Positions 1 to 64,000 of a stretch of 64,000 nt of DNA are shown piece after piece. A program made the translations under genes and the position numbers. The notes beneath the pieces are model-generated. The model saw nothing but the letters and a program-made list of their open reading frames with translations, was not told the origin of the DNA and did not search any database. The first letter of the stretch is position 1; every line of letters begins with the position of its first letter. The DNA comes from Psychrosphaera sp. B3R10 (GTDB taxonomy: Bacteria > Pseudomonadota > Gammaproteobacteria > Enterobacterales > Alteromonadaceae). The stretch covers positions 1 through 64,000 of the forward strand of contig NZ_JAHKQH010000030.1 of the NCBI RefSeq assembly GCF_018861025.1. Direction: 5' to 3'.

Positions 1-24
1 CACCTAAAGTTCAGGCGACATTTT

Positions 25-172
25 CCTTCGTCTAAATCCCCCTTAGTTGAGATTTATATCTCGAAGTGAACGGCAGGGACGCCGTTGCAAGGAATGTGCA
101 TAGGGATGTGCGTACATTCCGTCTTCGACGATAATATAAATCTTAATTAAGGATTAGGGATTTAGCCGAAGG
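25..172. repeat. imperfect long inverted repeat (MITE-like or structured intergenic repeat)
   Basis: The left arm (25-66) and right arm (123-172) are largely complementary: CCTTCG at 25-30 pairs with CGAAGG at 167-172, TAAATCCC at 33-40 with GGGATTTA at 157-164, and TCGAAG at 61-66 with CTTCGA at 123-128. Inside lie a GGCAGGGACGCC hairpin and a GGAATGT...ACATTCC stem (91-120). No ORF or transposase is present. The multi-stem shape suggests a dispersed intergenic repeat, but copy number cannot be seen here. Confidence 0.55.
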
Positions 173-410
173 CGGCTCTTTTGGTTACTTTTCTAGCTGT
201 TGAGAAAAGTGACTCGCCTTTAGGCGAAAAGCCGCCTGCAAGGCAAATAAAGGCGAAGCCTGCAATGTGAATTATGTGATTCCTCTGCACTCGGTTGGAG
301 GTGCTGAATATCGCTAAGGCTGCGTAATTTTACAAGCTACGGGGATGACGTTTTTTCTGTCTAATTGAAATGACGTTTTTTGTTCTGGGTATTTGGAATG
401 AAATTGTGCT

Positions 411-441
411 ACAAAAAAAGCAAACCTAAGGTTTGCTTTTT
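411..441 (-). terminator. rho-independent terminator of the dgo operon
   Basis: The hairpin AAGCAAACC-TAA-GGTTTGCTT is flanked by A and T runs, so it can work on both strands. It lies 26 bp beyond the dgoR stop codon, at the end of the minus-strand operon. Confidence 0.8.
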
Positions 442-466
442 TAAGAAAAGAAAAAGACCCAATTAA

Positions 467-1225
467 TTACATCAATTGCGTATCTTTAAATTTATCACCA
501 AAGGCCTCTTTTAAACGACGAATTGCGTCTCTTAAAAGCTTCTCTGTAAGCTTTTCAGCTTTATCGGCATCGCCGGTAGAAATAGCATCACAAACTTCAC
601 GGTGAAACTCGACAGAGTCACTATTTTTGCGAGGGTCTTGGTTCGTAATGCGAACACTGACTAACAATGCGGAGTAGATAACCCCTTCCATCGCATTTAA
701 AAATTCGTTGTGAGCTGCGCGTAACACCGCTTGGTGGAATAAAGCGTCAGCAACGACAAACTTTTCTAGGGAACCGGTTTCTTCTTCCATTCGTCGACAA
801 GCATCGTCAATGACTTTGATGTCTTCAGCGGTTGCACGTTCTGCGGCCCAACGGGCGGCTTTTGGTTCAAACGCTAATCGAATGTCCATTAACTGGCTGA
901 TAAATTCGAGTCTTGGGGTTGCTGTGATATGCCAAGCAAGTACGTCATCGTCGAGTAAAATCCATTCGTGTCGCGGTCTTACTTTGGTGCCTATGCCTCG
1001 GCGAACGTCGAGTAAACCTTTACCGACTAAAATTTTAACCGCGTCTCGGATAACAACTCGGCTCACTTGAAAACGATCTGCCAGTGCATTTTCGTCTTCT
1101 ATTAAGGCTCCGGCTTCAAATGACCCTGCAACAATACGTCTACCTAACTCTCTAGCAACTTGCACAGAAAGACTCGGCGTCATTTTCTTGGCTCGTTTTA
1201 AATCGTAATATACTAATTCACTCAT
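467..1225 (-). CDS. dgoR: GntR/FCD-family regulator, DgoR-like
   Basis: Transcriptional repressor of the KDGal (De Ley-Doudoroff) genes by family knowledge. Residues 17-84 form the winged helix-turn-helix (ALADRFQVSRVVIRDAVKIL); the rest is an FCD ligand-binding domain with DIRLAFEP, LFHQAVL and EFHREV supplying likely metal or ligand residues. The stretch from EWILLDDDVLAW to EPKAARWAAERAT closely resembles E. coli DgoR. A longer ORF opens at 1270, but its first codon lies inside the putative operator (1257-1277), while the ATG at 1225 has an AGGAAG upstream, so 1225 is preferred. It is the last gene of the sugar porter-dgoK-dgoA-dgoR cluster and has its own operator, which suggests autoregulation. 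Expected effector is D-galactonate or a KDGal-related acid (inference). Confidence 0.85.
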   Translation of the reverse strand: MSELVYYDLKRAKKMTPSLSVQVARELGRRIVAGSFEAGALIEDENALADRFQVSRVVIRDAVKILVGKGLLDVRRGIGTKVRPRHEWILLDDDVLAWHITATPRLEFISQLMDIRLAFEPKAARWAAERATAEDIKVIDDACRRMEEETGSLEKFVVADALFHQAVLRAAHNEFLNAMEGVIYSALLVSVRITNQDPRKNSDSVEFHREVCDAISTGDADKAEKLTEKLLRDAIRRLKEAFGDKFKDTQLM

Positions 1226-1256
1226 ATTGTCAGAGTTTCTTCCTAATAAACTGATT

Positions 1257-1277
1257 TTTAAACATATCATGTTTAAT
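1257..1277. promoter_or_regulatory. putative DgoR operator, copy 2 (in front of dgoR)
   Basis: A 21-bp near-palindrome with left half TTTAAACATA, central T and right half CATGTTTAAT. It differs at two positions from the perfect palindrome at 4586-4606. It lies just upstream of the preferred dgoR start, as expected for autoregulation. Confidence 0.65.
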
Positions 1278-1366
1278 TCGATGATAATACAAAAACATTG
1301 CTACACAACGCCTGTGTGAGTAACGATTGTATATAACCTAGCCTATTTACTTATTTAGTGACTAAA

Positions 1367-2020
1367 TTAGCCATGGCTTATGTTATTTAAACAAAGTTTG
1401 TACTGAGCGACAAAAGCTTTGGCTTGCGTTCTAATCTCTGCCATCGACATCGTAGGTTTATACAAAGCAGAGCCTAAACCAAATCCGGCAGCACCAATTT
1501 TTACGTATGGGTTCATGCTTGCCACCGATGCGTCAATGCCCCCTACCGGATAACACCCTGTGCCTTTTGGTAATACCGATTTTAATGCTTTAAAACCGTC
1601 TAGACCGACCATAGAAACCGGAAACAACTTCAAGCCTGTAGCACCTGCGTCTAATGCGGCAAAAGCTTCAGTTGGCGTCACTATGCCAGGAAATACCGCA
1701 CAACCGGCATCTGCAGAAAAGCGGATCACATCGGTATTGCAATTAGGGGTAACAACCAAGTTTGCGCCGGTGGCGACAACTTGTTTAGCCAAATCCATAT
1801 TGGTCACAGTACCTGCGCCTAACAAGTAGTTTTGAGTGCCAAATTGTTGTACCAATTTGCTTATGCTCTCAATCGCACTGGGGCTGTTAAGCGGCACTTC
1901 TATCATAGTAAATCCTTCATCAATAAGGATTTGGGTAACTTCAATGACGTCCTGTGGTGTAACTCCACGGATAATTGCAATTAAAGGTAAGTGTTTAGTT
2001 AAGTCAAAAGTGGGTTTCAT
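1367..2020 (-). CDS. dgoA: 2-dehydro-3-deoxy-6-phosphogalactonate aldolase
   Basis: Class I aldolase of the KDPG/KDPGal family (217 aa, usual about 205), cytoplasmic. It splits 2-keto-3-deoxy-6-phosphogalactonate into pyruvate and glyceraldehyde 3-phosphate. The sequence shows the LPLIAIIRG opening, the active-site Glu41 in IEVPLNSP, the Schiff-base Lys131 in GLKLFP, and the phosphate-binding PVGGI and GLGSALY segments. The IEVPLNSP and GLGSxLY forms match DgoA rather than Eda. Its start overlaps the dgoK stop by 4 bp, so the two are probably translationally coupled. The second aldolase in the window, at 58415, is the gluco-type Eda. Confidence 0.9.
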   Translation of the reverse strand: MKPTFDLTKHLPLIAIIRGVTPQDVIEVTQILIDEGFTMIEVPLNSPSAIESISKLVQQFGTQNYLLGAGTVTNMDLAKQVVATGANLVVTPNCNTDVIRFSADAGCAVFPGIVTPTEAFAALDAGATGLKLFPVSMVGLDGFKALKSVLPKGTGCYPVGGIDASVASMNPYVKIGAAGFGLGSALYKPTMSMAEIRTQAKAFVAQYKLCLNNISHG

Positions 2021-2976
2021 TTTATGCTCTTAATTAGTATTGCCATGCCAGCTAGAAAACAATCATTACCAGCAACGAGTGTTGTGGTTTTACCTAAATG
2101 TTCTGCAGCAAGTTGATAACGCAGTGATAGACCTTTTCCACCAACGATGTAGATGTGTTTTTGCGGTAGCTTTTTAAGTTCCATGCCGATTAACATGCCA
2201 GATAAATAGTCCGGGATCTGTGCTTCGTTTAACGAATTAAACAACCGTTGTGTCCACGCGAGGAATATGCGATTACTAAACTCACCACTTTGGCCGTCGT
2301 CAACTCCTTTGATAAACGCCTCGTTATCACTTGAGGCATCTGATGGCAGGCCTTTACCAAGCAATGAATGTTTGGTTAATAAATCAAACAATTCTCCCGT
2401 TAAATAACTCGAAAACTGCGTTAACTTGCCGTCAACTACATGGGCATGTTTTGAATGAGTGCCGGGTAACACAGCCGTTAATTCTGTCTGACTATGTTGC
2501 GCGGCTAGTCCCAATATTTGTACCTCTTCACCGCGCATGACGTCGTATTTATCAACTTCAGCTATATCAAGACTGCTTTTTTCAGCAGCTCTGCTGTCGA
2601 GCAGATCGCGATAGCCATAACACACACCGGGAATAATCACGGCTTGTGGCCCCCATGGCAAAGCAAAAACATGTGCCTTGGCCACTAAATCAGGGGCTGA
2701 AACGGGCGCATGCGCGTAGTCGACATTAACCCAACCTTTCATCGAGCCCACCATGCCAGCCATATAGATTGGCAGACTTTTGTAGTCGTCTAACCAATCA
2801 TTAAGAAGTGCTTCTAATGCTGTTGCGAACTCGTTATTTGGGACTTGTAAAAGTCCCATTGGCGCTTCTTTTGTCTCAATTAACTGGTCGGTATCTGACA
2901 TCGCAAACGCTCTGAAGTTTGTCGTTCCCCAGTCAATGATCAGATGATGTATTTGTTCTCGTGCCTTTTCCATCAA
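2017..2976 (-). CDS. dgoK: 2-dehydro-3-deoxygalactonokinase
   Basis: Phosphorylates 2-keto-3-deoxy-D-galactonate with ATP and feeds DgoA, which follows with a 4-bp overlap. At 319 aa it is near the usual 290-310. Family landmarks: N-terminal phosphate loop IDWGTTNFRAF, MAGMVGS, the strongly conserved VMRGEEVQILG, LPGTHSKHAHV, LTGELFDLLTKHSLLG, LSGMLIGMEL, and the C-terminal IVGGKGLSLRYQLAAE and AGNDCFLAGM. No signal peptide, so cytoplasmic. It starts 8 bp after the sugar porter stop, placing transport, kinase and aldolase in one operon. Confidence 0.92.
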   Translation of the reverse strand: MMEKAREQIHHLIIDWGTTNFRAFAMSDTDQLIETKEAPMGLLQVPNNEFATALEALLNDWLDDYKSLPIYMAGMVGSMKGWVNVDYAHAPVSAPDLVAKAHVFALPWGPQAVIIPGVCYGYRDLLDSRAAEKSSLDIAEVDKYDVMRGEEVQILGLAAQHSQTELTAVLPGTHSKHAHVVDGKLTQFSSYLTGELFDLLTKHSLLGKGLPSDASSDNEAFIKGVDDGQSGEFSNRIFLAWTQRLFNSLNEAQIPDYLSGMLIGMELKKLPQKHIYIVGGKGLSLRYQLAAEHLGKTTTLVAGNDCFLAGMAILIKSIK

Positions 2977-2984
2977 AAAATCCC

Positions 2985-4553
2985 TTATGCTTTTGCGTAT
3001 TCTTGTTCAATGTCTTCGATAGTTTTGCCTTTGGTTTCAGGCAATGCAAAGTACATAACAACAAGGCCAACAGCGCCGATTATGGCGTACAACATAAAGA
3101 TGCTCGCGACCCCTAAATTGTCGAGCTGCCACGGGAAAAATTGTTGAATAGACCAAGACGAGATAGTTTGAACCAAAGCTGCCACTGGCAGTGCCACACT
3201 GCGTACGGAGTTAGGAAATATCTCGGAAAATACCACCCACATTATTGGTCCAATGGATAAGTTAAACGCGGCTAAGAATGCAAAAATGCCAAACAAAACA
3301 AGCGGTGCATTTATGCCTTGTATGGTTTCGTTAATAATAGGACCACTAACAATTGGCAGTTCTTTTTTGTTAAATAACTCACCCAGTTTTTGTTTTAATG
3401 CCACGTCATCGTCAAAGGTAACGCCGCGTAATGTCTCTATCTTTGCGGTATCAACCCCCTCTTGGTTCAACTGTACTGACAATGCGTCAACTGCATTATC
3501 GCTAAATACATAATTGGCTTGTTCAAAACCAATATAAGTAGAGGTATGAGCAACCACTACCAAAACCAAACCAGCAACGGTTAAAAATCGTCGACCGAGT
3601 TTTTCAACAAAACCGATGGCAATTAACGTTGCCAGTAAACCTATAACGCCTGTAGTAATGGTTTGCATAAATGTATCTTCAACACTCATTCCCACTTGTT
3701 CAAATACCATTGGTGCAAAAAACAATACGGCATTCATCCCGGTTGCCCCCTGGACGATGGCATAACTTACCGCAATAAATAAAACAAACCTCATGCGCTT
3801 ACTAAATAAAGACTTCAGTTGCCCTAATGTGTCGAGTTTTGTGTCCTGTTCTAGGCTTTTTTCAACTTGTGCAGAAAGTGTTGCTACTTGATCTGCCGGA
3901 GCGATTAGATTAAAAACCGCATTGGCTTCTTCTGTACGTCCCTGCTTTATTAACCAACGAGGCGACTCAGGAATGGTTAGCAATAACGCGACCCAAATCG
4001 CATTAGCGATGAGCTCTGCGCCTAACATCACACGCCAGACATTGTCATTAGTAAGCCAACTAATATCACCTATTAACTTGACTAAAAAGTAGTTGACGAT
4101 AAAGGCCAGTAATAAGCCTAGGCCGATCATAAACTGGTTAATTGATACAAACTTACCGCGTTGGGCTGCTGGTGCAATTTCACCTATATACATAGCCGAC
4201 ACCGTAATAGACGCAAATGCGACCCCACCAATAAATCGGCCCACAATTAACATTTCATAATTTAATGCCGTAGCCGACAGCAATGACGATAAAGAATAGG
4301 TTAAGCCGATACCTAATAAAACACGAGAACGGCCAAACTTGTCACATAACGTGCCGGTAAATAACAACGCAACTATAACGCCAAGTAAAGCACAGCCAAC
4401 AACCGTACCCTGCTGAATACTGTCGAGTTCAAATAGAGAGCTGACAAAACGTACCGCACCAGAAATATTTGCAGCGTCTAAACCAAAAACAAAACCACCA
4501 AAAGCAGCAATTAATGAATATTGGGTGACGCGTTGATTAGGACTTTTTTCCAT
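2985..4553 (-). CDS. sugar porter family MFS transporter
   Basis: Inner-membrane proton:sugar symporter of the XylE/GalP type, about 522 aa with 12 predicted membrane segments. Sugar-porter signatures are GRSRVLLG after TM2-3, GRFIGGVAFASITVSAMYIGEIAPAAQRGK, PESPRWLIKQGR before the central loop, and the C-terminal PETKGKTIEDIEQEY. A roughly 60-residue insertion at about 355-415 (VFSDNAVDALSV onward) replaces a short periplasmic loop and is longer than in XylE. An upstream start at 4577 is possible; 4553 (MEKSPNQ) fits the family better. First gene of the DgoR-controlled operon, so the substrate is probably galactose, 3,6-anhydrogalactose or an oligomer (inference). Confidence 0.82.
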   Translation of the reverse strand: MEKSPNQRVTQYSLIAAFGGFVFGLDAANISGAVRFVSSLFELDSIQQGTVVGCALLGVIVALLFTGTLCDKFGRSRVLLGIGLTYSLSSLLSATALNYEMLIVGRFIGGVAFASITVSAMYIGEIAPAAQRGKFVSINQFMIGLGLLLAFIVNYFLVKLIGDISWLTNDNVWRVMLGAELIANAIWVALLLTIPESPRWLIKQGRTEEANAVFNLIAPADQVATLSAQVEKSLEQDTKLDTLGQLKSLFSKRMRFVLFIAVSYAIVQGATGMNAVLFFAPMVFEQVGMSVEDTFMQTITTGVIGLLATLIAIGFVEKLGRRFLTVAGLVLVVVAHTSTYIGFEQANYVFSDNAVDALSVQLNQEGVDTAKIETLRGVTFDDDVALKQKLGELFNKKELPIVSGPIINETIQGINAPLVLFGIFAFLAAFNLSIGPIMWVVFSEIFPNSVRSVALPVAALVQTISSWSIQQFFPWQLDNLGVASIFMLYAIIGAVGLVVMYFALPETKGKTIEDIEQEYAKA

Positions 4554-4585
4554 AATTTTACTCAAACCTATATACATACTATTAT

Positions 4586-4606
4586 TTTAAACATATTATG
4601 TTTAAA
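4586..4606. promoter_or_regulatory. putative DgoR operator, copy 1 (divergent promoter)
   Basis: A perfect 21-bp palindrome with half-sites TTTAAACATA and TATGTTTAAA around a central T. It sits between the divergent sugar porter operon and the SMP-30/GH127 operon. A two-mismatch copy precedes dgoR, which makes DgoR the best candidate ligand. Confidence 0.7.
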
Positions 4607-4657
4607 CAATTCGGAACACAACCAATAAATTCGAAAATACTAAATTAGGCAACAACT

Positions 4658-5710
4658 ATGTTATTGACCAACAATTTTGTTAAAGCAACAACTGCCCTAT
4701 TGGGGTTGCTTATAATAAGTGGCACTAGTCAGGCAATGCCACAACCGGCAACTTTGTTTGCAAACTTACCACAGCAATGTGTGACACCAGACGCATTTGC
4801 TGTTGCGCCAAATGGCTCGTTAACATTAAGTTGCCCTAACTTTGCCAATCGAAAACTGCAGGGGGAGTTATTTTCGCTTACCCAAAACGGCACTGTTAAA
4901 CATCTTGCAACCGTGCCTAGTTTAAACCTTAAGACTAAAGCAAACCCGATGGGTATCGCATACGGACCCGATGGTGGCTTATATATCGCAGATGCCCGTG
5001 GTGCCAAACATGGTCGAATTTTAAAAATGAACTTTCGTGATGATACCTTATTATCAACCGAAGTTATCGCCTCTGGTTTTAATCCTAATGGTCTGCGTTT
5101 TCATAATGGCTATTTATACGCAACCCAACTTAACTTACCAAAAGTTAAGTCTAAAAACCCGACAAGTGGCATTTACCAATTTAACGCAACCAACAGAAAT
5201 GTCATGGTCAACAACACCTTAAACGACAAACAACTGATCTTTACCGCCGAGTCAACAACCAATAAACCAGGTCTCGATGGCATTGCCTTCGACTCTAAAG
5301 GCAGTTTGTATGCAGGCCATATTAGTGACGGTACGGTTTATCGTTTTACTTTTGATGAACAGCAAAATATTAACAGCCAACAGGTTTATGCCAAGGCGCC
5401 AGCTGAGTCTGGTATTGATGGGATGGCATTTGACAGCGAAGATAATCTTTATTTAGCGGGCTTTGCACAAAACCAAATTTTAAAAATTGACACCAATAAA
5501 CAAGTGTCCGTTATCGCGGAATATTTGGACAACGACGGCTCTAATGGCCAACTCGACCAACCCGCAGATCTGATCGTTTATAACAATAAATTGATCATTT
5601 CAAACTTTGATCTCATGGTTCAAAAAGGCTTTAGAAACACTAAACATTCAGCACCTTACACCTTATCAGTGATCGATTTGGCAACATTTAATTTTGATTT
5701 AACTAAATAA
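4658..5710 (+). CDS. exported SMP-30/gluconolactonase-like beta-propeller protein
   Basis: A 350-aa protein with a signal peptide (residues 1-26, cleavage near SQA-MP) and repeated propeller blades: NPMGIAYGPDGGLYIADARG, NPNGLRFHNGYLYATQ, GLDGIAFDSKGSLYAGHISDGTVYRF, GIDGMAFDSEDNLYLAGF, LDQPADLIVYNNKLIISNF. This is the six-bladed SMP-30/LRE fold, whose known members include aldonolactonases. Metal ligands cannot be assigned with certainty. It is the first gene of an operon with the GH127 gene (93-bp gap), divergent from dgoK/dgoA and next to the DgoR site. A periplasmic sugar-lactonase in galactose or anhydrogalactose oxidation is plausible but unproven; a purely binding propeller is the alternative. 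Confidence 0.6.
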   Translation: MLLTNNFVKATTALLGLLIISGTSQAMPQPATLFANLPQQCVTPDAFAVAPNGSLTLSCPNFANRKLQGELFSLTQNGTVKHLATVPSLNLKTKANPMGIAYGPDGGLYIADARGAKHGRILKMNFRDDTLLSTEVIASGFNPNGLRFHNGYLYATQLNLPKVKSKNPTSGIYQFNATNRNVMVNNTLNDKQLIFTAESTTNKPGLDGIAFDSKGSLYAGHISDGTVYRFTFDEQQNINSQQVYAKAPAESGIDGMAFDSEDNLYLAGFAQNQILKIDTNKQVSVIAEYLDNDGSNGQLDQPADLIVYNNKLIISNFDLMVQKGFRNTKHSAPYTLSVIDLATFNFDLTK

Positions 5711-5803
5711 CAAATAGTTTTGCTACGCTTAGCCCTTAACATCAAAAAAACCGATGGCGAGTGATAAGCAAATGGTGAAAATACAATTTATGAGGAAGAC
5801 GTC

Positions 5804-7789
5804 ATGACTTCATTGCATGCACATAACAAAGCAATCGTTGCAAACTCTGAAAGCCCGTTTGTAAAATTACACGCCATTAATTTTGGTGACTGTCAGTGGA
5901 CAAAAGGCTTTTGGGCTGAGAAAACCCAAAAAGCAGTCGACGTTATGATCCCCTACATGGGTGATGTACTGTGTGGTGACGTCGGCCACGCGCTTAACAA
6001 TTTTAAAATAGCCGCCGGACTAAAAACCGGTGAGCACAAAGGTATGTATTGGCACGATGGCGATTTTTATAAATTTATGGAAGCCAAAATCTATGCCTAT
6101 GGACTTTCAAAAGATGCGGCGCTACTAACCGAACTTGACGAGTACATTGATATTTTGGCCAAAGCGCAGGAACCCGATGGTTATCTACAAACTCAAATCC
6201 AATTAGATCCAGACGCAGATCGTTACGAAAACCGTAAATACCACGAGATGTATAACACAGGGCATTTGTTTATTAGTGCCTGTGCCCATTTTCGGATCAC
6301 CGGGCAACGCAACTTCTTAGATGTTGCAATCAAACATGCAGAGTTGCTTTACACCATCTTTTTTCCAGACACAAAACATTACCGCCGATTTGGTTTTAAC
6401 CAAACTCAGATCATGGGATTGGTTGAGCTATACCGTACTGTCGGTGACAAAAAGTACTTAACGTTGGCCCAAAAATTTATCGACCGTCGCGGGACTTACG
6501 ACATAGTGCATGACTCAACCACTGTGGGTTACCCAATTGGCGACATGGTGCAAGAACGCACACCACTGCGTGAAGAGACAGATCCTGTTGGGCATGCTGT
6601 ACTCGCTTTGTATTACTACGCCGGTGCGGCGGATGTATTTGCCGAAACCGGTGAAGAAGCGCTAATCACAGCCCTCAATCGTTTATGGGAAAGTGTTACA
6701 CAGAAAAAAATGTATGCCACAGGTGCCGTAGGCCAGACGCATTATGGTGCGAGTGTTAATCGTGACATGATTGAAGAAGGGTTTATCGACGACTACATGA
6801 TGCCAAATCTAACGGCTTACAACGAAACATGCGCAAACCTGTGTAATGCCATGTTTAGCTTTAGAATGTTGGGTATTCACGGTGAAGCAAAATACGCCGA
6901 CATAATAGAACTTGTTATGCATAACAGTGGACTTTCGGGCATAAGCATTGAAGGTAAAGACTACTTTTATGCAAACCCACTAAGAATGTTACACGGCGTT
7001 CGAGACTACGACGCCCACGCCGACGTTACCGAAACACCAGACCGTGAAGGTTATTTAGCGTGTTTTTGTTGTCCTCCAAACTTAGTGCGTACTATTTCTA
7101 ATTTATCTGGCTGGGCATATAGCTTAACCGACAATGGTGTACACGTTAACTTGTACGGCAGCAATAATCTTGCAACTACCATGTTAGATGGCTCAGCGAT
7201 TAAGTTAAGCCAAGACACAGACTACCCTTGGAAAGGTTTGGTTAAACTTACCGTTGATGAATGTAAGTCCGGCGCGTTTGATATTGCATTGCGTGTACCA
7301 GGTTGGTCGACAGGCGCAACCATTACCGTCAATGGCAAAGATGCCGGCGTGACCGCAACTCCAGCCACCTACGCTGTTTTAAATCGAGAATGGCAAGTGG
7401 GCGACGTAATTGTTATCGACATTCCTATGGAAACCACCTTTATCGAAGGTCACCCTAGAATTGAAGAAGTCCGTAATCAAGTCGCGGTTAAACGTGGTCC
7501 TGTGGTTTATTGCATTGAATCACCAGATTTACCAGAAGGTACCAATATTTTAGATGTGTACATTGACGGTGAAGAACCTCTAAAAGCGCAAAGTCAGCCA
7601 GAATTTTTAGGCGGGTTAACCACCATTGAAGCCAAATTATTGCTTCGAGAAAACGAAGGCGATGCTATGTATCGTAATGTTAGCAAACCTAAATGGCAGG
7701 AGCTAAGCACCCAATTGGTTCCCTATTATGCATGGAGTAACCGTGGCACCGCTGAGATGACCGTATTTATGCCAGTTGTGTGGCGGTAG
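5804..7789 (+). CDS. GH127 family glycoside hydrolase (DUF1680)
   Basis: A 661-aa (alpha/alpha)6-barrel enzyme without signal peptide, so cytoplasmic. It shows the zinc-thiolate catalytic site of GH127: Glu341-Thr-Cys343 in YNETC and the cluster Cys420, Cys422, Cys423 in ACFCCPPN, matching the Glu/Cys/CysXCysCys arrangement of the beta-L-arabinofuranosidase HypBA1, where the middle Cys of the cluster is the nucleophile. GH127 also contains alpha-1,3-(3,6-anhydro)-D-galactosidases from marine carrageenan degraders, which fits the dgoK/dgoA neighbourhood better than arabinan. The SD GAGGAAG lies 6 bp before the start. Family assignment is strong; substrate is inference. Confidence 0.87.
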   Translation: MTSLHAHNKAIVANSESPFVKLHAINFGDCQWTKGFWAEKTQKAVDVMIPYMGDVLCGDVGHALNNFKIAAGLKTGEHKGMYWHDGDFYKFMEAKIYAYGLSKDAALLTELDEYIDILAKAQEPDGYLQTQIQLDPDADRYENRKYHEMYNTGHLFISACAHFRITGQRNFLDVAIKHAELLYTIFFPDTKHYRRFGFNQTQIMGLVELYRTVGDKKYLTLAQKFIDRRGTYDIVHDSTTVGYPIGDMVQERTPLREETDPVGHAVLALYYYAGAADVFAETGEEALITALNRLWESVTQKKMYATGAVGQTHYGASVNRDMIEEGFIDDYMMPNLTAYNETCANLCNAMFSFRMLGIHGEAKYADIIELVMHNSGLSGISIEGKDYFYANPLRMLHGVRDYDAHADVTETPDREGYLACFCCPPNLVRTISNLSGWAYSLTDNGVHVNLYGSNNLATTMLDGSAIKLSQDTDYPWKGLVKLTVDECKSGAFDIALRVPGWSTGATITVNGKDAGVTATPATYAVLNREWQVGDVIVIDIPMETTFIEGHPRIEEVRNQVAVKRGPVVYCIESPDLPEGTNILDVYIDGEEPLKAQSQPEFLGGLTTIEAKLLLRENEGDAMYRNVSKPKWQELSTQLVPYYAWSNRGTAEMTVFMPVVWR

Positions 7790-7823
7790 GCATCAGAAGC
7801 GAGCTTTATTAAGCGAACAAATA

Positions 7824-7849
7824 AAACCCCGATAATCGGGGTTTTTTTA
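7824..7849 (+). terminator. rho-independent terminator after GH127
   Basis: Perfect 10-bp stem AAACCCCGAT / ATCGGGGTTT with a 1-base centre, followed by a T run. It begins 34 bp after the GH127 stop and separates that operon from the cytochrome gene. Confidence 0.9.
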
Positions 7850-8032
7850 TGAATTTTAGAATACTTTGGTTTAAACTGTCCCTCACTTTGAACTCAACAT
7901 ATCGTTAATTTTGCGGTTTATTATAAGCAGTTTGGTTTACTCTATATGCCAAGCCTAAGTTGCTCGCATTTACCCATAGTCATCAACTTAGTTAAACCCA
8001 ATCGATACATAGAAAATGTGATCATGCCCTTA

Positions 8033-10201
8033 ATGAAAAGTCTTATTTGTTTTTTTATAATGTCCACTGCGTTTTGCTTCTCAGCGCTGGCAAACACACC
8101 AGAACAAAATTGTGTGTCTTGTCACCAATCTGCGGTTTCTGACTGGCAACAATCTGACCACGCGAAAGCGATGGCAGAAGCAACGTCTGCCACTGTGTTA
8201 GGGGATTTTAACAACGCGACATTTGATCACTTCACCCAAAAAGCCCGATTTTTTAAACAAGACAACACCTTTAAAATTGAATTTACCGAACAACAAAATA
8301 CCAAGGTATACACTGTAGCCTATACGTTTGGGCACTTTCCTTTGCAGGAATATTTGATCAAAACCGATGATGGCAAAATGCAAGTCTTTCCTTTTGCCTG
8401 GGACAGTCGTCCTAAATCGGAAAATGGTCAACGTTGGTATCCTGTTTATCCCGATGAAGACATCAAAAGCGCGGACCGTTTACACTGGCAACAACCGATG
8501 CAAAATTGGAATGGCATGTGTGCCGATTGTCATTCAGATGGGTTAAAACGGAATTATTCGATCCCTAAAAAACAATTCGACACCAACTGGGACAACATCA
8601 ATGTTGGTTGTCAGTCTTGTCACAACGACATGACAGATCACACCAAAAACACCGCCTATAAAGCTGGCGATGGCAGTATCGCAGGTCACTTAACCTCAAG
8701 TGATAAACAAAAAGCCATGGGCTGGTTACTTGACCCAAGTAAACCTGTTGCCGAATGGCAAGGCGAGCCGCGCGATAACCAATTTATGGAAACGTGTTTT
8801 TCTTGTCATTCACTGCGCTCTCCTCTGACCGATGGCATTGAGCCTAAAACCCGATTTTTAGATCAGTTTTCACCAAGTTTATTGACCCAGCCTTTGTACC
8901 ACGCCGATGGTCAAATCAATGATGAGGTTTATGTTTACGGTTCATTTTTACAAAGCAAAATGTATGACAAAGGCGTTAACTGCCTTGACTGTCATAATAA
9001 ACACACCATGAAAGTAAAACTTCAAGGCAATGGCTTGTGTCTACAGTGCCACAATGCTCAAGTGTACCAACAACCTGAACATACCATTCATCCACTTGAC
9101 TCCGATGGCGGTCAGTGTGTCAATTGCCACATGCCACAAACCACCTATATGGGCGTTGATGCGCGACGGGACCACAGCTTTAAAATTCCACGTCCTGACC
9201 TTAGTGACCAATTTAATACGCCAAATGCCTGCGTAAATTGTCACACTGACAAAGACAACAAATGGGCGACTGCCGCGCTTAAATCTAACTTTGGCGCACC
9301 TAAAGATTTAGCAGTTAGTGAGCAGTATTTCATTACGTTATTGCACAATCGAACCTTGCCACTGGAGCAACATTTAGCGCTCATTAATGACAGTTCAATG
9401 AGTGATATCAAACGAGCAAGTGCCATTGCCCTGCTGCCCAATTCCACTCAAATCTTAACCGACAGAGTTATCGCCCCTTGGGTTAGTTCAGAATTGCCCT
9501 TACTAAGATTAGCCACCGGACTTGTGGGCCAAATCCTTTCACCTGAAGACCGATTAAAGTCATTTAAAGCGTTATTAACAGATGAGTTTAAAGCGGTACG
9601 TACTGCGGCGGCGAATCATTTTGTTGATGTTCAAATCAAAGATCTTGCGGTTGTCCAACAAGCTCTTAACGAATTGAGTATCGCTAATGAAGTTAGCAGT
9701 TGGCGCGGCGAAGGTAACTTAAACCGAAGCATAATTTACCAACGTCAAGGTCGCACTGAACAAGCTATCGCGGCATTGGAACATGGTTTAATCGTCGACC
9801 CTTATTTTGAACCAAACTACATTAACCTTGCCGATCTTTACCGTAACAATAATCAGGTAAAACGAGAGGGTGAAATTTATCAAAATGGACTTAAGGCGAA
9901 TCCAAAGTCAGCGACATTGCATTACGCCTATGGCATGTACCAAATCCGTAATGGCGCAAAAGCCGAATCGGTGGCTTCGTTTAAAACCGCCGTAAAATAC
10001 GACAATACAAATACCCAATATGTGTATCTGTATTTCCTCGCTTTGGATAACGTTGGTAAAACAAACGTGGCCCTTAACGAACTTAAACGTGTTTTAAAAC
10101 AATACCAATATCAACGCCAGTTAGTTGAGTTGGGGTTAAACTTCTCGCAAAAACTAAATGATCGTGAGAGCTATAACTTTTTTGTTCGCTTTTACCAGTA
10201 G
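8033..10201 (+). CDS. exported octaheme cytochrome c with C-terminal TPR region
   Basis: About 722 aa. A Sec signal peptide (MKSLICFFIMSTAFCFSALA) is followed by eight CXXCH haem sites: CVSCH, CADCH, CQSCH, CFSCH, CLDCH, CLQCH, CVNCH, CVNCH. The haem part spans roughly residues 25-410, then a helical HEAT-like stretch, then TPR-like repeats (GRTEQAIAALEHGLIVDPYFEPNYINLADLYRNN; ATLHYAYGMYQIRNGAKAESVASFKTAV). It resembles multihaem c554-like proteins fused to TPRs, periplasmic electron carriers of unknown partner. The ORF opens at 7946, but only the Met codons at 8024 or 8033 give a signal peptide at the N-terminus; neither has a strong SD. Flanked by terminators, so monocistronic. Confidence 0.75.
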   Translation: MKSLICFFIMSTAFCFSALANTPEQNCVSCHQSAVSDWQQSDHAKAMAEATSATVLGDFNNATFDHFTQKARFFKQDNTFKIEFTEQQNTKVYTVAYTFGHFPLQEYLIKTDDGKMQVFPFAWDSRPKSENGQRWYPVYPDEDIKSADRLHWQQPMQNWNGMCADCHSDGLKRNYSIPKKQFDTNWDNINVGCQSCHNDMTDHTKNTAYKAGDGSIAGHLTSSDKQKAMGWLLDPSKPVAEWQGEPRDNQFMETCFSCHSLRSPLTDGIEPKTRFLDQFSPSLLTQPLYHADGQINDEVYVYGSFLQSKMYDKGVNCLDCHNKHTMKVKLQGNGLCLQCHNAQVYQQPEHTIHPLDSDGGQCVNCHMPQTTYMGVDARRDHSFKIPRPDLSDQFNTPNACVNCHTDKDNKWATAALKSNFGAPKDLAVSEQYFITLLHNRTLPLEQHLALINDSSMSDIKRASAIALLPNSTQILTDRVIAPWVSSELPLLRLATGLVGQILSPEDRLKSFKALLTDEFKAVRTAAANHFVDVQIKDLAVVQQALNELSIANEVSSWRGEGNLNRSIIYQRQGRTEQAIAALEHGLIVDPYFEPNYINLADLYRNNNQVKREGEIYQNGLKANPKSATLHYAYGMYQIRNGAKAESVASFKTAVKYDNTNTQYVYLYFLALDNVGKTNVALNELKRVLKQYQYQRQLVELGLNFSQKLNDRESYNFFVRFYQ

Positions 10202-10236
10202 CATTAGTAGCACTAAGCGGCCCTTGCTAATGTTTG

Positions 10237-10319
10237 ACCTAGTGTAAATTTGGCTATTATCTGTTTTCCTTTTTTTATAAATAAATAATAGAAAATAGAT
10301 AGTAGCCAACAGACTAGGT
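10237..10319. repeat. 83-bp imperfect inverted repeat
   Basis: Outer arms ACCTAGT (10237-10243) and ACTAGGT (10313-10319); inner arms at 10251-10268 and 10291-10308 are 16/18 complementary, with an AT-rich loop of about 22 nt. It may end cytochrome transcription (T8 run at 10268-10276) or be a small mobile-repeat relic. Confidence 0.6.
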
Positions 10320-10357
10320 ATATTCCTTAGTTCTCATCCTAAGGAAGGATTTATTAA

Positions 10358-10777
10358 ATGACGTCACCCGACTTTACCCAATACAGCAAACAACAACTCA
10401 TCGAAGCATTGGCCAATACGGATGTTAAACCATCTCCTCAGGAAATCGCGCTTATCGAACTTGAATTAACCAAGTTTGAAACTCAACAAACAGAACCTGC
10501 CATTAAAGAATTTTTTCATGTCGAAAACGAACCCGTATCCATGAGCTTAGTTAAAGGCATGGACCCATTAGTTTATGGCTTTATTTGTGGCTGTCTCGCT
10601 ATATTAATTTTCCCAATGACAGACATTAAAAATTACCTCGATGGCGTTGCATCAACAGTTAGCGAAACCCTAGGGGTACGATTATTTTTTAGCGTGTTAT
10701 GTGGTTATGTTTGTATTAAAAATATCGGCCGATGGTTTACGAAACGAAAGTCAAAAAACAATAAACCTCAGCAATAG
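10358..10777 (+). CDS. hypothetical protein with two membrane segments
   Basis: 139 aa, not recognised. Residues 1-65 are soluble and acidic (QQLIEALANTDVKPSPQEIALIELELTKFE). Two hydrophobic segments follow, near 72-90 (LVYGFICGCLAILIFPM) and 104-124 (VRLFFSVLCGYVCIKNIG), then a basic tail (KRKSKNNK). A strong SD (AAGGAAGG, 9 bp before ATG) supports expression. It stands alone between a cytochrome and a YghX-like gene and could be a small inner-membrane protein; no function is proposed. Confidence 0.6.
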   Translation: MTSPDFTQYSKQQLIEALANTDVKPSPQEIALIELELTKFETQQTEPAIKEFFHVENEPVSMSLVKGMDPLVYGFICGCLAILIFPMTDIKNYLDGVASTVSETLGVRLFFSVLCGYVCIKNIGRWFTKRKSKNNKPQQ

Positions 10778-10902
10778 AATATTTTGCTGAAATAAAATAA
10801 GCCTTCTTTGTTGTTCTGCTCTATTATTTATTTCTGTGACCTACGACGTAAAGTCATGACTTAAAAGTTCTATGGCCTAACAATCTACAATAGGGGAAAA
10901 GA

Positions 10903-11802
10903 ATGACTCAACCAGTAAATGAAACCGCTCCGATTATTCCGCAAGAAGCTTTTGATTGGTACGATGAATACGCGCACGGCATGATTGACCGCCGAACGTT
11001 TTTAAAACGTTTAGGCACGCTTGCCACCATAGGGTTAAGTATGTCGGTTCTCTCAGCTGCGTTATTACCTAACTATGCCCTTGCCGAGCAAGTCTCATTT
11101 AATGATGATGCCATCAAAGCGAGTTATCTGACCTTCCGTTCGCCAAAAGGTCATGGCGAAGGTCGAGGATACTTTGTTACCCCAAAAAACCTTGATAAAC
11201 CATTACCCGTTGTTCTAGTTATTCATGAAAATAGAGGACTTAATCCTTATGTTAAAGACGTTGCTCGCCGTTTAGCCAAAGCCGGTTTTGTCGCGTTTGC
11301 GCCCGATGCACTGCATATTTTAGGCGGATATCCTGGCAATGACGATGAAGGGAAAGCAATGCAACGCTCCCTAGATAGAGCGAAAATTCAACAAGATTTT
11401 GTCGCCGCTGCTGAATTTTTAAAAGCCCATGCCCTCAGTAACGGCAAGCTCGGTGCTGTTGGTTTTTGCTTTGGTGGCTATATCGTCAACATGTTAGCTG
11501 CAACTATTCCTAATAGTCTAAATGCTGGCGTACCATTTTATGGAACGCCTGCCGCCTCCGAAATTCGTGACAACATTAAATCGCCATTGATGATCCAATT
11601 GGCTGAACTTGATAAACGAGTTAATGCCACGTGGCCTGAGTACGAGGTGTCTCTTAAAAAGAACAAGGTGGATTACCAGATGTTTATGTATGAAAACGCA
11701 AACCATGGCTTCCATAATGATTCCACAGGTCGGTATGACCCTAAAAATGCCAACCTAGCGTGGGAAAGAACCGTAAACTTCTTTCAACAGCATTTAAGTT
11801 AA
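10903..11802 (+). CDS. yghX: Tat-exported dienelactone hydrolase family protein, YghX-like
   Basis: 299-aa alpha/beta hydrolase. A twin-arginine signal lies at residues 30-62 (DRRTFLKRLG, hydrophobic stretch, then NYALA), preceded by a conserved EAFDWYDEYAHG segment as in E. coli YghX. Catalytic triad of the dienelactone hydrolase type: Cys189 in GFCFGG, Asp237 in AELDKRV, His268 in NHGFHND. HENRGLNPYVKDVARRLAKAGFVAFAPD and the NHGFHNDSTGRYD tail are close to YghX. The cysteine nucleophile separates it from serine lipases. Natural substrate unknown. The SD AGGGGAAAAG precedes the ATG, and a 12-bp palindrome (10851-10862) lies in its leader. Monocistronic; no link to the sugar loci is evident. 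Confidence 0.8.
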   Translation: MTQPVNETAPIIPQEAFDWYDEYAHGMIDRRTFLKRLGTLATIGLSMSVLSAALLPNYALAEQVSFNDDAIKASYLTFRSPKGHGEGRGYFVTPKNLDKPLPVVLVIHENRGLNPYVKDVARRLAKAGFVAFAPDALHILGGYPGNDDEGKAMQRSLDRAKIQQDFVAAAEFLKAHALSNGKLGAVGFCFGGYIVNMLAATIPNSLNAGVPFYGTPAASEIRDNIKSPLMIQLAELDKRVNATWPEYEVSLKKNKVDYQMFMYENANHGFHNDSTGRYDPKNANLAWERTVNFFQQHLS

Positions 11803-11857
11803 CGACTAAGTCATACTAGCCTACAAGGGTTCCGCAGAATTAAAGCAATAGCGACAA

Positions 11858-11899
11858 AAAAAGCGGGTGATGAAATTGTACTTTCATCACCCGCTTTTT
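11858..11899. terminator. bidirectional terminator between yghX and argS
   Basis: Perfect 18-bp stem (arms 11858-11875 and 11882-11899, core AGCGGGTGATGAAA) with a 6-nt loop, flanked by A5 and T5 runs. It lies between the converging yghX and argS genes. Confidence 0.93.
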
Positions 11900-11941
11900 A
11901 ATCTTCTTAATCATGCCCTAACAAGGGCAATAATCAGAGGG

Positions 11942-13678
11942 TTACATTTTTTCCATTGTTTCGATGCCGAGTAGCTCTAAACCTTGTTTCAGGGTACGGG
12001 CAACTAACAAACTTAATGCCATACGGCTTAACTTGGTTTCTTCTGCTACGCCGTCTTTTAACATTGGGCAAGCTTCGTAGAAAGTCATAAATAAGCTCGA
12101 CAATTCATACAAGTAAGTACACAACAAATGTGGCGTTGAATTAGCGCTCACACCAGCAATCGCTTCAACAAATTGCAATAACTTAACGGCCAGTGCTTTT
12201 TCTTGGGCTTCAGTAATAATGACTTCGGCATTAAACGTAGCAACATCAATTTCTGCTTTACGGAACACACTCATGGCTCTGGTATAAGCATATTGCAAAT
12301 AAGGAGCCGTATCGCCTTCAAAGCTCAACATCGTTTCCCAGTTGAAAATGTAGTCGGTCGTTCTGTTTTTACTTAAGTCAGCGTACTTAATTGCGCCAAT
12401 ACCAACTTTACGAGCAATTTCTTTTTGCTCATCTGCACTTAAATTGCTTTCGCGTTCTGACAGTAGTTTTTCTGCACGCTCAACCGCTTCATCTAACAAG
12501 TCCGCTAGTTTAACTGTGCCGCCAGTACGGGTTTTAAATGGCTTGCCATCTTTACCTAACATCATACCAAATGGGCCGTGTTCGTAGCTCGTTTCAGCTT
12601 TTAGCAATCCACCTTTACGGCCAACCATTTCAGCTTGCTTAAAGTGCAATGCTTGACGAGCGTCAGTGAAGATAATGATACGGTCTGCGTTTAGGTCAAA
12701 TGAACGGTATTTCATTGCCGCTAAATCGGTTGTTGAATATAAAAAACCACCGCCTGATTTTTCAATAATAAAGACGGCAGGTTCGCCCTCTTTATTTTTC
12801 ATTTCATCAAGAAATACAACCTGAGCGCCTTGGTCTTCAACGGCAATGCCTTTCTCTTTCAAGTCTGCAACTATGCCAGCTAACATTGGGTTATATGCAC
12901 TTTCACCCATGATATCTTCGTGTTTTAGATTAACATTCAATTTGGCGTAAACTTCTTCGCTGTGTTGAATCGATACATCGATAAATTGTTGCCACAACGT
13001 AAGGCATTCTTGGTCACCGCCTTGCAATTTAACCACGTACTCGCGAGCTCGATTGGCAAAACCTTCTTCTTCATCAAACCTAATTTTAGCTTCGCGATAA
13101 AAGTCTTCCAAATCTGACAACGCAGTTGTTGCAACGTTTTCAGACAATAACTTGTCTTGCAAATGCGCAATCAACATACCAAATTGTGTGCCCCAATCAC
13201 CCATGTGATTTTGACGAATAACCTTGTGACCTAAAAACTCAATTACTCGAGCCACTGAGTCACCAATGATAGTTGAACGCAAATGGCCAACGTGCATTTC
13301 TTTCGCTAAATTTGGTGACGACAAGTCAACTACTACTGTTTGTTCAGGCTCTTTTTCTACCGCTAATCTTGGATCGGTTAACGCAGCAGTAATTTGCTCA
13401 CCTAGCCATTGAGGCTTTAGCTTTACATTAATAAAACCAGGACCGGCAATCTCTAAGCTTTCAGCTAAATCGTCTAATTCAACAGCGTCCAAAATTTTTG
13501 CGGCAATTTCTCGAGGGTTTGATTTTAGCTTTTTCGCTAACCCCATAGCACCATTAAACTGGTATTCTCCAAATTCAGGGCGATTGCTTCGAGCCATTGG
13601 CGCAGCAGCACCTGCGGCTCCTTCAATTTTTGTTAACGCTTGTTTAAATCTATCTTGTACTAACTGAAAAATGTTCAT
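11942..13678 (-). CDS. argS: arginyl-tRNA synthetase
   Basis: Class I aminoacyl-tRNA synthetase charging tRNA-Arg in the cytoplasm; 578 aa against 577 in E. coli. The N-terminal Arg-tRNA recognition domain begins MNIFQLVQDRFKQAL. The HIGH-type motif is HVGHLRSTIIGDS after DLSSPNLAKEM. The KMSKS-loop region is degenerate, as in many ArgS (GKDGKPFKTRTG). The C-terminal DALR anticodon-binding domain includes YLQYAYTRAMSVFRKAE. A longer ORF opens at 13726, but the start at 13678 matches family length and N-terminus. Housekeeping gene, co-directional with prfC. Confidence 0.97.
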   Translation of the reverse strand: MNIFQLVQDRFKQALTKIEGAAGAAAPMARSNRPEFGEYQFNGAMGLAKKLKSNPREIAAKILDAVELDDLAESLEIAGPGFINVKLKPQWLGEQITAALTDPRLAVEKEPEQTVVVDLSSPNLAKEMHVGHLRSTIIGDSVARVIEFLGHKVIRQNHMGDWGTQFGMLIAHLQDKLLSENVATTALSDLEDFYREAKIRFDEEEGFANRAREYVVKLQGGDQECLTLWQQFIDVSIQHSEEVYAKLNVNLKHEDIMGESAYNPMLAGIVADLKEKGIAVEDQGAQVVFLDEMKNKEGEPAVFIIEKSGGGFLYSTTDLAAMKYRSFDLNADRIIIFTDARQALHFKQAEMVGRKGGLLKAETSYEHGPFGMMLGKDGKPFKTRTGGTVKLADLLDEAVERAEKLLSERESNLSADEQKEIARKVGIGAIKYADLSKNRTTDYIFNWETMLSFEGDTAPYLQYAYTRAMSVFRKAEIDVATFNAEVIITEAQEKALAVKLLQFVEAIAGVSANSTPHLLCTYLYELSSLFMTFYEACPMLKDGVAEETKLSRMALSLLVARTLKQGLELLGIETMEKM

Positions 13679-13755
13679 ATTCAAAATGCCTTTGCTCGTC
13701 GCGAGAAAAAGTAAAAACAGATGCAACGCCTAAGGCTGCATCTCATTTGTTTGGT

Positions 13756-15345
13756 TTAGTGCTCTCTTGTTTCCAAGAATGAGACTTCTGGATAACGTTC
13801 CATCGACAGGTTTAAATTTACGCGAGTCGGCGCGATATAGGTCAAGTTATCACCACCATCGAGTGCTAAGTTTGTCGCGCATTTGCGTTTAAAGTCTTCA
13901 AACTTTTTCACGTCTTCGCATTCAACCCAGCGTGCTGTAGCAACATTGACAGGTTCGTAAATCGCCTCAACGTTATATTCAGATTTAAGACGCTGAACAA
14001 CAACGTCAAACTGCAAGACACCAACCGCACCAACGATCAAATCGTTGTTTTGCATTGGTCTAAATACTTGCACAGCACCTTCTTCCGATAACTGGATTAA
14101 GCCTTTTAATAACTGCTTCTGTTTCAGTGGATCTTTTAAACGAATACGGCGGAATAATTCCGGCGCAAAGTTTGGAATGCCCGCAAACTTAAATGCCTCA
14201 CCTTGCGTGAATGTATCGCCAATCTGAATCGTACCGTGGTTATGTAACCCAATAATATCCCCAGGAAATGCCTCTTCAACGGCTGAACGGTCTCCGGCTA
14301 CAAAGGTCAAGGCATCTGAAATCCGTACGTCTTTACCTAAACGTACATGCTTCATCTTCATGCCCTTTTCATATTTACCTGAGACAATCCGCATAAATGC
14401 CACGCGGTCTCGGTGTTTAGGGTCCATGTTGGCTTGGATTTTAAATACAAAACCGCTGAAATCAGCTTCACTTGCAACAACTTGGCGTTCATTAGTATCC
14501 CGAGGCATAGGCGTTGGCGCCCACTCAGTTAGGCCGTCTAGCATATGGTCAACGCCAAAGTTACCTAAGGCTGTACCAAAAAATACTGGGGTTAATTCGC
14601 CCGCCAAAAACAGTTCTAAATCAAATTCGTTTGACGCACCGATAACAAGCTCAAGCTCTTCTCGCAGTTGCTCTGCTAAGTCTTCACCAACGGCTTCGTC
14701 CAATTCTGGTGTGTTAACACCTTTAATTGTGCGAACGTCCTGAATCGTATGCCCTTTACCTGTGTTATATAAAATAACTTCGTCGCGATGAATATGGTAA
14801 ACGCCTTTAAACAATTTACCGCAACCGATTGGCCAAGTAATCGGGGCGCAGGCAATTTTTAATTCATCTTCAACTTCGTCCATAACTTCCATCGGATCAC
14901 GGATGTCACGGTCAAGTTTATTCATAAAGGTAATGATTGGCGTGTCGCGTAAACGGGTGACTTCCATTAATTTTCGCGTTCGGTCTTCAACACCTTTAGC
15001 GGCGTCGATCACCATCAAGCAAGAATCCACCGCCGTCAACGTACGGTAAGTATCTTCAGAGAAGTCTTCGTGTCCTGGAGTATCTAGCAGATTGACTAAA
15101 TTATCGTTATAAGGAAACTGCATAACAGACGTTGTTATAGAGATACCACGATCTTTTTCCATCTCCATCCAGTCAGATTTGGCGTGCTGTTTTGAGCCAC
15201 GACCTTTTACTGTACCGGCAGTTTGCAGGTGTTGTCCGTACAACAATACTTTTTCAGTAATGGTTGTTTTACCGGCATCTGGGTGAGAAATGATGGCGAA
15301 AGTGCGTCGGCACTCGATTTCTTTGGCAAGTTGAGAGTCTGTCAT
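13756..15345 (-). CDS. prfC: peptide chain release factor 3
   Basis: Translational GTPase RF3 that removes RF1/RF2 from the ribosome after termination; 529 aa, the usual length. GTPase motifs: G1 [14 protein letters not shown]2 within [13 protein letters not shown]3 [15 protein letters not shown]4 NKLDRD. Further family segments are [22 protein letters not shown], and the C-terminal [14 protein letters not shown] and [16 protein letters not shown]. It is 77 bp upstream of argS on the same strand. Confidence 0.98.
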
Positions 15346-15795
15346 AATTTTCTTAGATAATGGTGCTGGAAACGCACCAAAAATTCAGTCTTTTTGGCCT
15401 ATTAATTTCAATGGCCAGAATTATACCTGAATCAATACCGATGTAGTACCCATCAATCATTCTAAAATTACGGGCAAGGTTTTCTGTAATTATACTTATT
15501 ACTGTATCAATGTAACTTGGTGTGAGGGGAGTATTCACTGACAGCATGAAAGTCAAAATAAGTTCGACTATAAAACTGACTTAAACAAGACGACAAACAT
15601 TGTGGTTGATGAAAACGGATATTCTGAGCGCAGCGGTTATGTTAGTTTTTGCAAGAGCAATTGGTTGTTGCTACTGCAGATTTGATTTCTCTGCTCCTGA
15701 ACGGAAAAAGTCCTATAGAGTCCACTTTGTAATTGAAAAATCGAATATTGAGCTGATTTCGCCATGTTGGGCTTTACTTATAAAATGAGCACAGC
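15346..15795. other. intergenic region without a supported gene
   Basis: About 450 bp between prfC and the sulfatase terminator. Two short ORFs (15353-15556 minus, 15600-15788 plus) lack recognisable domains and good SD sites. It should contain the prfC promoter. Nothing else can be supported. Confidence 0.5.
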
Positions 15796-15820
15796 TTAAA
15801 AAGGCCCTGCGAACAGGGCC
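15796..15820 (-). terminator. terminator of sulfatase 15842-17389
   Basis: On the minus strand GGCCCTG-TTCG-CAGGGCC is followed by T5. It begins 22 bp beyond the sulfatase stop. Confidence 0.9.
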
Positions 15821-15841
15821 AAAGCCTAACAACAAAGTTAA

Positions 15842-17389
15842 TTACTTCTTCAAACGAATTGCATCGATACGAGACTGAAGCTTTTTAACTACTTCAGGAT
15901 GTTCCGAAGCAACGTTATGTTGTTCGTATTGATCTTTACTTAGGTCAAACAATTGAGGTGTTGATTGTAAGCCATTTTCGATTGCTGTTTTATTTGCTAA
16001 CCATGCAGGTGTTTGGCCACTAAATGGTTCAACATATTTCCAGTCGCCATTACGAAGTGACAATGTGAAAGACTCTTCCAACATTTCTTCACGACCGTCT
16101 GCCGACGCATCTAAAAACGCAGGTAGTATATTCTGACTGTCTATTGCTTCGCCAGCAGTCAACGTGCCACCGACCAGTGCTGCCAACGATTTGTATATAT
16201 CGATGTGACTAACCAACGCGTCACTGTCTCCAGATTTAACCAAACCATTTGGATACGTCACAATCATTGGAACACGTGTTCCCGCTTCATATGCACTGTA
16301 CTTGCCACCTCGATATCCGCCTGCAGGGTCATGTTCACCACGTAAATCATCGGCTTGGTCGGCATAACCATCGTCCATCACGGGGCCATTGTCACTTGAA
16401 AATATAATAATCGTATTGTCATAGACACCTTGTTTTTTCAATTCATTAACTATGCGACCTGTCATCCAATCCATCTGTAAAATCGCGTCACCTCGGGGTC
16501 CCATACCTGACTTACCTGCAAACATTTCATTAGGCACACGCGGTACATGAATGTCATGAAACGGGAAAAACAGCATAAATGGTTCATCTTTCGACGAACG
16601 AATAAAGTTGATTGCTTTGTCAGTAAATACAAATGGGAAGTCTTCGTCTTTCCACTCAGCTGATTTACCTCCAGCCATCCAACCAATTCGGCTAATCCCA
16701 TTAACTATTGTTGCGCTATGCTGTAAATCGGCTTGTTGCTTTAATAATTCAGGACGTTCAGTCCCTACAGGTCGGCTACCTATGCGCTTTTCATAAGACA
16801 CTGTTATTGGATCAGATGGGTCTAAATTAAGGACAGTGTGATTTTCCAGATAAACGGTCGGCACTCGGTCACCAGTCGCAGGCATTAAAAAGCTATAATC
16901 AAACCCAAGTTCAATAGGGCCAGGTTTAACGTCTTTATTCCAGTCAACAAATCCATCGCCCAACCCTAAATGCCACTTACCCACCACTGCTGTTTTATAA
17001 CCAGCAGCTTGCATCATCTTTGGTAATGTAGGCTTAGTATGATCAATTATTAAAGGCGCATCACCGGGTAAAATAGCGGCGTTATTTCGAAACGCATATT
17101 GCCCTGTTAACATAGAATAACGTGACGGCGTACATGTGGCAGCTGAGCTGTGTGCGTCGGTAAATCGTATTCCTTCTTTTGCCAATGCATCGACATTTGG
17201 GGTTTGAGCTACGGTCATACCATAACTACTAACATCACCATAACCTAAGTCATCTACATAAAATATCACGACGTTTGGTTTGCTACTTACGTCGGATACA
17301 ACTTTAGTTTTCTCACCACATCCCATTAAAAATGCAGAACTAACCAACACACTAGTCATAAGTGACATATTAACAATTTTATTTTTCAT
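15842..17389 (-). CDS. S1-family sulfatase, lipoprotein (sulfatase A)
   Basis: 515-aa arylsulfatase-type enzyme. A lipoprotein signal with lipobox LMGC (Cys24) anchors it. Metal-binding DD in FYVDDLGYGD; the formylglycine signature is Cys86-Thr-Pro-Ser-Arg in AATCTPSRYSMLTG; other active-site segments are VVGKWHLGLGDG, FPFHDIHVPR and FSSDNGPVMDDG. It closely resembles sulfatase C at 24906 (shared SSAATCTPSRYS, LPATGDRVPxVYLENH, NGISRIGWM, GGKSAEW), so the two are paralogs. I do not assign a SulfAtlas subfamily. A LacI-type operator lies 57 bp upstream and a terminator follows, so it is a single-gene unit of the galactan regulon. Formylglycine maturation would need an enzyme encoded elsewhere. 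Confidence 0.9.
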   Translation of the reverse strand: MKNKIVNMSLMTSVLVSSAFLMGCGEKTKVVSDVSSKPNVVIFYVDDLGYGDVSSYGMTVAQTPNVDALAKEGIRFTDAHSSAATCTPSRYSMLTGQYAFRNNAAILPGDAPLIIDHTKPTLPKMMQAAGYKTAVVGKWHLGLGDGFVDWNKDVKPGPIELGFDYSFLMPATGDRVPTVYLENHTVLNLDPSDPITVSYEKRIGSRPVGTERPELLKQQADLQHSATIVNGISRIGWMAGGKSAEWKDEDFPFVFTDKAINFIRSSKDEPFMLFFPFHDIHVPRVPNEMFAGKSGMGPRGDAILQMDWMTGRIVNELKKQGVYDNTIIIFSSDNGPVMDDGYADQADDLRGEHDPAGGYRGGKYSAYEAGTRVPMIVTYPNGLVKSGDSDALVSHIDIYKSLAALVGGTLTAGEAIDSQNILPAFLDASADGREEMLEESFTLSLRNGDWKYVEPFSGQTPAWLANKTAIENGLQSTPQLFDLSKDQYEQHNVASEHPEVVKKLQSRIDAIRLKK

Positions 17390-17445
17390 AATGCTTCTCA
17401 TATTTTTTACTTTGACTTTAATTATTTACAAATAACAAAACCCAA

Positions 17446-17461
17446 GGGAGAACGTTATCCC
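17446..17461. promoter_or_regulatory. LacI-type operator (sulfatase A)
   Basis: GGGAGAACGTTATCCC, one mismatch from the perfect palindrome found between the GH2 genes. It lies 57 bp upstream of sulfatase A. Confidence 0.8.
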
Positions 17462-17515
17462 AATTTATAAATAACACTGCATTAAGTCAATTGATTTGTG
17501 ATCTTTATTTACAAG

Positions 17516-17548
17516 AAAAGCCGCCTTTGTTGAACAAAGACGGCTTTT
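17516..17548 (-). terminator. terminator of the TonB receptor-lipoprotein unit
   Basis: A 15-bp stem (AAAAGCCG... / ...CGGCTTTT, one wobble pair) with a 3-nt loop. It lies 13 bp beyond the lipoprotein stop. Confidence 0.85.
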
Positions 17549-17561
17549 AATCGTGATGCCT

Positions 17562-19352
17562 CTATTCTATTACTGAAATTGAAAAGTCATCAATAATTAG
17601 GTCTAGCGGATTACCAGTCCCCTCAGTTTCACTTGGCGTGAAAATGATTTCCCATTTTGGTCCGCGTTGAGAGTTCGCTCGTGCTGGAAGATCTAAATCA
17701 AATTCAACTAACGTCCAGTCTGAATTTGCCGCTAAGACAAAGTCTGGGGATGTTGCCAATAAGCTTAGGTCAAATTGCCCAATCGTAGCATTTGCAGATT
17801 TAGTATCGTTGCTTGGCATAAACTCGTTACCAATAGTAACGGAGTTAGCAGTATTGTTTTTTACCCAATATGACACTTTAAACTTACCACCGTCTATAAG
17901 TGACTGACCATAAATTCGTCCGTCATTTTTGTGGTAAGAATGTATTGCAGAATGCTCACTACCTATCGCAGTAACCTTCAAACCTGCGGTGCCATCTTTG
18001 CCCTCGGTCAACACCACACTGGTAGCAATTGACGTATCCACAGTTGCGTCTGCCCCGTCACCATTGCGAATAAACGTGCTCGCAGCGAAACCATCTTTCA
18101 TGCCCGCGCCAGCGTTCCAATATATTTTAAAGTCTTCGTTTAGCGCACCAGTACCGGCACTTGTTTCTGCCACATAATTACACAACACATTGTCCACGAG
18201 TGCGACTTCAGTACTAAGAGCGCCACCGTCATATCCTTCAAGCACAACATTAAGTGAGTCCGTATACGACGCTTGAGTGTTGAAATCTACTGAACCTTGG
18301 GTAAATGTACCGCTTTGTGCAAAACCTGAATTTGCAGCAAAACCGTCAATAGTAAACGTGTTGTTAGTCGCTTCTAAGGTGTATACAAAACTACCGCTAA
18401 AGTCTTTGCTATCATCTTCTTTTATAGGCGATACCATAGCTGCATACGTTGTACAGGTTGGAATAGTTAGAACTGCTGGTAAGTCATTCCCCGCTGGAGA
18501 TTTCAACTCTAAGCCAGCCACATTTTGTGGTGGGTTCGCAATTTCAATTTCAACCGTTTGAGTAATTTCAGAGTTTGCAACCGATGTAACAGTTAGTGTT
18601 GTAGTTCCCGAAACAAGACCAGATATGACGCCATCGGTAACTGTAGCTAATGTTGTATCAGCAATTTCCCAGATAAAATCAGTCGTAAAATCTTGATTGG
18701 CTGCATAACTAGGCACAACAACTAGAGGTGCCGTTAGAGTGCCATCTAGGTTAACAACAAAGTCATCAATTTCGATAGCGGTGATCGGATCATCAACAGC
18801 ACTTACCGTAATTTCTACTAAACGTAAATTCGGATTAGCCGCTTTTTCTTCTTCTGTGCAATTAGCTGGGTGCTGGAACATATTTGCACAACTAAACTGA
18901 TATCCATTATCAACCCAATATTGATACGTAAATGTCATAGACTCATTGCTATGTATTAAATCGTCAAATATTGCCGCATCAAATAACAACTCGTTACCAA
19001 CCACTTTAGCAGGCGGTTGTGACTCTAGTGAAAACTCAATTGTACGGGGTGATAGTAGTTCAGATTCAACTGAAACCTCGCTCATATCACGTATAATTAC
19101 ATTTTTAGAATCAACTGTAAGGGCTTCCCCATCTGAGCTTGCGCCTGCAACTAGATTAACTCTTGTTACCGAATCACCAGTTACTGTAGCGGGTTGCTCT
19201 GTGACTGCGATAACCATTTTGGTTGTATCAAATGTAACGGCTTCATTAGCGCTAACTGAAAAATCAGTGCCTTCCTCAACTGTGTTACAACCAATAACCG
19301 TGGCTGATACAAGTGATAAAGCGATTGCTTTTGTTAGTAAGTTCTTATTCAT
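17562..19352 (-). CDS. Ig-like/carbohydrate-binding surface lipoprotein (candidate surface glycan-binding protein)
   Basis: About 596 aa. The lipoprotein signal is MNKNLLTKAIALSLVSATVIGC (Cys22). After an unassigned N-terminal part there is a bacterial Ig-like (BIG2) segment at about residues 195-275 (IWEIADTTLATVTDGVISGLVSGTTTLTVTS), then a middle beta-rich region with paired Cys, and a C-terminal jelly-roll-like domain (about 440-596) ending PKWEIIFTPSETEG...DLIIDDFSISVIE, typical of CBM4/9-like modules. No catalytic motif is visible. It directly follows the TonB receptor and shares its transcript. By analogy with SusD/SGBP proteins it may capture the polysaccharide at the cell surface; this is inference. 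SD GGAGAAAG supports the start. Confidence 0.65.
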   Translation of the reverse strand: MNKNLLTKAIALSLVSATVIGCNTVEEGTDFSVSANEAVTFDTTKMVIAVTEQPATVTGDSVTRVNLVAGASSDGEALTVDSKNVIIRDMSEVSVESELLSPRTIEFSLESQPPAKVVGNELLFDAAIFDDLIHSNESMTFTYQYWVDNGYQFSCANMFQHPANCTEEEKAANPNLRLVEITVSAVDDPITAIEIDDFVVNLDGTLTAPLVVVPSYAANQDFTTDFIWEIADTTLATVTDGVISGLVSGTTTLTVTSVANSEITQTVEIEIANPPQNVAGLELKSPAGNDLPAVLTIPTCTTYAAMVSPIKEDDSKDFSGSFVYTLEATNNTFTIDGFAANSGFAQSGTFTQGSVDFNTQASYTDSLNVVLEGYDGGALSTEVALVDNVLCNYVAETSAGTGALNEDFKIYWNAGAGMKDGFAASTFIRNGDGADATVDTSIATSVVLTEGKDGTAGLKVTAIGSEHSAIHSYHKNDGRIYGQSLIDGGKFKVSYWVKNNTANSVTIGNEFMPSNDTKSANATIGQFDLSLLATSPDFVLAANSDWTLVEFDLDLPARANSQRGPKWEIIFTPSETEGTGNPLDLIIDDFSISVIE

Positions 19353-19379
19353 CTTACTTTCTCCAATACTTTTTTTAAT

Positions 19380-19396
19380 TGCCCGCAAAGCGGGCA
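19380..19396 (-). other. intercistronic stem-loop between TonB receptor and lipoprotein genes
   Basis: TGCCCGC-AAA-GCGGGCA, a 7-bp GC-rich hairpin. On the minus strand it is followed by an A-rich rather than U-rich tract, so it is not a standard terminator. It may stabilise the upstream mRNA or set the ratio of receptor to lipoprotein. Confidence 0.6.
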
Positions 19397-19418
19397 GTTA
19401 TGATCCCAAGACAGTCGA

Positions 19419-22400
19419 TTAGAATGTGCCGCGAATACCTACGCGGTACTGACGCCCAGATTTATATTCAGACATCGTTCGACTTGTGTCACCTTCCCCT
19501 TCCATTGCATTGCCTTCGTCAAATACAATTGGAGTGCCGTCTTCCGTTACACCAAGCACAGTTCGTGTGCTGGTATAAAATATCCGTCGGGTTTCATCGG
19601 TTAGGTTTAGCGCTTGGAATGTAAAAGATAAATTATCGGTTAGCTCATACGATGCGCTTAGGTCCAATCTGTTATTTGAATCAAGCCACGAAGCACCACT
19701 TGCCAACCCTCGTGATACCAACTGCGTAGAGTTGTAACGATTAGCAATACGGATCATTGCACCGTCCATTTCCCAGAAAACAGTAACGTTTGATGAATGT
19801 TTAGGCGTGTAAGGTTGTGGTAACGGATTAATTACTTGACCTGTAGTTGCAGAGACTTCAGCATCTGATGCAGAGTCTGCGTAGGTATAGTTTAAACTCG
19901 AACCCAACCCACCTAACACGCCTGGCAAAAAGTCATAACTCTGAGTATATGAAACCTCAACTCCTTTAGTGACGGCACCAGAGCCATTTCGAACCACATC
20001 AACATTAAGTGAATGACAATTTATTGTTAACGGATCTCTTAATTGACGATGCATCATGCGGTCAGGCAAACAGTCTGAATTAAATGGCGTTTCTTGCCAT
20101 TCTGATAACCCAGTATGTTCATTTACAACTGCATTACCATTTTCGTCAACGAGTTGGTTTGGTACAACAAGTACGTCGTCCAATGAAGCCACACCATCTA
20201 AGTCATAGTTTTCACGTAAGTCCTTCCAAAGAAATACTTCACTTACTTTTTCTTCAAAATTTGTCATGTCTTTATGGAAAAATGCCATTGATAGCAAACC
20301 ACTGTCGTCAAAATACCACTCAATAGACAAATCTAGGTTTACTGACTCTAAAGGCTCTAGTGCAACATTATTAAGTTGACCATTACCTCGAATTTGCCAT
20401 GCGTCCTCTCGTACTTGGCCACCGGGTGTTGTTGAATCAAATTTTGGTCGAGCCATTGTTTTTGTTGCAGAAAATCTAGTCATTAATTCATCATTAACTT
20501 GATAATTTAAATTTAGGCTAGGTAACAACAATCGGTTAGTCGATTCGCCACTTCCCAAAAACGGACGGATATTGGCTAACGTTCCAAAACTGTCTCCGCC
20601 ATTAACCAAATTACCTTGAGCGTCCCAAACCACTTGGTCATTAGTTGTGCGATCTGCAATACCCTTGATTTCTTCAGTGGACGAAAATCGGCCATTATTG
20701 CCGTTAGTATTAGACCCATTGGTTAACACGGTCATGCCATTGTTATCGTGCAATACTTGCAAAATGTAATCGACATTTGATGGATCTAGGTGCTCAGCTG
20801 CAACATACTCACCAGGAGCAGCTAACAAAGTATCACTTTGATTACGATTGAAATTATGGGTTAACTGGAACATTGAGCAAGTGTCTGGGTCCTGCACATT
20901 CACTGGATAACTAGTTTTATCATCCGCCCCACTAGGTGTAACGTGATAAATAGTTTCCTCACATTGAGGTTTACTAAGATCTGTAAAACGTAATAGTTGC
21001 ATAGGGTCATAAACGTTTGACCCTCCTTGGAATTGTATTTTGGTATAGGCTTCTGCATAGGTTTTTGTTTCAACAAAACGAAGGCCAACATTACCCGTTA
21101 ACTTACCGTCAAGTAGCTCAAAATTTAGTTTGCCATATAATGCTTTAACATCCTGGTCTATTAATCGCGAACCTGAATTGTCAATTTTAAGCTTTACGTC
21201 TTTACCACCAGCACCGCTTGAAGGCGTTACCATTTCGAGAGCTTTAAACGGGTCAACTGGCGCCCAACCTGACAAGTAAGCCTGGTCTGTGCCATCAACA
21301 ATACCTTCCATAAAATTGTCAACTGGGAATGCATGATCATCAATGATATCTGCTAATTTTATGCTAGTGATACCATTAATTGCGACCTCTTCGCCTTCGT
21401 CGTTAAAGACAAATGAACCATCAGAAAACGTATCGCGTTGCGTCACAACATCTTTAACTCGATTTGTATATTTTGCGCCAAACTCTACTTTAGTAATTCC
21501 AGCAAAATCAACTGACCAGTCAAAATCTAAGAAAAACGATTTATTGGTATCTGAGTTACGATTATCGTATTTAAACAAGCTACGGGCTGCAAATAACTGT
21601 GGATCCAATATATTTGTTAAACTAGGTGCTCGGTTAAATTGCGTATTTTCACCTGGTAATATTTGAGCCAATTGTGTCGCAACATTAATTCGACAATTTG
21701 AACCTGTGCAATCGTACCCTGCCGGTTCCAATGTAACGACATTTGGATCATCTGAAGACAAAGGAATGTCATTCATGCTGCCAGCAGTTACACCAACCGG
21801 AAGCAATAAAATACCAACATTGTCTTTACTTTCGGTTTCAGTTTTTGAATAACCGGCCAAAAATGAAACTTTTAAATCGTCCGTGACCCATTGTTCAATA
21901 TTAAGTGTAGCGACATTAGTATCTTGCTCATAACCGCCAACATTACGATATGAACGCCCTTTTGAATGCCTAGCTAATCGCTTGACTAACGTATTGTTGT
22001 CACGATTTACAGTCCACCAATCTTGCTGAGGATCGTCAGCTTCATTTGCCTCTAACAACCCAAATTGCATATTAAAATCTTGGTTGTCTTCTAAGATATC
22101 CTGTCGTGAATGACTTAAATCAAGCTGAATATCGGTGTCATCTGTAGGGGCAAACTGAAACCCTGCGGTGATAGATTGGCGATTACGTTCATCCAAGTTA
22201 AGCACTTGGCTTGCACTAGACATTGTGATCACATTTAGATCACCAAACTGGACAATCTCATTAGCTGCATCAAAACCAGGTATTGCAATCATTGGATCAA
22301 AGTCAGCTGTATTTTGGTCAGCTCCTACAATGCGGATTATTTTACCCGTTTCAGCATCTCTCGCTTTGCCATCTTCGACGGCCTCAGCAGCTTCGTCCCA

Positions 22401-23126
22401 ACTGGCCTTATATTCATCTGTACGTGTATGCTGAGTCTCATCAGATACAGTTAAAATAACACCAAATCTATCGTCAAAAAACTTGTCTGATACGCTAAAT
22501 GATAGCTTTCTGTCGGTGTCATTTGAGAATTCGTTGTAGCGGCCTTGTACTTCAAAATTACGTTTCGGTTTTTTTAAATTTAAAGGTTTAACCGTTTTAA
22601 GAATGACATTCGCACCTAACGAGCCTTCATCTTGATCGGCTGCTGAAGTCTTTTGGACAACAATTGAAGCCAGTATGTCTGAAGAAAACGAACTTAAGTC
22701 AACACTTTGCTCTGCAACTGGGTTATCTGCACCGCCGCTTAAACCTGATGTTAATGAAACACCGTTCATCGAAATTTGGTTAAGAGAGGCTCCTGCACCA
22801 CGAACGGCGATGCGAGTACCTTCGCCATCAGACTCTTGAACCGTGACCCCGGTAACACGAGATAAAGCGTCTGCTATATTTTGGTCTGTTGACTTACCCA
22901 CGTCTTCCGCGTGTATTTGGTCGGTCACGCCATCGGAGAAACGTTTACCATTTAATGCTTTTTGCAAACTGCCTTTAAAGCCAGTCACAGTAATGATTTC
23001 GATGTCTTTTTCTTTTTTTATTTTTTCTTGGTTTTTCGCGGATGTATCTTCAGCATACGAAACACCAGATATCAATGTACCCAATATTGCGGCTGAAACG
23101 GCTTTGAGTTTAAAGCTTGTGTTCAT
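19419..23126 (-). CDS. TonB-dependent receptor for oligosaccharide uptake
   Basis: A large outer-membrane receptor, about 1235 aa, of the TonB-Xanth-Caul type. Signal peptide MNTSFKLKAVSAAILGTLISGVSYA; a TonB-box-like IEIITVTGF; plug domain with VTDQIHAEDVGKSTDQNIADALSRVTGVTV and GTRIAVRGAGASLNQISMNGV; long beta-barrel; C-terminal aromatic residue in YRVGIRGTF. Two in-frame Met codons upstream (to 23141) make the exact start uncertain. It is the only TonB receptor in the galactan locus, and a LacI-type site lies 95 bp upstream. The downstream lipoprotein is a likely partner. The substrate is probably the sulfated galactan oligosaccharide, by context. Confidence 0.93.
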   Translation of the reverse strand: MNTSFKLKAVSAAILGTLISGVSYAEDTSAKNQEKIKKEKDIEIITVTGFKGSLQKALNGKRFSDGVTDQIHAEDVGKSTDQNIADALSRVTGVTVQESDGEGTRIAVRGAGASLNQISMNGVSLTSGLSGGADNPVAEQSVDLSSFSSDILASIVVQKTSAADQDEGSLGANVILKTVKPLNLKKPKRNFEVQGRYNEFSNDTDRKLSFSVSDKFFDDRFGVILTVSDETQHTRTDEYKASWDEAAEAVEDGKARDAETGKIIRIVGADQNTADFDPMIAIPGFDAANEIVQFGDLNVITMSSASQVLNLDERNRQSITAGFQFAPTDDTDIQLDLSHSRQDILEDNQDFNMQFGLLEANEADDPQQDWWTVNRDNNTLVKRLARHSKGRSYRNVGGYEQDTNVATLNIEQWVTDDLKVSFLAGYSKTETESKDNVGILLLPVGVTAGSMNDIPLSSDDPNVVTLEPAGYDCTGSNCRINVATQLAQILPGENTQFNRAPSLTNILDPQLFAARSLFKYDNRNSDTNKSFFLDFDWSVDFAGITKVEFGAKYTNRVKDVVTQRDTFSDGSFVFNDEGEEVAINGITSIKLADIIDDHAFPVDNFMEGIVDGTDQAYLSGWAPVDPFKALEMVTPSSGAGGKDVKLKIDNSGSRLIDQDVKALYGKLNFELLDGKLTGNVGLRFVETKTYAEAYTKIQFQGGSNVYDPMQLLRFTDLSKPQCEETIYHVTPSGADDKTSYPVNVQDPDTCSMFQLTHNFNRNQSDTLLAAPGEYVAAEHLDPSNVDYILQVLHDNNGMTVLTNGSNTNGNNGRFSSTEEIKGIADRTTNDQVVWDAQGNLVNGGDSFGTLANIRPFLGSGESTNRLLLPSLNLNYQVNDELMTRFSATKTMARPKFDSTTPGGQVREDAWQIRGNGQLNNVALEPLESVNLDLSIEWYFDDSGLLSMAFFHKDMTNFEEKVSEVFLWKDLRENYDLDGVASLDDVLVVPNQLVDENGNAVVNEHTGLSEWQETPFNSDCLPDRMMHRQLRDPLTINCHSLNVDVVRNGSGAVTKGVEVSYTQSYDFLPGVLGGLGSSLNYTYADSASDAEVSATTGQVINPLPQPYTPKHSSNVTVFWEMDGAMIRIANRYNSTQLVSRGLASGASWLDSNNRLDLSASYELTDNLSFTFQALNLTDETRRIFYTSTRTVLGVTEDGTPIVFDEGNAMEGEGDTSRTMSEYKSGRQYRVGIRGTF

Positions 23127-23220
23127 AATCGTTCCCATCACCCTGTTGTTGTTAGTTTAGTGAGAGTCCTTTTGGTCAGTATCTCAATTAAGTAACCAAA
23201 GTTCACCCCAAAGCGCCAAA

Positions 23221-23236
23221 AGGAACACGTTCTCCC
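23221..23236. promoter_or_regulatory. LacI-type operator (TonB receptor)
   Basis: On the minus strand the site reads GGGAGAACGTGTTCCT, keeping the GGGAGAACGT half and a degenerate second half. It lies 95 bp upstream of the receptor start. Confidence 0.65.
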
Positions 23237-23416
23237 TGTGGCATTTTTAAAGACTACAAAATATTTTGTCACATTGCACACTTTTTTAGATAAAACGATG
23301 TCCCTACTCTTATCACCAACAGTTAAAACCCACTTAAACCCTTTACATAAGCGTGGAGCATTTACACCTCTGACCAGACAAAAATAATACAAAAAGACGC
23401 AGATAAAACAAAACAA

Positions 23417-23432
23417 GGGAGAACGTTTGCAT
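23417..23432. promoter_or_regulatory. LacI-type operator (sulfatases B-C-D)
   Basis: GGGAGAACGTTTGCAT. The left half fits the family consensus; the right half is weaker. It lies 78 bp upstream of sulfatase B. Confidence 0.65.
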
Positions 23433-23509
23433 TTTATCTTGCAACTACTTTTTAACTGCACTAGTATCAATTAAAGAGAGCGTAATCAATTTTATAGGAA
23501 TTTGTGAGA

Positions 23510-24895
23510 ATGACATTAAGACGAATGCTCAAACTTTCCGCTTTGACCCTTATTACCAGCTTTTCATTGCTAGCTGAAGAGCAGGCTAAAACCCCTAATA
23601 TACTGTTTCTTTTGGCCGACGACTTAGGTTATGGCGAATTGGGCTCATATGGGCAACAAACCATTAAGACCCCTGAAATTGACAACCTCGCTGATAATGG
23701 GCTTAAGTTTACCGACTTCTATGCAGGTAATGCTGTTTGTGCGCCTTCTAGAGCCGTATTGATGACAGGGAAACATGCTGGTCATGCGACTATTCGGGGC
23801 AATAAAGGCATCTATGCCGACACTGGCCGCTGGGGCCGAGTTTCACTGCGTAAAGACGAACTTACATTAGGTAACATGATGCAAGATGCTGGGTACCAAA
23901 CAGCATTTATTGGTAAATGGCATTTAGAAAACCCCAATGACCTCGATACATGGGCGTACGCCAGAGGATTTGATTACGCTGTTCAAGAGCAATGGCAGCG
24001 GGCCGACAGTAAAATTTATTTTGATAAAACAACCCATTGGATTAATGGTGTTAATGACAAAAAACTTTACGACTATACTGAGTGGGACAACATTGACGAG
24101 TTTCGTACAAACTTTGCCACTGAATATTTAGACAATATTAAGTCTGACGACAAACCATTTTTTTTAGTTATGTCGTACCGTACACCGCCCCCGCATGAGC
24201 CCATGTTACGAAACAAGTCGATGTTTTCCGACAAAGACTGGGCCGAAGCTGAAAAACACCACGCACGTAAAATTACCTTGTGGGATAAGCAAGTCGGCCG
24301 TTTAATTGACCACCTTAAAATGATTGACGAGTTTGACAATACTTTAATTATCTTGACTAGTGATAATGGTGGCCATAGTGCGGCAGGTCATGACCATAAG
24401 TTCTTTACGAGTAATGGCCTTTTACGTGGTTTTAAGCGAGACCTATACAAAGGTGGAATTCGAGTTCCGCACATTGCGGTATGGCCCGGAAAAATCAAAC
24501 CGGGCGTGGTTTCTAAACATATCGGTGGTTTTCAGGATTTTATGCCGACATTTGCTGAGGTTGCCAATATCTCAAAACCACAATTTACCGACGGCATTTC
24601 AGTTTTGCCAATCTATCTAGGGAAAACCAACCAACAGGTTGAACACAAATATTTGTATTGGGAACAACAACGAAACAGCGATCCAAAAAAATCATTATTA
24701 CGTGCAATCCGCGAAGGTGACTGGAAAGCGGTGCAGGTTGGTACTGCAAATGCCATTGAGATTTACAATCTTAAAGACGATATGTCAGAAACAACAAATC
24801 TCGCCAAAAAGTACCCTGAAAAAGTAAAACGTTACCGCCAATTGTTTGCCGATTCGTCTACATATACAGCGCACTTCCCATATGCAAACGAATAG
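23510..24895 (+). CDS. S1-family sulfatase, exported (sulfatase B)
   Basis: 461-aa arylsulfatase-like enzyme. The ORF can open at GTG 23504, but the ATG at 23510 sits 9 bp after AGGAA and is preferred. Signal peptide at residues 1-22 (LSALTLITSFSLLA) without lipobox, so periplasmic or secreted. Metal-binding ADDLGYGELG; formylglycine signature Cys77-Ala-Pro-Ser-Arg in AVCAPSRAVLMTG; FIGKWHLENPND; TSDNGGHSAAGHDHKFF; C-terminal AIREGDWKAVQ. It resembles sulfatase H (41396) around FYAGxAVCAPSR and TGHxxIRGN. First gene of a three-sulfatase operon; the next start is 10 bp after its stop. Confidence 0.9.
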   Translation: MTLRRMLKLSALTLITSFSLLAEEQAKTPNILFLLADDLGYGELGSYGQQTIKTPEIDNLADNGLKFTDFYAGNAVCAPSRAVLMTGKHAGHATIRGNKGIYADTGRWGRVSLRKDELTLGNMMQDAGYQTAFIGKWHLENPNDLDTWAYARGFDYAVQEQWQRADSKIYFDKTTHWINGVNDKKLYDYTEWDNIDEFRTNFATEYLDNIKSDDKPFFLVMSYRTPPPHEPMLRNKSMFSDKDWAEAEKHHARKITLWDKQVGRLIDHLKMIDEFDNTLIILTSDNGGHSAAGHDHKFFTSNGLLRGFKRDLYKGGIRVPHIAVWPGKIKPGVVSKHIGGFQDFMPTFAEVANISKPQFTDGISVLPIYLGKTNQQVEHKYLYWEQQRNSDPKKSLLRAIREGDWKAVQVGTANAIEIYNLKDDMSETTNLAKKYPEKVKRYRQLFADSSTYTAHFPYANE

Positions 24896-24905
24896 GGACA
24901 CTACC

Positions 24906-26459
24906 ATGAACTCACTTAAACTATTAGCTAACTTTGCCGGGCTATGCCTTTTGGTTGCATGCTCTAACAACGAAATATCGCCAGATAAAATAGAGCCGTC
25001 TTCAAACAAACCAAACATCGTAATCTTTTATGTCGATGACTTGGGATGGGGCGATTTAAGTTCTTATGGTGCCACAGCGGTACAAACTCCTAATGTTGAT
25101 GCCCTCGCTAACAATGGGATCCGCTTTACGGACGCTCATAGTTCAGCTGCAACGTGCACCCCCTCGAGATACTCATTATTAACAGGTGAACACGCCTTTA
25201 GGAAAAACGTTCGTATCCTAAAAGGTGATGCGGCAATGGTAATTGCACCGGAGCAACCAACACTACCTAAAATGTTACAAACCGAAGGTTATAAAACCGC
25301 TGTTGTCGGTAAATGGCACTTGGGATTAGGCGATGGCGTAACCCCAATAAACTGGAATAAAAATGTCACACCAGGTCCATTGGAAATTGGTTTTGATTAC
25401 AGCTTTTTATTACCAGCAACGGGTGACCGAGTTCCCTCAGTTTATTTAGAAAACCACAATGTATTAAATCTAACTCCCAATGATCCACTTTTTGTCGACT
25501 ATACTAAAAAAATTGGTAACCGCCCTACCGGCTACGAACACCCTGAACTATTGCGCCAGGGAGCCGACAGCCAACATAACAAAACCATCATAAATGGCAT
25601 AAGTCGAATTGGTTGGATGCAAGGTGGTAAGTCGGCGGAATGGGTAGACGAGGACTTCCCTTTTGTAACTACACAAAAAGCCAATGACTTTATCTCTAAA
25701 AACAAGTCTCAACCGTTTTTTCTATTTTTCTCATTCCATGACATTCATGTGCCGCGCTTACCAAACAAAATGTTTGAAGGTGCTACAAACATGGGTGTAC
25801 GAGGCGACGCAATTGTCCAAATGGACTGGATAACAGGTCAAGTTGTCAACCATCTCAAAAAGCTCGATATGTTAGAAAATACCTTAATTATCTTTACCAG
25901 CGATAATGGTGCTGTGCTTACAGACGGTTACAATGACAATGCCCTTACGCGTATAGGCGAACATTTGCCAAATGGCCCCTACAGCGGTGGCAAATACAGT
26001 ATATTGGAAGGTGGAACTCGCGTCCCATTTATCGTTCACTACCCAAATAAAGTAAAGCAAGGACTGAGTCATGCGTTGTTCAGTCAAATTGACCTGTACG
26101 CTTCAATTGCAGCTTTATTAAATATTAACTTAAAAAATAATGAAGCAATTGACAGTGTAAACCATCTTGGTCCGCTATTTGATGCGGCACTGCCCGCACG
26201 TACCACTCTTGCTGAAGAAACACCTCATACCGAAGGGTTGCGCAGCGGTAATTGGAAATACATACGCCCGGTTAAAAAAGTCAACTCTTGGATTAAAGCT
26301 AATAAAAATATTGATTCCGGCCTGGCTAAGTCGCCGCAACTATTTAACTTAATTAGCGATCCTGCGGAAGAACATAATCTTGCACAACAATACCCCAATA
26401 TCGTTAAAGAGCTTGAACAGCAATTAAAACTTATTGAGCAAAAACGCACCCGAAATTAA
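24906..26459 (+). CDS. S1-family sulfatase, lipoprotein (sulfatase C)
   Basis: 517 aa. The ORF runs further upstream into sulfatase B, but the ATG at 24906 has AGGGACA before it and gives a clean lipoprotein signal with LVAC (Cys19). Metal-binding FYVDDLGWGD; formylglycine Cys84-Thr-Pro-Ser-Arg; VVGKWHLGLGDG; FHDIHVPRLPNKMFEG; TSDNGAVLTDG. A paralog of sulfatase A with nearly the same architecture and active-site neighbourhood, but encoded on the other strand and in another operon. Together they suggest recent duplication, or related specificities for two sulfate positions. Confidence 0.9.
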   Translation: MNSLKLLANFAGLCLLVACSNNEISPDKIEPSSNKPNIVIFYVDDLGWGDLSSYGATAVQTPNVDALANNGIRFTDAHSSAATCTPSRYSLLTGEHAFRKNVRILKGDAAMVIAPEQPTLPKMLQTEGYKTAVVGKWHLGLGDGVTPINWNKNVTPGPLEIGFDYSFLLPATGDRVPSVYLENHNVLNLTPNDPLFVDYTKKIGNRPTGYEHPELLRQGADSQHNKTIINGISRIGWMQGGKSAEWVDEDFPFVTTQKANDFISKNKSQPFFLFFSFHDIHVPRLPNKMFEGATNMGVRGDAIVQMDWITGQVVNHLKKLDMLENTLIIFTSDNGAVLTDGYNDNALTRIGEHLPNGPYSGGKYSILEGGTRVPFIVHYPNKVKQGLSHALFSQIDLYASIAALLNINLKNNEAIDSVNHLGPLFDAALPARTTLAEETPHTEGLRSGNWKYIRPVKKVNSWIKANKNIDSGLAKSPQLFNLISDPAEEHNLAQQYPNIVKELEQQLKLIEQKRTRN

Positions 26460-26497
26460 TTACGCTAACTAAATTACTTAAACAAAAAGGCAATCCT

Positions 26498-28051
26498 GTG
26501 AACATATTTAAATTCATATCAGTCATTATGTTAATTAACCTCTTAGCGGGCTGTAACGACAAACAAAAAACAACTAATTTTGAACAAGTTAGTTCCGAAA
26601 AAAAACCAAATGTCATTTGGCTAGTCCTAGAAGACATCTCTTTAGATTTAGGAGTGTACGGTACACCAGAAGTAAAAACCCCTAACCTAGATAGATTAGC
26701 AAATGAAGGTATTAAATACACAAATGCCTATGCTACCGCTGCAGTTTGTTCAACCTCACGCTCGGCATTTTTTACCGGCATGCATGCCACCAGTATAGGC
26801 GCCCACCATCACCGTAGTCACCTCAAAGATAACTATCGTTTACCAAATCACGTCAAACTGGCGTCTGAATATATGCGTGACGCCGGTTACTTTAGTTTAT
26901 TGATGGGGCCAAAACAAAAAACCGATTTTAACTTTTCTCATGCAGGAAAGGCTTTTGATGCGCAAGATGGCGAAATAAAATACTCTGGGGGCGCATATAC
27001 ACACGCTCCAATCGACATGAAACTCTTACAAAGACCTGCATGGCAAAGTTACATAAAGAACCAACAAGACAAACCGTTTTTTGCCCAAATCAACTACAGT
27101 GAAACTCATCGTACGTTTATCGCTGATAAAGATGATCCGATTGATCCGTCCAAAGTTAAGTTACCTAGCTACTATCCAGATCACGACATCACTCGCCGTG
27201 ACTGGGCCCTATACCTAGAGACAGTGCAGACTGTAGACAAAAAAGTCGGCAACTTGTTTGCCGAATTAAAAGAAGCTGGAGTGTTGGATAATACAATTGT
27301 ATTTGTCTTTGGGGATCATGGCCGAGCGATGTTACGAGACAAACAATGGTTATACGACGGTGGTCTGCAAGTACCACTTATTGTTTGGGGGAAAGGCATT
27401 GAAGGAGGTCAAACAAACCACGACTTAGTGAGCTTAATCGATGTTATGCCAACAACATTAGATATTGCTGGAATTGATGTACCTGACTACATTGAAGGAC
27501 ATGTATTTTTAGGTGATAACACCAAACCTCGTGATTATATTTATGCTCATAAAGACCGTTGTGATGAAACTGACGACAGAGTTAGAGCAGTGCGTGATAG
27601 CCGATTTAAATACATTCGCAACTTCTATCCAGAAAAACCATATACCGACTTTAATGCCTACAAGAAACTACAATATCCTGTTTTGGCACTTATGCAAAAG
27701 TTACATAACGAAGGTAAACTAACGCCTGAACAAGTCACGTTTTTTGCCAAACAACGACCGCCTGAAGAACTATACGATACCCGTACCGATCCAGATGAAG
27801 TGTATAACTTAGCGGCACAACCACAATACCAGACCCAACTTGTAACAATGAGACAAGAACTGGCACGTTGGCAACTAAAAACAGGTGATTTAGGAATGAT
27901 AGATGAAGATCCTAAAGTTTCTAAATATTGGGATGACTTTTTTAATAAACATTATCAAACCCAAATGGCTGCGCGTGGGTTATCAACGGACATTGGCCCC
28001 GATGAATATTTAGCCTTTTGGGATAAATTCATGTCCGACTTGGGCAAATAA
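26498..28051 (+). CDS. S1-family sulfatase, heparan N-sulfatase-like subgroup, lipoprotein (sulfatase D)
   Basis: 517 aa, GTG start 7 bp after an AAAGG SD. Lipobox LAGC (Cys19). Metal site WLVLEDISLD carries Glu-Asp instead of the usual Asp-Asp. The formylglycine signature is Cys84-Ser-Thr-Ser-Arg: the third position is Thr rather than Pro/Ala. GAHHHRSH, GPKQKTDFNF, FVFGDHGRAMLRDKQWLYDGG and AVRDSRFKYIRNFYP are typical of the sulfamidase-like branch of S1. The end-of-domain PPEELYDTRTDPDEVYNLA is standard. Last gene of the three-sulfatase operon. Substrate unknown; O-sulfated galactose is expected from the locus. Confidence 0.87.
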   Translation: MNIFKFISVIMLINLLAGCNDKQKTTNFEQVSSEKKPNVIWLVLEDISLDLGVYGTPEVKTPNLDRLANEGIKYTNAYATAAVCSTSRSAFFTGMHATSIGAHHHRSHLKDNYRLPNHVKLASEYMRDAGYFSLLMGPKQKTDFNFSHAGKAFDAQDGEIKYSGGAYTHAPIDMKLLQRPAWQSYIKNQQDKPFFAQINYSETHRTFIADKDDPIDPSKVKLPSYYPDHDITRRDWALYLETVQTVDKKVGNLFAELKEAGVLDNTIVFVFGDHGRAMLRDKQWLYDGGLQVPLIVWGKGIEGGQTNHDLVSLIDVMPTTLDIAGIDVPDYIEGHVFLGDNTKPRDYIYAHKDRCDETDDRVRAVRDSRFKYIRNFYPEKPYTDFNAYKKLQYPVLALMQKLHNEGKLTPEQVTFFAKQRPPEELYDTRTDPDEVYNLAAQPQYQTQLVTMRQELARWQLKTGDLGMIDEDPKVSKYWDDFFNKHYQTQMAARGLSTDIGPDEYLAFWDKFMSDLGK

Positions 28052-28097
28052 CGCAACGCTAATTCGGCACCTTAAAAAGCGACACGTTAAATACTGC

Positions 28098-28167
28098 AAC
28101 ACGGAAAACAGCAAAGTGAACTTGAAGCCATTTATTCAGTTCCCAACGTTGGCTTCCGTGTTTTTTT
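28098..28167 (+). terminator. large stem-loop terminator of sulfatases B-C-D
   Basis: Outer stem AACACGGAA (28098-28106) / TTCCGTGTT (28154-28162) followed by a T run. Additional inner pairing of AAGCCA with TGGCTT-type sequence competes. Good candidate for the operon end. Confidence 0.65.
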
Positions 28168-28317
28168 ATATCTGTTTGTTACCAAACAAATTATACCTAC
28201 CCTGATAATTAATAAGTCATTCAGGGAAAAGGCGTTTAAACGCGACCTCTAGAGCCTTTCACTAATTCACACTGCGCTGCGCAATAGCTATAAAAGGCAC
28301 ACCAATCTTTTCACTTG

Positions 28318-28458
28318 GACGACCACATGGATGTGGAAGGTAGAGCGACTCAGGAGACAAAGCCGACGACCACATGGATGTGGGAGGTAGAGCGACTCAG
28401 GAGACAAAGCCGACGACCACATGGATGTGGGAGGTAGAGCGACTCAGGAGACAAAGCC
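28318..28458. repeat. three tandem copies of a 47-bp repeat
   Basis: Units at 28318-28364, 28365-28411 and 28412-28458 are nearly identical (copy 1 has GGAAGG where copies 2-3 have GGGAGG). Each starts GACGACCACATGGATGTGG and so contains the palindrome CCACATGGATGTGG, then GTAGAGCGACTCAGGAGACA. No coding sense is evident. Confidence 0.9.
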
Positions 28459-28615
28459 GAAGACTAAACCAATGAAGATTTGGCTTATTCCCCCGCACCT
28501 GGCAACACTTTGAACTAATTAGTTAACTATAAGTATTGGTATTAGTTTTGGTGCGCTAATTTAAGCTTGACCACTTTGAATCATCATATTTAATATCTGA
28601 ACAAAGGTAATATCG

Positions 28616-28648
28616 ACAAAAAAGGGCCTAGATTGTATCTAGGCCCTT
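28616..28648 (-). terminator. terminator of sulfatase E
   Basis: Perfect 12-bp stem AAGGGCCTAGAT / ATCTAGGCCCTT with a 3-nt loop. On the minus strand it runs into T6. It lies 56 bp beyond the stop. Confidence 0.9.
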
Positions 28649-28704
28649 CTAACGTTTACATTCACTTTCCGCATGACCCTTGGTAAATCACGGCCAGAAC
28701 TAAT

Positions 28705-30669
28705 CTACTTTTTTAAATAATCAACTCGTGCAGAAAACCAGTTATAGATGCTTTTTTGACGCCAAGTATCTGGCGAATCAACCGTACCTTTGGCAGGTTT
28801 TTTCCAGGATTTTCTAAAGGGAATTTCGAAGTTTTCGCCCACAACATCGTGCAATTGTGTTGCAATATTGAGTATCGCTAATATTTGTACCGTATTAGTA
28901 TTCCCAGCAATAATTTTTTCGATAGCTTGTTTTGCCGGCTGATCGTCAAACAAGGCTAGGTATTGCACAGCGCGAGCACGATTTAAATCGTTTGGATCCA
29001 TATATTTCATTTGTGAAATTATCGGTTTAAGCATTTTAGCTTGTTGGCCAAATGCCAGCGCTACATTTAATCCCCAATATCGGATCCATTCGTTTTCAGA
29101 CGTAAGACTCGCTTTAATTTTATACTTAACAGAATCAAAATCCTGTAGTTGTAGATCGGCAATTTCGTTTAACTTGGCAATTTCTGACTTATTTTTTGCT
29201 CCAAACTTAATAGGATCGTCTTTTGCTTCATCAACTAAATAATACTCTGGGTAAAACCCAAGGTCAGGCAAGGTTTGAAGCTTATTTTTAAGTTCAGCTC
29301 TCATCGATTGAAGGACCGATTGATATTCCGCAGCATGTGCCAAATTTTTGGTTTCGAATTCGTCGGTCTCTAGGTTATAAAGTGCTTCAACAGGCTTGGT
29401 TTCAAAAAATGCGGCTTGTACAGATGTTAGCTCACCATTATCGAACATTTCGCGCCACTGCCTAAAAGCAGCCTGTTTATAGCGATAACTGGCAAATAAA
29501 CTGTCTGGATTAAACGGCAAATAATGACGCATGTATTTGTATTTACCTTTACGAAGAGTTCTCACCATGTCGTACTTTTCGTCAAAACGGTCGGCAAACG
29601 CAAAATTTGTATCACGCTTATTTAGCTCTGTTAAGCTTAATTTTTTAGCTAAAAACGATTGCCCGTCGTGTCCTGGCATAGCTTCGATACCAGCGAGTTT
29701 TAATAACGTTGGAGCAAAGTCGATAAAATTAACAAAACCATCAACCCATGTTGTTGACTTTGCCTGTAAGTCCTCGTGCACTAAATGTCTGAAATTTTCT
29801 GGCACTCGCACAACCAATGGCGGGTTTAGCCCCCGTTCAAATGCGTAACCTTTACTCCCTGGCATGACACCGCCATGGTCGCCAAAATAAAAAATAAACG
29901 TATCTTCTAACAAACCTTCGTCAGTGAGTTGTTTAATCACTTTGCCTATTTCGACATCTACAATTTCATGTTGGTCTAGGTAGCGTGCATGGGTATAACG
30001 AAATAGTTCGGTATCTGGGTAAATAGGCGCCAAATCAACCTTTGCTGGATCATTTTTTGTGGGCCTGTCCTGCACGTCTGACATCGGAAAGTGTAATTTA
30101 TGTTCATGGGTCTCTTTCCAACTTTGCATATGGAAAAAAGGTTGGCCAGCTTTACGTCCGTGCCAATCAGCTCCCTTTGCGGATTGGGCCCAGTGCGCTT
30201 CTGGTGCAACAAAATTGTAATCTTCTTTGTGATTATTAGTGGTGTAGTATCCAGCATCTTTTAGATATTCATTAACGGTTGTCATCCCGTTTGGTAATGA
30301 AATAGTTTGATAAGGGCGATGATATTCCATTGCCAAACGCGCAGGATAGGCACCTAAAGCCAATGTGGTTCTTGCCGTAGAGCATACTGGTGCATTTGAC
30401 AAAACATTGTTAAATACCAGCCCTTGTGCCGCTAATCCTTCAATATTAGGCATTGATGCGCCTTTCGGATTATACAATTTGAGGTAGTTCTTCGAGTTGT
30501 CCTCTGATACCAACCATACAAAATTTGGTTTTTTGGGTGATACCACAGTATTTGATTCGAGCTCGACTGCCGTTTTTCTATCAGTGTTTTCACACGCTGA
30601 TAAGATCAACAAACTTACAATTGACGTAAAACATAAAATTGCCGACTTAGTCACCGATGGCTTTTTCAT
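28705..30669 (-). CDS. S1-family sulfatase with C-terminal helical extension, lipoprotein (sulfatase E)
   Basis: 654 aa, longer than the others. Lipobox LSAC (Cys26). Metal site WLVSEDNSKNY; formylglycine signature Cys96-Ser-Thr-Ala-Arg (third position Thr, non-canonical); FYFGDHGGVMPGSKGYAFERG; LRKGKYKYMRHY. After the usual end (VEALYNLETDEFETKNLA) there are about 200 extra residues. Roughly 510-610 look like HEAT-type helical repeats (SENEWIRYWGLNVALAFG; RARAVQYLALFDD; TVQILAILNIATQ). Start at 30669 has AGGGGATAAA before it. A LacI-type site lies about 174 bp upstream and a terminator follows, so it is monocistronic. Confidence 0.88.
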   Translation of the reverse strand: MKKPSVTKSAILCFTSIVSLLILSACENTDRKTAVELESNTVVSPKKPNFVWLVSEDNSKNYLKLYNPKGASMPNIEGLAAQGLVFNNVLSNAPVCSTARTTLALGAYPARLAMEYHRPYQTISLPNGMTTVNEYLKDAGYYTTNNHKEDYNFVAPEAHWAQSAKGADWHGRKAGQPFFHMQSWKETHEHKLHFPMSDVQDRPTKNDPAKVDLAPIYPDTELFRYTHARYLDQHEIVDVEIGKVIKQLTDEGLLEDTFIFYFGDHGGVMPGSKGYAFERGLNPPLVVRVPENFRHLVHEDLQAKSTTWVDGFVNFIDFAPTLLKLAGIEAMPGHDGQSFLAKKLSLTELNKRDTNFAFADRFDEKYDMVRTLRKGKYKYMRHYLPFNPDSLFASYRYKQAAFRQWREMFDNGELTSVQAAFFETKPVEALYNLETDEFETKNLAHAAEYQSVLQSMRAELKNKLQTLPDLGFYPEYYLVDEAKDDPIKFGAKNKSEIAKLNEIADLQLQDFDSVKYKIKASLTSENEWIRYWGLNVALAFGQQAKMLKPIISQMKYMDPNDLNRARAVQYLALFDDQPAKQAIEKIIAGNTNTVQILAILNIATQLHDVVGENFEIPFRKSWKKPAKGTVDSPDTWRQKSIYNWFSARVDYLKK

Positions 30670-30842
30670 TTTATCCCCTGACAACCTTGGTGTTTTAGAG
30701 TATCAATTTATTGCTAATTTTAAACTCACCATCAAGGCTTGCAATAAAATCCATATTTATTAAATATATACTCTTAAAACCAACGCATAATTTTATTCTA
30801 GAATTAAGTTAATAAAGATAAAATACTACAAAACAAACAAAA

Positions 30843-30858
30843 AGGAAAACGTTTGACC
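30843..30858. promoter_or_regulatory. LacI-type operator (sulfatase E)
   Basis: AGGAAAACGTTTGACC, a degenerate copy of the locus motif keeping the AAACGTTT centre. It lies 174 bp upstream of sulfatase E, more distant than the others. Confidence 0.6.
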
Positions 30859-31251
30859 TAATTAAAATTTAAAACTCTATTTTGACTTTTGGTATTAAAA
30901 AATTCACAACAAAAAATAGCTAGCACCACCCCTTATTATCGACACTTAAATTTATACCATGTTCTTATTATCACTAAAAACACTGCTAAAACCGACAAAT
31001 CACCACTAGGTGAATCAAAAGGTTGAAATATAACAACATCCGCTTCTATTTTATTCTACAAATCCCTAACATTAGAATAGGGCTTATTTAAAATAGAACG
31101 TAGGAGAACCCCCTCTTATTCCTTCAAATATTGTTTTTAGCCAACTGGAGAAGTCTTCAAAACGTCTAGTTGAAAACTATCCATGCCTTTCTAATTAATT
31201 CGTTGAATATTCTATTCATTACTAATGATTGGCCCTAAAACTTGAGGCAAT

Positions 31252-31272
31252 AAAAAAGCTCCCGAAGGAGCC
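31252..31272 (-). terminator. terminator of the GH110-GH110-sulfatase-GH150-like operon
   Basis: On the minus strand GGCTCC-TTCG-GGAGC runs into T6, with a UUCG tetraloop. It lies 32 bp after the stop. Confidence 0.9.
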
Positions 31273-31303
31273 TCAACTTACAACAACATTAGGTTTAATA
31301 TTG

Positions 31304-33967
31304 TTAGTACCCTACGTCAATAAACCGCACCGAACCTGCAGGAACCGTTACTAAGCTCGTGCCCTTGCCTGTTTCGATGCCTTGATTAGACAAAATATCT
31401 TTAGCCCACTTTGGCTGTCTATTATTAAACTTTATGGTTGCTACACGTTCCTGCGGGTTAATATACCCAGGGTCTATTAAAATAATGCGACTGTGGTTGT
31501 CATCTAATTTAACTACACTCCATGATGCACCGGTCACTTCAATTGGCATTTTTACACGACCACTATCGATAACGGCTTTCATAGATGGTTCAAAGTTTTT
31601 TGCGGACACTTTTTTATTACCGCTAAAACCTGAAATACCATCTGTTATAAAATAATTAGTTTCTAATTTATCTAGCTTATTTTTTGATTCAATCGGCGCG
31701 ATTGGAACCATACCATTAGGTAGTTCTGGTACAAAGTTAAGCCAACGATACTCCGCACCAAGTGCAGAACTAGAATAATCCCATGTTGGAATATTGGCAC
31801 CAGCCCAATGCATTTGCGCTACAGAGATGATGGCATCTTCATCTGCTTTATTGTAGTGGTTTGTCTCATGAATATTATCTATCGAATGCACTAAATGGTT
31901 ATCTACATCTTGCATTAACATCCATGAACCTACGGATAACATTGCATCTTTTTCAACAATAGGTAAAACACCAGACTTCATTAATGCAAACAGAATATTT
32001 AGACCAGGGCCTTCCAGATAATTGATGTCAAATATGATCCCCATGCGAGAACCATAAGCAGCTGTTAATACACCATTACGTAAATAAGGTGAAACACTAC
32101 GTTGCCCACCAGGGCTTAATGGACGCCAAGTCGTCGGATTATCATCGACTAACCTCATAGCAAAGTCATCGATATAATCGCCAAGTAACATTCCGACACG
32201 GCCGGACAAGTTTACTTCTTGCGTCCGTGAAGAGGTATCTTCTGCAGACGGAACTAAGATGTCGCTATATTTACCTGAGAAGAACATGTCTTTCCAAGGT
32301 TGTTGATGTGACGTCGCCGCCCAGAAAATATTTTTATATCTAAAATAAAGCTTACCTTTGCCATGTTTACGTAAAGCTTTTGCTAAACGGGGCATGTACT
32401 CTTCAATAAAATAAATCACCCGAGGATCTTTAGGGTTATGCATTTCAGCATACAAAAAGCCCATTGCTGTAGTTGGTGCGGCTTCTAAAATAGCTTCCAT
32501 TGTATCAATGCTTACCCCAAACGGGTCGTTGCCATGACCAGACCATATAACAAAGTTTTCCCCCTTCTTTTCAAACGCTTTTGCTTTTTTAATCAGGGTA
32601 GCCTGTGTATCTTTGTACTTTCCTCGTCGATCTTTTTTCAATGCTATTTTTCCCAGCTTGGGGACTAATGATTGGCGATCCCAATTTTCCGTCCAACGCT
32701 CCTGAGTAACATGTAAATAGTTAGCACCGTCTAATGCCTGAACTTTTTTGTTAAGTTGTGCTTTGGTCAACATAACCCAAGGTTTTTCAGACTTTGATTG
32801 ATAACTTGGCATTTTAAAATCAAGTGTTTGCTGATAAAGCGTATTTAAATTTTGTTCAACTTCAGCCAAACGGCCCTGTAATTTATGTTCGACGTCAATC
32901 CAGTTCTTATTTTTTAGATCAAATTCATAAACAGTATTTCCGCCACCGATTTGGCCGCCACCTAGTAAGGTTTTGTTGTTTTCATCAAGTGCAAAGTCGT
33001 TAAAAATTATCCCCCGGTGGCGTTCTCCCGTTTGCTTAAGTAACTTGCCTTTGGGATCAACTAAAAACATCACACCGCCAAATTGAAACATTATTTCATT
33101 ACGCAAAGGCAAAAGTGAGCTGCCGTATGCATGGGCGTAACGTTGCTTTTCTTTACCTTTAATATTGTAATGTGCAAGTAGATCAAACTTACTGTTATAC
33201 GCAACAAATTTACCTACAGTATTTTTTGAAGTTTTACCTCCAGCAAAAAATAACAGATCATCCAAGCCGTCTTGGTCTAAATCAGCGATATCAATGTCGG
33301 TGATCATTACGCCTTTTGCCAATTCTTTTAGTTTTTTGTCTTTGTTATTAAACTGACGGATCACCTTTTTAGATTTAGGGTCGATAAATCCTAAAAATTG
33401 CCAGCGGTAGATATCGTGAACCGAAGTCTGGACAAATAAGTCAGATTTAGTTTTGTCATTAAAGTGACCAGCTTCAATTTTTCTCACTACACCATCAAGC
33501 TTAGTTTCGCTTAACAGCTCCCCCTTACTGTTTAATTCATAAAGTATGTAGTTGTTACCACCAGCATAAACTCGAACTTCACCATCAACTTTAGTAATTG
33601 CGACTTCATTTAGACGAGTTTTATCCCTCGGGGTAAATGTCCAGAGTCGAGTACCATTGCTATCCCACGCATAGATACTGCCATCTCCACTTGCAGCAAC
33701 TAGATCGTCAGCACCGTCGCCATTTAAATCCGCGGTATTAATTTCGAACATTACGGCTTTATTATCTGTGGCCGCTGTCCAGCGTTTCTGACCATCGACC
33801 CTATAGCTTCCCACTACACCGTCAAGTTCTGACACATACACAACTGACTCACCCGCTACGTTACCAATGATTACCTGACGCAACCCGTTACCGTCAGTAA
33901 CAAATGTGCTGGCGTGCGCCGCAACACTCATCACTAATACACTTGCAGCAATTAATATTTTTTTCAT
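31304..33967 (-). CDS. exported beta-propeller plus catalytic-domain protein, candidate GH150 lambda-carrageenase
   Basis: 887 aa. Signal peptide MKKILIAASVLVMSVAAHA. Residues 25-350 form an FG-GAP/VCBS-like beta-propeller with Ca-binding loops DLNGDGADDL (80-89) and DLDQDGLDDL (229-238) and GDGSIYAWDSNGTRLW. A helical linker (about 355-385) leads to a C-terminal domain of about 500 residues with no common CAZyme signature but many acidic and aromatic motifs (FVIWSGHGNDPFG, MGFLYAEMHN, YFRYKNIFWA), and a beta-rich end (TSLVTVPAGSVRFIDVGY). The known GH150 lambda-carrageenase of Pseudoalteromonas carrageenovora (about 940 aa) has the same reported layout, an N-terminal propeller joined to a C-terminal catalytic region. 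With GH110 and sulfatases in the same operon, GH150 is my leading call. Alternative: another endo-hydrolase, or a binding protein. Confidence 0.55.
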   Translation of the reverse strand: MKKILIAASVLVMSVAAHASTFVTDGNGLRQVIIGNVAGESVVYVSELDGVVGSYRVDGQKRWTAATDNKAVMFEINTADLNGDGADDLVAASGDGSIYAWDSNGTRLWTFTPRDKTRLNEVAITKVDGEVRVYAGGNNYILYELNSKGELLSETKLDGVVRKIEAGHFNDKTKSDLFVQTSVHDIYRWQFLGFIDPKSKKVIRQFNNKDKKLKELAKGVMITDIDIADLDQDGLDDLLFFAGGKTSKNTVGKFVAYNSKFDLLAHYNIKGKEKQRYAHAYGSSLLPLRNEIMFQFGGVMFLVDPKGKLLKQTGERHRGIIFNDFALDENNKTLLGGGQIGGGNTVYEFDLKNKNWIDVEHKLQGRLAEVEQNLNTLYQQTLDFKMPSYQSKSEKPWVMLTKAQLNKKVQALDGANYLHVTQERWTENWDRQSLVPKLGKIALKKDRRGKYKDTQATLIKKAKAFEKKGENFVIWSGHGNDPFGVSIDTMEAILEAAPTTAMGFLYAEMHNPKDPRVIYFIEEYMPRLAKALRKHGKGKLYFRYKNIFWAATSHQQPWKDMFFSGKYSDILVPSAEDTSSRTQEVNLSGRVGMLLGDYIDDFAMRLVDDNPTTWRPLSPGGQRSVSPYLRNGVLTAAYGSRMGIIFDINYLEGPGLNILFALMKSGVLPIVEKDAMLSVGSWMLMQDVDNHLVHSIDNIHETNHYNKADEDAIISVAQMHWAGANIPTWDYSSSALGAEYRWLNFVPELPNGMVPIAPIESKNKLDKLETNYFITDGISGFSGNKKVSAKNFEPSMKAVIDSGRVKMPIEVTGASWSVVKLDDNHSRIILIDPGYINPQERVATIKFNNRQPKWAKDILSNQGIETGKGTSLVTVPAGSVRFIDVGY

Positions 33968-33994
33968 TTTTGTTCCTATTAGTCAATAGTCGAA

Positions 33995-35404
33995 CTATTG
34001 AACACCTGAGTATTTGTCAATATTTAAGTCTTTTTCCCAATCAATTAACTTAGCCTTTAGCTCTTGCAATTTTTTCGGGTAAATTTTTGCAACATCATTT
34101 GATTCACTTACATCTAGTACCACATTATAAAGTTTAACGATGCCGCTTCTGTAGGCGACAATCTTCCAGTCACCTTCTCGCACCGACGCGTACAAATCTT
34201 CGTAAGCACGATAACCAAATAAAGGCGCTCCGCGTTCTATTTTTGTTCCATTGGTTATCGCTGAAAGCAATGAGATACCATCTAAATTTTGGTAGTTTTT
34301 GGGATCGCCGCCAGCAAGTTCGACAAGGGTTGGGAACAAGTCTGTTGACTGAACTGGCGTCGAAATTTTTGTTCCTGGATTAGTGACATTGGGCCAACTG
34401 ACAAATAACGGTACGCGAGCACCACCTTCATATAAAGTGTCCAGCTTCTTACCGCCATGAAGTGGTTTATTCTCTAAAATCCCACCTTGATCAGATAGGA
34501 AAATAATCACCGTATTTTTATCTAACCCACTAGCTTTTAATGCCTTACGAATTCGACCGATTGACTCATCAATCCCACTTACCAGCGCAGCATGATGCGC
34601 TTTTTTGCCGCTCAAGCCTTTTTTCTCAAAATGTTCAACTAGGTCTTTACGACCTTGAAATGGAGTGTGAATCGCGTAGTACCACATAGACATCATAAAT
34701 GGCTGGTTTTTATCATAACTTGCAATAAATTCGACCGCGTCGTCGGTAAGCTTGTCTGTTAGATAACGTTCCTTAACCTCGTTGTATACTTCCGAATTTT
34801 TAAAGTATGGTGGGTAGTAAGAATGAGGGTGTCCCCAGTTTGTAGCACCAATCTGTGCGTCAAACCCTTGATCGATTGGATGATAGCCTTCGTGGCCCAA
34901 GTGCCATTTACCTATAAACATATTAAAGTAACCTTGCTCTTTGAGCGCTTCTGCGTAAGTTACATAATCGGTTTCTAGCCAATTTACACTCGGTACTTGA
35001 GCCGGATCTTTTTGCCAAAAATTGAATTTAGTCTCAGTACGGCCAAATTTGTCAAACCCGTGTTGTGGTTTATGTGGAATATGCCTTGGCATACCTATTC
35101 GTGCAGGATGTTGACCAGTGACCAAAGCAGCTCTGCTTGGGCTGCAAGTTGGTGTTGGAATATAGGCACTTTCAAATTCAATACCATCAGTAGCTATCTG
35201 GTCAATATTTGGGGTTTCATATACGTCATCCCTCGCTGTACGTGACGCCCAACCCATGTCGTCAACAAAAAACAAGACAACGTTAGGTTGCTTTTGCTTC
35301 GACTTAAATAGAGTTGCAGCATCTGCTTCACCCGCTATCATGCCACTAAGAATATAGGAACTAACTAAACCGGCTGCTAACAATGTTGATTTTACTTTAG
35401 ACAT
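33995..35404 (-). CDS. S1-family sulfatase, exported (sulfatase F)
   Basis: 469 aa with a Sec signal peptide (about residues 1-30, ending GEADA) and no lipobox. Metal site FFVDDMGWAS; formylglycine signature Cys87-Ser-Pro-Ser-Arg in PTCSPSRAALVTGQHPARIG; FIGKWHLGHEGYHP; WYYAIHTPFQGR; LSDQGGILENKPLHGGKKLDTLYEGGARVP; VREGDWKIV. This is the N-acetylgalactosamine/galactose-type arrangement common in marine S1 enzymes; subfamily not assigned. SD AAGGGAT supports the start. Fits in the operon between GH110 (9-bp gap) and the GH150-like gene (27-bp gap), so co-translation with these enzymes is likely. Confidence 0.9.
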   Translation of the reverse strand: MSKVKSTLLAAGLVSSYILSGMIAGEADAATLFKSKQKQPNVVLFFVDDMGWASRTARDDVYETPNIDQIATDGIEFESAYIPTPTCSPSRAALVTGQHPARIGMPRHIPHKPQHGFDKFGRTETKFNFWQKDPAQVPSVNWLETDYVTYAEALKEQGYFNMFIGKWHLGHEGYHPIDQGFDAQIGATNWGHPHSYYPPYFKNSEVYNEVKERYLTDKLTDDAVEFIASYDKNQPFMMSMWYYAIHTPFQGRKDLVEHFEKKGLSGKKAHHAALVSGIDESIGRIRKALKASGLDKNTVIIFLSDQGGILENKPLHGGKKLDTLYEGGARVPLFVSWPNVTNPGTKISTPVQSTDLFPTLVELAGGDPKNYQNLDGISLLSAITNGTKIERGAPLFGYRAYEDLYASVREGDWKIVAYRSGIVKLYNVVLDVSESNDVAKIYPKKLQELKAKLIDWEKDLNIDKYSGVQ

Positions 35405-35413
35405 TTTAATCCC

Positions 35414-37270
35414 TTACTGTGGTTTAGTTGGAGTTAATAACTGGGTTTTGTTCTGGTCGAATCCGACAAACGTGTTATTTTCTGAAATGTTGACGCCATC
35501 ACTGTGGTCAACGACAAATAACGATTGATATTGGTCACGCTCTGGGTATTCGGTTGTTTTTTCAATGTTATTGTTTTGAAATGTAACACCGGAAACTGAA
35601 AACAAATTTAAAATTGGCGCCATATCAAACACCTTAAATAAGTTGTTTTCGATAATAATATTTTTATTATATCGTGATGTGTGTTGATATTTTTTATCAA
35701 TACCTGCGGCAACTGCGATAACCCCGCGCCCCCATTGACTATAAAAACTATTGTCAAATACATTATTGCGAATAACAGCATGGCTTACACCACCCTGTTC
35801 GTACCAAAAATTAGCGTCACCCTCGAACAAAATGGCTGAACCAGGAGAGTGAAAATAGTTGTCTTCGACCAAGGTTTTGCCACGGCTATTTAACAGCATG
35901 CCCCGCGCGCGGTTTTGTCGTATAATATTGCCTCGAATAGTAACTTCTGCGTAGTCTCTAACTTCAGCAATTGAGTCACCCACTTTGAGCTTTTTATTAA
36001 ACGGTTGAGTAAAAACAACTCGCGTTATTTCTTGGCTGATCCTGTGACTCGACGCCACTTCAATCGTGGCATACGTTGTCATACTTGGTGCATCCACCAA
36101 TTCTAAGATGTCGCCACTGTCGATAAAGTCAAAGCCATATTGTTGGGGATGTTGCAATCTAACTTCTATGGTTTTATCGTCAATCACTTTATCAACCGCA
36201 ACATAAATACCGTGAATGTTGGTCGCATCATCTTTTTGGTTTTCAAATAGATTATTTATTAACTGAACCTTGCCAGTGCAATTTACAAAATGAGTGGCGT
36301 CTGCCGTCGTACTAACCATTCGACCTTTGCTTGGTGTGACCTTAGAATTTTGCACAGTGACATTATGGCAACGCTGCCCTAATACTCCCATACCACCGGC
36401 ATGATGAATTGTAATGTTGTCGAGAATGACATCTGCACTGTCTGAAATAACAACCGCAGGATAGCTACGATGTTTAAATTGAAACACCAATACATTGCCA
36501 ATTTGGGCGGTTATTTTAGGATGAAACACCCGTACATTATTTTTACCAGGTAGGTTTATCGCCGACAACCCGTTGCCAGTGCTGATATCTTTGACCATAT
36601 AAGCTGTTTCACGCTTTCGCGAATCAAACTCTAGGACACGTTTATACTGGTAGTCAGTTTCTTTTTCGACGGCTTTGCGGCGTTCTAGCTTGTTGATCGT
36701 TAATTTACCCGGAGGGTTTTCAACTTTCGCTTGGAATTTAAGTAAACCAGCTTCGTTTATTTTATACGGGAATAAATCAGAAAAATGCAGATCTAAATAC
36801 CCTTCGCCACCATCAAGTACGCTTCCTTCTGAATGAAAACTTCTGGAAAAATCCATAGAAAAGTTACTAAATGTAATATTACTGCTGCTATCAATAACAA
36901 ATGGGTTTACGCCACCATGAAAGATAAACTCAGAACCTTGGCCATCTATTTCTAACCCCTGTATATCGTAAAGCGGAAAGATAATCCGTTTAACTCCAGG
37001 GTCATTGTTACTGATATACACCACCTTTTCGGCTGCTCTGTCACCATAAAAGTGGTAAGTGCCTTTTGGGAATATCAGTTTACTCGCACCTTGTTGTTTA
37101 GCGGCTATAATCGCCTGGTAGACACCATAAGTACTGTCCGTACCGTTATTTTTTTCAACATTAAACTCAGATACATTGAGGACTGAATCGGCCAACAGTA
37201 GATTGCTGAAAAACAAGATACCTATGGCAAAACAAAACTCTACGGTTTTTTGTGTTGCTAATTTCAACAT
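35414..37270 (-). CDS. GH110 family exo-alpha-1,3-galactosidase, copy 1
   Basis: 618 aa from the ATG at 37270, which has AGGAAAAGG upstream (the ORF extends to 37306). N-terminal signal peptide or anchor (EFCFAIGILFFSNLLLA). Right-handed parallel beta-helix with repeated short strands (VILDNITIHHAGGMGVLGQRCHNVTVQNSKV). Likely catalytic acids Asp324 in TADATHF and Asp347-Asp348 in KDDATNIHG, with the 23/24-residue spacing of characterised GH110 enzymes. GH110 inverts and removes terminal alpha-1,3-galactose, including from lambda-carrageenan fragments and blood-group B antigen. Second gene of the operon; clearly diverged from copy 2, so different sulfation preferences are possible. Confidence 0.85.
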   Translation of the reverse strand: MLKLATQKTVEFCFAIGILFFSNLLLADSVLNVSEFNVEKNNGTDSTYGVYQAIIAAKQQGASKLIFPKGTYHFYGDRAAEKVVYISNNDPGVKRIIFPLYDIQGLEIDGQGSEFIFHGGVNPFVIDSSSNITFSNFSMDFSRSFHSEGSVLDGGEGYLDLHFSDLFPYKINEAGLLKFQAKVENPPGKLTINKLERRKAVEKETDYQYKRVLEFDSRKRETAYMVKDISTGNGLSAINLPGKNNVRVFHPKITAQIGNVLVFQFKHRSYPAVVISDSADVILDNITIHHAGGMGVLGQRCHNVTVQNSKVTPSKGRMVSTTADATHFVNCTGKVQLINNLFENQKDDATNIHGIYVAVDKVIDDKTIEVRLQHPQQYGFDFIDSGDILELVDAPSMTTYATIEVASSHRISQEITRVVFTQPFNKKLKVGDSIAEVRDYAEVTIRGNIIRQNRARGMLLNSRGKTLVEDNYFHSPGSAILFEGDANFWYEQGGVSHAVIRNNVFDNSFYSQWGRGVIAVAAGIDKKYQHTSRYNKNIIIENNLFKVFDMAPILNLFSVSGVTFQNNNIEKTTEYPERDQYQSLFVVDHSDGVNISENNTFVGFDQNKTQLLTPTKPQ

Positions 37271-37411
37271 TAACCTTTTCCTATTGATTGCAATTACTGT
37301 GGGCATAAGTAATTTGTTATTATCCGTTGGATTGTAAGTTAAGAACTAACTTTGTTCAGGTGGAAAAGGAGACTGTCGTTGTCGTCCCTTACCACTTGAG
37401 TAAAAAGTTAA

Positions 37412-39217
37412 TTAACGAATGGAATCGTCATTATTTAGAGTTTGTTTTGAAACCAAATCAGCCTTAACTGCCGTACGTGGTTTGCCTGTATAAGTATTGT
37501 TTTCTAATGTTACGTTGTGGCTATTAGCAAATTCAAATAAAGCGGCTTTTGGATGTAACTGTTGTTGCGGTAAACTTTGATCAATAACATTGTCTTTGAT
37601 TAAAAGGCCATCAACTCGGTCAGCCCAAACAATTCGAGTCCCAAAGTTACTAATTGTATTATCGATAAACTTGATGTTTTTGTCATAACTTTGGGATTGA
37701 TCAAAGCTTTTACCAAGTCTTGGTGTGATATATAAAACTGCGTGTTCTTTGCCAGATGAAGCAACATACTCAAAGGAATTATTGCGAATAGTGACATCTT
37801 CAACGCTGCCGGATTCATACCAAAAATACGTTTCTCCGCGCAATAGGATTGACGACATCATTGACGAAAATTGATTGTTTTCGATAATCGTTTTTAACGG
37901 CGATTTCACCACTACATTGCGAGCTCTATGATCACGAATTACGGTGCCACGCATAGTGAACTCCGGATTCCATGTTTTATTTTCTAGTAAATCCCCTTTA
38001 GCCAACTGTGTTGGAAGGTTATGCTTGAAGCGGATCTCTGTATACATTTCGTTTATTACACGAACAGAATCAACTGTAGCGACACTGGCTCTTTCGACGT
38101 TTGGTTGGTGAATAAACCAAACTTCGTCTCCCTTGCCGACAAAATCAAATCCTGTTTGCTCAAAGTGACCAAACTTAATGCGTAGTGTTTTTTCGTCAAT
38201 CACTTTATCAACAATGGTGTATGTACCATGCACATTTGTACCGTCGTCCAACATGTTCTCAAAACGACTATTTTCAATTAAAATTTTACCTTTACAGTTT
38301 GCAAAATGCGTGGCGTCTGCAATAGTAGAAATTAGCCGCTGTGCGTCGTCACGTAAATGCACGCCTGAGTTTAGTACTTGAATATTGTCGCTACGCTCAA
38401 ACAAAAACCCCATGCCCAAAGCGTGGTATACCACGACATTGTCAAATATCACGTTGCTAGAATTTTTGGTTTGAAAGGCCGGTGCATAACGATGAAGGTG
38501 GCGATCACCTTTAGAGCTTGTTAATGAACCAACTGGTGGATAGCTTTTCAATTTTTCGTGGATACGTAATAGACCATTAGCAAGCTTTTCAACTTTTTGA
38601 GGTTTGCTTTTACTATCCAACGCGCCATGAACTGGTCGTTTTTCCTTTTTAGTCCAAGCTAACGTTGAACCCAACTCAGTAAAGCTAAAACCATCTACGT
38701 TGGGGAATTTTATTTGTCCTTTTTCCAAAGACCATTGATGCGAATTAGACCAAGGTTTTACGTCGCGGTAACCTTTTTTTTCATTTACAGCGACAATTTC
38801 TGATACAAAGGTAAACGGTATGTCCCAATCAACAATGATGTTTCGGATTGTAACATTGTCATTATTGTATAGCTGAAAAGGCGCTGACTGGCCGTGAAAA
38901 ATAAATTCAGAACCTCCACCGTCAACTTCTACCGACTTAAAGTTGTCTAACGGAAAAATAACGTTTTTTACACCATTACCATGATTAGTTACTTTGCTGT
39001 ATCGCGAAGTCGCGAAATCAGGTAGAAATTTGTAGATGCCTTTTTTGAAAACAATCTTAACTTCATCGTCTTTAACCTTTTCTAATGCTGCACGAACCAC
39101 TGGTGTCATGTCATTTGAGGTTGGTTCAAACACTAATGTTTGTTTGGCCATTACGCTTGTGGAACATAACGCTAGTAAGCCAATTAACGTTAACTTTAAA
39201 CTGCATCGTGTTTTCAT
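37412..39217 (-). CDS. GH110 family exo-alpha-1,3-galactosidase, copy 2
   Basis: 601 aa. Signal peptide MKTRCSLKLTLIGLLALCSTSVMA; SD GAGGAT. Beta-helix with VEVDGGGSEFIFHGQSAPF near the N-terminus as in copy 1. Catalytic-type acids Asp301 in IADATHF and Asp324-Asp325 in LDDGTNVHG, same spacing. C-terminal strands include VRDHRARNVVVKSPLKTIIENN and SILLRGETYFWYESG. First gene of the unit GH110-GH110-sulfatase F-GH150-like, with the LacI-type operator 221 bp upstream. The 141-bp gap to copy 1 could hold a weak internal promoter; no clear operator was seen there. Confidence 0.86.
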   Translation of the reverse strand: MKTRCSLKLTLIGLLALCSTSVMAKQTLVFEPTSNDMTPVVRAALEKVKDDEVKIVFKKGIYKFLPDFATSRYSKVTNHGNGVKNVIFPLDNFKSVEVDGGGSEFIFHGQSAPFQLYNNDNVTIRNIIVDWDIPFTFVSEIVAVNEKKGYRDVKPWSNSHQWSLEKGQIKFPNVDGFSFTELGSTLAWTKKEKRPVHGALDSKSKPQKVEKLANGLLRIHEKLKSYPPVGSLTSSKGDRHLHRYAPAFQTKNSSNVIFDNVVVYHALGMGFLFERSDNIQVLNSGVHLRDDAQRLISTIADATHFANCKGKILIENSRFENMLDDGTNVHGTYTIVDKVIDEKTLRIKFGHFEQTGFDFVGKGDEVWFIHQPNVERASVATVDSVRVINEMYTEIRFKHNLPTQLAKGDLLENKTWNPEFTMRGTVIRDHRARNVVVKSPLKTIIENNQFSSMMSSILLRGETYFWYESGSVEDVTIRNNSFEYVASSGKEHAVLYITPRLGKSFDQSQSYDKNIKFIDNTISNFGTRIVWADRVDGLLIKDNVIDQSLPQQQLHPKAALFEFANSHNVTLENNTYTGKPRTAVKADLVSKQTLNNDDSIR

Positions 39218-39438
39218 CTGTCGATCCTCGAATCTTTTTATAGTTATTTTTGTACTACGACCATTTGCGGTAGTACTTTTTCAGAATTGTTATTTTAATT
39301 GCTCGCTTAGCTCTTACATTCATAATCCTAAGGCTTTTATCAAGCGTTTGCCGTTTACATCACCTAGCTCACATTTACAGTTGTTTACGCTTTATGAGAG
39401 GACAATTGCCTTAGCAATTTTTTAAACCTTAAAACAAA

Positions 39439-39454
39439 GGGACAACGTTATCCC
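39439..39454. promoter_or_regulatory. LacI-type operator (GH110 operon)
   Basis: GGGACAACGTTATCCC, one base from the perfect palindrome. It lies 221 bp upstream of the GH110 copy 2 start, implying a long leader or a second element. Confidence 0.75.
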
Positions 39455-39615
39455 TAAATATAACGATAGGTTTAGTGAATGTCTACTGCTTAATCAACTT
39501 TTTACTAATGAGAGTCAGAAATGGAATTTTTTAGCGATGTTTAGATTAAATATGATGGGGAATTGGGTGAGAAGTATCAACTTCAACTAAATGGCTACAC
39601 TCAACAATCGCTTTC

Positions 39616-39651
39616 AAAAAGTACTTGCCACAAATAATCGCGGCAAATACT
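39616..39651 (-). terminator. terminator of GH2-sulfatase H-sulfatase G operon
   Basis: Stem AGTACTTGCC (39620-39629) / GGCAAATACT (39642-39651), 9/10 paired, followed by T5 on the minus strand. It lies 45 bp after the sulfatase G stop. Confidence 0.65.
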
Positions 39652-39696
39652 GTTTTGAATAACAACTCGTAATTTTAGTAAAACCTTTGCGGTAAC

Positions 39697-41304
39697 CTAT
39701 TGAAATTTTTTACGATAAACATCTTCAATTTCTTCATAATAACTATCCTGTGGTTTTGGCATCCATGTTGGCCACTCAACAGGTTGATACAGCTTATCGC
39801 CTCGGATCTTCAAAGTATCCGAATGCGCTTTACGATAGGATTCACACTGGACACTAACGCAGTAGCGCCCCCACAAGTCTAACGTTTCTTTAATTGCTGT
39901 TTCAGATTCTGGGTAAGCTCCTTTGTCATCGGTCTCCTTAATCCAACGATTAAGAACCTGTCTATGTTGCAATAACGTTTCTTTGTAGTTGCTATCGGAG
40001 GCAAGGTTGTTTATCTGATGTGGATCTGCAACTAAATCATATAATTCTTCTTCAGGTTTAGTTGGAGCAAAGTATTCAGCCTGTACAGGTGTTAGTTTGC
40101 CTTGTTCAAATAGTTCACGAAATTCAATGGAGAAGTCTTTTTTATCACGGAATTGCGGTTGAGATCGCGATAACTCTGGATGAAACTGACGAATATAGCG
40201 GAATCGTTCCGATCGAACTGTTCTTGAACGGTCAAAGGTAAAGTCCATTCTATCCTTTGCTGAAATAACATATTCACGACCTTTAAAGTCGTCAGCAAAT
40301 ATATTTTTTCCATCGTAATATTCAGGTATTGATATTCCAGCCAAGGCCAATGACGTTGCTGGGATATCTAAACCACTAATAAGGTCGTTACGTACCTTGC
40401 CTTTTTGTTGCAGTGCTTGTTGACCCGCTGGCCAATTAATAATAAGTGGTACTTTAACACCGTCTTCGTATAACTCTTGTTTATGGCGCAACAGACCCAT
40501 GCCGTGATCTGAAAACCAAAATACCGCTGTATTTTCCAAAATGCCATTAACTTCTAGTTGTTGCAAAATTTCAGCAAGTTCATTATCAGACATGATTTGC
40601 GTTTGATAATGTTTTGCCCATTCGCGGCGAGTCGCTGGCGTGTCGGCATAATATGGGGGTAGTATCAATTTTGTTGAATCGACGTCAGCAATATTCTTTT
40701 TCTTCATGCTGTTATGTTTACCGCCTTTTAATTGGATTTGACCAAAAAACGGTTTATCTTTAAGCTTTGTTGCCCAATCAAATTTTTCACCGTCGTGACT
40801 TCCTTGAAACCCTTTAATACCGCGATGAGCATTATATAATTTGCTCCTGTCGTATTTAAAGTTATAGTCGTCTTTACCAATGTTAAACGTTTGATAACCT
40901 GCGTTTATAAACACCTCAGGTACAGTTTTGTATCCTTCAGGGAGAAATAAGCCATTATAGCTGCTGCGGTTTGAACGATGTTCATGTACGCCTAATGTCG
41001 TTTGAAACTTACCTGTAATAAGTGCTGAGCGCGTAGCTGAACAGACAGGTGCAGGTTGATTAGCATTTGTAAATCGTACACCACCTTCGGCAAACTTTTT
41101 TATATTTGGCGTCGAGACGGTAAAATCACCATACGCATTGTTCCATGCATTTTGGTCTTCAATGTAGATCCACAAAATATTTGGTTTAGAGTGAGGCTCG
41201 GTTATCGTTTTAGCATCAACCGATTGTACTTCATTTTGTACATCTTGATTGGCACATGCTGCTAACAATATTATCGTTGTACTAATTATTAATTTTGACC
41301 ACAT
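39697..41304 (-). CDS. S1-family sulfatase, heparan N-sulfatase-like subgroup, lipoprotein (sulfatase G)
   Basis: 535 aa. Lipobox LAAC (Cys17). Metal site WIYIEDQNAWNNAYGD with Glu-Asp; formylglycine signature Cys88-Ser-Ala-Thr-Arg in APVCSATRSALITGKFQTTLG; GVHEHRSN and NIGKDDYNFKYD in place of the HHHRS segment of sulfatase D; FWFSDHGMGLLRHKQELYEDG; VRSERFRYIRQFHPE; standard PEEELYDLVADPHQINNLA. The long C-terminal tail (about 485-535) includes CSVQCESY. It groups with D and E by sequence feel. Last gene of the operon GH2-H-G; a 91-bp gap precedes it, and no separate operator was seen. Confidence 0.87.
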   Translation of the reverse strand: MWSKLIISTTIILLAACANQDVQNEVQSVDAKTITEPHSKPNILWIYIEDQNAWNNAYGDFTVSTPNIKKFAEGGVRFTNANQPAPVCSATRSALITGKFQTTLGVHEHRSNRSSYNGLFLPEGYKTVPEVFINAGYQTFNIGKDDYNFKYDRSKLYNAHRGIKGFQGSHDGEKFDWATKLKDKPFFGQIQLKGGKHNSMKKKNIADVDSTKLILPPYYADTPATRREWAKHYQTQIMSDNELAEILQQLEVNGILENTAVFWFSDHGMGLLRHKQELYEDGVKVPLIINWPAGQQALQQKGKVRNDLISGLDIPATSLALAGISIPEYYDGKNIFADDFKGREYVISAKDRMDFTFDRSRTVRSERFRYIRQFHPELSRSQPQFRDKKDFSIEFRELFEQGKLTPVQAEYFAPTKPEEELYDLVADPHQINNLASDSNYKETLLQHRQVLNRWIKETDDKGAYPESETAIKETLDLWGRYCVSVQCESYRKAHSDTLKIRGDKLYQPVEWPTWMPKPQDSYYEEIEDVYRKKFQ

Positions 41305-41395
41305 TGTGACGACCTTATTTTTACTAGATTTAACACGGTATTACTTCGAAATATAAAGTAACAAGTTTCTTGAACCTCAAGAGACTTGAATATTT

Positions 41396-42904
41396 TTAGT
41401 CGAAATTCCATTTATCAATTTCTGAACGTGAACGACTTTTGTCCATTAGAGTTGTATATTTTTTCATTAGTTCTGGATATTGTTTTGCAAGATTATTGCT
41501 CTCCGCGTCATCAACAGATAGGTTGTACAACTCAACAATTTCTTTATAACCTTTGACTCTGTCGCCTTTAAACAGTCGGAGCGCTTTCCATTTGCCATCA
41601 CGAATGGCTTGAGCAGATTTTTTACCATGTGGAAATTCCCAATAAAGGTAATCGTGTTCAACTTGTTTGCCGCCGATTAATGTTGGTAAAAAAGAAATAC
41701 CATCTATTTTTTCAACGATTGGTTGCCCTGCAAGTTCGGCAAGTGTTGGCATAACATCCCAAAAAGCTCCAATGTGTTTGGATTCTGTACTTGGCTCGAT
41801 TCTGCCTGGCCACCATGCAATAGTAGGCATGCGAATACCTCCTTCATAAAGCTGACGTTTCTGGCCTCTGAAAGACCCATTCGCGTTAAAAAGCTCTAAG
41901 TCAACACCCCCTTCTTGCGCCGCACCATTGTCGCTAGTAAATATGACTAAGGTATTATCGTCTAAACCTTGTTCTTTCAATTTAGTCATTACTTTGCCAA
42001 TGTGTTTATCGGTATAAGTTACCATTGCAGCACGTGTTGCTCGCGGCTTGAAAGTTGGATTGTAATAACTTCCTTTATTTGGTGGGTCGACTTCAAAATA
42101 GTACTTTTCGATTTCTTCGTCCGGCGCTTGTAATGCAGCATGTGGCATTGCATATGAAAGATATAAAAAGAAAGGTTTGTTTTTATTACTGTCGATAAAA
42201 TCTAATGCGGCTGCATTTAGATGTTCCTGAGCAAAGTCTCCACCTGTAAACTGTTCATAACTCAATGGGTTATCATAATCAAAGTTTTCCAGCATTAAAT
42301 TATGCAACTTAATCGGTTCGTTATCCAACTTCACCCATTCGGTATTTCGCCATAAATGTGTAGGTGTATGGTTATGGGCTTGTTTCTGATCTAGATAACC
42401 GAAAAAATAATCAAACCCTTGTTTATTAGGTTCGCCCTGAGAGCCCGGTCCTCCCAGGCCCCATTTACCAACCGCGCCCGTTACGTAACCCGCATCTTTC
42501 ATCAACGTTGCTAAAGTGGTTGTTCCTGCTTTAAGCGGTAATTGGCCGTATTCAGTTTCGTCTTCAAAATTACCACCCATATCATAATTACCGCGAATTT
42601 GACTGTGCCCAGTATGTTGCCCTGTCATCAATGACGCTCTAGATGGGGCACAAACCGCACTACCGGCATAAAAATTCGACAATTTCATACCTTCATTTGC
42701 CATTTGGTCTAAGTTTGGCGTATTGATTATGGTCTGACCAAAACTTCCCAGTTCGCCATACCCCATATCGTCAACTAAGATGAAAATAACATTTGGCTTA
42801 ACACTTACATCCCGCTTTTGTTGTATCGAATTTTCAGTGACAGAACAGGCGGAAATTCCCGCCCATATGCCTATACTCAGCACCAATCTATTGACATTAA
42901 ACAT
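41396..42904 (-). CDS. S1-family sulfatase, lipoprotein (sulfatase H)
   Basis: 502 aa. The ORF can begin at TTG 42910; the ATG at 42904 is preferred. Lipobox ISAC (Cys20). Metal site ILVDDMGYGELGSFG; formylglycine signature Cys85-Ala-Pro-Ser-Arg in AVCAPSRASLMTGQHTGHSQIRGN; AVGKWGLGGPGSQGEP (Gly replaces the usual His of KWHLG); YLSYAMPHAALQAP; TSDNGAAQEGG; AIRDGKWKALRLF. Similar to sulfatase B in the active-site region, but its WGLG variation suggests a different sulfate-pocket geometry. It starts 9 bp after the GH2 stop, so it is co-transcribed with the GH2 gene. Confidence 0.9.
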   Translation of the reverse strand: MFNVNRLVLSIGIWAGISACSVTENSIQQKRDVSVKPNVIFILVDDMGYGELGSFGQTIINTPNLDQMANEGMKLSNFYAGSAVCAPSRASLMTGQHTGHSQIRGNYDMGGNFEDETEYGQLPLKAGTTTLATLMKDAGYVTGAVGKWGLGGPGSQGEPNKQGFDYFFGYLDQKQAHNHTPTHLWRNTEWVKLDNEPIKLHNLMLENFDYDNPLSYEQFTGGDFAQEHLNAAALDFIDSNKNKPFFLYLSYAMPHAALQAPDEEIEKYYFEVDPPNKGSYYNPTFKPRATRAAMVTYTDKHIGKVMTKLKEQGLDDNTLVIFTSDNGAAQEGGVDLELFNANGSFRGQKRQLYEGGIRMPTIAWWPGRIEPSTESKHIGAFWDVMPTLAELAGQPIVEKIDGISFLPTLIGGKQVEHDYLYWEFPHGKKSAQAIRDGKWKALRLFKGDRVKGYKEIVELYNLSVDDAESNNLAKQYPELMKKYTTLMDKSRSRSEIDKWNFD

Positions 42905-42913
42905 AATCAACTC

Positions 42914-45433
42914 TTACTCACTAAACGCTTTTAAAGCCTTAGCTTGAATGCTAATAGGCTGAGAATCTAGGCCGTCTGCAAAAGCACTTATTTTGATTTC
43001 ACCAGCAGTATTTTTCTTACTTTTAACAATTAACATCGCTTTGCCATAAAACGCTCGACGGTAGTCTGCAATAAACGGTTCCTCCGTGGCTGAATCACCA
43101 TTCCCAACCGCAGCTATTTCACCTGCGCCGCTTACATTAAATTGAATCTTGTTATCTGCATTTGGGACCATATTGCCGTTTTTGTCTTGGACCTCTACGG
43201 TAATATAAGAAACGTCATAACCGTCAGCATCTATTTCAGTTCTATCAGGTGTAAGTGATAGTTTTGCTGCATTACCTGCGGTATGAATAGTTTTTTCTGC
43301 AACCACTTTACCTTGATTGTATGCAACGACTTTAACTGTACCGGGTTGGTACTTTACATCCCAACGTAAACGGTAAGGAGAATCAAAATGCTTCACTGAT
43401 TTGTCATATTTTAAACTCACGGGCAAGCGAACTGTATCAACACCTTTCACTTTTTTCCCCATTGATTTGCCATTCACAAATAACTCGACTTCTTCAGCAT
43501 TGGTGTAAGCCATTACTGGGATTGATTCACCAATTTTGTTTGGCCAATTCCAATGTGGTAACACATGCACCATAGGTGTGTCGGTCCATTGACTTTGATA
43601 AAGGTAAAATCGGTCTTTCTTAAAGCCAACTAAATCAACAGCACCAAACGATGAACTGCGTGCTGGCCAATCCTGGTTCCAATAAAACTTATTACCATGG
43701 TCACGACCACCATAGGGGGTAGGCTCGCCAAGGTAGTCAAAGCCTGTCCAGATATATTCGCCCATCACCGCAGGCGTATTTTTTAAGTTTTCAAACTCAA
43801 GGTCAGGTACATAGGCCCATGGAGGTGTGACGACATCAAAACTAGTTACATATTTTGATACGTGTTTACGGTATTTTTCAATTGGAAAATGATACACGCC
43901 ACGGGTACTCACAACAGACGAAGTTTCTGTTCCTAACATGATCCAATCAGGATGTTTTTCTTTTAACTCGCCGTATTTATAAGCCTTATAATTAAAGCCT
44001 TTGATATCGACTTGCTCGGCAAACCCATTTTCTACCGGAAATGGATACATGCTGATCCCATGGGTTACGAGTCGAGTTGGATCTTCATCGTGGATAATGT
44101 CGTTTAGTCGTTTGGCTAACTTCCACCCATCCTTTTCTTTTTGTTCGTGTACTTCATTTCCAGAGCTCCACATTATAACTGATGGGTTATTGCGATATTG
44201 TTTCACCATATCTCGTAAGTCTGTTTCATGCCATTTAGGGAAGTCTTTGTTATAGCCATTAATCACACTTGGTTTTTCAATTTCCCACATGTCAAATGCT
44301 TCAACTTGAAGTAATACACCCATTTTATCGGCAAGTTCGACTAATTCAGGTGACGGCGGATTATGAGAGGTACGAACTGAGTTAGCGCCCATCTCTTGCA
44401 TAATTTCAAATTTACGTTCAATCGCCCGCGTATTGACACTTGCCCCTAGTGGGCCATTGTCATGGTGCAAACATACCCCTTGGATCTGTACACGTCGACC
44501 ATTTAACCAAAATCCGTCATTGGCTTTATATTCTATTTGTCTAACACCTAAAGGCTCAGACTCCTGTTCGATAATAGCGCCATTTCGCATAATTTTAGTG
44601 ACAACTCGGTAACGGTAAGGGTCGTTAATGTCCCACAAACGAGGTTTACTAATATCAAGTTTGTGACTTACGTTTAGCTCACTTTTTCCGGCAATGGCAA
44701 TCGCTTTATTAGCCCGGGTAATGACTTTGCCTTCGGTCGTGACTATTTCAGTAATAACTTCAACGTTTTGGTCTGAATAACCACTATTTGCAATAGTTGT
44801 TTTATAATCGACAACTGCAATTGATGGCTTAACTATTGGCGTGGATACGACGGTTTCCCACTGTTTCACGTGTACTTCGTCATTTATTTCTAACCAGGTA
44901 TTGCGGTAAATTCCGGCACCGGGATACCAACGCGCTGAGAAGTTTTCTGGTGACAACTTAACTGAGACAACGTTATCCTTTCCATGCAAGTTAATATAAG
45001 GTGTAATATCGATTTGAAATGCGATATATCCAAACGGGCGCTCAGCAACTTTATGACCGTTAACAAATACTTGGCTATTCGCCATAACACCATCAAATGT
45101 AAGAGACACTACTTTCCGGCTTAAGTCTGTAGGTAGCTTAAAGTGTTTACGATACCAGGCGGTACCGAAAACCGGTAGGCCTCCATTTCTAGCGCTATAA
45201 GCCTTATCAAATGGTCCTTCTATTGCCCAATCGTGTGGCAAATCGAGCTTTCGCCATTTATCATCTGAAAAGTTAGCCAGCTCTGCTCCATGTTGCTGCC
45301 CTTTATAAAACAACCAATCATTATTAAAACTTTCACGGTCAACCTTCGCCCACAAGTTTGTACTTACCAAGGTCACCAAAATCAAAATAGATTTAGCTAA
45401 CCTACTAAAATATAAAGAATTAAATAGAGTCAT
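42914..45433 (-). CDS. exported GH2 family beta-galactosidase-like enzyme, copy 1
   Basis: 839 aa from the ATG at 45433, 6 bp after AGGAA. Signal peptide about residues 1-30. Sugar-binding domain, Ig-like domains, TIM barrel, then C-terminal beta-domains. Catalytic acid/base Glu427 in SSGNEVHE; nucleophile Glu503 in LGTETSSVVSTRG; RTSHNPPSPELVELADKMG and LPHDWAIEGPFD are GH2 hallmarks. The FDYLGEPTPYGG region resembles beta-galactosidases acting on marine galactans. The final 100 residues form an Ig-like module (DRTEIDADGYDVSYITVEVQDKNG). Divergent from the second GH2, with a shared perfect operator between them. Confidence 0.9.
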   Translation of the reverse strand: MTLFNSLYFSRLAKSILILVTLVSTNLWAKVDRESFNNDWLFYKGQQHGAELANFSDDKWRKLDLPHDWAIEGPFDKAYSARNGGLPVFGTAWYRKHFKLPTDLSRKVVSLTFDGVMANSQVFVNGHKVAERPFGYIAFQIDITPYINLHGKDNVVSVKLSPENFSARWYPGAGIYRNTWLEINDEVHVKQWETVVSTPIVKPSIAVVDYKTTIANSGYSDQNVEVITEIVTTEGKVITRANKAIAIAGKSELNVSHKLDISKPRLWDINDPYRYRVVTKIMRNGAIIEQESEPLGVRQIEYKANDGFWLNGRRVQIQGVCLHHDNGPLGASVNTRAIERKFEIMQEMGANSVRTSHNPPSPELVELADKMGVLLQVEAFDMWEIEKPSVINGYNKDFPKWHETDLRDMVKQYRNNPSVIMWSSGNEVHEQKEKDGWKLAKRLNDIIHDEDPTRLVTHGISMYPFPVENGFAEQVDIKGFNYKAYKYGELKEKHPDWIMLGTETSSVVSTRGVYHFPIEKYRKHVSKYVTSFDVVTPPWAYVPDLEFENLKNTPAVMGEYIWTGFDYLGEPTPYGGRDHGNKFYWNQDWPARSSSFGAVDLVGFKKDRFYLYQSQWTDTPMVHVLPHWNWPNKIGESIPVMAYTNAEEVELFVNGKSMGKKVKGVDTVRLPVSLKYDKSVKHFDSPYRLRWDVKYQPGTVKVVAYNQGKVVAEKTIHTAGNAAKLSLTPDRTEIDADGYDVSYITVEVQDKNGNMVPNADNKIQFNVSGAGEIAAVGNGDSATEEPFIADYRRAFYGKAMLIVKSKKNTAGEIKISAFADGLDSQPISIQAKALKAFSE

Positions 45434-45474
45434 ATGTATTCCTGTTTCAACATAGATATCCACACCAACCAGTA

Positions 45475-45496
45475 TTAGGGATAACGTTATCCCTAA
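45475..45496. promoter_or_regulatory. perfect LacI-type operator between the GH2 genes
   Basis: Core GGGATAACGTTATCCC at 45478-45493, extended by TTA and TAA to a 22-bp perfect palindrome. It serves as the best copy of the locus motif and sits midway between the two divergent GH2 genes. Confidence 0.9.
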
Positions 45497-45607
45497 AAGA
45501 TAACCATAGTTAGTTTATCTGTCAATTAATTATTTGGTCTTGCCAAGGAAAACGATAAACGATATAGATAGGAAGATTGATATATCAAAAGTTGAGGCTT
45601 AGTAATA

Positions 45608-48040
45608 ATGATTAAAATGTTCACCATTGTTGTTGTAACTTGTTTAATGCTTTTTGGCTGCCAAAATAAAGCCCAGCAGACTGGACAGCAATACGCCGAG
45701 ACCAATTTTGATGACAATTGGATGTTCCAAAAAGGACCTAAGCTATCTATCAAATTTGAACCAGATTCGAATAATTGGAAGCCGATATCGCTTCCCCATA
45801 CGACTCAAATTGAAAACAAAGTGATATCCGCAGAGAATGACCAATGGCAAGGAATATCTTTTTATAAAAAGCAGTTTTTCATACCCAAGGATCAACACAA
45901 TAAAATTCTCGAACTGCATTTTGGTGCCGCAATGAATCGTGCCGAGGTTTGGTTGAACGACACAAAACTTAGCGAGCACAATGGTGGATATTTGCCCTTT
46001 GTTGTCAATTTAACTCAAGCACTTAAATTTGGTCAGGCCAACATTATCCTTGTTAAACTCGATAACACAGACAGTGCTATTACAGGACCACAGCCTTTAA
46101 AAAGTCTCGACTTTAATATGTATGGTGGGCTCTATCGATCAGTCAAATTGGTTTCTAAACCTTTAGTTCATGTCACCGATCCAATAGCCGCTGATATTGT
46201 TTCAGGTGGTGGAATATTTATATCAACACCTGTTGTATCTAAAGATTTGTCAGTAGTAAGTATTAACACACATATTAATAATGCCAGTTTAGAAAATGTT
46301 GATTTCGCTGTTAAACATACCCTACTTTTTGATGGTGAAATAGTGCACCATAGTGGCTCTAATAACGACTTATCTAAACCACCTCAACTTTATCCATCAA
46401 CGAACCTTGTATCGCAGCTAAATGCGGGAATGAATATAACAACACCTGTTAATATTACAGTTTCCCATGCTAAATTATGGTCACCACAGGAACCAAATTT
46501 ATATACTCTTCGCACTCAATTGTGGCATGGCGATATGCTTCTCCAGCAACAGGAAAATACCTTTGGATTTCGTGAATTTACATTTAACGAACAAAACGAA
46601 TTACTCATTAACGGTAAAAAAACCTTTTTAAGGGGGGTTAATTACCATCAAGATTATCCATACATTGGTTACGCAAAATCTGATCATGCCGAATATCGTG
46701 ACGCCAAATTAATAAAAGAAGCTGGATTTGACTTTGTTCGTTTATCGCACTATCCGCATTCCCCAGCATTTTTGGATGCAGCGGATAAGTTAGGATTGGT
46801 TCTCTTGAATCCGATCTTGGGATGGCAGTATTATCAAGAAGATGAGTCATTTAAAAATAATGCATACCAGCGTTGCCGTGACCTAATTAGACGCGATAGA
46901 AACCATCCAAGTGTTCTTGGGTGGGAATGTTCGCTCAACGAAACAGAAATGCCTGAGGAGTTTGCTAATAAACTGCACTCGATTGTAAAACAAGAAATAA
47001 CCGGCAGTTATTCCGCAGGCTGGCAACCAAATTACGATATCTATATTCAATCGCGTCAACATGCTTTTAAATATCCACATGACAGAGCATTAAACAAGCC
47101 CTATTTGATATCAGAATATGGTGATTGGGAATACTTCCGACTTGATGCGGGAGTCGCACAACCTAATTGGCACAATATTGAACCGGACCATAGGGACAGT
47201 CGCCAGTTGATCAGCAATGGTGAAACACGACTATTGCAACAGGTCACCAATATAAAAGAAGCCTACCTCGACAACAGAACAAAGCACCCAGTTGCAGACG
47301 GTTACTGGGCAATGTTTGATTATAATAGGGGTAAGTTTACAGATTTAGAGTCATCGGGTATTGCAAGTATTGACCGACAACTTAAACCCAGTTATTACTT
47401 TTTTCAAAGTCAACGTTCGCCAATAAAAACAACAAACAAATTTGATGCTGGCCCTATGGTGTATATCGCATCAAACTGGGATAAACATTCTAGTCTAACC
47501 GTGCAAGTCTTTCACAATGCAGAACGCATTGAGCTTTTTCTTAATGACATTTTAATCGACACGGTAAATATTACTTCAAACCCAGTAACAAGTAACATCC
47601 TAACAAATAATAACAATACGCTAATCCACCCACCTGCGATGTTTACACTAGACAAATTTATTGCTGGGACATTGACCGCCAAAGCCTATATAGGTCAAAA
47701 ACAAGTTGCTCAACACAGCGTTACTACAGCAAAACGTATCGCAGGATTACGATTGCAAATAAAACACCAAAACGTACCGCTAGTTATAGGTGATACCGTA
47801 TTTGTTGACGCGATAATTGTGGATGTAGATGGTAATCAAACGATAGCTAATGACATCATGGTTGAATTTGTCAGTGACGGTGACATTACTATTGTTAACC
47901 CAGAAAATCATATTGGTGTTAAATCTACTAGGGGTATTAGCACTGCGCTTATTACTACGGGAAGTAACTACAAAAGTGCCAGTTTAATTGCACGAATTAA
48001 AGGTACAGACATAGTGTCTAAAAGGATTTGGTTTAAATAG
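45608..48040 (+). CDS. GH2 family enzyme, lipoprotein, copy 2
   Basis: 810 aa. Lipobox LFGC (Cys18), so membrane-anchored. GH2 sugar-binding domain with NGGYLPFVVNLT and NMYGGLYRSVKLV; TIM barrel with FLRGVNYHQDYPYIGYA and VRLSHYPHSPAFLDAADKLGLVLLNPILGW; acid/base Glu445 in CSLNETEMP; nucleophile Glu503 in LISEYGDWEY. Distantly related to copy 1; GWECSLNE suggests a different subfamily, so its sugar (galactose or another beta-linked residue) is uncertain. Its C-terminus contains the same kind of Ig-like beta-domain. No neighbour downstream in the same direction. It is controlled with copy 1 by the central operator. Confidence 0.88.
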   Translation: MIKMFTIVVVTCLMLFGCQNKAQQTGQQYAETNFDDNWMFQKGPKLSIKFEPDSNNWKPISLPHTTQIENKVISAENDQWQGISFYKKQFFIPKDQHNKILELHFGAAMNRAEVWLNDTKLSEHNGGYLPFVVNLTQALKFGQANIILVKLDNTDSAITGPQPLKSLDFNMYGGLYRSVKLVSKPLVHVTDPIAADIVSGGGIFISTPVVSKDLSVVSINTHINNASLENVDFAVKHTLLFDGEIVHHSGSNNDLSKPPQLYPSTNLVSQLNAGMNITTPVNITVSHAKLWSPQEPNLYTLRTQLWHGDMLLQQQENTFGFREFTFNEQNELLINGKKTFLRGVNYHQDYPYIGYAKSDHAEYRDAKLIKEAGFDFVRLSHYPHSPAFLDAADKLGLVLLNPILGWQYYQEDESFKNNAYQRCRDLIRRDRNHPSVLGWECSLNETEMPEEFANKLHSIVKQEITGSYSAGWQPNYDIYIQSRQHAFKYPHDRALNKPYLISEYGDWEYFRLDAGVAQPNWHNIEPDHRDSRQLISNGETRLLQQVTNIKEAYLDNRTKHPVADGYWAMFDYNRGKFTDLESSGIASIDRQLKPSYYFFQSQRSPIKTTNKFDAGPMVYIASNWDKHSSLTVQVFHNAERIELFLNDILIDTVNITSNPVTSNILTNNNNTLIHPPAMFTLDKFIAGTLTAKAYIGQKQVAQHSVTTAKRIAGLRLQIKHQNVPLVIGDTVFVDAIIVDVDGNQTIANDIMVEFVSDGDITIVNPENHIGVKSTRGISTALITTGSNYKSASLIARIKGTDIVSKRIWFK

Positions 48041-48282
48041 TGAATGGTGTGAGTGGCACTAATGATACTCTATGTTGAATATCGGGTGTTATCGGGTGTT
48101 GACGCAATGTCAGTTAAGCTGAATAAAACCAATTATCAAAATGAATAAAAAAGACTAGCTCAAGTATATAACTACGCTTTATCTACGCTTTATCTACGCT
48201 TTATCTACGCTTTATCTACGCTTTATCTACGCTTTATCTACGCTTTATCTACGCAATTACAATACTCAAGCCAATTTACAAA
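48041..48282. repeat. repeat-bearing gap between GH2 and LacI genes
   Basis: Contains two copies of ATCGGGTGTT (48081-48100) and an 11-bp tandem array (48173-48254). No gene is supported. Confidence 0.7.
48173..48254. repeat. tandem array of an 11-bp unit
   Basis: Seven exact copies of TACGCTTTATC (48173-48249) plus a partial TACGC. The period is close to one DNA helical turn. It ends 29 bp from the LacI-type regulator stop codon and could be length-variable. Confidence 0.95.
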
Positions 48283-49314
48283 CTAGACAACATCTATTTT
48301 TTTAACAGACTTGCGCTCAACAATTGTAGGCATAAATAAATGAGTTCTACCTATTACTTCTTCTTTTTCTAAGGTCATTTGCAAAGACAACTTAGTGGCA
48401 TATTCAGCCATTTCTACAATTGGATAGTGAATTGTTGTTAATGCAGGACGACACTTTTGCGCAATATCTAGGTCGTCAAAACCAATTACCGAGATATCTT
48501 CCGGTACATTTTTACCTAAATCAAATAAGGCATTCATAATACCGATGGCCATTTCGTCATTATAGGCAATGATAGCGGTAAAACTTACGTCTCTAGAAAG
48601 CAATTCATTAACCGCGTGAGTACAATACTCTTGCATGTTATTAACATCTGGACCGGCATCTTCTCGCAAAACTATGTTGGCTTCAGGCAATGTTAAACCA
48701 CGCGCCGTTAACCCTTGTTTAACACCATTTATCCTGTCTATCTGATCTTCGTTGTTGCTATTAAAACTAACAATGGCCATTTCTCTATGGCCTTGCTTAA
48801 ATAAGTAATCTGCCGCCAAACGACCACCAGAAACATTATCTAACCAGACACAACGTGATGCCATTTCAGGTAAAAAACGATTAATAAAAACTAAGCCTGG
48901 AATTTTGTCCGCAAGTGACTTTAACGTATCAGCGTCTCCAAACTTGCTGTGCAAAATCATGTTTTCACATCCATGCTCTCGTAATGAGTTTATTGCATCG
49001 ACCTCGAGATCTGGGTCGTTTTGTGAATTACGCATCATGACTTGATATGAAGTTAGTCGTGATGCTTTTTCTGCACCAAATGCAATGCTTCCAAAAAATG
49101 GTTTATGTAACGCGGGGGTTACAATGCCAACCAATTCAGCACGTTGACTTACTAATGCTCGAGCGTTGGTATTTGGACGGTAGCCCATTTCTTCGATTAT
49201 TTTTTGTACTTTGGCACGACATTTTTTACCGACTTTACCTTGCCCACGAACAACACGGGAAACCGTAGAGGGAGAAACACCTGCAACACGGGCAACATCT
49301 TTAATAGTAACCAT
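48283..49314 (-). CDS. LacI-family regulator, GalR/GalS-like
   Basis: 343 aa. N-terminal helix-turn-helix MVTIKDVARVAGVSPSTVSRVVRG and hinge GYRPNTNARALVSQRAELVGIV; periplasmic-binding-protein-like effector domain. ENMILHSKFGDADTLKSLADKIPGLVFINRFLPEMASRCVWLDNVSGGRLAADYL and AYNDEMAIGIMNAL resemble E. coli GalS/GalR, which sense galactose, matching a galactan locus. It is autoregulated if the site 44 bp upstream of its start is real, and eight such sites in 15.8-52.8 kb mark its likely regulon. The effector (galactose or a sulfated derivative) is inferred. Confidence 0.9.
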   Translation of the reverse strand: MVTIKDVARVAGVSPSTVSRVVRGQGKVGKKCRAKVQKIIEEMGYRPNTNARALVSQRAELVGIVTPALHKPFFGSIAFGAEKASRLTSYQVMMRNSQNDPDLEVDAINSLREHGCENMILHSKFGDADTLKSLADKIPGLVFINRFLPEMASRCVWLDNVSGGRLAADYLFKQGHREMAIVSFNSNNEDQIDRINGVKQGLTARGLTLPEANIVLREDAGPDVNNMQEYCTHAVNELLSRDVSFTAIIAYNDEMAIGIMNALFDLGKNVPEDISVIGFDDLDIAQKCRPALTTIHYPIVEMAEYATKLSLQMTLEKEEVIGRTHLFMPTIVERKSVKKIDVV

Positions 49315-49357
49315 TTAAATAAACTCTTAATAAGCCAAAATGCTATACGTTATATAT

Positions 49358-49373
49358 GATGTAACGTTATCCC
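49358..49373. promoter_or_regulatory. LacI-type operator (regulator and GPH transporter)
   Basis: GATGTAACGTTATCCC. The right half is perfect, the left half degenerate. It lies between the divergent regulator and transporter genes. Confidence 0.7.
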
Positions 49374-49498
49374 AAATACAAGTCCATTTCAATCAGTGCC
49401 GCCGTAAAACAAGGTCAAAACAAAAGTAAATTATTTCCCTTTACTATCCCTTCTCTCTCACCCAATATAATTAACAAAAGATAAATTTGAAAAGTGAT

Positions 49499-50875
49499 AT
49501 GTTACTTTCTACAAATAACACTCCAGATAGTGTCTTACTCAAACAAAAAATATTTTTAGGCATCGGTTTTTTTGCCATTTTTTTTGCCAATCAAGGCATC
49601 GGGATCTTAGCAATCCCGTATTACCAGATGACCTTAGGGGTAGACCCGTTTTTGTTGGCTTTTGCGATGAAAGCACCGGTATTTATTGCTAGTTTTGTTG
49701 CCCCGTTTGTTGGCCAATGGTCAGACCGACTAAATTCACCATATGGTCGACGCCGTCCCTTTTTGTTTGTTTTCCCGTGGTTATCCTGTGTATTTTTTGG
49801 ATTGATTTGGATGGTTCCATCACATTGGAGTAGTGATACACAGTTGATGTATTTTGCCGCGATGGTGTTGGCGTTTTACTTGTTTAATACTTTTTGGACA
49901 GTGCCAATGAAATGCTTGGCTTACGAAGCAACACGGGATTACCATGAACGGACTCGCGTGATGGGCTTTGTCACTTACTTCTTAAAATTTGGTGCCATTT
50001 TATATCATTGGGTATTTCCCATTGCTCAATTGAGTTTTTTTGGTGGCATCATCATTGGAATGAAATTTGTTGGCTGGGGTGTTGCTCTTATTTTTCTGGG
50101 GCTTTGTGGCATGTTGCCTGGTTTATTTTTGAAAGAGCGAAAGTTTGAGCCAGCCAACACAGACCAAAAGTTACCATTGTTTAAAAGTCTAAGAGCCATT
50201 ATCAAAAACAAGAATATGAAAATTCTATTAGCCGTCATATTCACTCAGTTAACCCTAGGTAGTTTTGCTGCGAGCATGGATTATTATGTTCTTGTTTATT
50301 ATATGAATGATGGTGATGTCGGTGCTGGCGCGACGTGGAAAGGGGTGTTGTCTTCGTCTTATGCAATTACCGGCATTATCGCCATCGGAATCTTAACTAA
50401 AGTGTCTGGCAAAATTGGTAAAATTGCTACTATGAAATGGGTTTACCGGATCACAATTATCGGTGGGCTATGTAAATGGTTTATTTATCAACCTGGTTCT
50501 GGACTTTGGCTGATAGTTGACGCTATTTTGTGTACTGCGATATGGGGGTCGATGGCGGTAATAATTAGCTCAATGATTGCTGACCAAATAGACGTCGATG
50601 AGACAAACAATAACATTCGCCGCGAGGGTCTGTTTGTTTCTTTGCAAAATTGGATCATATCAATGTCGAGTGTCATCGCAGTGATAAGCTCTGGTATTGC
50701 ACTTAACGCAATTGGCTTTCAAGCGTTGAATGGCCCAGAACAAAGCAACTTTTCGATTCTGGCTATGCGAATATTTTTAGTGGTTGGAACCGTTATATCA
50801 GCGGGAATTGGCTATATTCTAATAAGACAATATGACCAAAGTGAACATCTTGTTAATAATGTTGCGCAACCCTAA
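49499..50875 (+). CDS. GPH-type (glycoside-pentoside-hexuronide) cation symporter
   Basis: About 458 aa from the ATG at 49499; the ORF can begin at TTG 49487. Twelve membrane segments. Loop between TM2 and TM3 WSDRLNSPYGRRRPFL is the DxxSPxGRRRP motif of this MFS branch, and ATRDYHERTRVMGF follows. No periplasmic insertion. It is divergent from the LacI-type gene and carries the regulon operator, so it probably imports oligosaccharides or galactosides released in the periplasm. Substrate not determinable from sequence; the GPH family includes the lactose and melibiose carriers. Confidence 0.8.
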   Translation: MLLSTNNTPDSVLLKQKIFLGIGFFAIFFANQGIGILAIPYYQMTLGVDPFLLAFAMKAPVFIASFVAPFVGQWSDRLNSPYGRRRPFLFVFPWLSCVFFGLIWMVPSHWSSDTQLMYFAAMVLAFYLFNTFWTVPMKCLAYEATRDYHERTRVMGFVTYFLKFGAILYHWVFPIAQLSFFGGIIIGMKFVGWGVALIFLGLCGMLPGLFLKERKFEPANTDQKLPLFKSLRAIIKNKNMKILLAVIFTQLTLGSFAASMDYYVLVYYMNDGDVGAGATWKGVLSSSYAITGIIAIGILTKVSGKIGKIATMKWVYRITIIGGLCKWFIYQPGSGLWLIVDAILCTAIWGSMAVIISSMIADQIDVDETNNNIRREGLFVSLQNWIISMSSVIAVISSGIALNAIGFQALNGPEQSNFSILAMRIFLVVGTVISAGIGYILIRQYDQSEHLVNNVAQP

Positions 50876-50990
50876 CTCGTATTCGACTTGCAATCACTGC
50901 AGTGCAGTGAGTCACCTCTGTTCAATATTGTTCCTTAATAAAATTAACAATTTCAATTAATAACATTCCAAACTAGTGCAAAAGTTTACA

Positions 50991-51016
50991 AAAAAAGGCC
51001 GAACAATCGGCCTTTT
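50991..51016. terminator. bidirectional terminator between the two transporters
   Basis: Perfect 10-bp stem AAAAGGCCGA / TCGGCCTTTT with ACAA loop. It lies between converging genes ending at 50875 and 51082. Confidence 0.9.
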
Positions 51017-51081
51017 CTAATTTAGTTGGTCTCATTCCTCATAATAATTACCTCATTAAGCGAGGAGCATGAGGGAAGGTA

Positions 51082-52644
51082 TTACCACCAAGTCGCGTAA
51101 AACCCGGTGAGCACTAAAATGATACCTATTGCTGCAATATTAAAGTTCTTGTCTGTCTCGAAACTCACTTCATCTAAGCTCACACTGCTGTTTGTGCTTG
51201 TCGTTTTAGTCATTAATGACACCACAACACACAATGCTAAACATAATAGAAACACCAGACCTACTCGGTCCATAAATGGCAATTCAGGCCACATTACCTT
51301 TAACAATATTGAAAACGCGGCCGAACCGATTGCGGCTGAAAGCGCACCTGCTGACGTTGCTTTAGACCAAAACATACCCATAACAAAAATGACCACAATG
51401 CCTGGAGTAAAGAACCCAGTGAACTCTTGAATATATTGAAATGCTTGGTCGAATTTACCGAGTAGCGGCTCTGCAACAACTAGAGCAATAGCTAGTGAAA
51501 CAAGCGCAGCGATTCGACCGGTTGTCACATAATGCTTTTGCGACTTTCCAGGTTTTATTCTAGCGTAGATATCCATCGTGAAAATAGTTGAAATGCTATT
51601 TGTCATCGAAGCTAACGACGAAACAATTGCCGCAACAAGTGCTGCAAAAACGAGCCCTTTAATCCCGACAGGCATTAATGCCATCATTGACGGATAAGCT
51701 TGGTCAGGTGATGACAAGTTAGGATAAAGTACAACCGCTGCTATGCCCGGTAAAACCACAATGATAGGCATTAGAAGTTTTAAGTAAGCCGCGAATGCGA
51801 TGCCTTTTTGGGCTTCTTTTTGGCTTTTAGCTGCAAGCGCTCGTTGGATAATGTACTGATTAAAACCCCAATAGCTGAAGTTCATTATCCACATGCCACC
51901 AACCAAAACTGAAATCCCTGGAAGGCTCATGTAATGTTCATTATCAGAGCTCAGTATCATATCAAAGTGACCAGGCAGTTCAGTCGTTAATACACCAAAG
52001 CCAGCAATTACACCCTCCCCACCAGAAACTTCATTAAGCGCTAGGTAACTTAGGAACAATCCACCAAATACAAGCAACACAACTTGTAAAATATCAGTAT
52101 AAGCTACCGCCTTTAGACCTCCGTATAATGAATAGGCAACTGAAAATATCGCTAAGAACATCATGCCATACATCCAATCAACGCCAGCAACTGTTTCTAT
52201 TGCGAGGCCGCCTAACCACAGTACGGCTGTTAAATTAACAAAGACATAAACCGCTAACCAAAACAAAGCTAATGTTGTTTTGACTTTGCTGTCAAAACGT
52301 TGCTCAAGATACTGAGGCATTGTATAAATTTCGTTTTTTAGGAAAATCGGTAACATATATTTACCAACAATAATCAAAGTGATTGCCGCCATCCATTCAT
52401 AAGATGCGATTGCTAGGCCGATAGCAAAGCCAGACCCAGACATTCCAATGATTTGTTCTGCAGAAATATTAGACGCGATAAGTGAAGCACCAATTGCCCA
52501 CCATGGTAATGATTTAGAGGCTAGGAAATAATCTTCTGTATTCTTTCCCCCTTGTTTCTCCTCTCGAGAGATCCATAACGCCAATATTAATAACCCCAAT
52601 ACATAGGTTATAAATATCCCGATATCCAGCATTTCAAGTTTCAT
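51082..52644 (-). CDS. sodium/galactose symporter, vSGLT-like
   Basis: 520 aa, 13-14 membrane segments. Strong resemblance to the Vibrio parahaemolyticus Na+/galactose symporter along its length: TEDYFLASKSLPWWAIGASLIASNISAEQIIGMSGSG, LAIASYEWMAAITLIIVGKYMLPIF, PGISVLVGGMWIMNFSYWGFNQYIIQRALAA, VFAALVAAIVSSLASM, FTMDIY. Sodium-site and galactose-binding residues appear conserved (Gln in the YWGFNQY segment). SD GGGGCAAAAA precedes the ATG. The LacI-type operator lies 65 bp upstream, so galactose uptake is part of the regulon. This is the clearest sequence-based pointer to galactose as the released monomer. Confidence 0.92.
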   Translation of the reverse strand: MKLEMLDIGIFITYVLGLLILALWISREEKQGGKNTEDYFLASKSLPWWAIGASLIASNISAEQIIGMSGSGFAIGLAIASYEWMAAITLIIVGKYMLPIFLKNEIYTMPQYLEQRFDSKVKTTLALFWLAVYVFVNLTAVLWLGGLAIETVAGVDWMYGMMFLAIFSVAYSLYGGLKAVAYTDILQVVLLVFGGLFLSYLALNEVSGGEGVIAGFGVLTTELPGHFDMILSSDNEHYMSLPGISVLVGGMWIMNFSYWGFNQYIIQRALAAKSQKEAQKGIAFAAYLKLLMPIIVVLPGIAAVVLYPNLSSPDQAYPSMMALMPVGIKGLVFAALVAAIVSSLASMTNSISTIFTMDIYARIKPGKSQKHYVTTGRIAALVSLAIALVVAEPLLGKFDQAFQYIQEFTGFFTPGIVVIFVMGMFWSKATSAGALSAAIGSAAFSILLKVMWPELPFMDRVGLVFLLCLALCVVVSLMTKTTSTNSSVSLDEVSFETDKNFNIAAIGIILVLTGFYATWW

Positions 52645-52708
52645 TTTTTGCCCCGTTTGTATTTTTTAGATTGTAGACATACAAAAAAATAACAGAACTA
52701 AAAACAAA

Positions 52709-52724
52709 GGGCAAACGTTTTCCC
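52709..52724. promoter_or_regulatory. LacI-type operator (SGLT)
   Basis: GGGCAAACGTTTTCCC, a near-palindrome 65 bp upstream of the SGLT start. It is the rightmost copy and marks the right edge of the regulon. Confidence 0.75.
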
Positions 52725-52891
52725 TATTTAATTGTTACAATATTTTTATTGTTTAATAACTTTGAGGTTAATGGGAAAGTGGAGGTAAACATTAATATAA
52801 GTGGTTTAAATAATAAGTTTTATTAATAATACCTATAATCTCAGATTAGAGTTTGAATGCAATGATAAATTTAACGGTAGAACCTTAGAAT

Positions 52892-52916
52892 ATGCACAAT
52901 GTTTACACAATTTTGC
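52892..52916. promoter_or_regulatory. candidate response-regulator site upstream of the kinase
   Basis: Contains TGCACAATGTTTACA (52893-52907), 14/15 identical to TGCACAATGTTTGCA at 55343-55357. TTTACA and TTTGCA form direct repeats spaced about one helical turn, the pattern used by OmpR/BaeR-type regulators. Confidence 0.55.
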
Positions 52917-52974
52917 ATTATCCTATGGCTGTAAATTTGAAATTATTATTATCTAAAGGTTGTTGTTTTTATCT

Positions 52975-54510
52975 ATGAAGATCCAAAATAAGCTTTTTCT
53001 CATCCTATTTGGCTTTAGTATTTTACTTGTGACTAGCTTAGTAACACTTATGCAATGGAGCCTAGGTCGTGGAATGGTGGAATATGTAAACACCAAAGAA
53101 GTGCAGGCTTTGCAACCTTTAGTGGCCCAATTAATTGTCGAATACAAGAAAAACGACAGCTGGTCGTCGATGACCAACCGACACAATAAATTCCGCCGCT
53201 TAATATCAGAACAACTTAGTGACAGCGAGTTCTCGCCCCCTAACAATCGACAGGGCAATCGACAGGGCAACCGCCAGGAAAATAGACAGGATGATCGTTC
53301 GCGTCCATCACGACGCCCACCCCCGCCGCATGAACGCGACGCTCGCGATGCAGCAGAAGGACCAATTGCACAAGGTGGCCCTAGACAACAATTTGATCGA
53401 CAACCCCCACCGCCTAATGAAAGTAAACAAATCCATTACGCTATACTCAATGCAACCGGCGAAGTTGTGGTTGGCCAATATTTGTCAGATTTAGACTATA
53501 GCAAAACCCCGATGATCATTGACGATGTTGTCATTGGCCAATTTGCCGTATCTAAGCGCAGTCATCTAACTAAAGGATATGAAGTCGACTTTGTGAATCA
53601 ACAACAAAGTTACTTTTGGCTCATCGCCACCTTTGTTTTGACCTTAGTGGCGCTTATTACTTTGCCGCTAACTCGACATTTAGTACAACCACTCAAACAA
53701 ATAAAAAATGGCATGCACGGTTTAACGCAAGGCGAATACGACCAGCAAATACAATTGAAGCGTAAAGATGAATTTGGCGAGCTAAGTGAACATTTTAATG
53801 AACTTGCATTAACACTTAGTGAAAATGAATCAGCACGAAAACGTTGGTTAGCTAATATATCTCACGAACTTAGAACCCCAGTCGCCATTTTACGCGGCGA
53901 ATTAGAAGCCATGTTGGACGATGTTCGGCCTTTAACAAAGTTTAATATAGTGTCGGTAAACGATGAAGTGAAACACCTACAACGCCTTATCGACGATTTA
54001 AATCTATTGGCCAGTGCCGACATCGGCGGTATGCGTTATCGTAAAGAGCAGATTGAATTAAATGACCTAATCGAAAGTGAAGTTGAAAAATACCGTGGTT
54101 ATTTGGCCGATTCAGGCATTAAGTTAGTCACCAATGTCGAAGATAAAAACATCACCTTGTATGCAGATCAAACGCGATTGTGTCAGTTATTTGAAAATAT
54201 TATCAATAATTGCATTAAGTACTCAGGCGCAACGAGCATTAGTCTGAATGTGAGTCGAGAACTCGAGGGTGGTAACAAGTTTGTTGTTATCAACTTCGAA
54301 GATAACGGAATAGGCGTAGATGAAATTCATTTGCCAAACCTGTTTGAACACTTGTATCGTGTTGATAATTCACGAAACCGAAAAACCGGCGGGTCAGGAT
54401 TAGGATTGTCAATTTGTCGTCATATTGTCACCGGACACCAAGGTGACATTTTTGCAGAAAAAGCGGCTTCCGGTGGGTTAAGTATTATGATTAAGCTTCC
54501 TATTACGTGA
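52975..54510 (+). CDS. baeS: BaeS-like sensor histidine kinase with Arg/Pro-rich periplasmic insert
   Basis: 511 aa from the ATG at 52975; a TTG at 52960 is also open. TM1 about residues 8-28, periplasmic sensor domain, TM2 about 212-232, HAMP, HisKA with phosphoacceptor His297 in NISHELRTPVAILRGELEAM, and HATPase with NN...YSG, DNGIGV and GGSGLGLSICRHI. The HisKA, ATPase and TM1 regions resemble E. coli BaeS. In the periplasmic part, residues about 91-150 form an Arg/Gln/Pro-rich low-complexity stretch (NRQGNRQGNRQENRQ then RRPPPPHERDARD), encoded by a 12-bp tandem repeat. Upstream of its response regulator (86-bp gap). Stimulus unknown. Confidence 0.85.
   Translation: MKIQNKLFLILFGFSILLVTSLVTLMQWSLGRGMVEYVNTKEVQALQPLVAQLIVEYKKNDSWSSMTNRHNKFRRLISEQLSDSEFSPPNNRQGNRQGNRQENRQDDRSRPSRRPPPPHERDARDAAEGPIAQGGPRQQFDRQPPPPNESKQIHYAILNATGEVVVGQYLSDLDYSKTPMIIDDVVIGQFAVSKRSHLTKGYEVDFVNQQQSYFWLIATFVLTLVALITLPLTRHLVQPLKQIKNGMHGLTQGEYDQQIQLKRKDEFGELSEHFNELALTLSENESARKRWLANISHELRTPVAILRGELEAMLDDVRPLTKFNIVSVNDEVKHLQRLIDDLNLLASADIGGMRYRKEQIELNDLIESEVEKYRGYLADSGIKLVTNVEDKNITLYADQTRLCQLFENIINNCIKYSGATSISLNVSRELEGGNKFVVINFEDNGIGVDEIHLPNLFEHLYRVDNSRNRKTGGSGLGLSICRHIVTGHQGDIFAEKAASGGLSIMIKLPIT
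53245..53292 (+). repeat. 12-bp coding tandem repeat in the sensor kinase
   Basis: Two exact copies of AATCGACAGGGC followed by two diverged copies, encoding repeated NRQG/E/D-type units in the periplasmic domain. Confidence 0.85.
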
Positions 54511-54596
54511 CAGCAAACCAGCAATTAAGACAACTAGCAACATAGTGTAATAGCACCTTATTTAATTATCAGTCCAATTAAAACTAGAGAACAAAA

Positions 54597-55262
54597 ATGC
54601 AACATTCAATCCTCATTGTGGAAGACGAAATAAAATTGGCAACCCTACTCGCCGATTACTTTAAGCTTACTGACTACATACCCTATATGTTGCACGACGG
54701 TAGTGAAGTGATTGACTGGGTAAAAACACATGAACCCAAGGCCATTTTGCTCGACATAATGCTACCGGGGAAAAATGGCATCGATATCTGCAAGGAGATC
54801 CGCCAGTTTTCAAATGTTCCAATTTTAATGATCACCGCGAAAGTCGATGAAATAGACCGACTGATAGGTCTCGAACTTGGCGCAGACGACTACATTTGCA
54901 AACCCTTCAGCCCTAGAGAAGTTGTCGCAAGAGTGAAAGCGGTATTACGTCGGACATTAACCGAGTCCAAACCGAGCAATGGCTTAATTCTTGATGAAAG
55001 CCGTCTTGTAGTGGCGTTTAATCAACAGGAAGTGACGCTAACATCCGTTGAGTTCCAACTCCTCAAACCCCTTGCAGAAAAGCCTGAGCGTATTTTTACG
55101 CGGGAGCACTTAATGCAAAATATGTATTCTGATCACCGAATCGTGAACAATAGAACGATTGACAGTCACATAAAAAAACTCAGAAAGAAGCTGTCTGATA
55201 TAAGTGATGGAAAAGACTGGGTACAATCGGTGTACGGTACAGGCTACCGCTTAGTATTATAG
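54597..55262 (+). CDS. baeR: BaeR-like response regulator
   Basis: 221 aa. Receiver domain with acidic pocket VEDE and phosphoacceptor Asp53 in ILLDIMLPGKNGI, Thr/Ala in MITAKVDEIDRL, and Lys in DYICKPFSPREVVARVKAVLRR; winged-helix OmpR-type effector domain with LTSVEFQLLKPLAEKPERIFTREHLMQNMY and VNNRTIDSHIKKLRKKL. The receiver and the tail (SVYGTGYRLVL) are close to E. coli BaeR. Cytoplasmic, phosphorylated by the preceding kinase. Likely binds the TGCACAATGTTTRCA motif found before the kinase and before the EF-hand gene. Confidence 0.9.
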   Translation: MQHSILIVEDEIKLATLLADYFKLTDYIPYMLHDGSEVIDWVKTHEPKAILLDIMLPGKNGIDICKEIRQFSNVPILMITAKVDEIDRLIGLELGADDYICKPFSPREVVARVKAVLRRTLTESKPSNGLILDESRLVVAFNQQEVTLTSVEFQLLKPLAEKPERIFTREHLMQNMYSDHRIVNNRTIDSHIKKLRKKLSDISDGKDWVQSVYGTGYRLVL

Positions 55263-55340
55263 ATCAAAAAAAACTCAGTTGTATTTCACTTAAAACCGTA
55301 ATAAACCACAAAGGACAAAGAGCGAAACACTTCCTCTTTT

Positions 55341-55357
55341 TTTGCACAATGTTTGCA
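55341..55357 (+). promoter_or_regulatory. candidate response-regulator site upstream of the EF-hand gene
   Basis: TTTGCACAATGTTTGCA: TTTGCA repeated at an 11-bp distance. It matches the motif upstream of the sensor kinase at 14 of 15 positions and lies 53 bp before the EF-hand gene. Confidence 0.6.
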
Positions 55358-55410
55358 ATTTCCCTTGTTATTCTCGTTTGGTACTTGAGATTAACAACAG
55401 GAAAACTCTC

Positions 55411-55725
55411 ATGAAATATTATGCAAAATCATTTTTAATCGTTGGATTGATGTCTATCATTTCAGCAACAAGTCAAGCTGCCGAAAATAACGATAGACGC
55501 GGCGATAAGGGCGGCCAAGGCAAAGGACGTCCGCAGTTTTCAACTCTCGATTTAAACGCCGATGGCGACATTAGTTTTGACGAATTTTCTTCCCATGACA
55601 TTCCTCATGGCGACCATGAAACGGTTTTCAATAATATTGACGCCGACCAAAACGGCGTGATTAGTGAACAAGAGTTTACCGATCACAAACCACCACACGG
55701 TAAAAAACCAAAAGGACAACGCTAA
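55411..55725 (+). CDS. exported EF-hand calcium-binding protein
   Basis: 104 aa. Signal peptide MKYYAKSFLIVGLMSIISATSQA; SD AGGAAAA. The mature part begins with an acidic/basic GGQGKGR stretch, then two EF-hand loops: DLNADGDISFDEF and DADQNGVISEQEF. The C-terminus is basic (HKPPHGKKPKGQR). A longer ORF begins at TTG 55342 but would swallow the regulatory motif. It is next to a BaeSR-like two-component system, and its stop overlaps the next start (TAATG). Probably a periplasmic Ca2+-responsive protein; role unknown. Confidence 0.8.
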   Translation: MKYYAKSFLIVGLMSIISATSQAAENNDRRGDKGGQGKGRPQFSTLDLNADGDISFDEFSSHDIPHGDHETVFNNIDADQNGVISEQEFTDHKPPHGKKPKGQR

Positions 55726-56204
55726 TGATTAGTGGTATCAATTCTTCTGGAGAAATGTCCAGACCTAGCAGAATGGAGCAAAGCCTCACGGCAGATCAAA
55801 AAACTCAAATATCTGACGTTCTTGGTCAATTTGACCCAGAAAATCTAACCGAGTCAGACGCAAAAAGTATTGTTGAAGCGTTTTCTGAGGCAGGAATTAC
55901 ACCGGGTTCAGGCCTAGCAAGTGCTATGGGTGAGTTAGGATATGACGCCAAAACCGTTGGCGATCTAGCTAATGTAGAGCAGCAAGGTAATCGGCCCCCT
56001 CCGCCGCCACCACCTTCTGGTAGTGCGCAATCGAGCGATGAACTGAGTTCATTAGTTGAGTATTTTACTGAATTAATGGAAGAAAAATTAGCGGAAAGTG
56101 GGGAAACTGAATTAAGTGACAATGATAAACAATCTATTCTGGCTCAGTTATACGATAAGTTTGGCATTGACGAGGGAAAATCAATTATCAATACAGTTGC
56201 CTAA
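55725..56204 (+). CDS. hypothetical protein with polyproline linker
   Basis: 159 aa, not recognised as a known family. No signal peptide or membrane segment; no Cys. Two halves rich in acidic helices are joined by a polyproline stretch (NRPPPPPPPSG at about residues 89-100). Each half shows EF-hand-like spacing without a clear loop (SLTADQKTQISDVLGQFDPENLTESDAKSIVEAF; LSDNDKQSILAQLYDKFGIDEG). Its ATG overlaps the EF-hand stop by one base, implying translational coupling. Probably the fourth member of the kinase-regulator-EF-hand module. Genuine gene on the evidence of coupling and codon pattern; function open. Confidence 0.65.
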   Translation: MISGINSSGEMSRPSRMEQSLTADQKTQISDVLGQFDPENLTESDAKSIVEAFSEAGITPGSGLASAMGELGYDAKTVGDLANVEQQGNRPPPPPPPSGSAQSSDELSSLVEYFTELMEEKLAESGETELSDNDKQSILAQLYDKFGIDEGKSIINTVA

Positions 56205-56282
56205 CTCAAGTTATTCAAGGCAAAGGCTAAATGCAGTTACGGGATTATGTATTGCTAACATTTATTACGTAGTACAAGACAA

Positions 56283-56317
56283 TTGGCTAGTGACCAATCA
56301 GATTAATCACTAGCCAA
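56283..56317. other. inverted repeat between converging genes
   Basis: TTGGCTAGTGA / TCACTAGCCAA, a perfect 11-bp stem with a 13-nt loop but no T tract. It may act as an end signal for fbp or the polyproline gene. Confidence 0.6.
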
Positions 56318-56345
56318 TAAATCACAGTAACGATTTAATATTCAA

Positions 56346-57305
56346 TTAACTAAAATTGAGTTTTTTAGTTAAATTTGTCGAGCCCATATAAACCGGTACT
56401 CTCTGATGCAAGGTTATTGGTTGTATGTCTAATATACGTTGCTGGCCACTCGTTACTGCTAACCCACCGGCATTCTCCACTAACATTGCCAACGGATTTG
56501 CTTCATATAACAAACGTATTTTGCCGTTTTCGATACCCGGTCGACTATCACCTGGGTAAACAAATACGCCACCGCGGCTAATTACTCTATGAACATCACC
56601 GACCATAGCTGCATTCCATCGAATTGATGCGCTGTTATAATCGTCGCTGGCATACAATACATCATCAAAATATTTCTGAATGAGGTTATCCCAAAAACGA
56701 TAGTTAGCCATATTCACTGCAAACTCGTTGCTGTCGACCGGCACTGTCATTTTATCTTCCGTTAACAAATAACCACCATGAGTCAGATCCAATGTATAAC
56801 AACGAGTTGGCCCACCGGTTGTCATTACTAACATAGTAGATGCACCGTACAGGACATAACCGGCACAAACTTGCTCCGAACCAGCCTGAGCAAATTGCAG
56901 CTCACTATCAAATGGCACGTCGTTTCGGGCATTATAGATAGTGAAAATCGTTCCTATTTGACCATTAATGTCGATGTTTGAAGAACCATCTAAAGGGTCA
57001 AAGGCTACAATATACTGTGCATCTGGATGCCCACCAACAACGTAGTCTTCTTCTTCAGAGGCGATTGCTCGAACAGTATCGTCATCCAATAGCATGTCTT
57101 TTAACAATTGGTTAGACAATACATCGAGTTTCTTTTGAACTTCACCCTGAATATTTTCATCAAGGGTTGAACCTAAAACACCGGCAAGTGCGCCTTGGCT
57201 CACTCTGAACGCAATTTCTTTCGATGCAGCCAATATAGTACGAATTAACATGATTAGGTCTGTATCGACCCCATCTTGCTTTAACACTGGAACTAGACGT
57301 TTCAT
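56346..57305 (-). CDS. fbp: fructose-1,6-bisphosphatase, class 1
   Basis: 319 aa, usual length. Hydrolyses fructose 1,6-bisphosphate to fructose 6-phosphate in gluconeogenesis. Landmarks: ASEEEDYVVGG, the Mg-binding FDPLDGSSNIDINGQIGTIF, ARNDVPFDSELQFAQAGSEQVCAGYVLYG, RWNAAMVGDVHRVISRGGVFVYPGD, KIRLLYEANPLAMLVENAGG. SD AAGGAATAAA. Last gene of the alginate operon, 14 bp after fba. Its presence makes sense because alginate yields only C3 products, so hexose phosphates must be rebuilt. Confidence 0.96.
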   Translation of the reverse strand: MKRLVPVLKQDGVDTDLIMLIRTILAASKEIAFRVSQGALAGVLGSTLDENIQGEVQKKLDVLSNQLLKDMLLDDDTVRAIASEEEDYVVGGHPDAQYIVAFDPLDGSSNIDINGQIGTIFTIYNARNDVPFDSELQFAQAGSEQVCAGYVLYGASTMLVMTTGGPTRCYTLDLTHGGYLLTEDKMTVPVDSNEFAVNMANYRFWDNLIQKYFDDVLYASDDYNSASIRWNAAMVGDVHRVISRGGVFVYPGDSRPGIENGKIRLLYEANPLAMLVENAGGLAVTSGQQRILDIQPITLHQRVPVYMGSTNLTKKLNFS

Positions 57306-57319
57306 TTTATTCCTTAAAG

Positions 57320-58399
57320 CTACACGTATCGGTTTAAACAGTTCAACTCAGCAAAACATTGCTCAAGTCGTGTGACCATAGAGTCTTCAGCTTTACGCAA
57401 CCACACACGTGGATCATAGTATTTTTTGTTTGGTTTATCGTCGCCGTCAGGATTGCCAATTTGGCCCTGTAAGTAATCTTGTTTATTTTCGTAATAACCC
57501 AAAATACCGTGCCAACTGGCCCACTGCGTATCGGTATCAATATTCATTTTCACCACACCGTAGGTCAATGATTCTGCAATTTTTTGAGGTTCTGAACCAG
57601 AACCACCATGGAATACAAAATTTAGGCTATTGTGTGGCAAATTAAACTTCTCTGAAACATGTGCTTGCGAGTTTTTCAAAATTTCTGGGGTAAGTACAAC
57701 ATTGCCAGGTTTATATACACCATGTACGTTGCCGAATGACGCAGCAATAATAAATTTGTCTGATATTTTAGACAGCTGTTCATAGGCATAGGCAACATCT
57801 TCTGGCTGCGTATATAGTGCAGAGGCGTCCATATGACTATTATCAACACCGTCTTCTTCGCCACCGGTACAACCAAGTTCAATTTCCAAGGTCATGCCCA
57901 TTTTGCTCATGCGCGCTAAATACTCACCACATGTCGCGATATTTTCTTCCAAAGATTCTTCGGAAAGATCGATCATATGAGAACTAAACAACGGTTTACC
58001 CGTTTCCTTAAAGTGAACTTCGCCAGCATCGAGCAAGCCGTCAATCCAAGGTAAGAGTTTTTTCGCCGCGTGGTCAGTATGTAACATAACCGGTACGCCA
58101 TACGACTCAGCAACAATATGAACATACTTCGCCGCGGCAACAGCACCTTTAACTGACGCCTCATGCCCTTCTAGTTTTGAGCCTTTCCCCAAGAAAAAGG
58201 CCGCGCCACCATTAGACAACTGGATAATAACCGGCGAGTTTACTTTTGCCGCCGCTTCTAAAGTGGCATTAATAGAATTTGTCCCTACTGTGTTAACAGC
58301 AGGAAACGCATATTGATTTAATCTAGCGTGGTTGTATAAGGTTTGAACATCATCTCCTAATACAACACCGGGTACCAAAGCTTCAGTTAGTTTAGTCAT
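57320..58399 (-). CDS. fba: fructose-bisphosphate aldolase, class II
   Basis: 359 aa zinc aldolase of the FbaA type. Zn site HTDHAAKKLLPW, then DLSEESLEENIATCGEYL, ELGCTGGEEDGVD, GNVHGVYKPGNVVL and FHGGSGSEPQKI. Condenses glyceraldehyde 3-phosphate and dihydroxyacetone phosphate for gluconeogenesis, feeding Fbp. Lies between eda (15-bp gap) and fbp (14-bp gap), a cluster that turns KDPG-derived triose phosphate into fructose bisphosphate. Confidence 0.96.
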   Translation of the reverse strand: MTKLTEALVPGVVLGDDVQTLYNHARLNQYAFPAVNTVGTNSINATLEAAAKVNSPVIIQLSNGGAAFFLGKGSKLEGHEASVKGAVAAAKYVHIVAESYGVPVMLHTDHAAKKLLPWIDGLLDAGEVHFKETGKPLFSSHMIDLSEESLEENIATCGEYLARMSKMGMTLEIELGCTGGEEDGVDNSHMDASALYTQPEDVAYAYEQLSKISDKFIIAASFGNVHGVYKPGNVVLTPEILKNSQAHVSEKFNLPHNSLNFVFHGGSGSEPQKIAESLTYGVVKMNIDTDTQWASWHGILGYYENKQDYLQGQIGNPDGDDKPNKKYYDPRVWLRKAEDSMVTRLEQCFAELNCLNRYV

Positions 58400-58414
58400 T
58401 TTTATATAACCTAA

Positions 58415-59032
58415 TTATTGAATAGCATTTTTACAAGCATCTGTGATTGCTTGCCAGTTTTCTTCCGCCACCCACTCTTTGCGGCAAACCCAAGTTCCAC
58501 CAACAGCGATGACGTTATTTAAGGCCAAGTACTCGCCTTTATTTTGTGGTGTTACCCCACCCGTTGGGCAGAATGTAATATCTTGAAATACCGAACCAAC
58601 CGCTGCTAAAAACGGCGCACCGCCAGATAGAGACGCCGGGAAAAGTTTGAGTTCTGTGTAACCAAATTCTCGCGCCATCAAAATATCACCCGTATTTGAA
58701 ACACCTGGTAATACTGGAACACCGCAAGTGACTAAGTGTTCTAATAGTTTAGCAGACACAGCCGGTGTTACGATAAAATCGGCACCTGCATCGATTGCTT
58801 CTTTTAAAATAGTTTCGTTGGTAATCGTTCCTGCACCAACAATAAGTTCAGGTACTTGTTCTTTAATTGCAGTTAAAGCCGCTAATGACTGCTCAGTTCG
58901 CAATACAACTTCAACCAGTTTCAGACCGGCACTTGCCATTGCTTTAGCAATGTTAACACCTTGTGTTGGGCTGTCAGCTTGAATGATTGGTAAAAGCGTT
59001 TGTTCGCCCATTAAAGTAGAAAAAGAAGTCAT
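58415..59032 (-). CDS. eda: 2-keto-3-deoxy-6-phosphogluconate aldolase
   Basis: 205 aa from the ATG at 59032 with AAAGG 7 bp before it; the ORF extends to 59125 but lacks family N-terminal sequence. Class I aldolase splitting KDPG to pyruvate and glyceraldehyde 3-phosphate. TLLPIIQADSPTQGVNIAKAM, VEVVLRTEQSLAAL, VGAGTI, FIVTPA, Schiff-base Lys in ELKLFPAS, FCPTGGVTPQN, AVGGTWVC: the Eda pattern, unlike the DgoA at 1367. It pairs with kdgK in the alginate route. Confidence 0.95.
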   Translation of the reverse strand: MTSFSTLMGEQTLLPIIQADSPTQGVNIAKAMASAGLKLVEVVLRTEQSLAALTAIKEQVPELIVGAGTITNETILKEAIDAGADFIVTPAVSAKLLEHLVTCGVPVLPGVSNTGDILMAREFGYTELKLFPASLSGGAPFLAAVGSVFQDITFCPTGGVTPQNKGEYLALNNVIAVGGTWVCRKEWVAEENWQAITDACKNAIQ

Positions 59033-59073
59033 TACTATGCCTTTAATATTACAATTTTGATTAAGTCGATTTT

Positions 59074-59105
59074 GCGAGAAAGAATAACAAGCTATACTTT
59101 CTCGC
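59074..59105 (-). other. stem-loop between kdgK and eda
   Basis: GCGAGAAAG / CTTTCTCGC, a 9-bp perfect stem with 14-nt loop and no U tract, in the 136-bp kdgK-eda gap. May tune or separate expression of the eda-fba-fbp tail. Confidence 0.55.
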
Positions 59106-59168
59106 TTATTTACAGTTTGTGACAATCCCCGAATAAAGGGATTAGTTTACAAATTTACGGATATTTTT

Positions 59169-60089
59169 TTACGATTTTACTGCATCAAAGGCCGCAACTG
59201 GGCAAATCGCCCCAGGGTGTTGGATCACAATCCCTGCTGCTTTTGCTGCTAGTTGAACGGATTCACTTACCGCTTGTCCTGTAAGACGAGCACCTAAATA
59301 AACACCATTAAACGCGTCGCCGGCTGATGTCGTATCTACCACATTAGTTACTGGTGTAATTTTGTGAGTAAGTAAGGTTTCAGATTCAAATGTAACCACT
59401 GAACCTGGGCCATTTTTAATAACCAATTCTTGCAATCCAAACGGACGACAAAAATCAATAACACCTTGAGCCGAGTCTACACCATACAATTCGGTTAGAT
59501 CTTCAACACCTGGTAATGCGATATCAGAAACATTAAGTGCGCGTTCAAACTGTTCTTTGGCCTGTTCTTCACTGCGCCATAAACGAGCACGGTAGTTAGG
59601 ATCAAACACCAATTTTATGCCTGCATTTTTAAGCAGTTCCAGTTTTTCCCAAAATAATGAGCGGGCATCTTCCTCTATTACCGCTAGCGAAATACCAGAG
59701 AAAAAGAACATATCGCCTGTAGCAAGTTCTGCGAGAACGTCACTATTTAGGAAATCGACAACTTTTCTCGCTGCTGCGTCACTGCGCCAGTAAGTGAAAC
59801 TTCGTTCACCGGTTTCATCTGTTTCTACAAGATATAAACCTGCAACCTTGCTTTCATGTCTGAATACATATTTAGTATCGATATATTCTTGCTCAAACGT
59901 CGCGACCATTTTGTCGCTTAAGTTGTCCTGTCCTACCGCCGTAACGATGGACGTAGCCACTTCAGGAAACACACGCTTTAAATACACAGCGGAATTGTAT
60001 ACATCACCAGCAAATGACTGATGCATAGTTGATGCGTCACCTGCCCGCAACTCAACCATACATTCGCCTAAAAAATGTATCTTTTTCAT
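59169..60089 (-). CDS. kdgK: 2-keto-3-deoxygluconate kinase
   Basis: 306 aa ribokinase/PfkB-family kinase. KKIHFLGECMVELR at the N-terminus, GDVYNSAVYLKR sugar-binding segment, and the C-terminal PfkB signature VDTTSAGDAFNGVYLGARL with catalytic Asp. Phosphorylates KDG, made from the uronate DEH by a reductase that is not in this window, to KDPG for Eda. Cytoplasmic. Follows the hexuronate-type transporter in the alginate operon. Confidence 0.94.
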   Translation of the reverse strand: MKKIHFLGECMVELRAGDASTMHQSFAGDVYNSAVYLKRVFPEVATSIVTAVGQDNLSDKMVATFEQEYIDTKYVFRHESKVAGLYLVETDETGERSFTYWRSDAAARKVVDFLNSDVLAELATGDMFFFSGISLAVIEEDARSLFWEKLELLKNAGIKLVFDPNYRARLWRSEEQAKEQFERALNVSDIALPGVEDLTELYGVDSAQGVIDFCRPFGLQELVIKNGPGSVVTFESETLLTHKITPVTNVVDTTSAGDAFNGVYLGARLTGQAVSESVQLAAKAAGIVIQHPGAICPVAAFDAVKS

Positions 60090-60122
60090 AGAGTAAATTT
60101 ATCCACTTTAATTAATTTTGAA

Positions 60123-60165
60123 AATACCCAATGCCTGCAAATGTTGTTTTGAGGCATTGAGTATT
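60123..60165 (-). other. hairpin between MFS transporter and kdgK
   Basis: AATACCCAATGCCT / AGGCATTGAGTATT, 13 of 14 paired with a 15-nt loop, in the 87-bp gap. No U tract, so a processing or attenuation element rather than a clear terminator. Confidence 0.55.
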
Positions 60166-60176
60166 GAACTGTCAAT

Positions 60177-61499
60177 TTACTGAGGTTTATTTGAGTCGTT
60201 AGTTAACGCTTTTAGTGGCTCAACTTTAGGAATAAGTAACCAAACGGCTGCCATGGCAATAATTGCCAATGATGCACCGATAATAAACGCTGGGTAGTAG
60301 TTACCATCAGCCGTTAACCAAGGTACTAGCGTTGTTAGACCTACCGCACCCAATTTGGCCGCCATGCCAGCAAAACCAGATAAAGTCGCGACTGATTTTT
60401 TACCCAATAAGTCACTTGGTAACGTTTGTACATTTCCGATAGCCGTTTGAAATCCGAATAAAATAACAGCCATGATTAACACAGCATTTACCGGAGCGCC
60501 TGGGTTAGCCATCGCTAACAACGAAGGCAACATAATCAAACAACCTAATGAGATAACAAATTTACGTGTTTTATTCGTATCCCAACCGGCTTTAATTCTG
60601 TTTTGAGCTAATAGCCCGCCAAACCATGCTCCAAACATTGCACCTACATATGGAACCCAACCGTAGATACCGATGCCTTTAACGTCCATACCATAAACTT
60701 CATTTAGATAAATTGGGATCCAAAATACAAACAACCACCAAATTGGATCAATCGCTGCAGAGGCGATAATTACCCCCCAACTTTGCTTACGAGACAATAA
60801 CTCTTTAGTTGATGGGTTGTACTCTTCTTCTTCAATTGAAGGGTCGTCGGCGTTTAAATTCTTTTGACCTGTAAGGATATAGGCACGCTCTTCCTCAGTG
60901 ATCCATGGGTGAGAACCAGGGGGCGATTTTACAAGCACAATCCAAGGTATTAGCCACAATAAACCGACTAAACCAATAATGACAAATACCATTTGCCAGC
61001 TAAAGTACACTGTAAGGTATGCAACTAACGGTATCGCAATAATCCCACCAATTGCAGCGCCTGAGTTAAATATCCCCTGAGCTAATGCACGCTCTTTAGT
61101 TGGGAACCATTCAGCATTACCTTTGGCAGCACCGGGCCAGTTACCTGCTTCGGCAACACCCAAAATGGCACGGAAGATACTAAAACTTAAAATTCCCTGA
61201 GCGAACGCATGAGCAGCAGTTGCTACAGACCAAACACCGATGGAAATAACAAAACCTACTCGTGTACCAATCCAGTCAAAAATCTTACCAAATATGGCTT
61301 GACCAAACGCATATGCAAATACAAATACAACCGAAATTGTCGCGTAAATTTGCTTACGTTCGAATTCTGATTCATTTGGCCAAAGTTCGACTTTAATGGC
61401 AGGCCACAATACGCTTAACGCAGAGCGGTCAATATAGTTGATAATTGTAGCTAGCGCGATTAACGACACTACCCACCAACGTAATCCTTGAATTTTCAT
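60177..61499 (-). CDS. MFS transporter of the anion:cation symporter (ExuT-like) family
   Basis: 440 aa, 12 membrane segments. RWWVVSLIALATIINYIDRSALSVLWP at the start and GVAEAGNWPGAAKGNAEWFPTKERALAQGIFNSG are hallmarks of hexuronate/glucarate transporters. The central loop carries an acidic stretch (DDPSIEEEEYNP). Likely imports the unsaturated uronate or DEH from alginate. SD AGGGGA; kdgF stop lies 1 bp before its start. Confidence 0.9.
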   Translation of the reverse strand: MKIQGLRWWVVSLIALATIINYIDRSALSVLWPAIKVELWPNESEFERKQIYATISVVFVFAYAFGQAIFGKIFDWIGTRVGFVISIGVWSVATAAHAFAQGILSFSIFRAILGVAEAGNWPGAAKGNAEWFPTKERALAQGIFNSGAAIGGIIAIPLVAYLTVYFSWQMVFVIIGLVGLLWLIPWIVLVKSPPGSHPWITEEERAYILTGQKNLNADDPSIEEEEYNPSTKELLSRKQSWGVIIASAAIDPIWWLFVFWIPIYLNEVYGMDVKGIGIYGWVPYVGAMFGAWFGGLLAQNRIKAGWDTNKTRKFVISLGCLIMLPSLLAMANPGAPVNAVLIMAVILFGFQTAIGNVQTLPSDLLGKKSVATLSGFAGMAAKLGAVGLTTLVPWLTADGNYYPAFIIGASLAIIAMAAVWLLIPKVEPLKALTNDSNKPQ

Positions 61500-61500
61500 A

Positions 61501-61845
61501 TTATTCCCCTAGGAAGTCTTCGCGAGGTGGACTGAACGTATCAATCAAAATACCACCGGTTGGGCACGTTGCACCGTGATCAGCATGTGGAGGCATATAA
61601 CAGCTGTCACCAGCTCGCAATATTTTAGTTACGCCGTCAATGTTAAAGTGAAACTCACCTTCTACGACATAAGTAACTTGAGAGTGACGATGCGCATGAT
61701 TGTAACCAATCGCACCTTTCTCAAACCAAATTTTTACCGCCATTAGCTCGTCGTTATAACCTAACATTTGACGTTTTAAGCCACCGCCAATATCTTCGAT
61801 TTCAGTTTCGTTACCAAATGAAAAATGTGCACTTTCTTTTTGCAT
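61501..61845 (-). CDS. kdgF: KdgF-like cupin, unsaturated uronate linearisation
   Basis: 114 aa single cupin. YNHAHRHSQVTYVVEGEFHF supplies two or three His metal ligands and PPHADHG the last. KdgF converts 4,5-unsaturated monouronates to the linear keto form (DEH). SD AGGAG. Placed between the PL17 lyase and the transporter, as in marine alginate operons. Confidence 0.9.
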   Translation of the reverse strand: MQKESAHFSFGNETEIEDIGGGLKRQMLGYNDELMAVKIWFEKGAIGYNHAHRHSQVTYVVEGEFHFNIDGVTKILRAGDSCYMPPHADHGATCPTGGILIDTFSPPREDFLGE

Positions 61846-61856
61846 CTTATGAACTC

Positions 61857-64000
61857 CTAAGGATTTGTCAGCACATAAACGGCCAATCTACCGTTCAGTG
61901 AAAATGTTTTATTTTGATATGTAAATTTACGCTGTAGCTCACTTTCTAACTTGTTCTTCTTGTTAGCTACTTTGTTAATTGCGACTAAGTAAGTATTTCC
62001 TGCAATAGAAATTTTAACCAGCGCTAAATCGCCGTTATTGGTCAACTCAAGACCGGTAACTCTGCTTGTGGCTTCTAGTGTGTACTCCTTACTTGGATTG
62101 TACTCACCGTGAGGTTCTAACACTGACACAAATTGATGTTGCTTAGTACCTTGAACTCGGCGAACAAAGCCGTTTTCATTACGTAAATTAAAGTTAGGGT
62201 CATTTGCACCAATTTGCGTGAACATAAATGATTCATCACCATTTACTAAACTGGTCTGTGTATAAAAGCGACCGTTTTCGTTTAACCAGGATACTTTAGC
62301 TAACCCTTTTTCCGGTGTCGCTTGACCTTTCAACCACAAATGTTGGTAACCGTTTTTCTTGCCTAATGCCATTAGGTGCGATGCATTTGCTTTAAGCTCA
62401 AAGTTCGTGTCGATTAACTGACCTTGATAATGCAGCGGTAAATCTAGTTGGTGTTTATCTGTTGCAACCACATCAAACAAATCAAGTGCGAGTGTGCTAT
62501 CGAGTTCAGGCAAGTTAATAAGTGCCATGGTGCGTTCTAATCTAACATCGTCATATGCAGTGCTTATTTCGCCACTTGAAACTGAACCAAACTTGTTTGT
62601 TTCGAAGAAGTTTAACGTTGGGGCATTATTATTACCCTTTTCAACGTTGCCATCAAAATGCGTAGTTTCATCTACTACTACGGTATTATGTGCAATGGTA
62701 TGTTTTGCATAGGTATTGTTTTCAGGTAAATAACGGCCGCCATATTTAGCTTCTACGTTAAGGAAGCGTGCTGCGCCATAATCTGAAACAATTTCATTAC
62801 CGTGGTCGTAAAACTGCCACGTAAGTTTATCAAAGTGACCATGACCTAACCCCTGCGCTGCTGGTTTGAATAATAACGCTTGGTCGCCGCCAACTTGCGT
62901 ACGCATGACAACAAGCGCGCCTTGTTTACCGTCATCACCGTCACCAAATGCGACTGATTTAAATTTATATGGCTTTGCTAAGTTTTTATCTAAAGCCTGG
63001 GCAACTTTAAGACCATCACCTGTAAGAATGATTTGATCTTGCTGCTGGGCAATATCTAAAAAGCCAGGATCGTTTGTTAATCCATAAGCAACCGTGACAC
63101 CGTGCACCAATTCTATCGTGTCTATGCCTTTGCTTTTGATTGCATCATTGATTGGGAAAAACAGACCGTTGTAGCTAAGTTGAATCGTCGTATCGATTGC
63201 TTTTAACAAAACCCCATTGCGGTGTTGGTAAATTTTACGTTTAGGGTCGTTGCTTTCAATTGCTTTTGCAAAAGTAACAAACGGCATTAAAGCGTATCGC
63301 TGATAATAAGGGCCTTCATTGTAATACCCTTGTGGTGAGAATAATTGATCAAGTTGCTTTAAGAAGCCGCCTTTACCAGACTTATCTAAGTCATATAGTG
63401 CTTTTTCGACCCATTCTGGTTCGTTCATTACGTAACCGGCCATGCCTACGCCAGCCGTAGCCCAAGTGCCGTGATTATGAACTTTATTAAATGTTGAAGG
63501 CTGCCCTTCTGATAAAAACAAGGCAACCGGTTTTAATAGGTTTTGCTCAATGTTCTTAATTTCAGCAGCGTCTAAAGAATCATGTATTAGGTCATAGGCT
63601 TGAATGGTGTAAACCAACCAAACGGCTTCGTTTAGGCTTTGCCAAAAAAACTTACCTGGATTCTGAGATTTCATTTTACGTTTTGGATGTACATCTAGCG
63701 TTGGGTATAATTCAGCATACTCAAACAACATGTCACGCACGTAATCTGCGTACTTTTCGTCTTGAGTTAATTGATAAATCATGCCCGCGTTGTACATCAA
63801 TTGATAGTTCTTTTTATGACGCTCGTGGGTATAACCGCCACCACCATCTTTAGGAACAGGCACCTCAATTGGTTGTGCAATTTGCGCATCAACCTGTTTC
63901 TTTTGTGCAATAAATGCTTGTTTGAATCGACCATCTTTGGTTAATTCTTTACGCATCTCAACAACGTCGGCCTTGCTTGTGACTAAGCTCGGATGTACAG
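61857..64000 (-). CDS. PL17 family oligoalginate lyase (5' end cut by window)
   Basis: Partial: the frame stays open to the window edge. Codons beyond 63956 continue as HPSLVTSKADVVE, the usual N-terminal region of PL17, so the Met at 63956 is internal and the signal peptide lies outside. Exo-acting lyase releasing unsaturated uronate from alginate oligomers. Alginate-lyase helical domain (YTHERHKKNYQLMYNAGMIYQL; catalytic Asn-His in KVHNHGTWATAG; Tyr in GPYYQRYALMPF) followed by the heparinase II/III-like beta-domain with HGHFDKLTWQFYDHG. First gene visible of the alginate operon; kdgF begins 11 bp downstream. Confidence 0.93.
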   Translation of the reverse strand, partial: VHPSLVTSKADVVEMRKELTKDGRFKQAFIAQKKQVDAQIAQPIEVPVPKDGGGGYTHERHKKNYQLMYNAGMIYQLTQDEKYADYVRDMLFEYAELYPTLDVHPKRKMKSQNPGKFFWQSLNEAVWLVYTIQAYDLIHDSLDAAEIKNIEQNLLKPVALFLSEGQPSTFNKVHNHGTWATAGVGMAGYVMNEPEWVEKALYDLDKSGKGGFLKQLDQLFSPQGYYNEGPYYQRYALMPFVTFAKAIESNDPKRKIYQHRNGVLLKAIDTTIQLSYNGLFFPINDAIKSKGIDTIELVHGVTVAYGLTNDPGFLDIAQQQDQIILTGDGLKVAQALDKNLAKPYKFKSVAFGDGDDGKQGALVVMRTQVGGDQALLFKPAAQGLGHGHFDKLTWQFYDHGNEIVSDYGAARFLNVEAKYGGRYLPENNTYAKHTIAHNTVVVDETTHFDGNVEKGNNNAPTLNFFETNKFGSVSSGEISTAYDDVRLERTMALINLPELDSTLALDLFDVVATDKHQLDLPLHYQGQLIDTNFELKANASHLMALGKKNGYQHLWLKGQATPEKGLAKVSWLNENGRFYTQTSLVNGDESFMFTQIGANDPNFNLRNENGFVRRVQGTKQHQFVSVLEPHGEYNPSKEYTLEATSRVTGLELTNNGDLALVKISIAGNTYLVAINKVANKKNKLESELQRKFTYQNKTFSLNGRLAVYVLTNP

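Follow-up and report, generated by a model that had tools for sequence, protein, structure and literature searches.

The gene at positions 31304..33967 (minus strand) of the window, by which we mean the whole stretch of 64,000 nucleotides analysed here, very probably encodes a GH150 lambda-carrageenase of the GH150B type, which on sequence grounds would open a lambda-carrageenan utilisation locus. The assignment of this predicted 887-aa endo-lambda-carrageenase draws on three Pfam domains (CGLA_M, Beta-prop_CGLA and CGLA_C), AlphaFold2 models, residues invariant in 79/79 homologues and an alignment with GH98. The GH150 family itself is known; what is new here is the GH98-like fold predicted for its catalytic domain, together with a catalytic hypothesis.

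The gene is an ATG-initiated ORF of 887 codons that occupies exactly 31304-33967, which confirms its coordinates. Its product scored 192 bits with CGLA_M, 84 with Beta-prop_CGLA and 70 with CGLA_C, all above the gathering cut-offs, and it is homologous to CglA over the full length (24-26% identity; 24% over a 943-column alignment, E 5e-75). Because of these domain scores and the full-length homology, the GH150 identity put forward in the original prediction can be upheld. That prediction held a new endo-galactanase family in reserve, and the identity to CglA is indeed low. However, given the three GH150 domains and a 64-65% identical relative in a locus whose GH150 is named in print (excerpts of PMC6262041), it is scarcely conceivable that the protein founds such a family, and the fall-back is not needed.

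The expected propeller-plus-catalytic layout was borne out by AlphaFold2 (pLDDT 92.3 and pTM 0.92 for the whole protein; 90.2 and 0.92 for residues 360-887 modelled separately). A Sec-type signal peptide (~1-19, judged by eye) is followed by a beta-propeller (~18-354), in which FG-GAP and propeller models cover residues ~45-343, in agreement with the predicted N-terminal FG-GAP propeller. The region described beforehand as an unfamiliar C-terminal domain of ~500 residues is present, but it is not a single domain: the model divides it into a (beta/alpha)8 catalytic barrel (~395-770) and a C-terminal beta domain (~771-887). The lambda-carrageenase model covers residues 428-767 (E 2.3e-56, far beyond chance).

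The protein shares this layout, and 64-65% identity over the full length, with WP_104644241, the second GH150 of Pseudoalteromonas carrageenovora, encoded on plasmid pKCTC22325. Both belong to a 32-row GH150B clade apart from CglA (SH-aLRT 100). The window protein is sister to entry L002 (SH-aLRT 100) in what is a quick tree, for which the program warned that long branches meet between the two clades. CglA and other GH150A proteins share the three-domain layout but form a separate clade; their mean length is 952 aa versus 888 aa for the B type, and the two types show fixed differences at many alignment positions. A lipobox was tried as an A-versus-B marker and rejected, as it was seen in 0/32 B and 3/45 A proteins (CglA included). 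A relative was encoded by none of the 64 pattern-matching stretches on viral contigs.

Thirteen residues are invariant in all 79 homologues, A and B types alike: H478, D481, E508, R543, K545, E576, R605, D609, N610, R615, Q622, D730 and R741. The acids among them (D481, E508, E576, D609 and D730) are all kept in the window protein. A decayed or non-catalytic relic, with another enzyme starting the pathway, would fit a draft genome in which the usual partner GH150A was not found. Nevertheless, the intact frame, the retention of every invariant residue and the open frames surrounding the gene make this very improbable.

By one-way tblastn against stretches of the P. carrageenovora plasmid, 13 window genes (GH150 included) each match a different plasmid gene at 50-83%, and 8 neighbouring enzyme genes match lambda-carrageenan genes of that species at 60-75%. 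The original prediction named two GH110 enzymes and one sulfatase as neighbours. Both GH110-type alpha-1,3-galactosidases are there: x (35414..37306, minus strand; Pfam GLAA-B domain II and beta-helix) is 63% identical to the P. carrageenovora gene beside GH150, and y (37412..39217, minus; Pfam GLAA-B barrel and beta-helix) is 66% identical to a plasmid gene. The sulfatase count was too low, since the cluster has eight S1 sulfatase genes. S1a (15842..17401, minus) and S1c (24846..26459, plus) match plasmid arylsulfatases at 75% and 73%. S1d (26498..28051, plus; Pfam; CSTSR) is 73% identical to the plasmid sulfatase near the TonB receptor, S1e (28705..30684, minus; Pfam; CSTAR) 60% identical to the sulfatase adjoining GH150 on the plasmid, and S1g (39697..41304, minus; Pfam; CSATR) 70% identical to a plasmid sulfatase. 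A GH2 beta-galactosidase (42914..45463, minus; Pfam) matches the GH2 of the P. carrageenovora locus at 72%.

No close counterpart was found in the plasmid loci compared for three sulfatases and one GH2: S1b (23504..24895, plus; plasmid best 31%, and 63% to a gene in a Colwellia MAG locus, L034), S1f (33995..35404, minus; Pfam Sulfatase; CSPSR; best 32%), S1h (41396..42910, minus; Pfam; CAPSR; best 32%) and the second GH2 (45608..48040, plus; Pfam; 26% over half its length).

The cluster also encodes a TonB-dependent receptor (19419..23141, minus; 50% to the plasmid receptor), which by its inferred role is probably an oligosaccharide importer. It adjoins a 608-aa predicted lipoprotein (17562..19388, minus) with VIGC near the N-terminus (by eye) and no Pfam or NCBIfam match, possibly a surface glycan-binding protein. 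Further along lie a LacI-family regulator (48283..49314, minus; 73% to its P. carrageenovora counterpart), an MFS_2 sugar transporter (49487..50875, plus; 67%) and a sodium:solute symporter (51082..52644, minus; 83% to the plasmid sodium/sugar symporter).

The pKCTC22325 locus and the window thus share two GH110, GH2, S1, LacI and MFS genes. The locus of WP_104644241 has the gene content of PUL 8, described with a second GH150 in P. carrageenovora strain 9T (excerpts of PMC6262041). Genes of two separate plasmid loci share one stretch in the window, which is probably chromosomal because argS and prfC lie in it. Across the family, no neighbour gene was common to most B loci (at least 40% identity, ~10 kb flanks), the best being S1g in 14/31; at the same settings, GH110 y neighbours 4/31 B loci versus 18/46 A loci.

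A guide to function is P. distincta U2A, whose GH150B is 26% identical to CglA and cleaves lambda-carrageenan, not kappa- or iota-carrageenan (excerpts of PMC12549532); it was likened to the P. carrageenovora copy by published synteny rather than by sequence comparison. According to the same excerpts, S1 sulfatases, two GH110 and a GH2 degrade the resulting oligosaccharides from the non-reducing end. The whole set (GH150, two GH110, GH2, three S1_8 and two S1_15) is matched in the window, with S1_8 and S1_15 labels taken from the PUL 8 and 9 counts in excerpts of PMC6262041, not from SulfAtlas; S1g would be an S1_8 if its plasmid match is that of PUL 8.

Both published gammaproteobacterial cases, U2A and P. 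carrageenovora, have two GH150, although the second is not known to be required. GH150A and GH150B co-occur in 29/30 other GH150B genomes, which suggests a division of labour. No second GH150, and no GH150A, was found in the genome of the window, a 4.7-Mb draft with a single CGLA_M match. The earlier statement that no other endo-enzyme is present holds for GH150, but six GH16 matches occur in the genome, all on contigs other than that of GH150.

These data bear on whether the enzyme instead prefers an undersulfated or hybrid lambda-type galactan, with the extra sulfatases and second GH2 reflecting a wider diet. The U2A GH150B yields incompletely sulfated oligosaccharides, unlike CglA (excerpts of PMC12549532), and the distinct but co-occurring A and B clades point the same way, as do the four genes that lack close plasmid counterparts. 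On the other hand, the U2A enzyme did cut lambda-carrageenan, with the fully sulfated form predominant (~70%) in its tetrasaccharide fraction (same excerpts). Moreover, with no GH150A found in the draft, the first cuts in the bulk polymer would fall to the B enzyme. We regard such a preference as rather unlikely and retain lambda-carrageenan as the predicted substrate.

The catalytic domain is predicted by the model to be a GH98-like (beta/alpha)8 barrel. Among the 1000 chains compared, the best 21 entries were all GH98 (Z 14.8-18.8, 375-403 residues aligned, rmsd 3.6-4.5), followed by an alpha-agarase (Z 12.5). With the full-length model, GH98 took the first three places in Foldseek and propellers filled the second comparison. 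Because propellers dominated, the domain-alone model was used; its first 25 matches were all GH98, in loose full-alignment superpositions (TMq 0.41-0.53, rmsd 8.1-12.7).

The nearest solved fold among the compared chains is that of the GH98 endo-beta-1,4-galactosidases Sp3GH98, Sp4GH98 and RgGH98 and the BoGH98 endoxylanase. GH98 enzymes are inverting and endo-acting, and the window GH150 is predicted to be endo-acting likewise. The N-terminus of RgGH98 is a beta-sandwich, whereas GH150 has its propeller there, and GH98 enzymes act on blood-group glycans or complex xylan, as opposed to lambda-carrageenan.

GH98 did not turn up in simple sequence searches. Pfam listed no GH98 model for the protein with an E-value of 1 or below; when sequences of solved structures were searched, phmmer with the complete protein hit propellers and otherwise chance matches, and a profile search gave one chance match. 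Aligned by hhalign, the GH150 and GH98 profiles scored 46.3 (E 8e-5). This was reached by 0/200 column-shuffled controls (best 29.2) and exceeds the reversed-GH98 control (15.4), and GH150 scored 19.1, 16.4 and 15.2 against GH2, GH110 and S1. The control profiles scored 35.0 (GH2, probability 7.8%), 23.5 (GH110) and 17.2 (S1) against GH98, so that GH2, likewise a barrel family, is about 11 points below GH150.

The outcome varied with the rows used. Built on 5 untrimmed GH98 rows, the initial comparison gave a negative result (0.4%). A core profile then picked out 13 of 15 GH98-type ORFs, which were taken forward; L105 and L107, with no listed match, were dropped. The probability was 61-78% when the full set of 13 GH98 rows was compared with either all GH150 rows or the A-type ones (75.1% for A plus intermediate rows). 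It was 1.7-17% when GH150 was represented by B rows only (16.1%) or when the GH98 set was split (6 close rows, 1.7%; 7 divergent rows, 7.9%). We found no GH98-GH150 link in print in the open-licence literature, and the term GH98 is absent from the excerpts of PMC12549532. On balance, we favour a common ancestor of GH150 and GH98, within a superfamily of endo-beta-1,4-glycan hydrolases with a common barrel and a strand-4 acid Glu.

The alignment also suggests an active site, with E508, D609 and E576 as candidate catalytic residues. In B. ovatus GH98, Glu361 and Asp467 are the two key catalytic residues (excerpts of PMC4491172). E508 aligned with the GH98 catalytic Glu at a posterior of 0.87 (all rows) or 0.97 (B rows); when the rows were those of A type and the window protein, this region was poorly aligned (0.11), and E508 fell on another Glu. 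The GH98 catalytic Asp missed the invariant D609 by 1-2 residues, pairing with V607 when all rows were used (0.36) and with D608 when only B rows were (0.19). No acid/base pair for GH150 is named in the excerpts of literature examined; one lambda-carrageenase paper lists docked arginines (excerpts of PMC11202985), and GH150 crystals failed in the U2A study (excerpts of PMC12549532).

GH150 might share only the common barrel with GH98 and use another pair, such as Glu576 and Asp609, with Glu508 structural or substrate-binding. Invariance does not single out E508, since E576 and D609 share it; E576 pairs with a Lys in GH98, the placement of E508 and of the Asp shifts with the rows, and the AlphaFold2 model contains no ligand. 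The GH2 score against GH98 also fits a shared barrel and nothing more. Yet all other barrels compared score lower than the 21 GH98 entries by 2.3 Z units or more, GH150 reaches only 19.1 with GH2, and its score with GH98 exceeds the shuffled and reversed controls. We therefore see a different pair as a possible but less favoured arrangement, and lean towards GH98-like hydrolysis with Glu508 as the acid and Asp609 a likelier base than Glu576.

In the proposed scheme, the exported enzyme would cut the beta-1,4 links of lambda-carrageenan into even-numbered neocarra-oligosaccharides. As in GH98, the chain would lie in a cleft over the barrel, where the end of strand 4 would supply the general acid, Glu508. 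Water would be activated by Asp609, which follows strand 7, or by Glu576, which follows strand 6. Part of this cleft is probably built by the propeller, because deletion of an N-terminal PQQ-like stretch from another lambda-carrageenase lowered its specific activity and lengthened its products (excerpts of PMC11202985). The locus receptor and symporters would import the products, and the S1 sulfatases, both GH110 enzymes and the GH2 would degrade them from the non-reducing end, as in U2A. Activity, localisation and step order in this bacterium are inferred.

The GH150B assignment of the window enzyme is well supported. Its locus seemingly, and unusually, works without GH150A, and the gene could show whether lambda-carrageenan breakdown can be started by a B enzyme on its own. 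If true, the GH98 link would provide a first testable active site, with single residues named for mutation, for GH150, a family to which no relative was found in the searches of solved sequences. It would also tie galactanases of sulfated seaweed polysaccharides to the well-studied GH98: seaweed lambda-carrageenases and gut enzymes acting on blood-group glycans would share a barrel and a strand-4 acid (E508 here, Glu361 in BoGH98).

We found that the open reading frame at 31304-33967 on the minus strand (887 codons, ATG start) encodes all three domains of the GH150 lambda-carrageenases, as the original prediction had guessed. In hmmscan against Pfam, Beta-prop_CGLA (residues 45-343, E 1.4e-23), CGLA_M (428-767, E 2.3e-56) and CGLA_C (814-885, E 2.2e-19) each scored above the gathering cut-off. 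The proposed layout of a propeller plus a catalytic domain was also seen in the AlphaFold2 model of the whole protein (76 rows, mean pLDDT 92.3, pTM 0.92), which places the propeller at residues ~18-354. Judged by eye, the protein starts with a Sec signal peptide whose last residues are AHA (17-19); a pattern search found no lipobox in the protein.

Plasmid tblastn returned two matching records: pKCTC22325 of P. carrageenovora (63.9%, full length) and a Flammeovirga plasmid (26.6% over 67%). The pKCTC22325 protein is annotated as hypothetical and is flanked by a GH2 gene, two GH110-type genes and two sulfatase genes. The consulted sections of Gobet et al. 2018 (PMC6262041) describe the same content, including "a second GH150 lambda-carrageenase", in PUL 8 of strain 9T; we likened the two loci by gene content alone, and the strains are possibly different. 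The founding enzyme CglA, also on pKCTC22325, is 24% identical to the window protein (BLASTP, E 5e-75). We took WP_104644226 as CglA because it adjoins a kappa-carrageenase-type GH16 gene and is the sole other match on that plasmid. The window gene is a new GH150B, ordinary in kind, in an informative locus.

Enzymes of both types, GH150A and GH150B of P. distincta U2A, have been purified (Vickers et al. 2025, PMC12549532). According to the consulted sections of that study, both gave ladders from lambda-carrageenan and none from kappa- or iota-carrageenan, GH150B also released incompletely sulfated products, and crystallisation of both failed.

Screening 84,980 species genomes with two peptide patterns gave 200 stretches matching either, and 131 encoded relatives. 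The best 80 of these 131 were kept (75 distinct loci), which makes A-type counts minimum values. Adding the window protein and three plasmid proteins to the kept loci gave an alignment of 79 rows: 32 B-type (>45% identity to the window protein), 45 A-type and 2 intermediates. In a quick tree, all 32 B rows form one clade with the window protein sister to the P. carrageenovora B protein (SH-aLRT 100 for both); the program warned that the A-B join falls between long branches. Among the 30 further B-type genomes that were searched, 29 had at least one A-type match to the CGLA_M profile (≥435 bits; B types score 172-216), the sole exception being Zobellia barbeyronii. Both types are plasmid-borne in P. 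carrageenovora. Pontiella sulfatireligans has 10 CGLA_M matches above the cut-off.

The window's own genome (a draft with 4.7 Mb in 48 contigs and a completeness rating of 100%) gave a single GH150 match, the B gene. Searches of 59 other relatives and of the remaining 368 genomes in a class sample found no GH150; the two sets share a few genomes. This rarity fits a horizontal gain of GH150. Separately, a faecal record titled "UNVERIFIED: Bacteriophage sp." (MT835799.1) reads throughout as a bacterial carrageenan locus, with an A-type GH150 (943-aa ORF, 17883-20714), relatives of the window GH110, sulfatase and GH2 genes and, by eye, a transposase-like ORF. This points to a mislabelled record and to the presence of GH150 in human gut bacteria.

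In one-way tblastn, 13 window genes each match a separate gene of the P. carrageenovora plasmid. Counterparts in its GH150B locus are GH2 (72%), two sulfatases (70% and 60%), two GH110s (66% and 63%), GH150 (64%), LacI (73%) and MFS (67%). Those in a second locus, which we called PUL 9 from its content, are three sulfatases (75%, 73% and 73%), a TonB receptor (50%) and a sodium/sugar symporter (83%). In the window, the counterparts of both loci form a single stretch of ~37 kb (15.8-52.6 kb).

Going by published counts, the window genes would cover the whole U2A cascade bar GH150A: two GH110 (35414-37306 and 37412-39217), GH2 (42914-45463), three S1_8 and two S1_15 sulfatases, the S1 labels being inferred. 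Beyond this set lie the sulfatases S1b, S1f (33995-35404) and S1h, a second GH2 (45608-48040) and a predicted lipoprotein of 608 aa. For S1b, a 63% relative occurs in a locus of a Colwellia MAG, which holds both GH150 types as well. The lipoprotein (17562-19388) adjoins the TonB receptor, has no Pfam or NCBIfam match and is possibly a new surface glycan-binding protein. Three sulfatases carry the usual C/S-x-P-x-R maturation motif without its proline: 26498-28051 (CSTSR), 28705-30684 (CSTAR) and 39697-41304 (CSATR).

The GH150 gene is preceded by S1f at 27 bases, and the gaps farther upstream are, in order, 9, 105, 479, 91 and 3 bases. Given these short gaps, the genes from GH2 (end 45463) through GH150 may form one or two transcription units.

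Two further regions flank this stretch. The region 467-11802, next to argS and prfC, is perhaps part of a kappa/iota-carrageenan locus. It holds anhydrogalactose/galactonate-type genes (GntR, KDPG/KHG aldolase, DGOK, a sugar porter and a multiheme cytochrome, the last two at 61% and 52% to the carrageenan plasmid of P. carrageenovora). It also encodes a member of family GH127 (NCBIfam aceric acid hydrolase, under its cut-off). The region 56346-63956 looks like a locus for alginate or another uronate, with an Alginate_lyase/Hepar_II_III polysaccharide lyase, cupin, MFS, PfkB kinase, KDPG/KHG aldolase, FBA and FBPase.

After the propeller, the model has strands at 397-401, 417-424, 471-478, 501-507, 539-544, 571-575, 603-606 and 642-645 with helices between them, an alternation that we read as a predicted (beta/alpha)8 barrel, followed by a C-terminal beta domain. 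A separate model of residues 360-887 reproduced these elements (pLDDT 90.2, pTM 0.92). Foldseek of this domain against solved structures returned GH98 in all of rows 1-25 (E 2.6e-11 to 1.6e-6), with an overall loose superposition (TMq 0.41-0.53). When VIA-align 2 was applied to the 1000 chains ranked highest by Foldseek, 21 GH98 entries led (Z 18.8-14.8; at best 388 residues at 3.6 A), followed by alpha-agarase (Z 12.5) and assorted barrels (at most 12.0). A good Z indicates a common fold and is by itself no proof of common function.

At the profile level, five untrimmed GH98 rows gave a negative result in a first comparison (probability 0.4%). When 13 trimmed GH98-type domains were used instead (2 of 15 ORFs were dropped), hhalign scored 46.3 (E 8e-5, probability 61%). 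All 200 GH98 alignments with shuffled columns stayed below this score (best 29.2); the reversed alignment scored 15.4. GH150 scored 19.1 against GH2, also a barrel, 16.4 against GH110 and 15.2 against S1. GH98 against GH2 reached 35.0, and therefore the GH98 profile alone can give intermediate scores against a different barrel. Scores fell when the input was narrowed to B rows (35.3) or to either the 6 close (26.7) or the 7 divergent GH98 rows (32.8), and rose to 49.9 with A and intermediate rows together. These alignments point to a distant relationship rather than membership of GH98, because the Pfam matches listed for the protein up to E 1 included no GH98 model. We found no GH150-GH98 link in the open-licence literature searched. 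In Lutibacter citreus, a 690-aa ORF (G428:C32:227035-227622) with a GH98 match (PF08306, E 1e-8) sits between GH150 genes on one contig, and is possibly a GH98-type enzyme within a carrageenan locus.

On the active site, the consulted sections of the U2A study go no further than the presumption that the catalytic machinery sits in a conserved patch within a deep cleft (PMC12549532). For GH98, the sources as consulted name Glu361 and Asp467 as key catalytic residues of the B. ovatus xylanase, activity being absent in a strain with both replaced (PMC4491172), and Glu411 as the general acid of RgGH98 (PMC8730463). In solved GH98 chains the Glu lies within an EQFW motif, altered in the entry titled E361A and in 9h6h, and the Asp in a downstream R-F-D motif, 106 residues away by hand count, in agreement with 467-361.

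The GH98 Glu aligns with E508 (posterior 0.87 with all rows, 0.97 with B rows); with A rows plus the window this region is poorly aligned and the Glu pairs with a different Glu (0.11). We read E508 as probably the acid. The GH98 Asp aligns with V607 (0.36) or, with B rows, D608 (0.19), and D609 has no reliable partner. Since Asp occupies position 608 in only 32 of 79 rows and position 609 in all 79, we regard D609 as the candidate, with an even chance of being the base. E576, which aligns with a GH98 Lys (0.82), is read as the main alternative; E508, E576, D609, D481 and D730 are invariant acids (79/79 rows). Studying the window GH150 gives a testable link between the GH150 and GH98 families.
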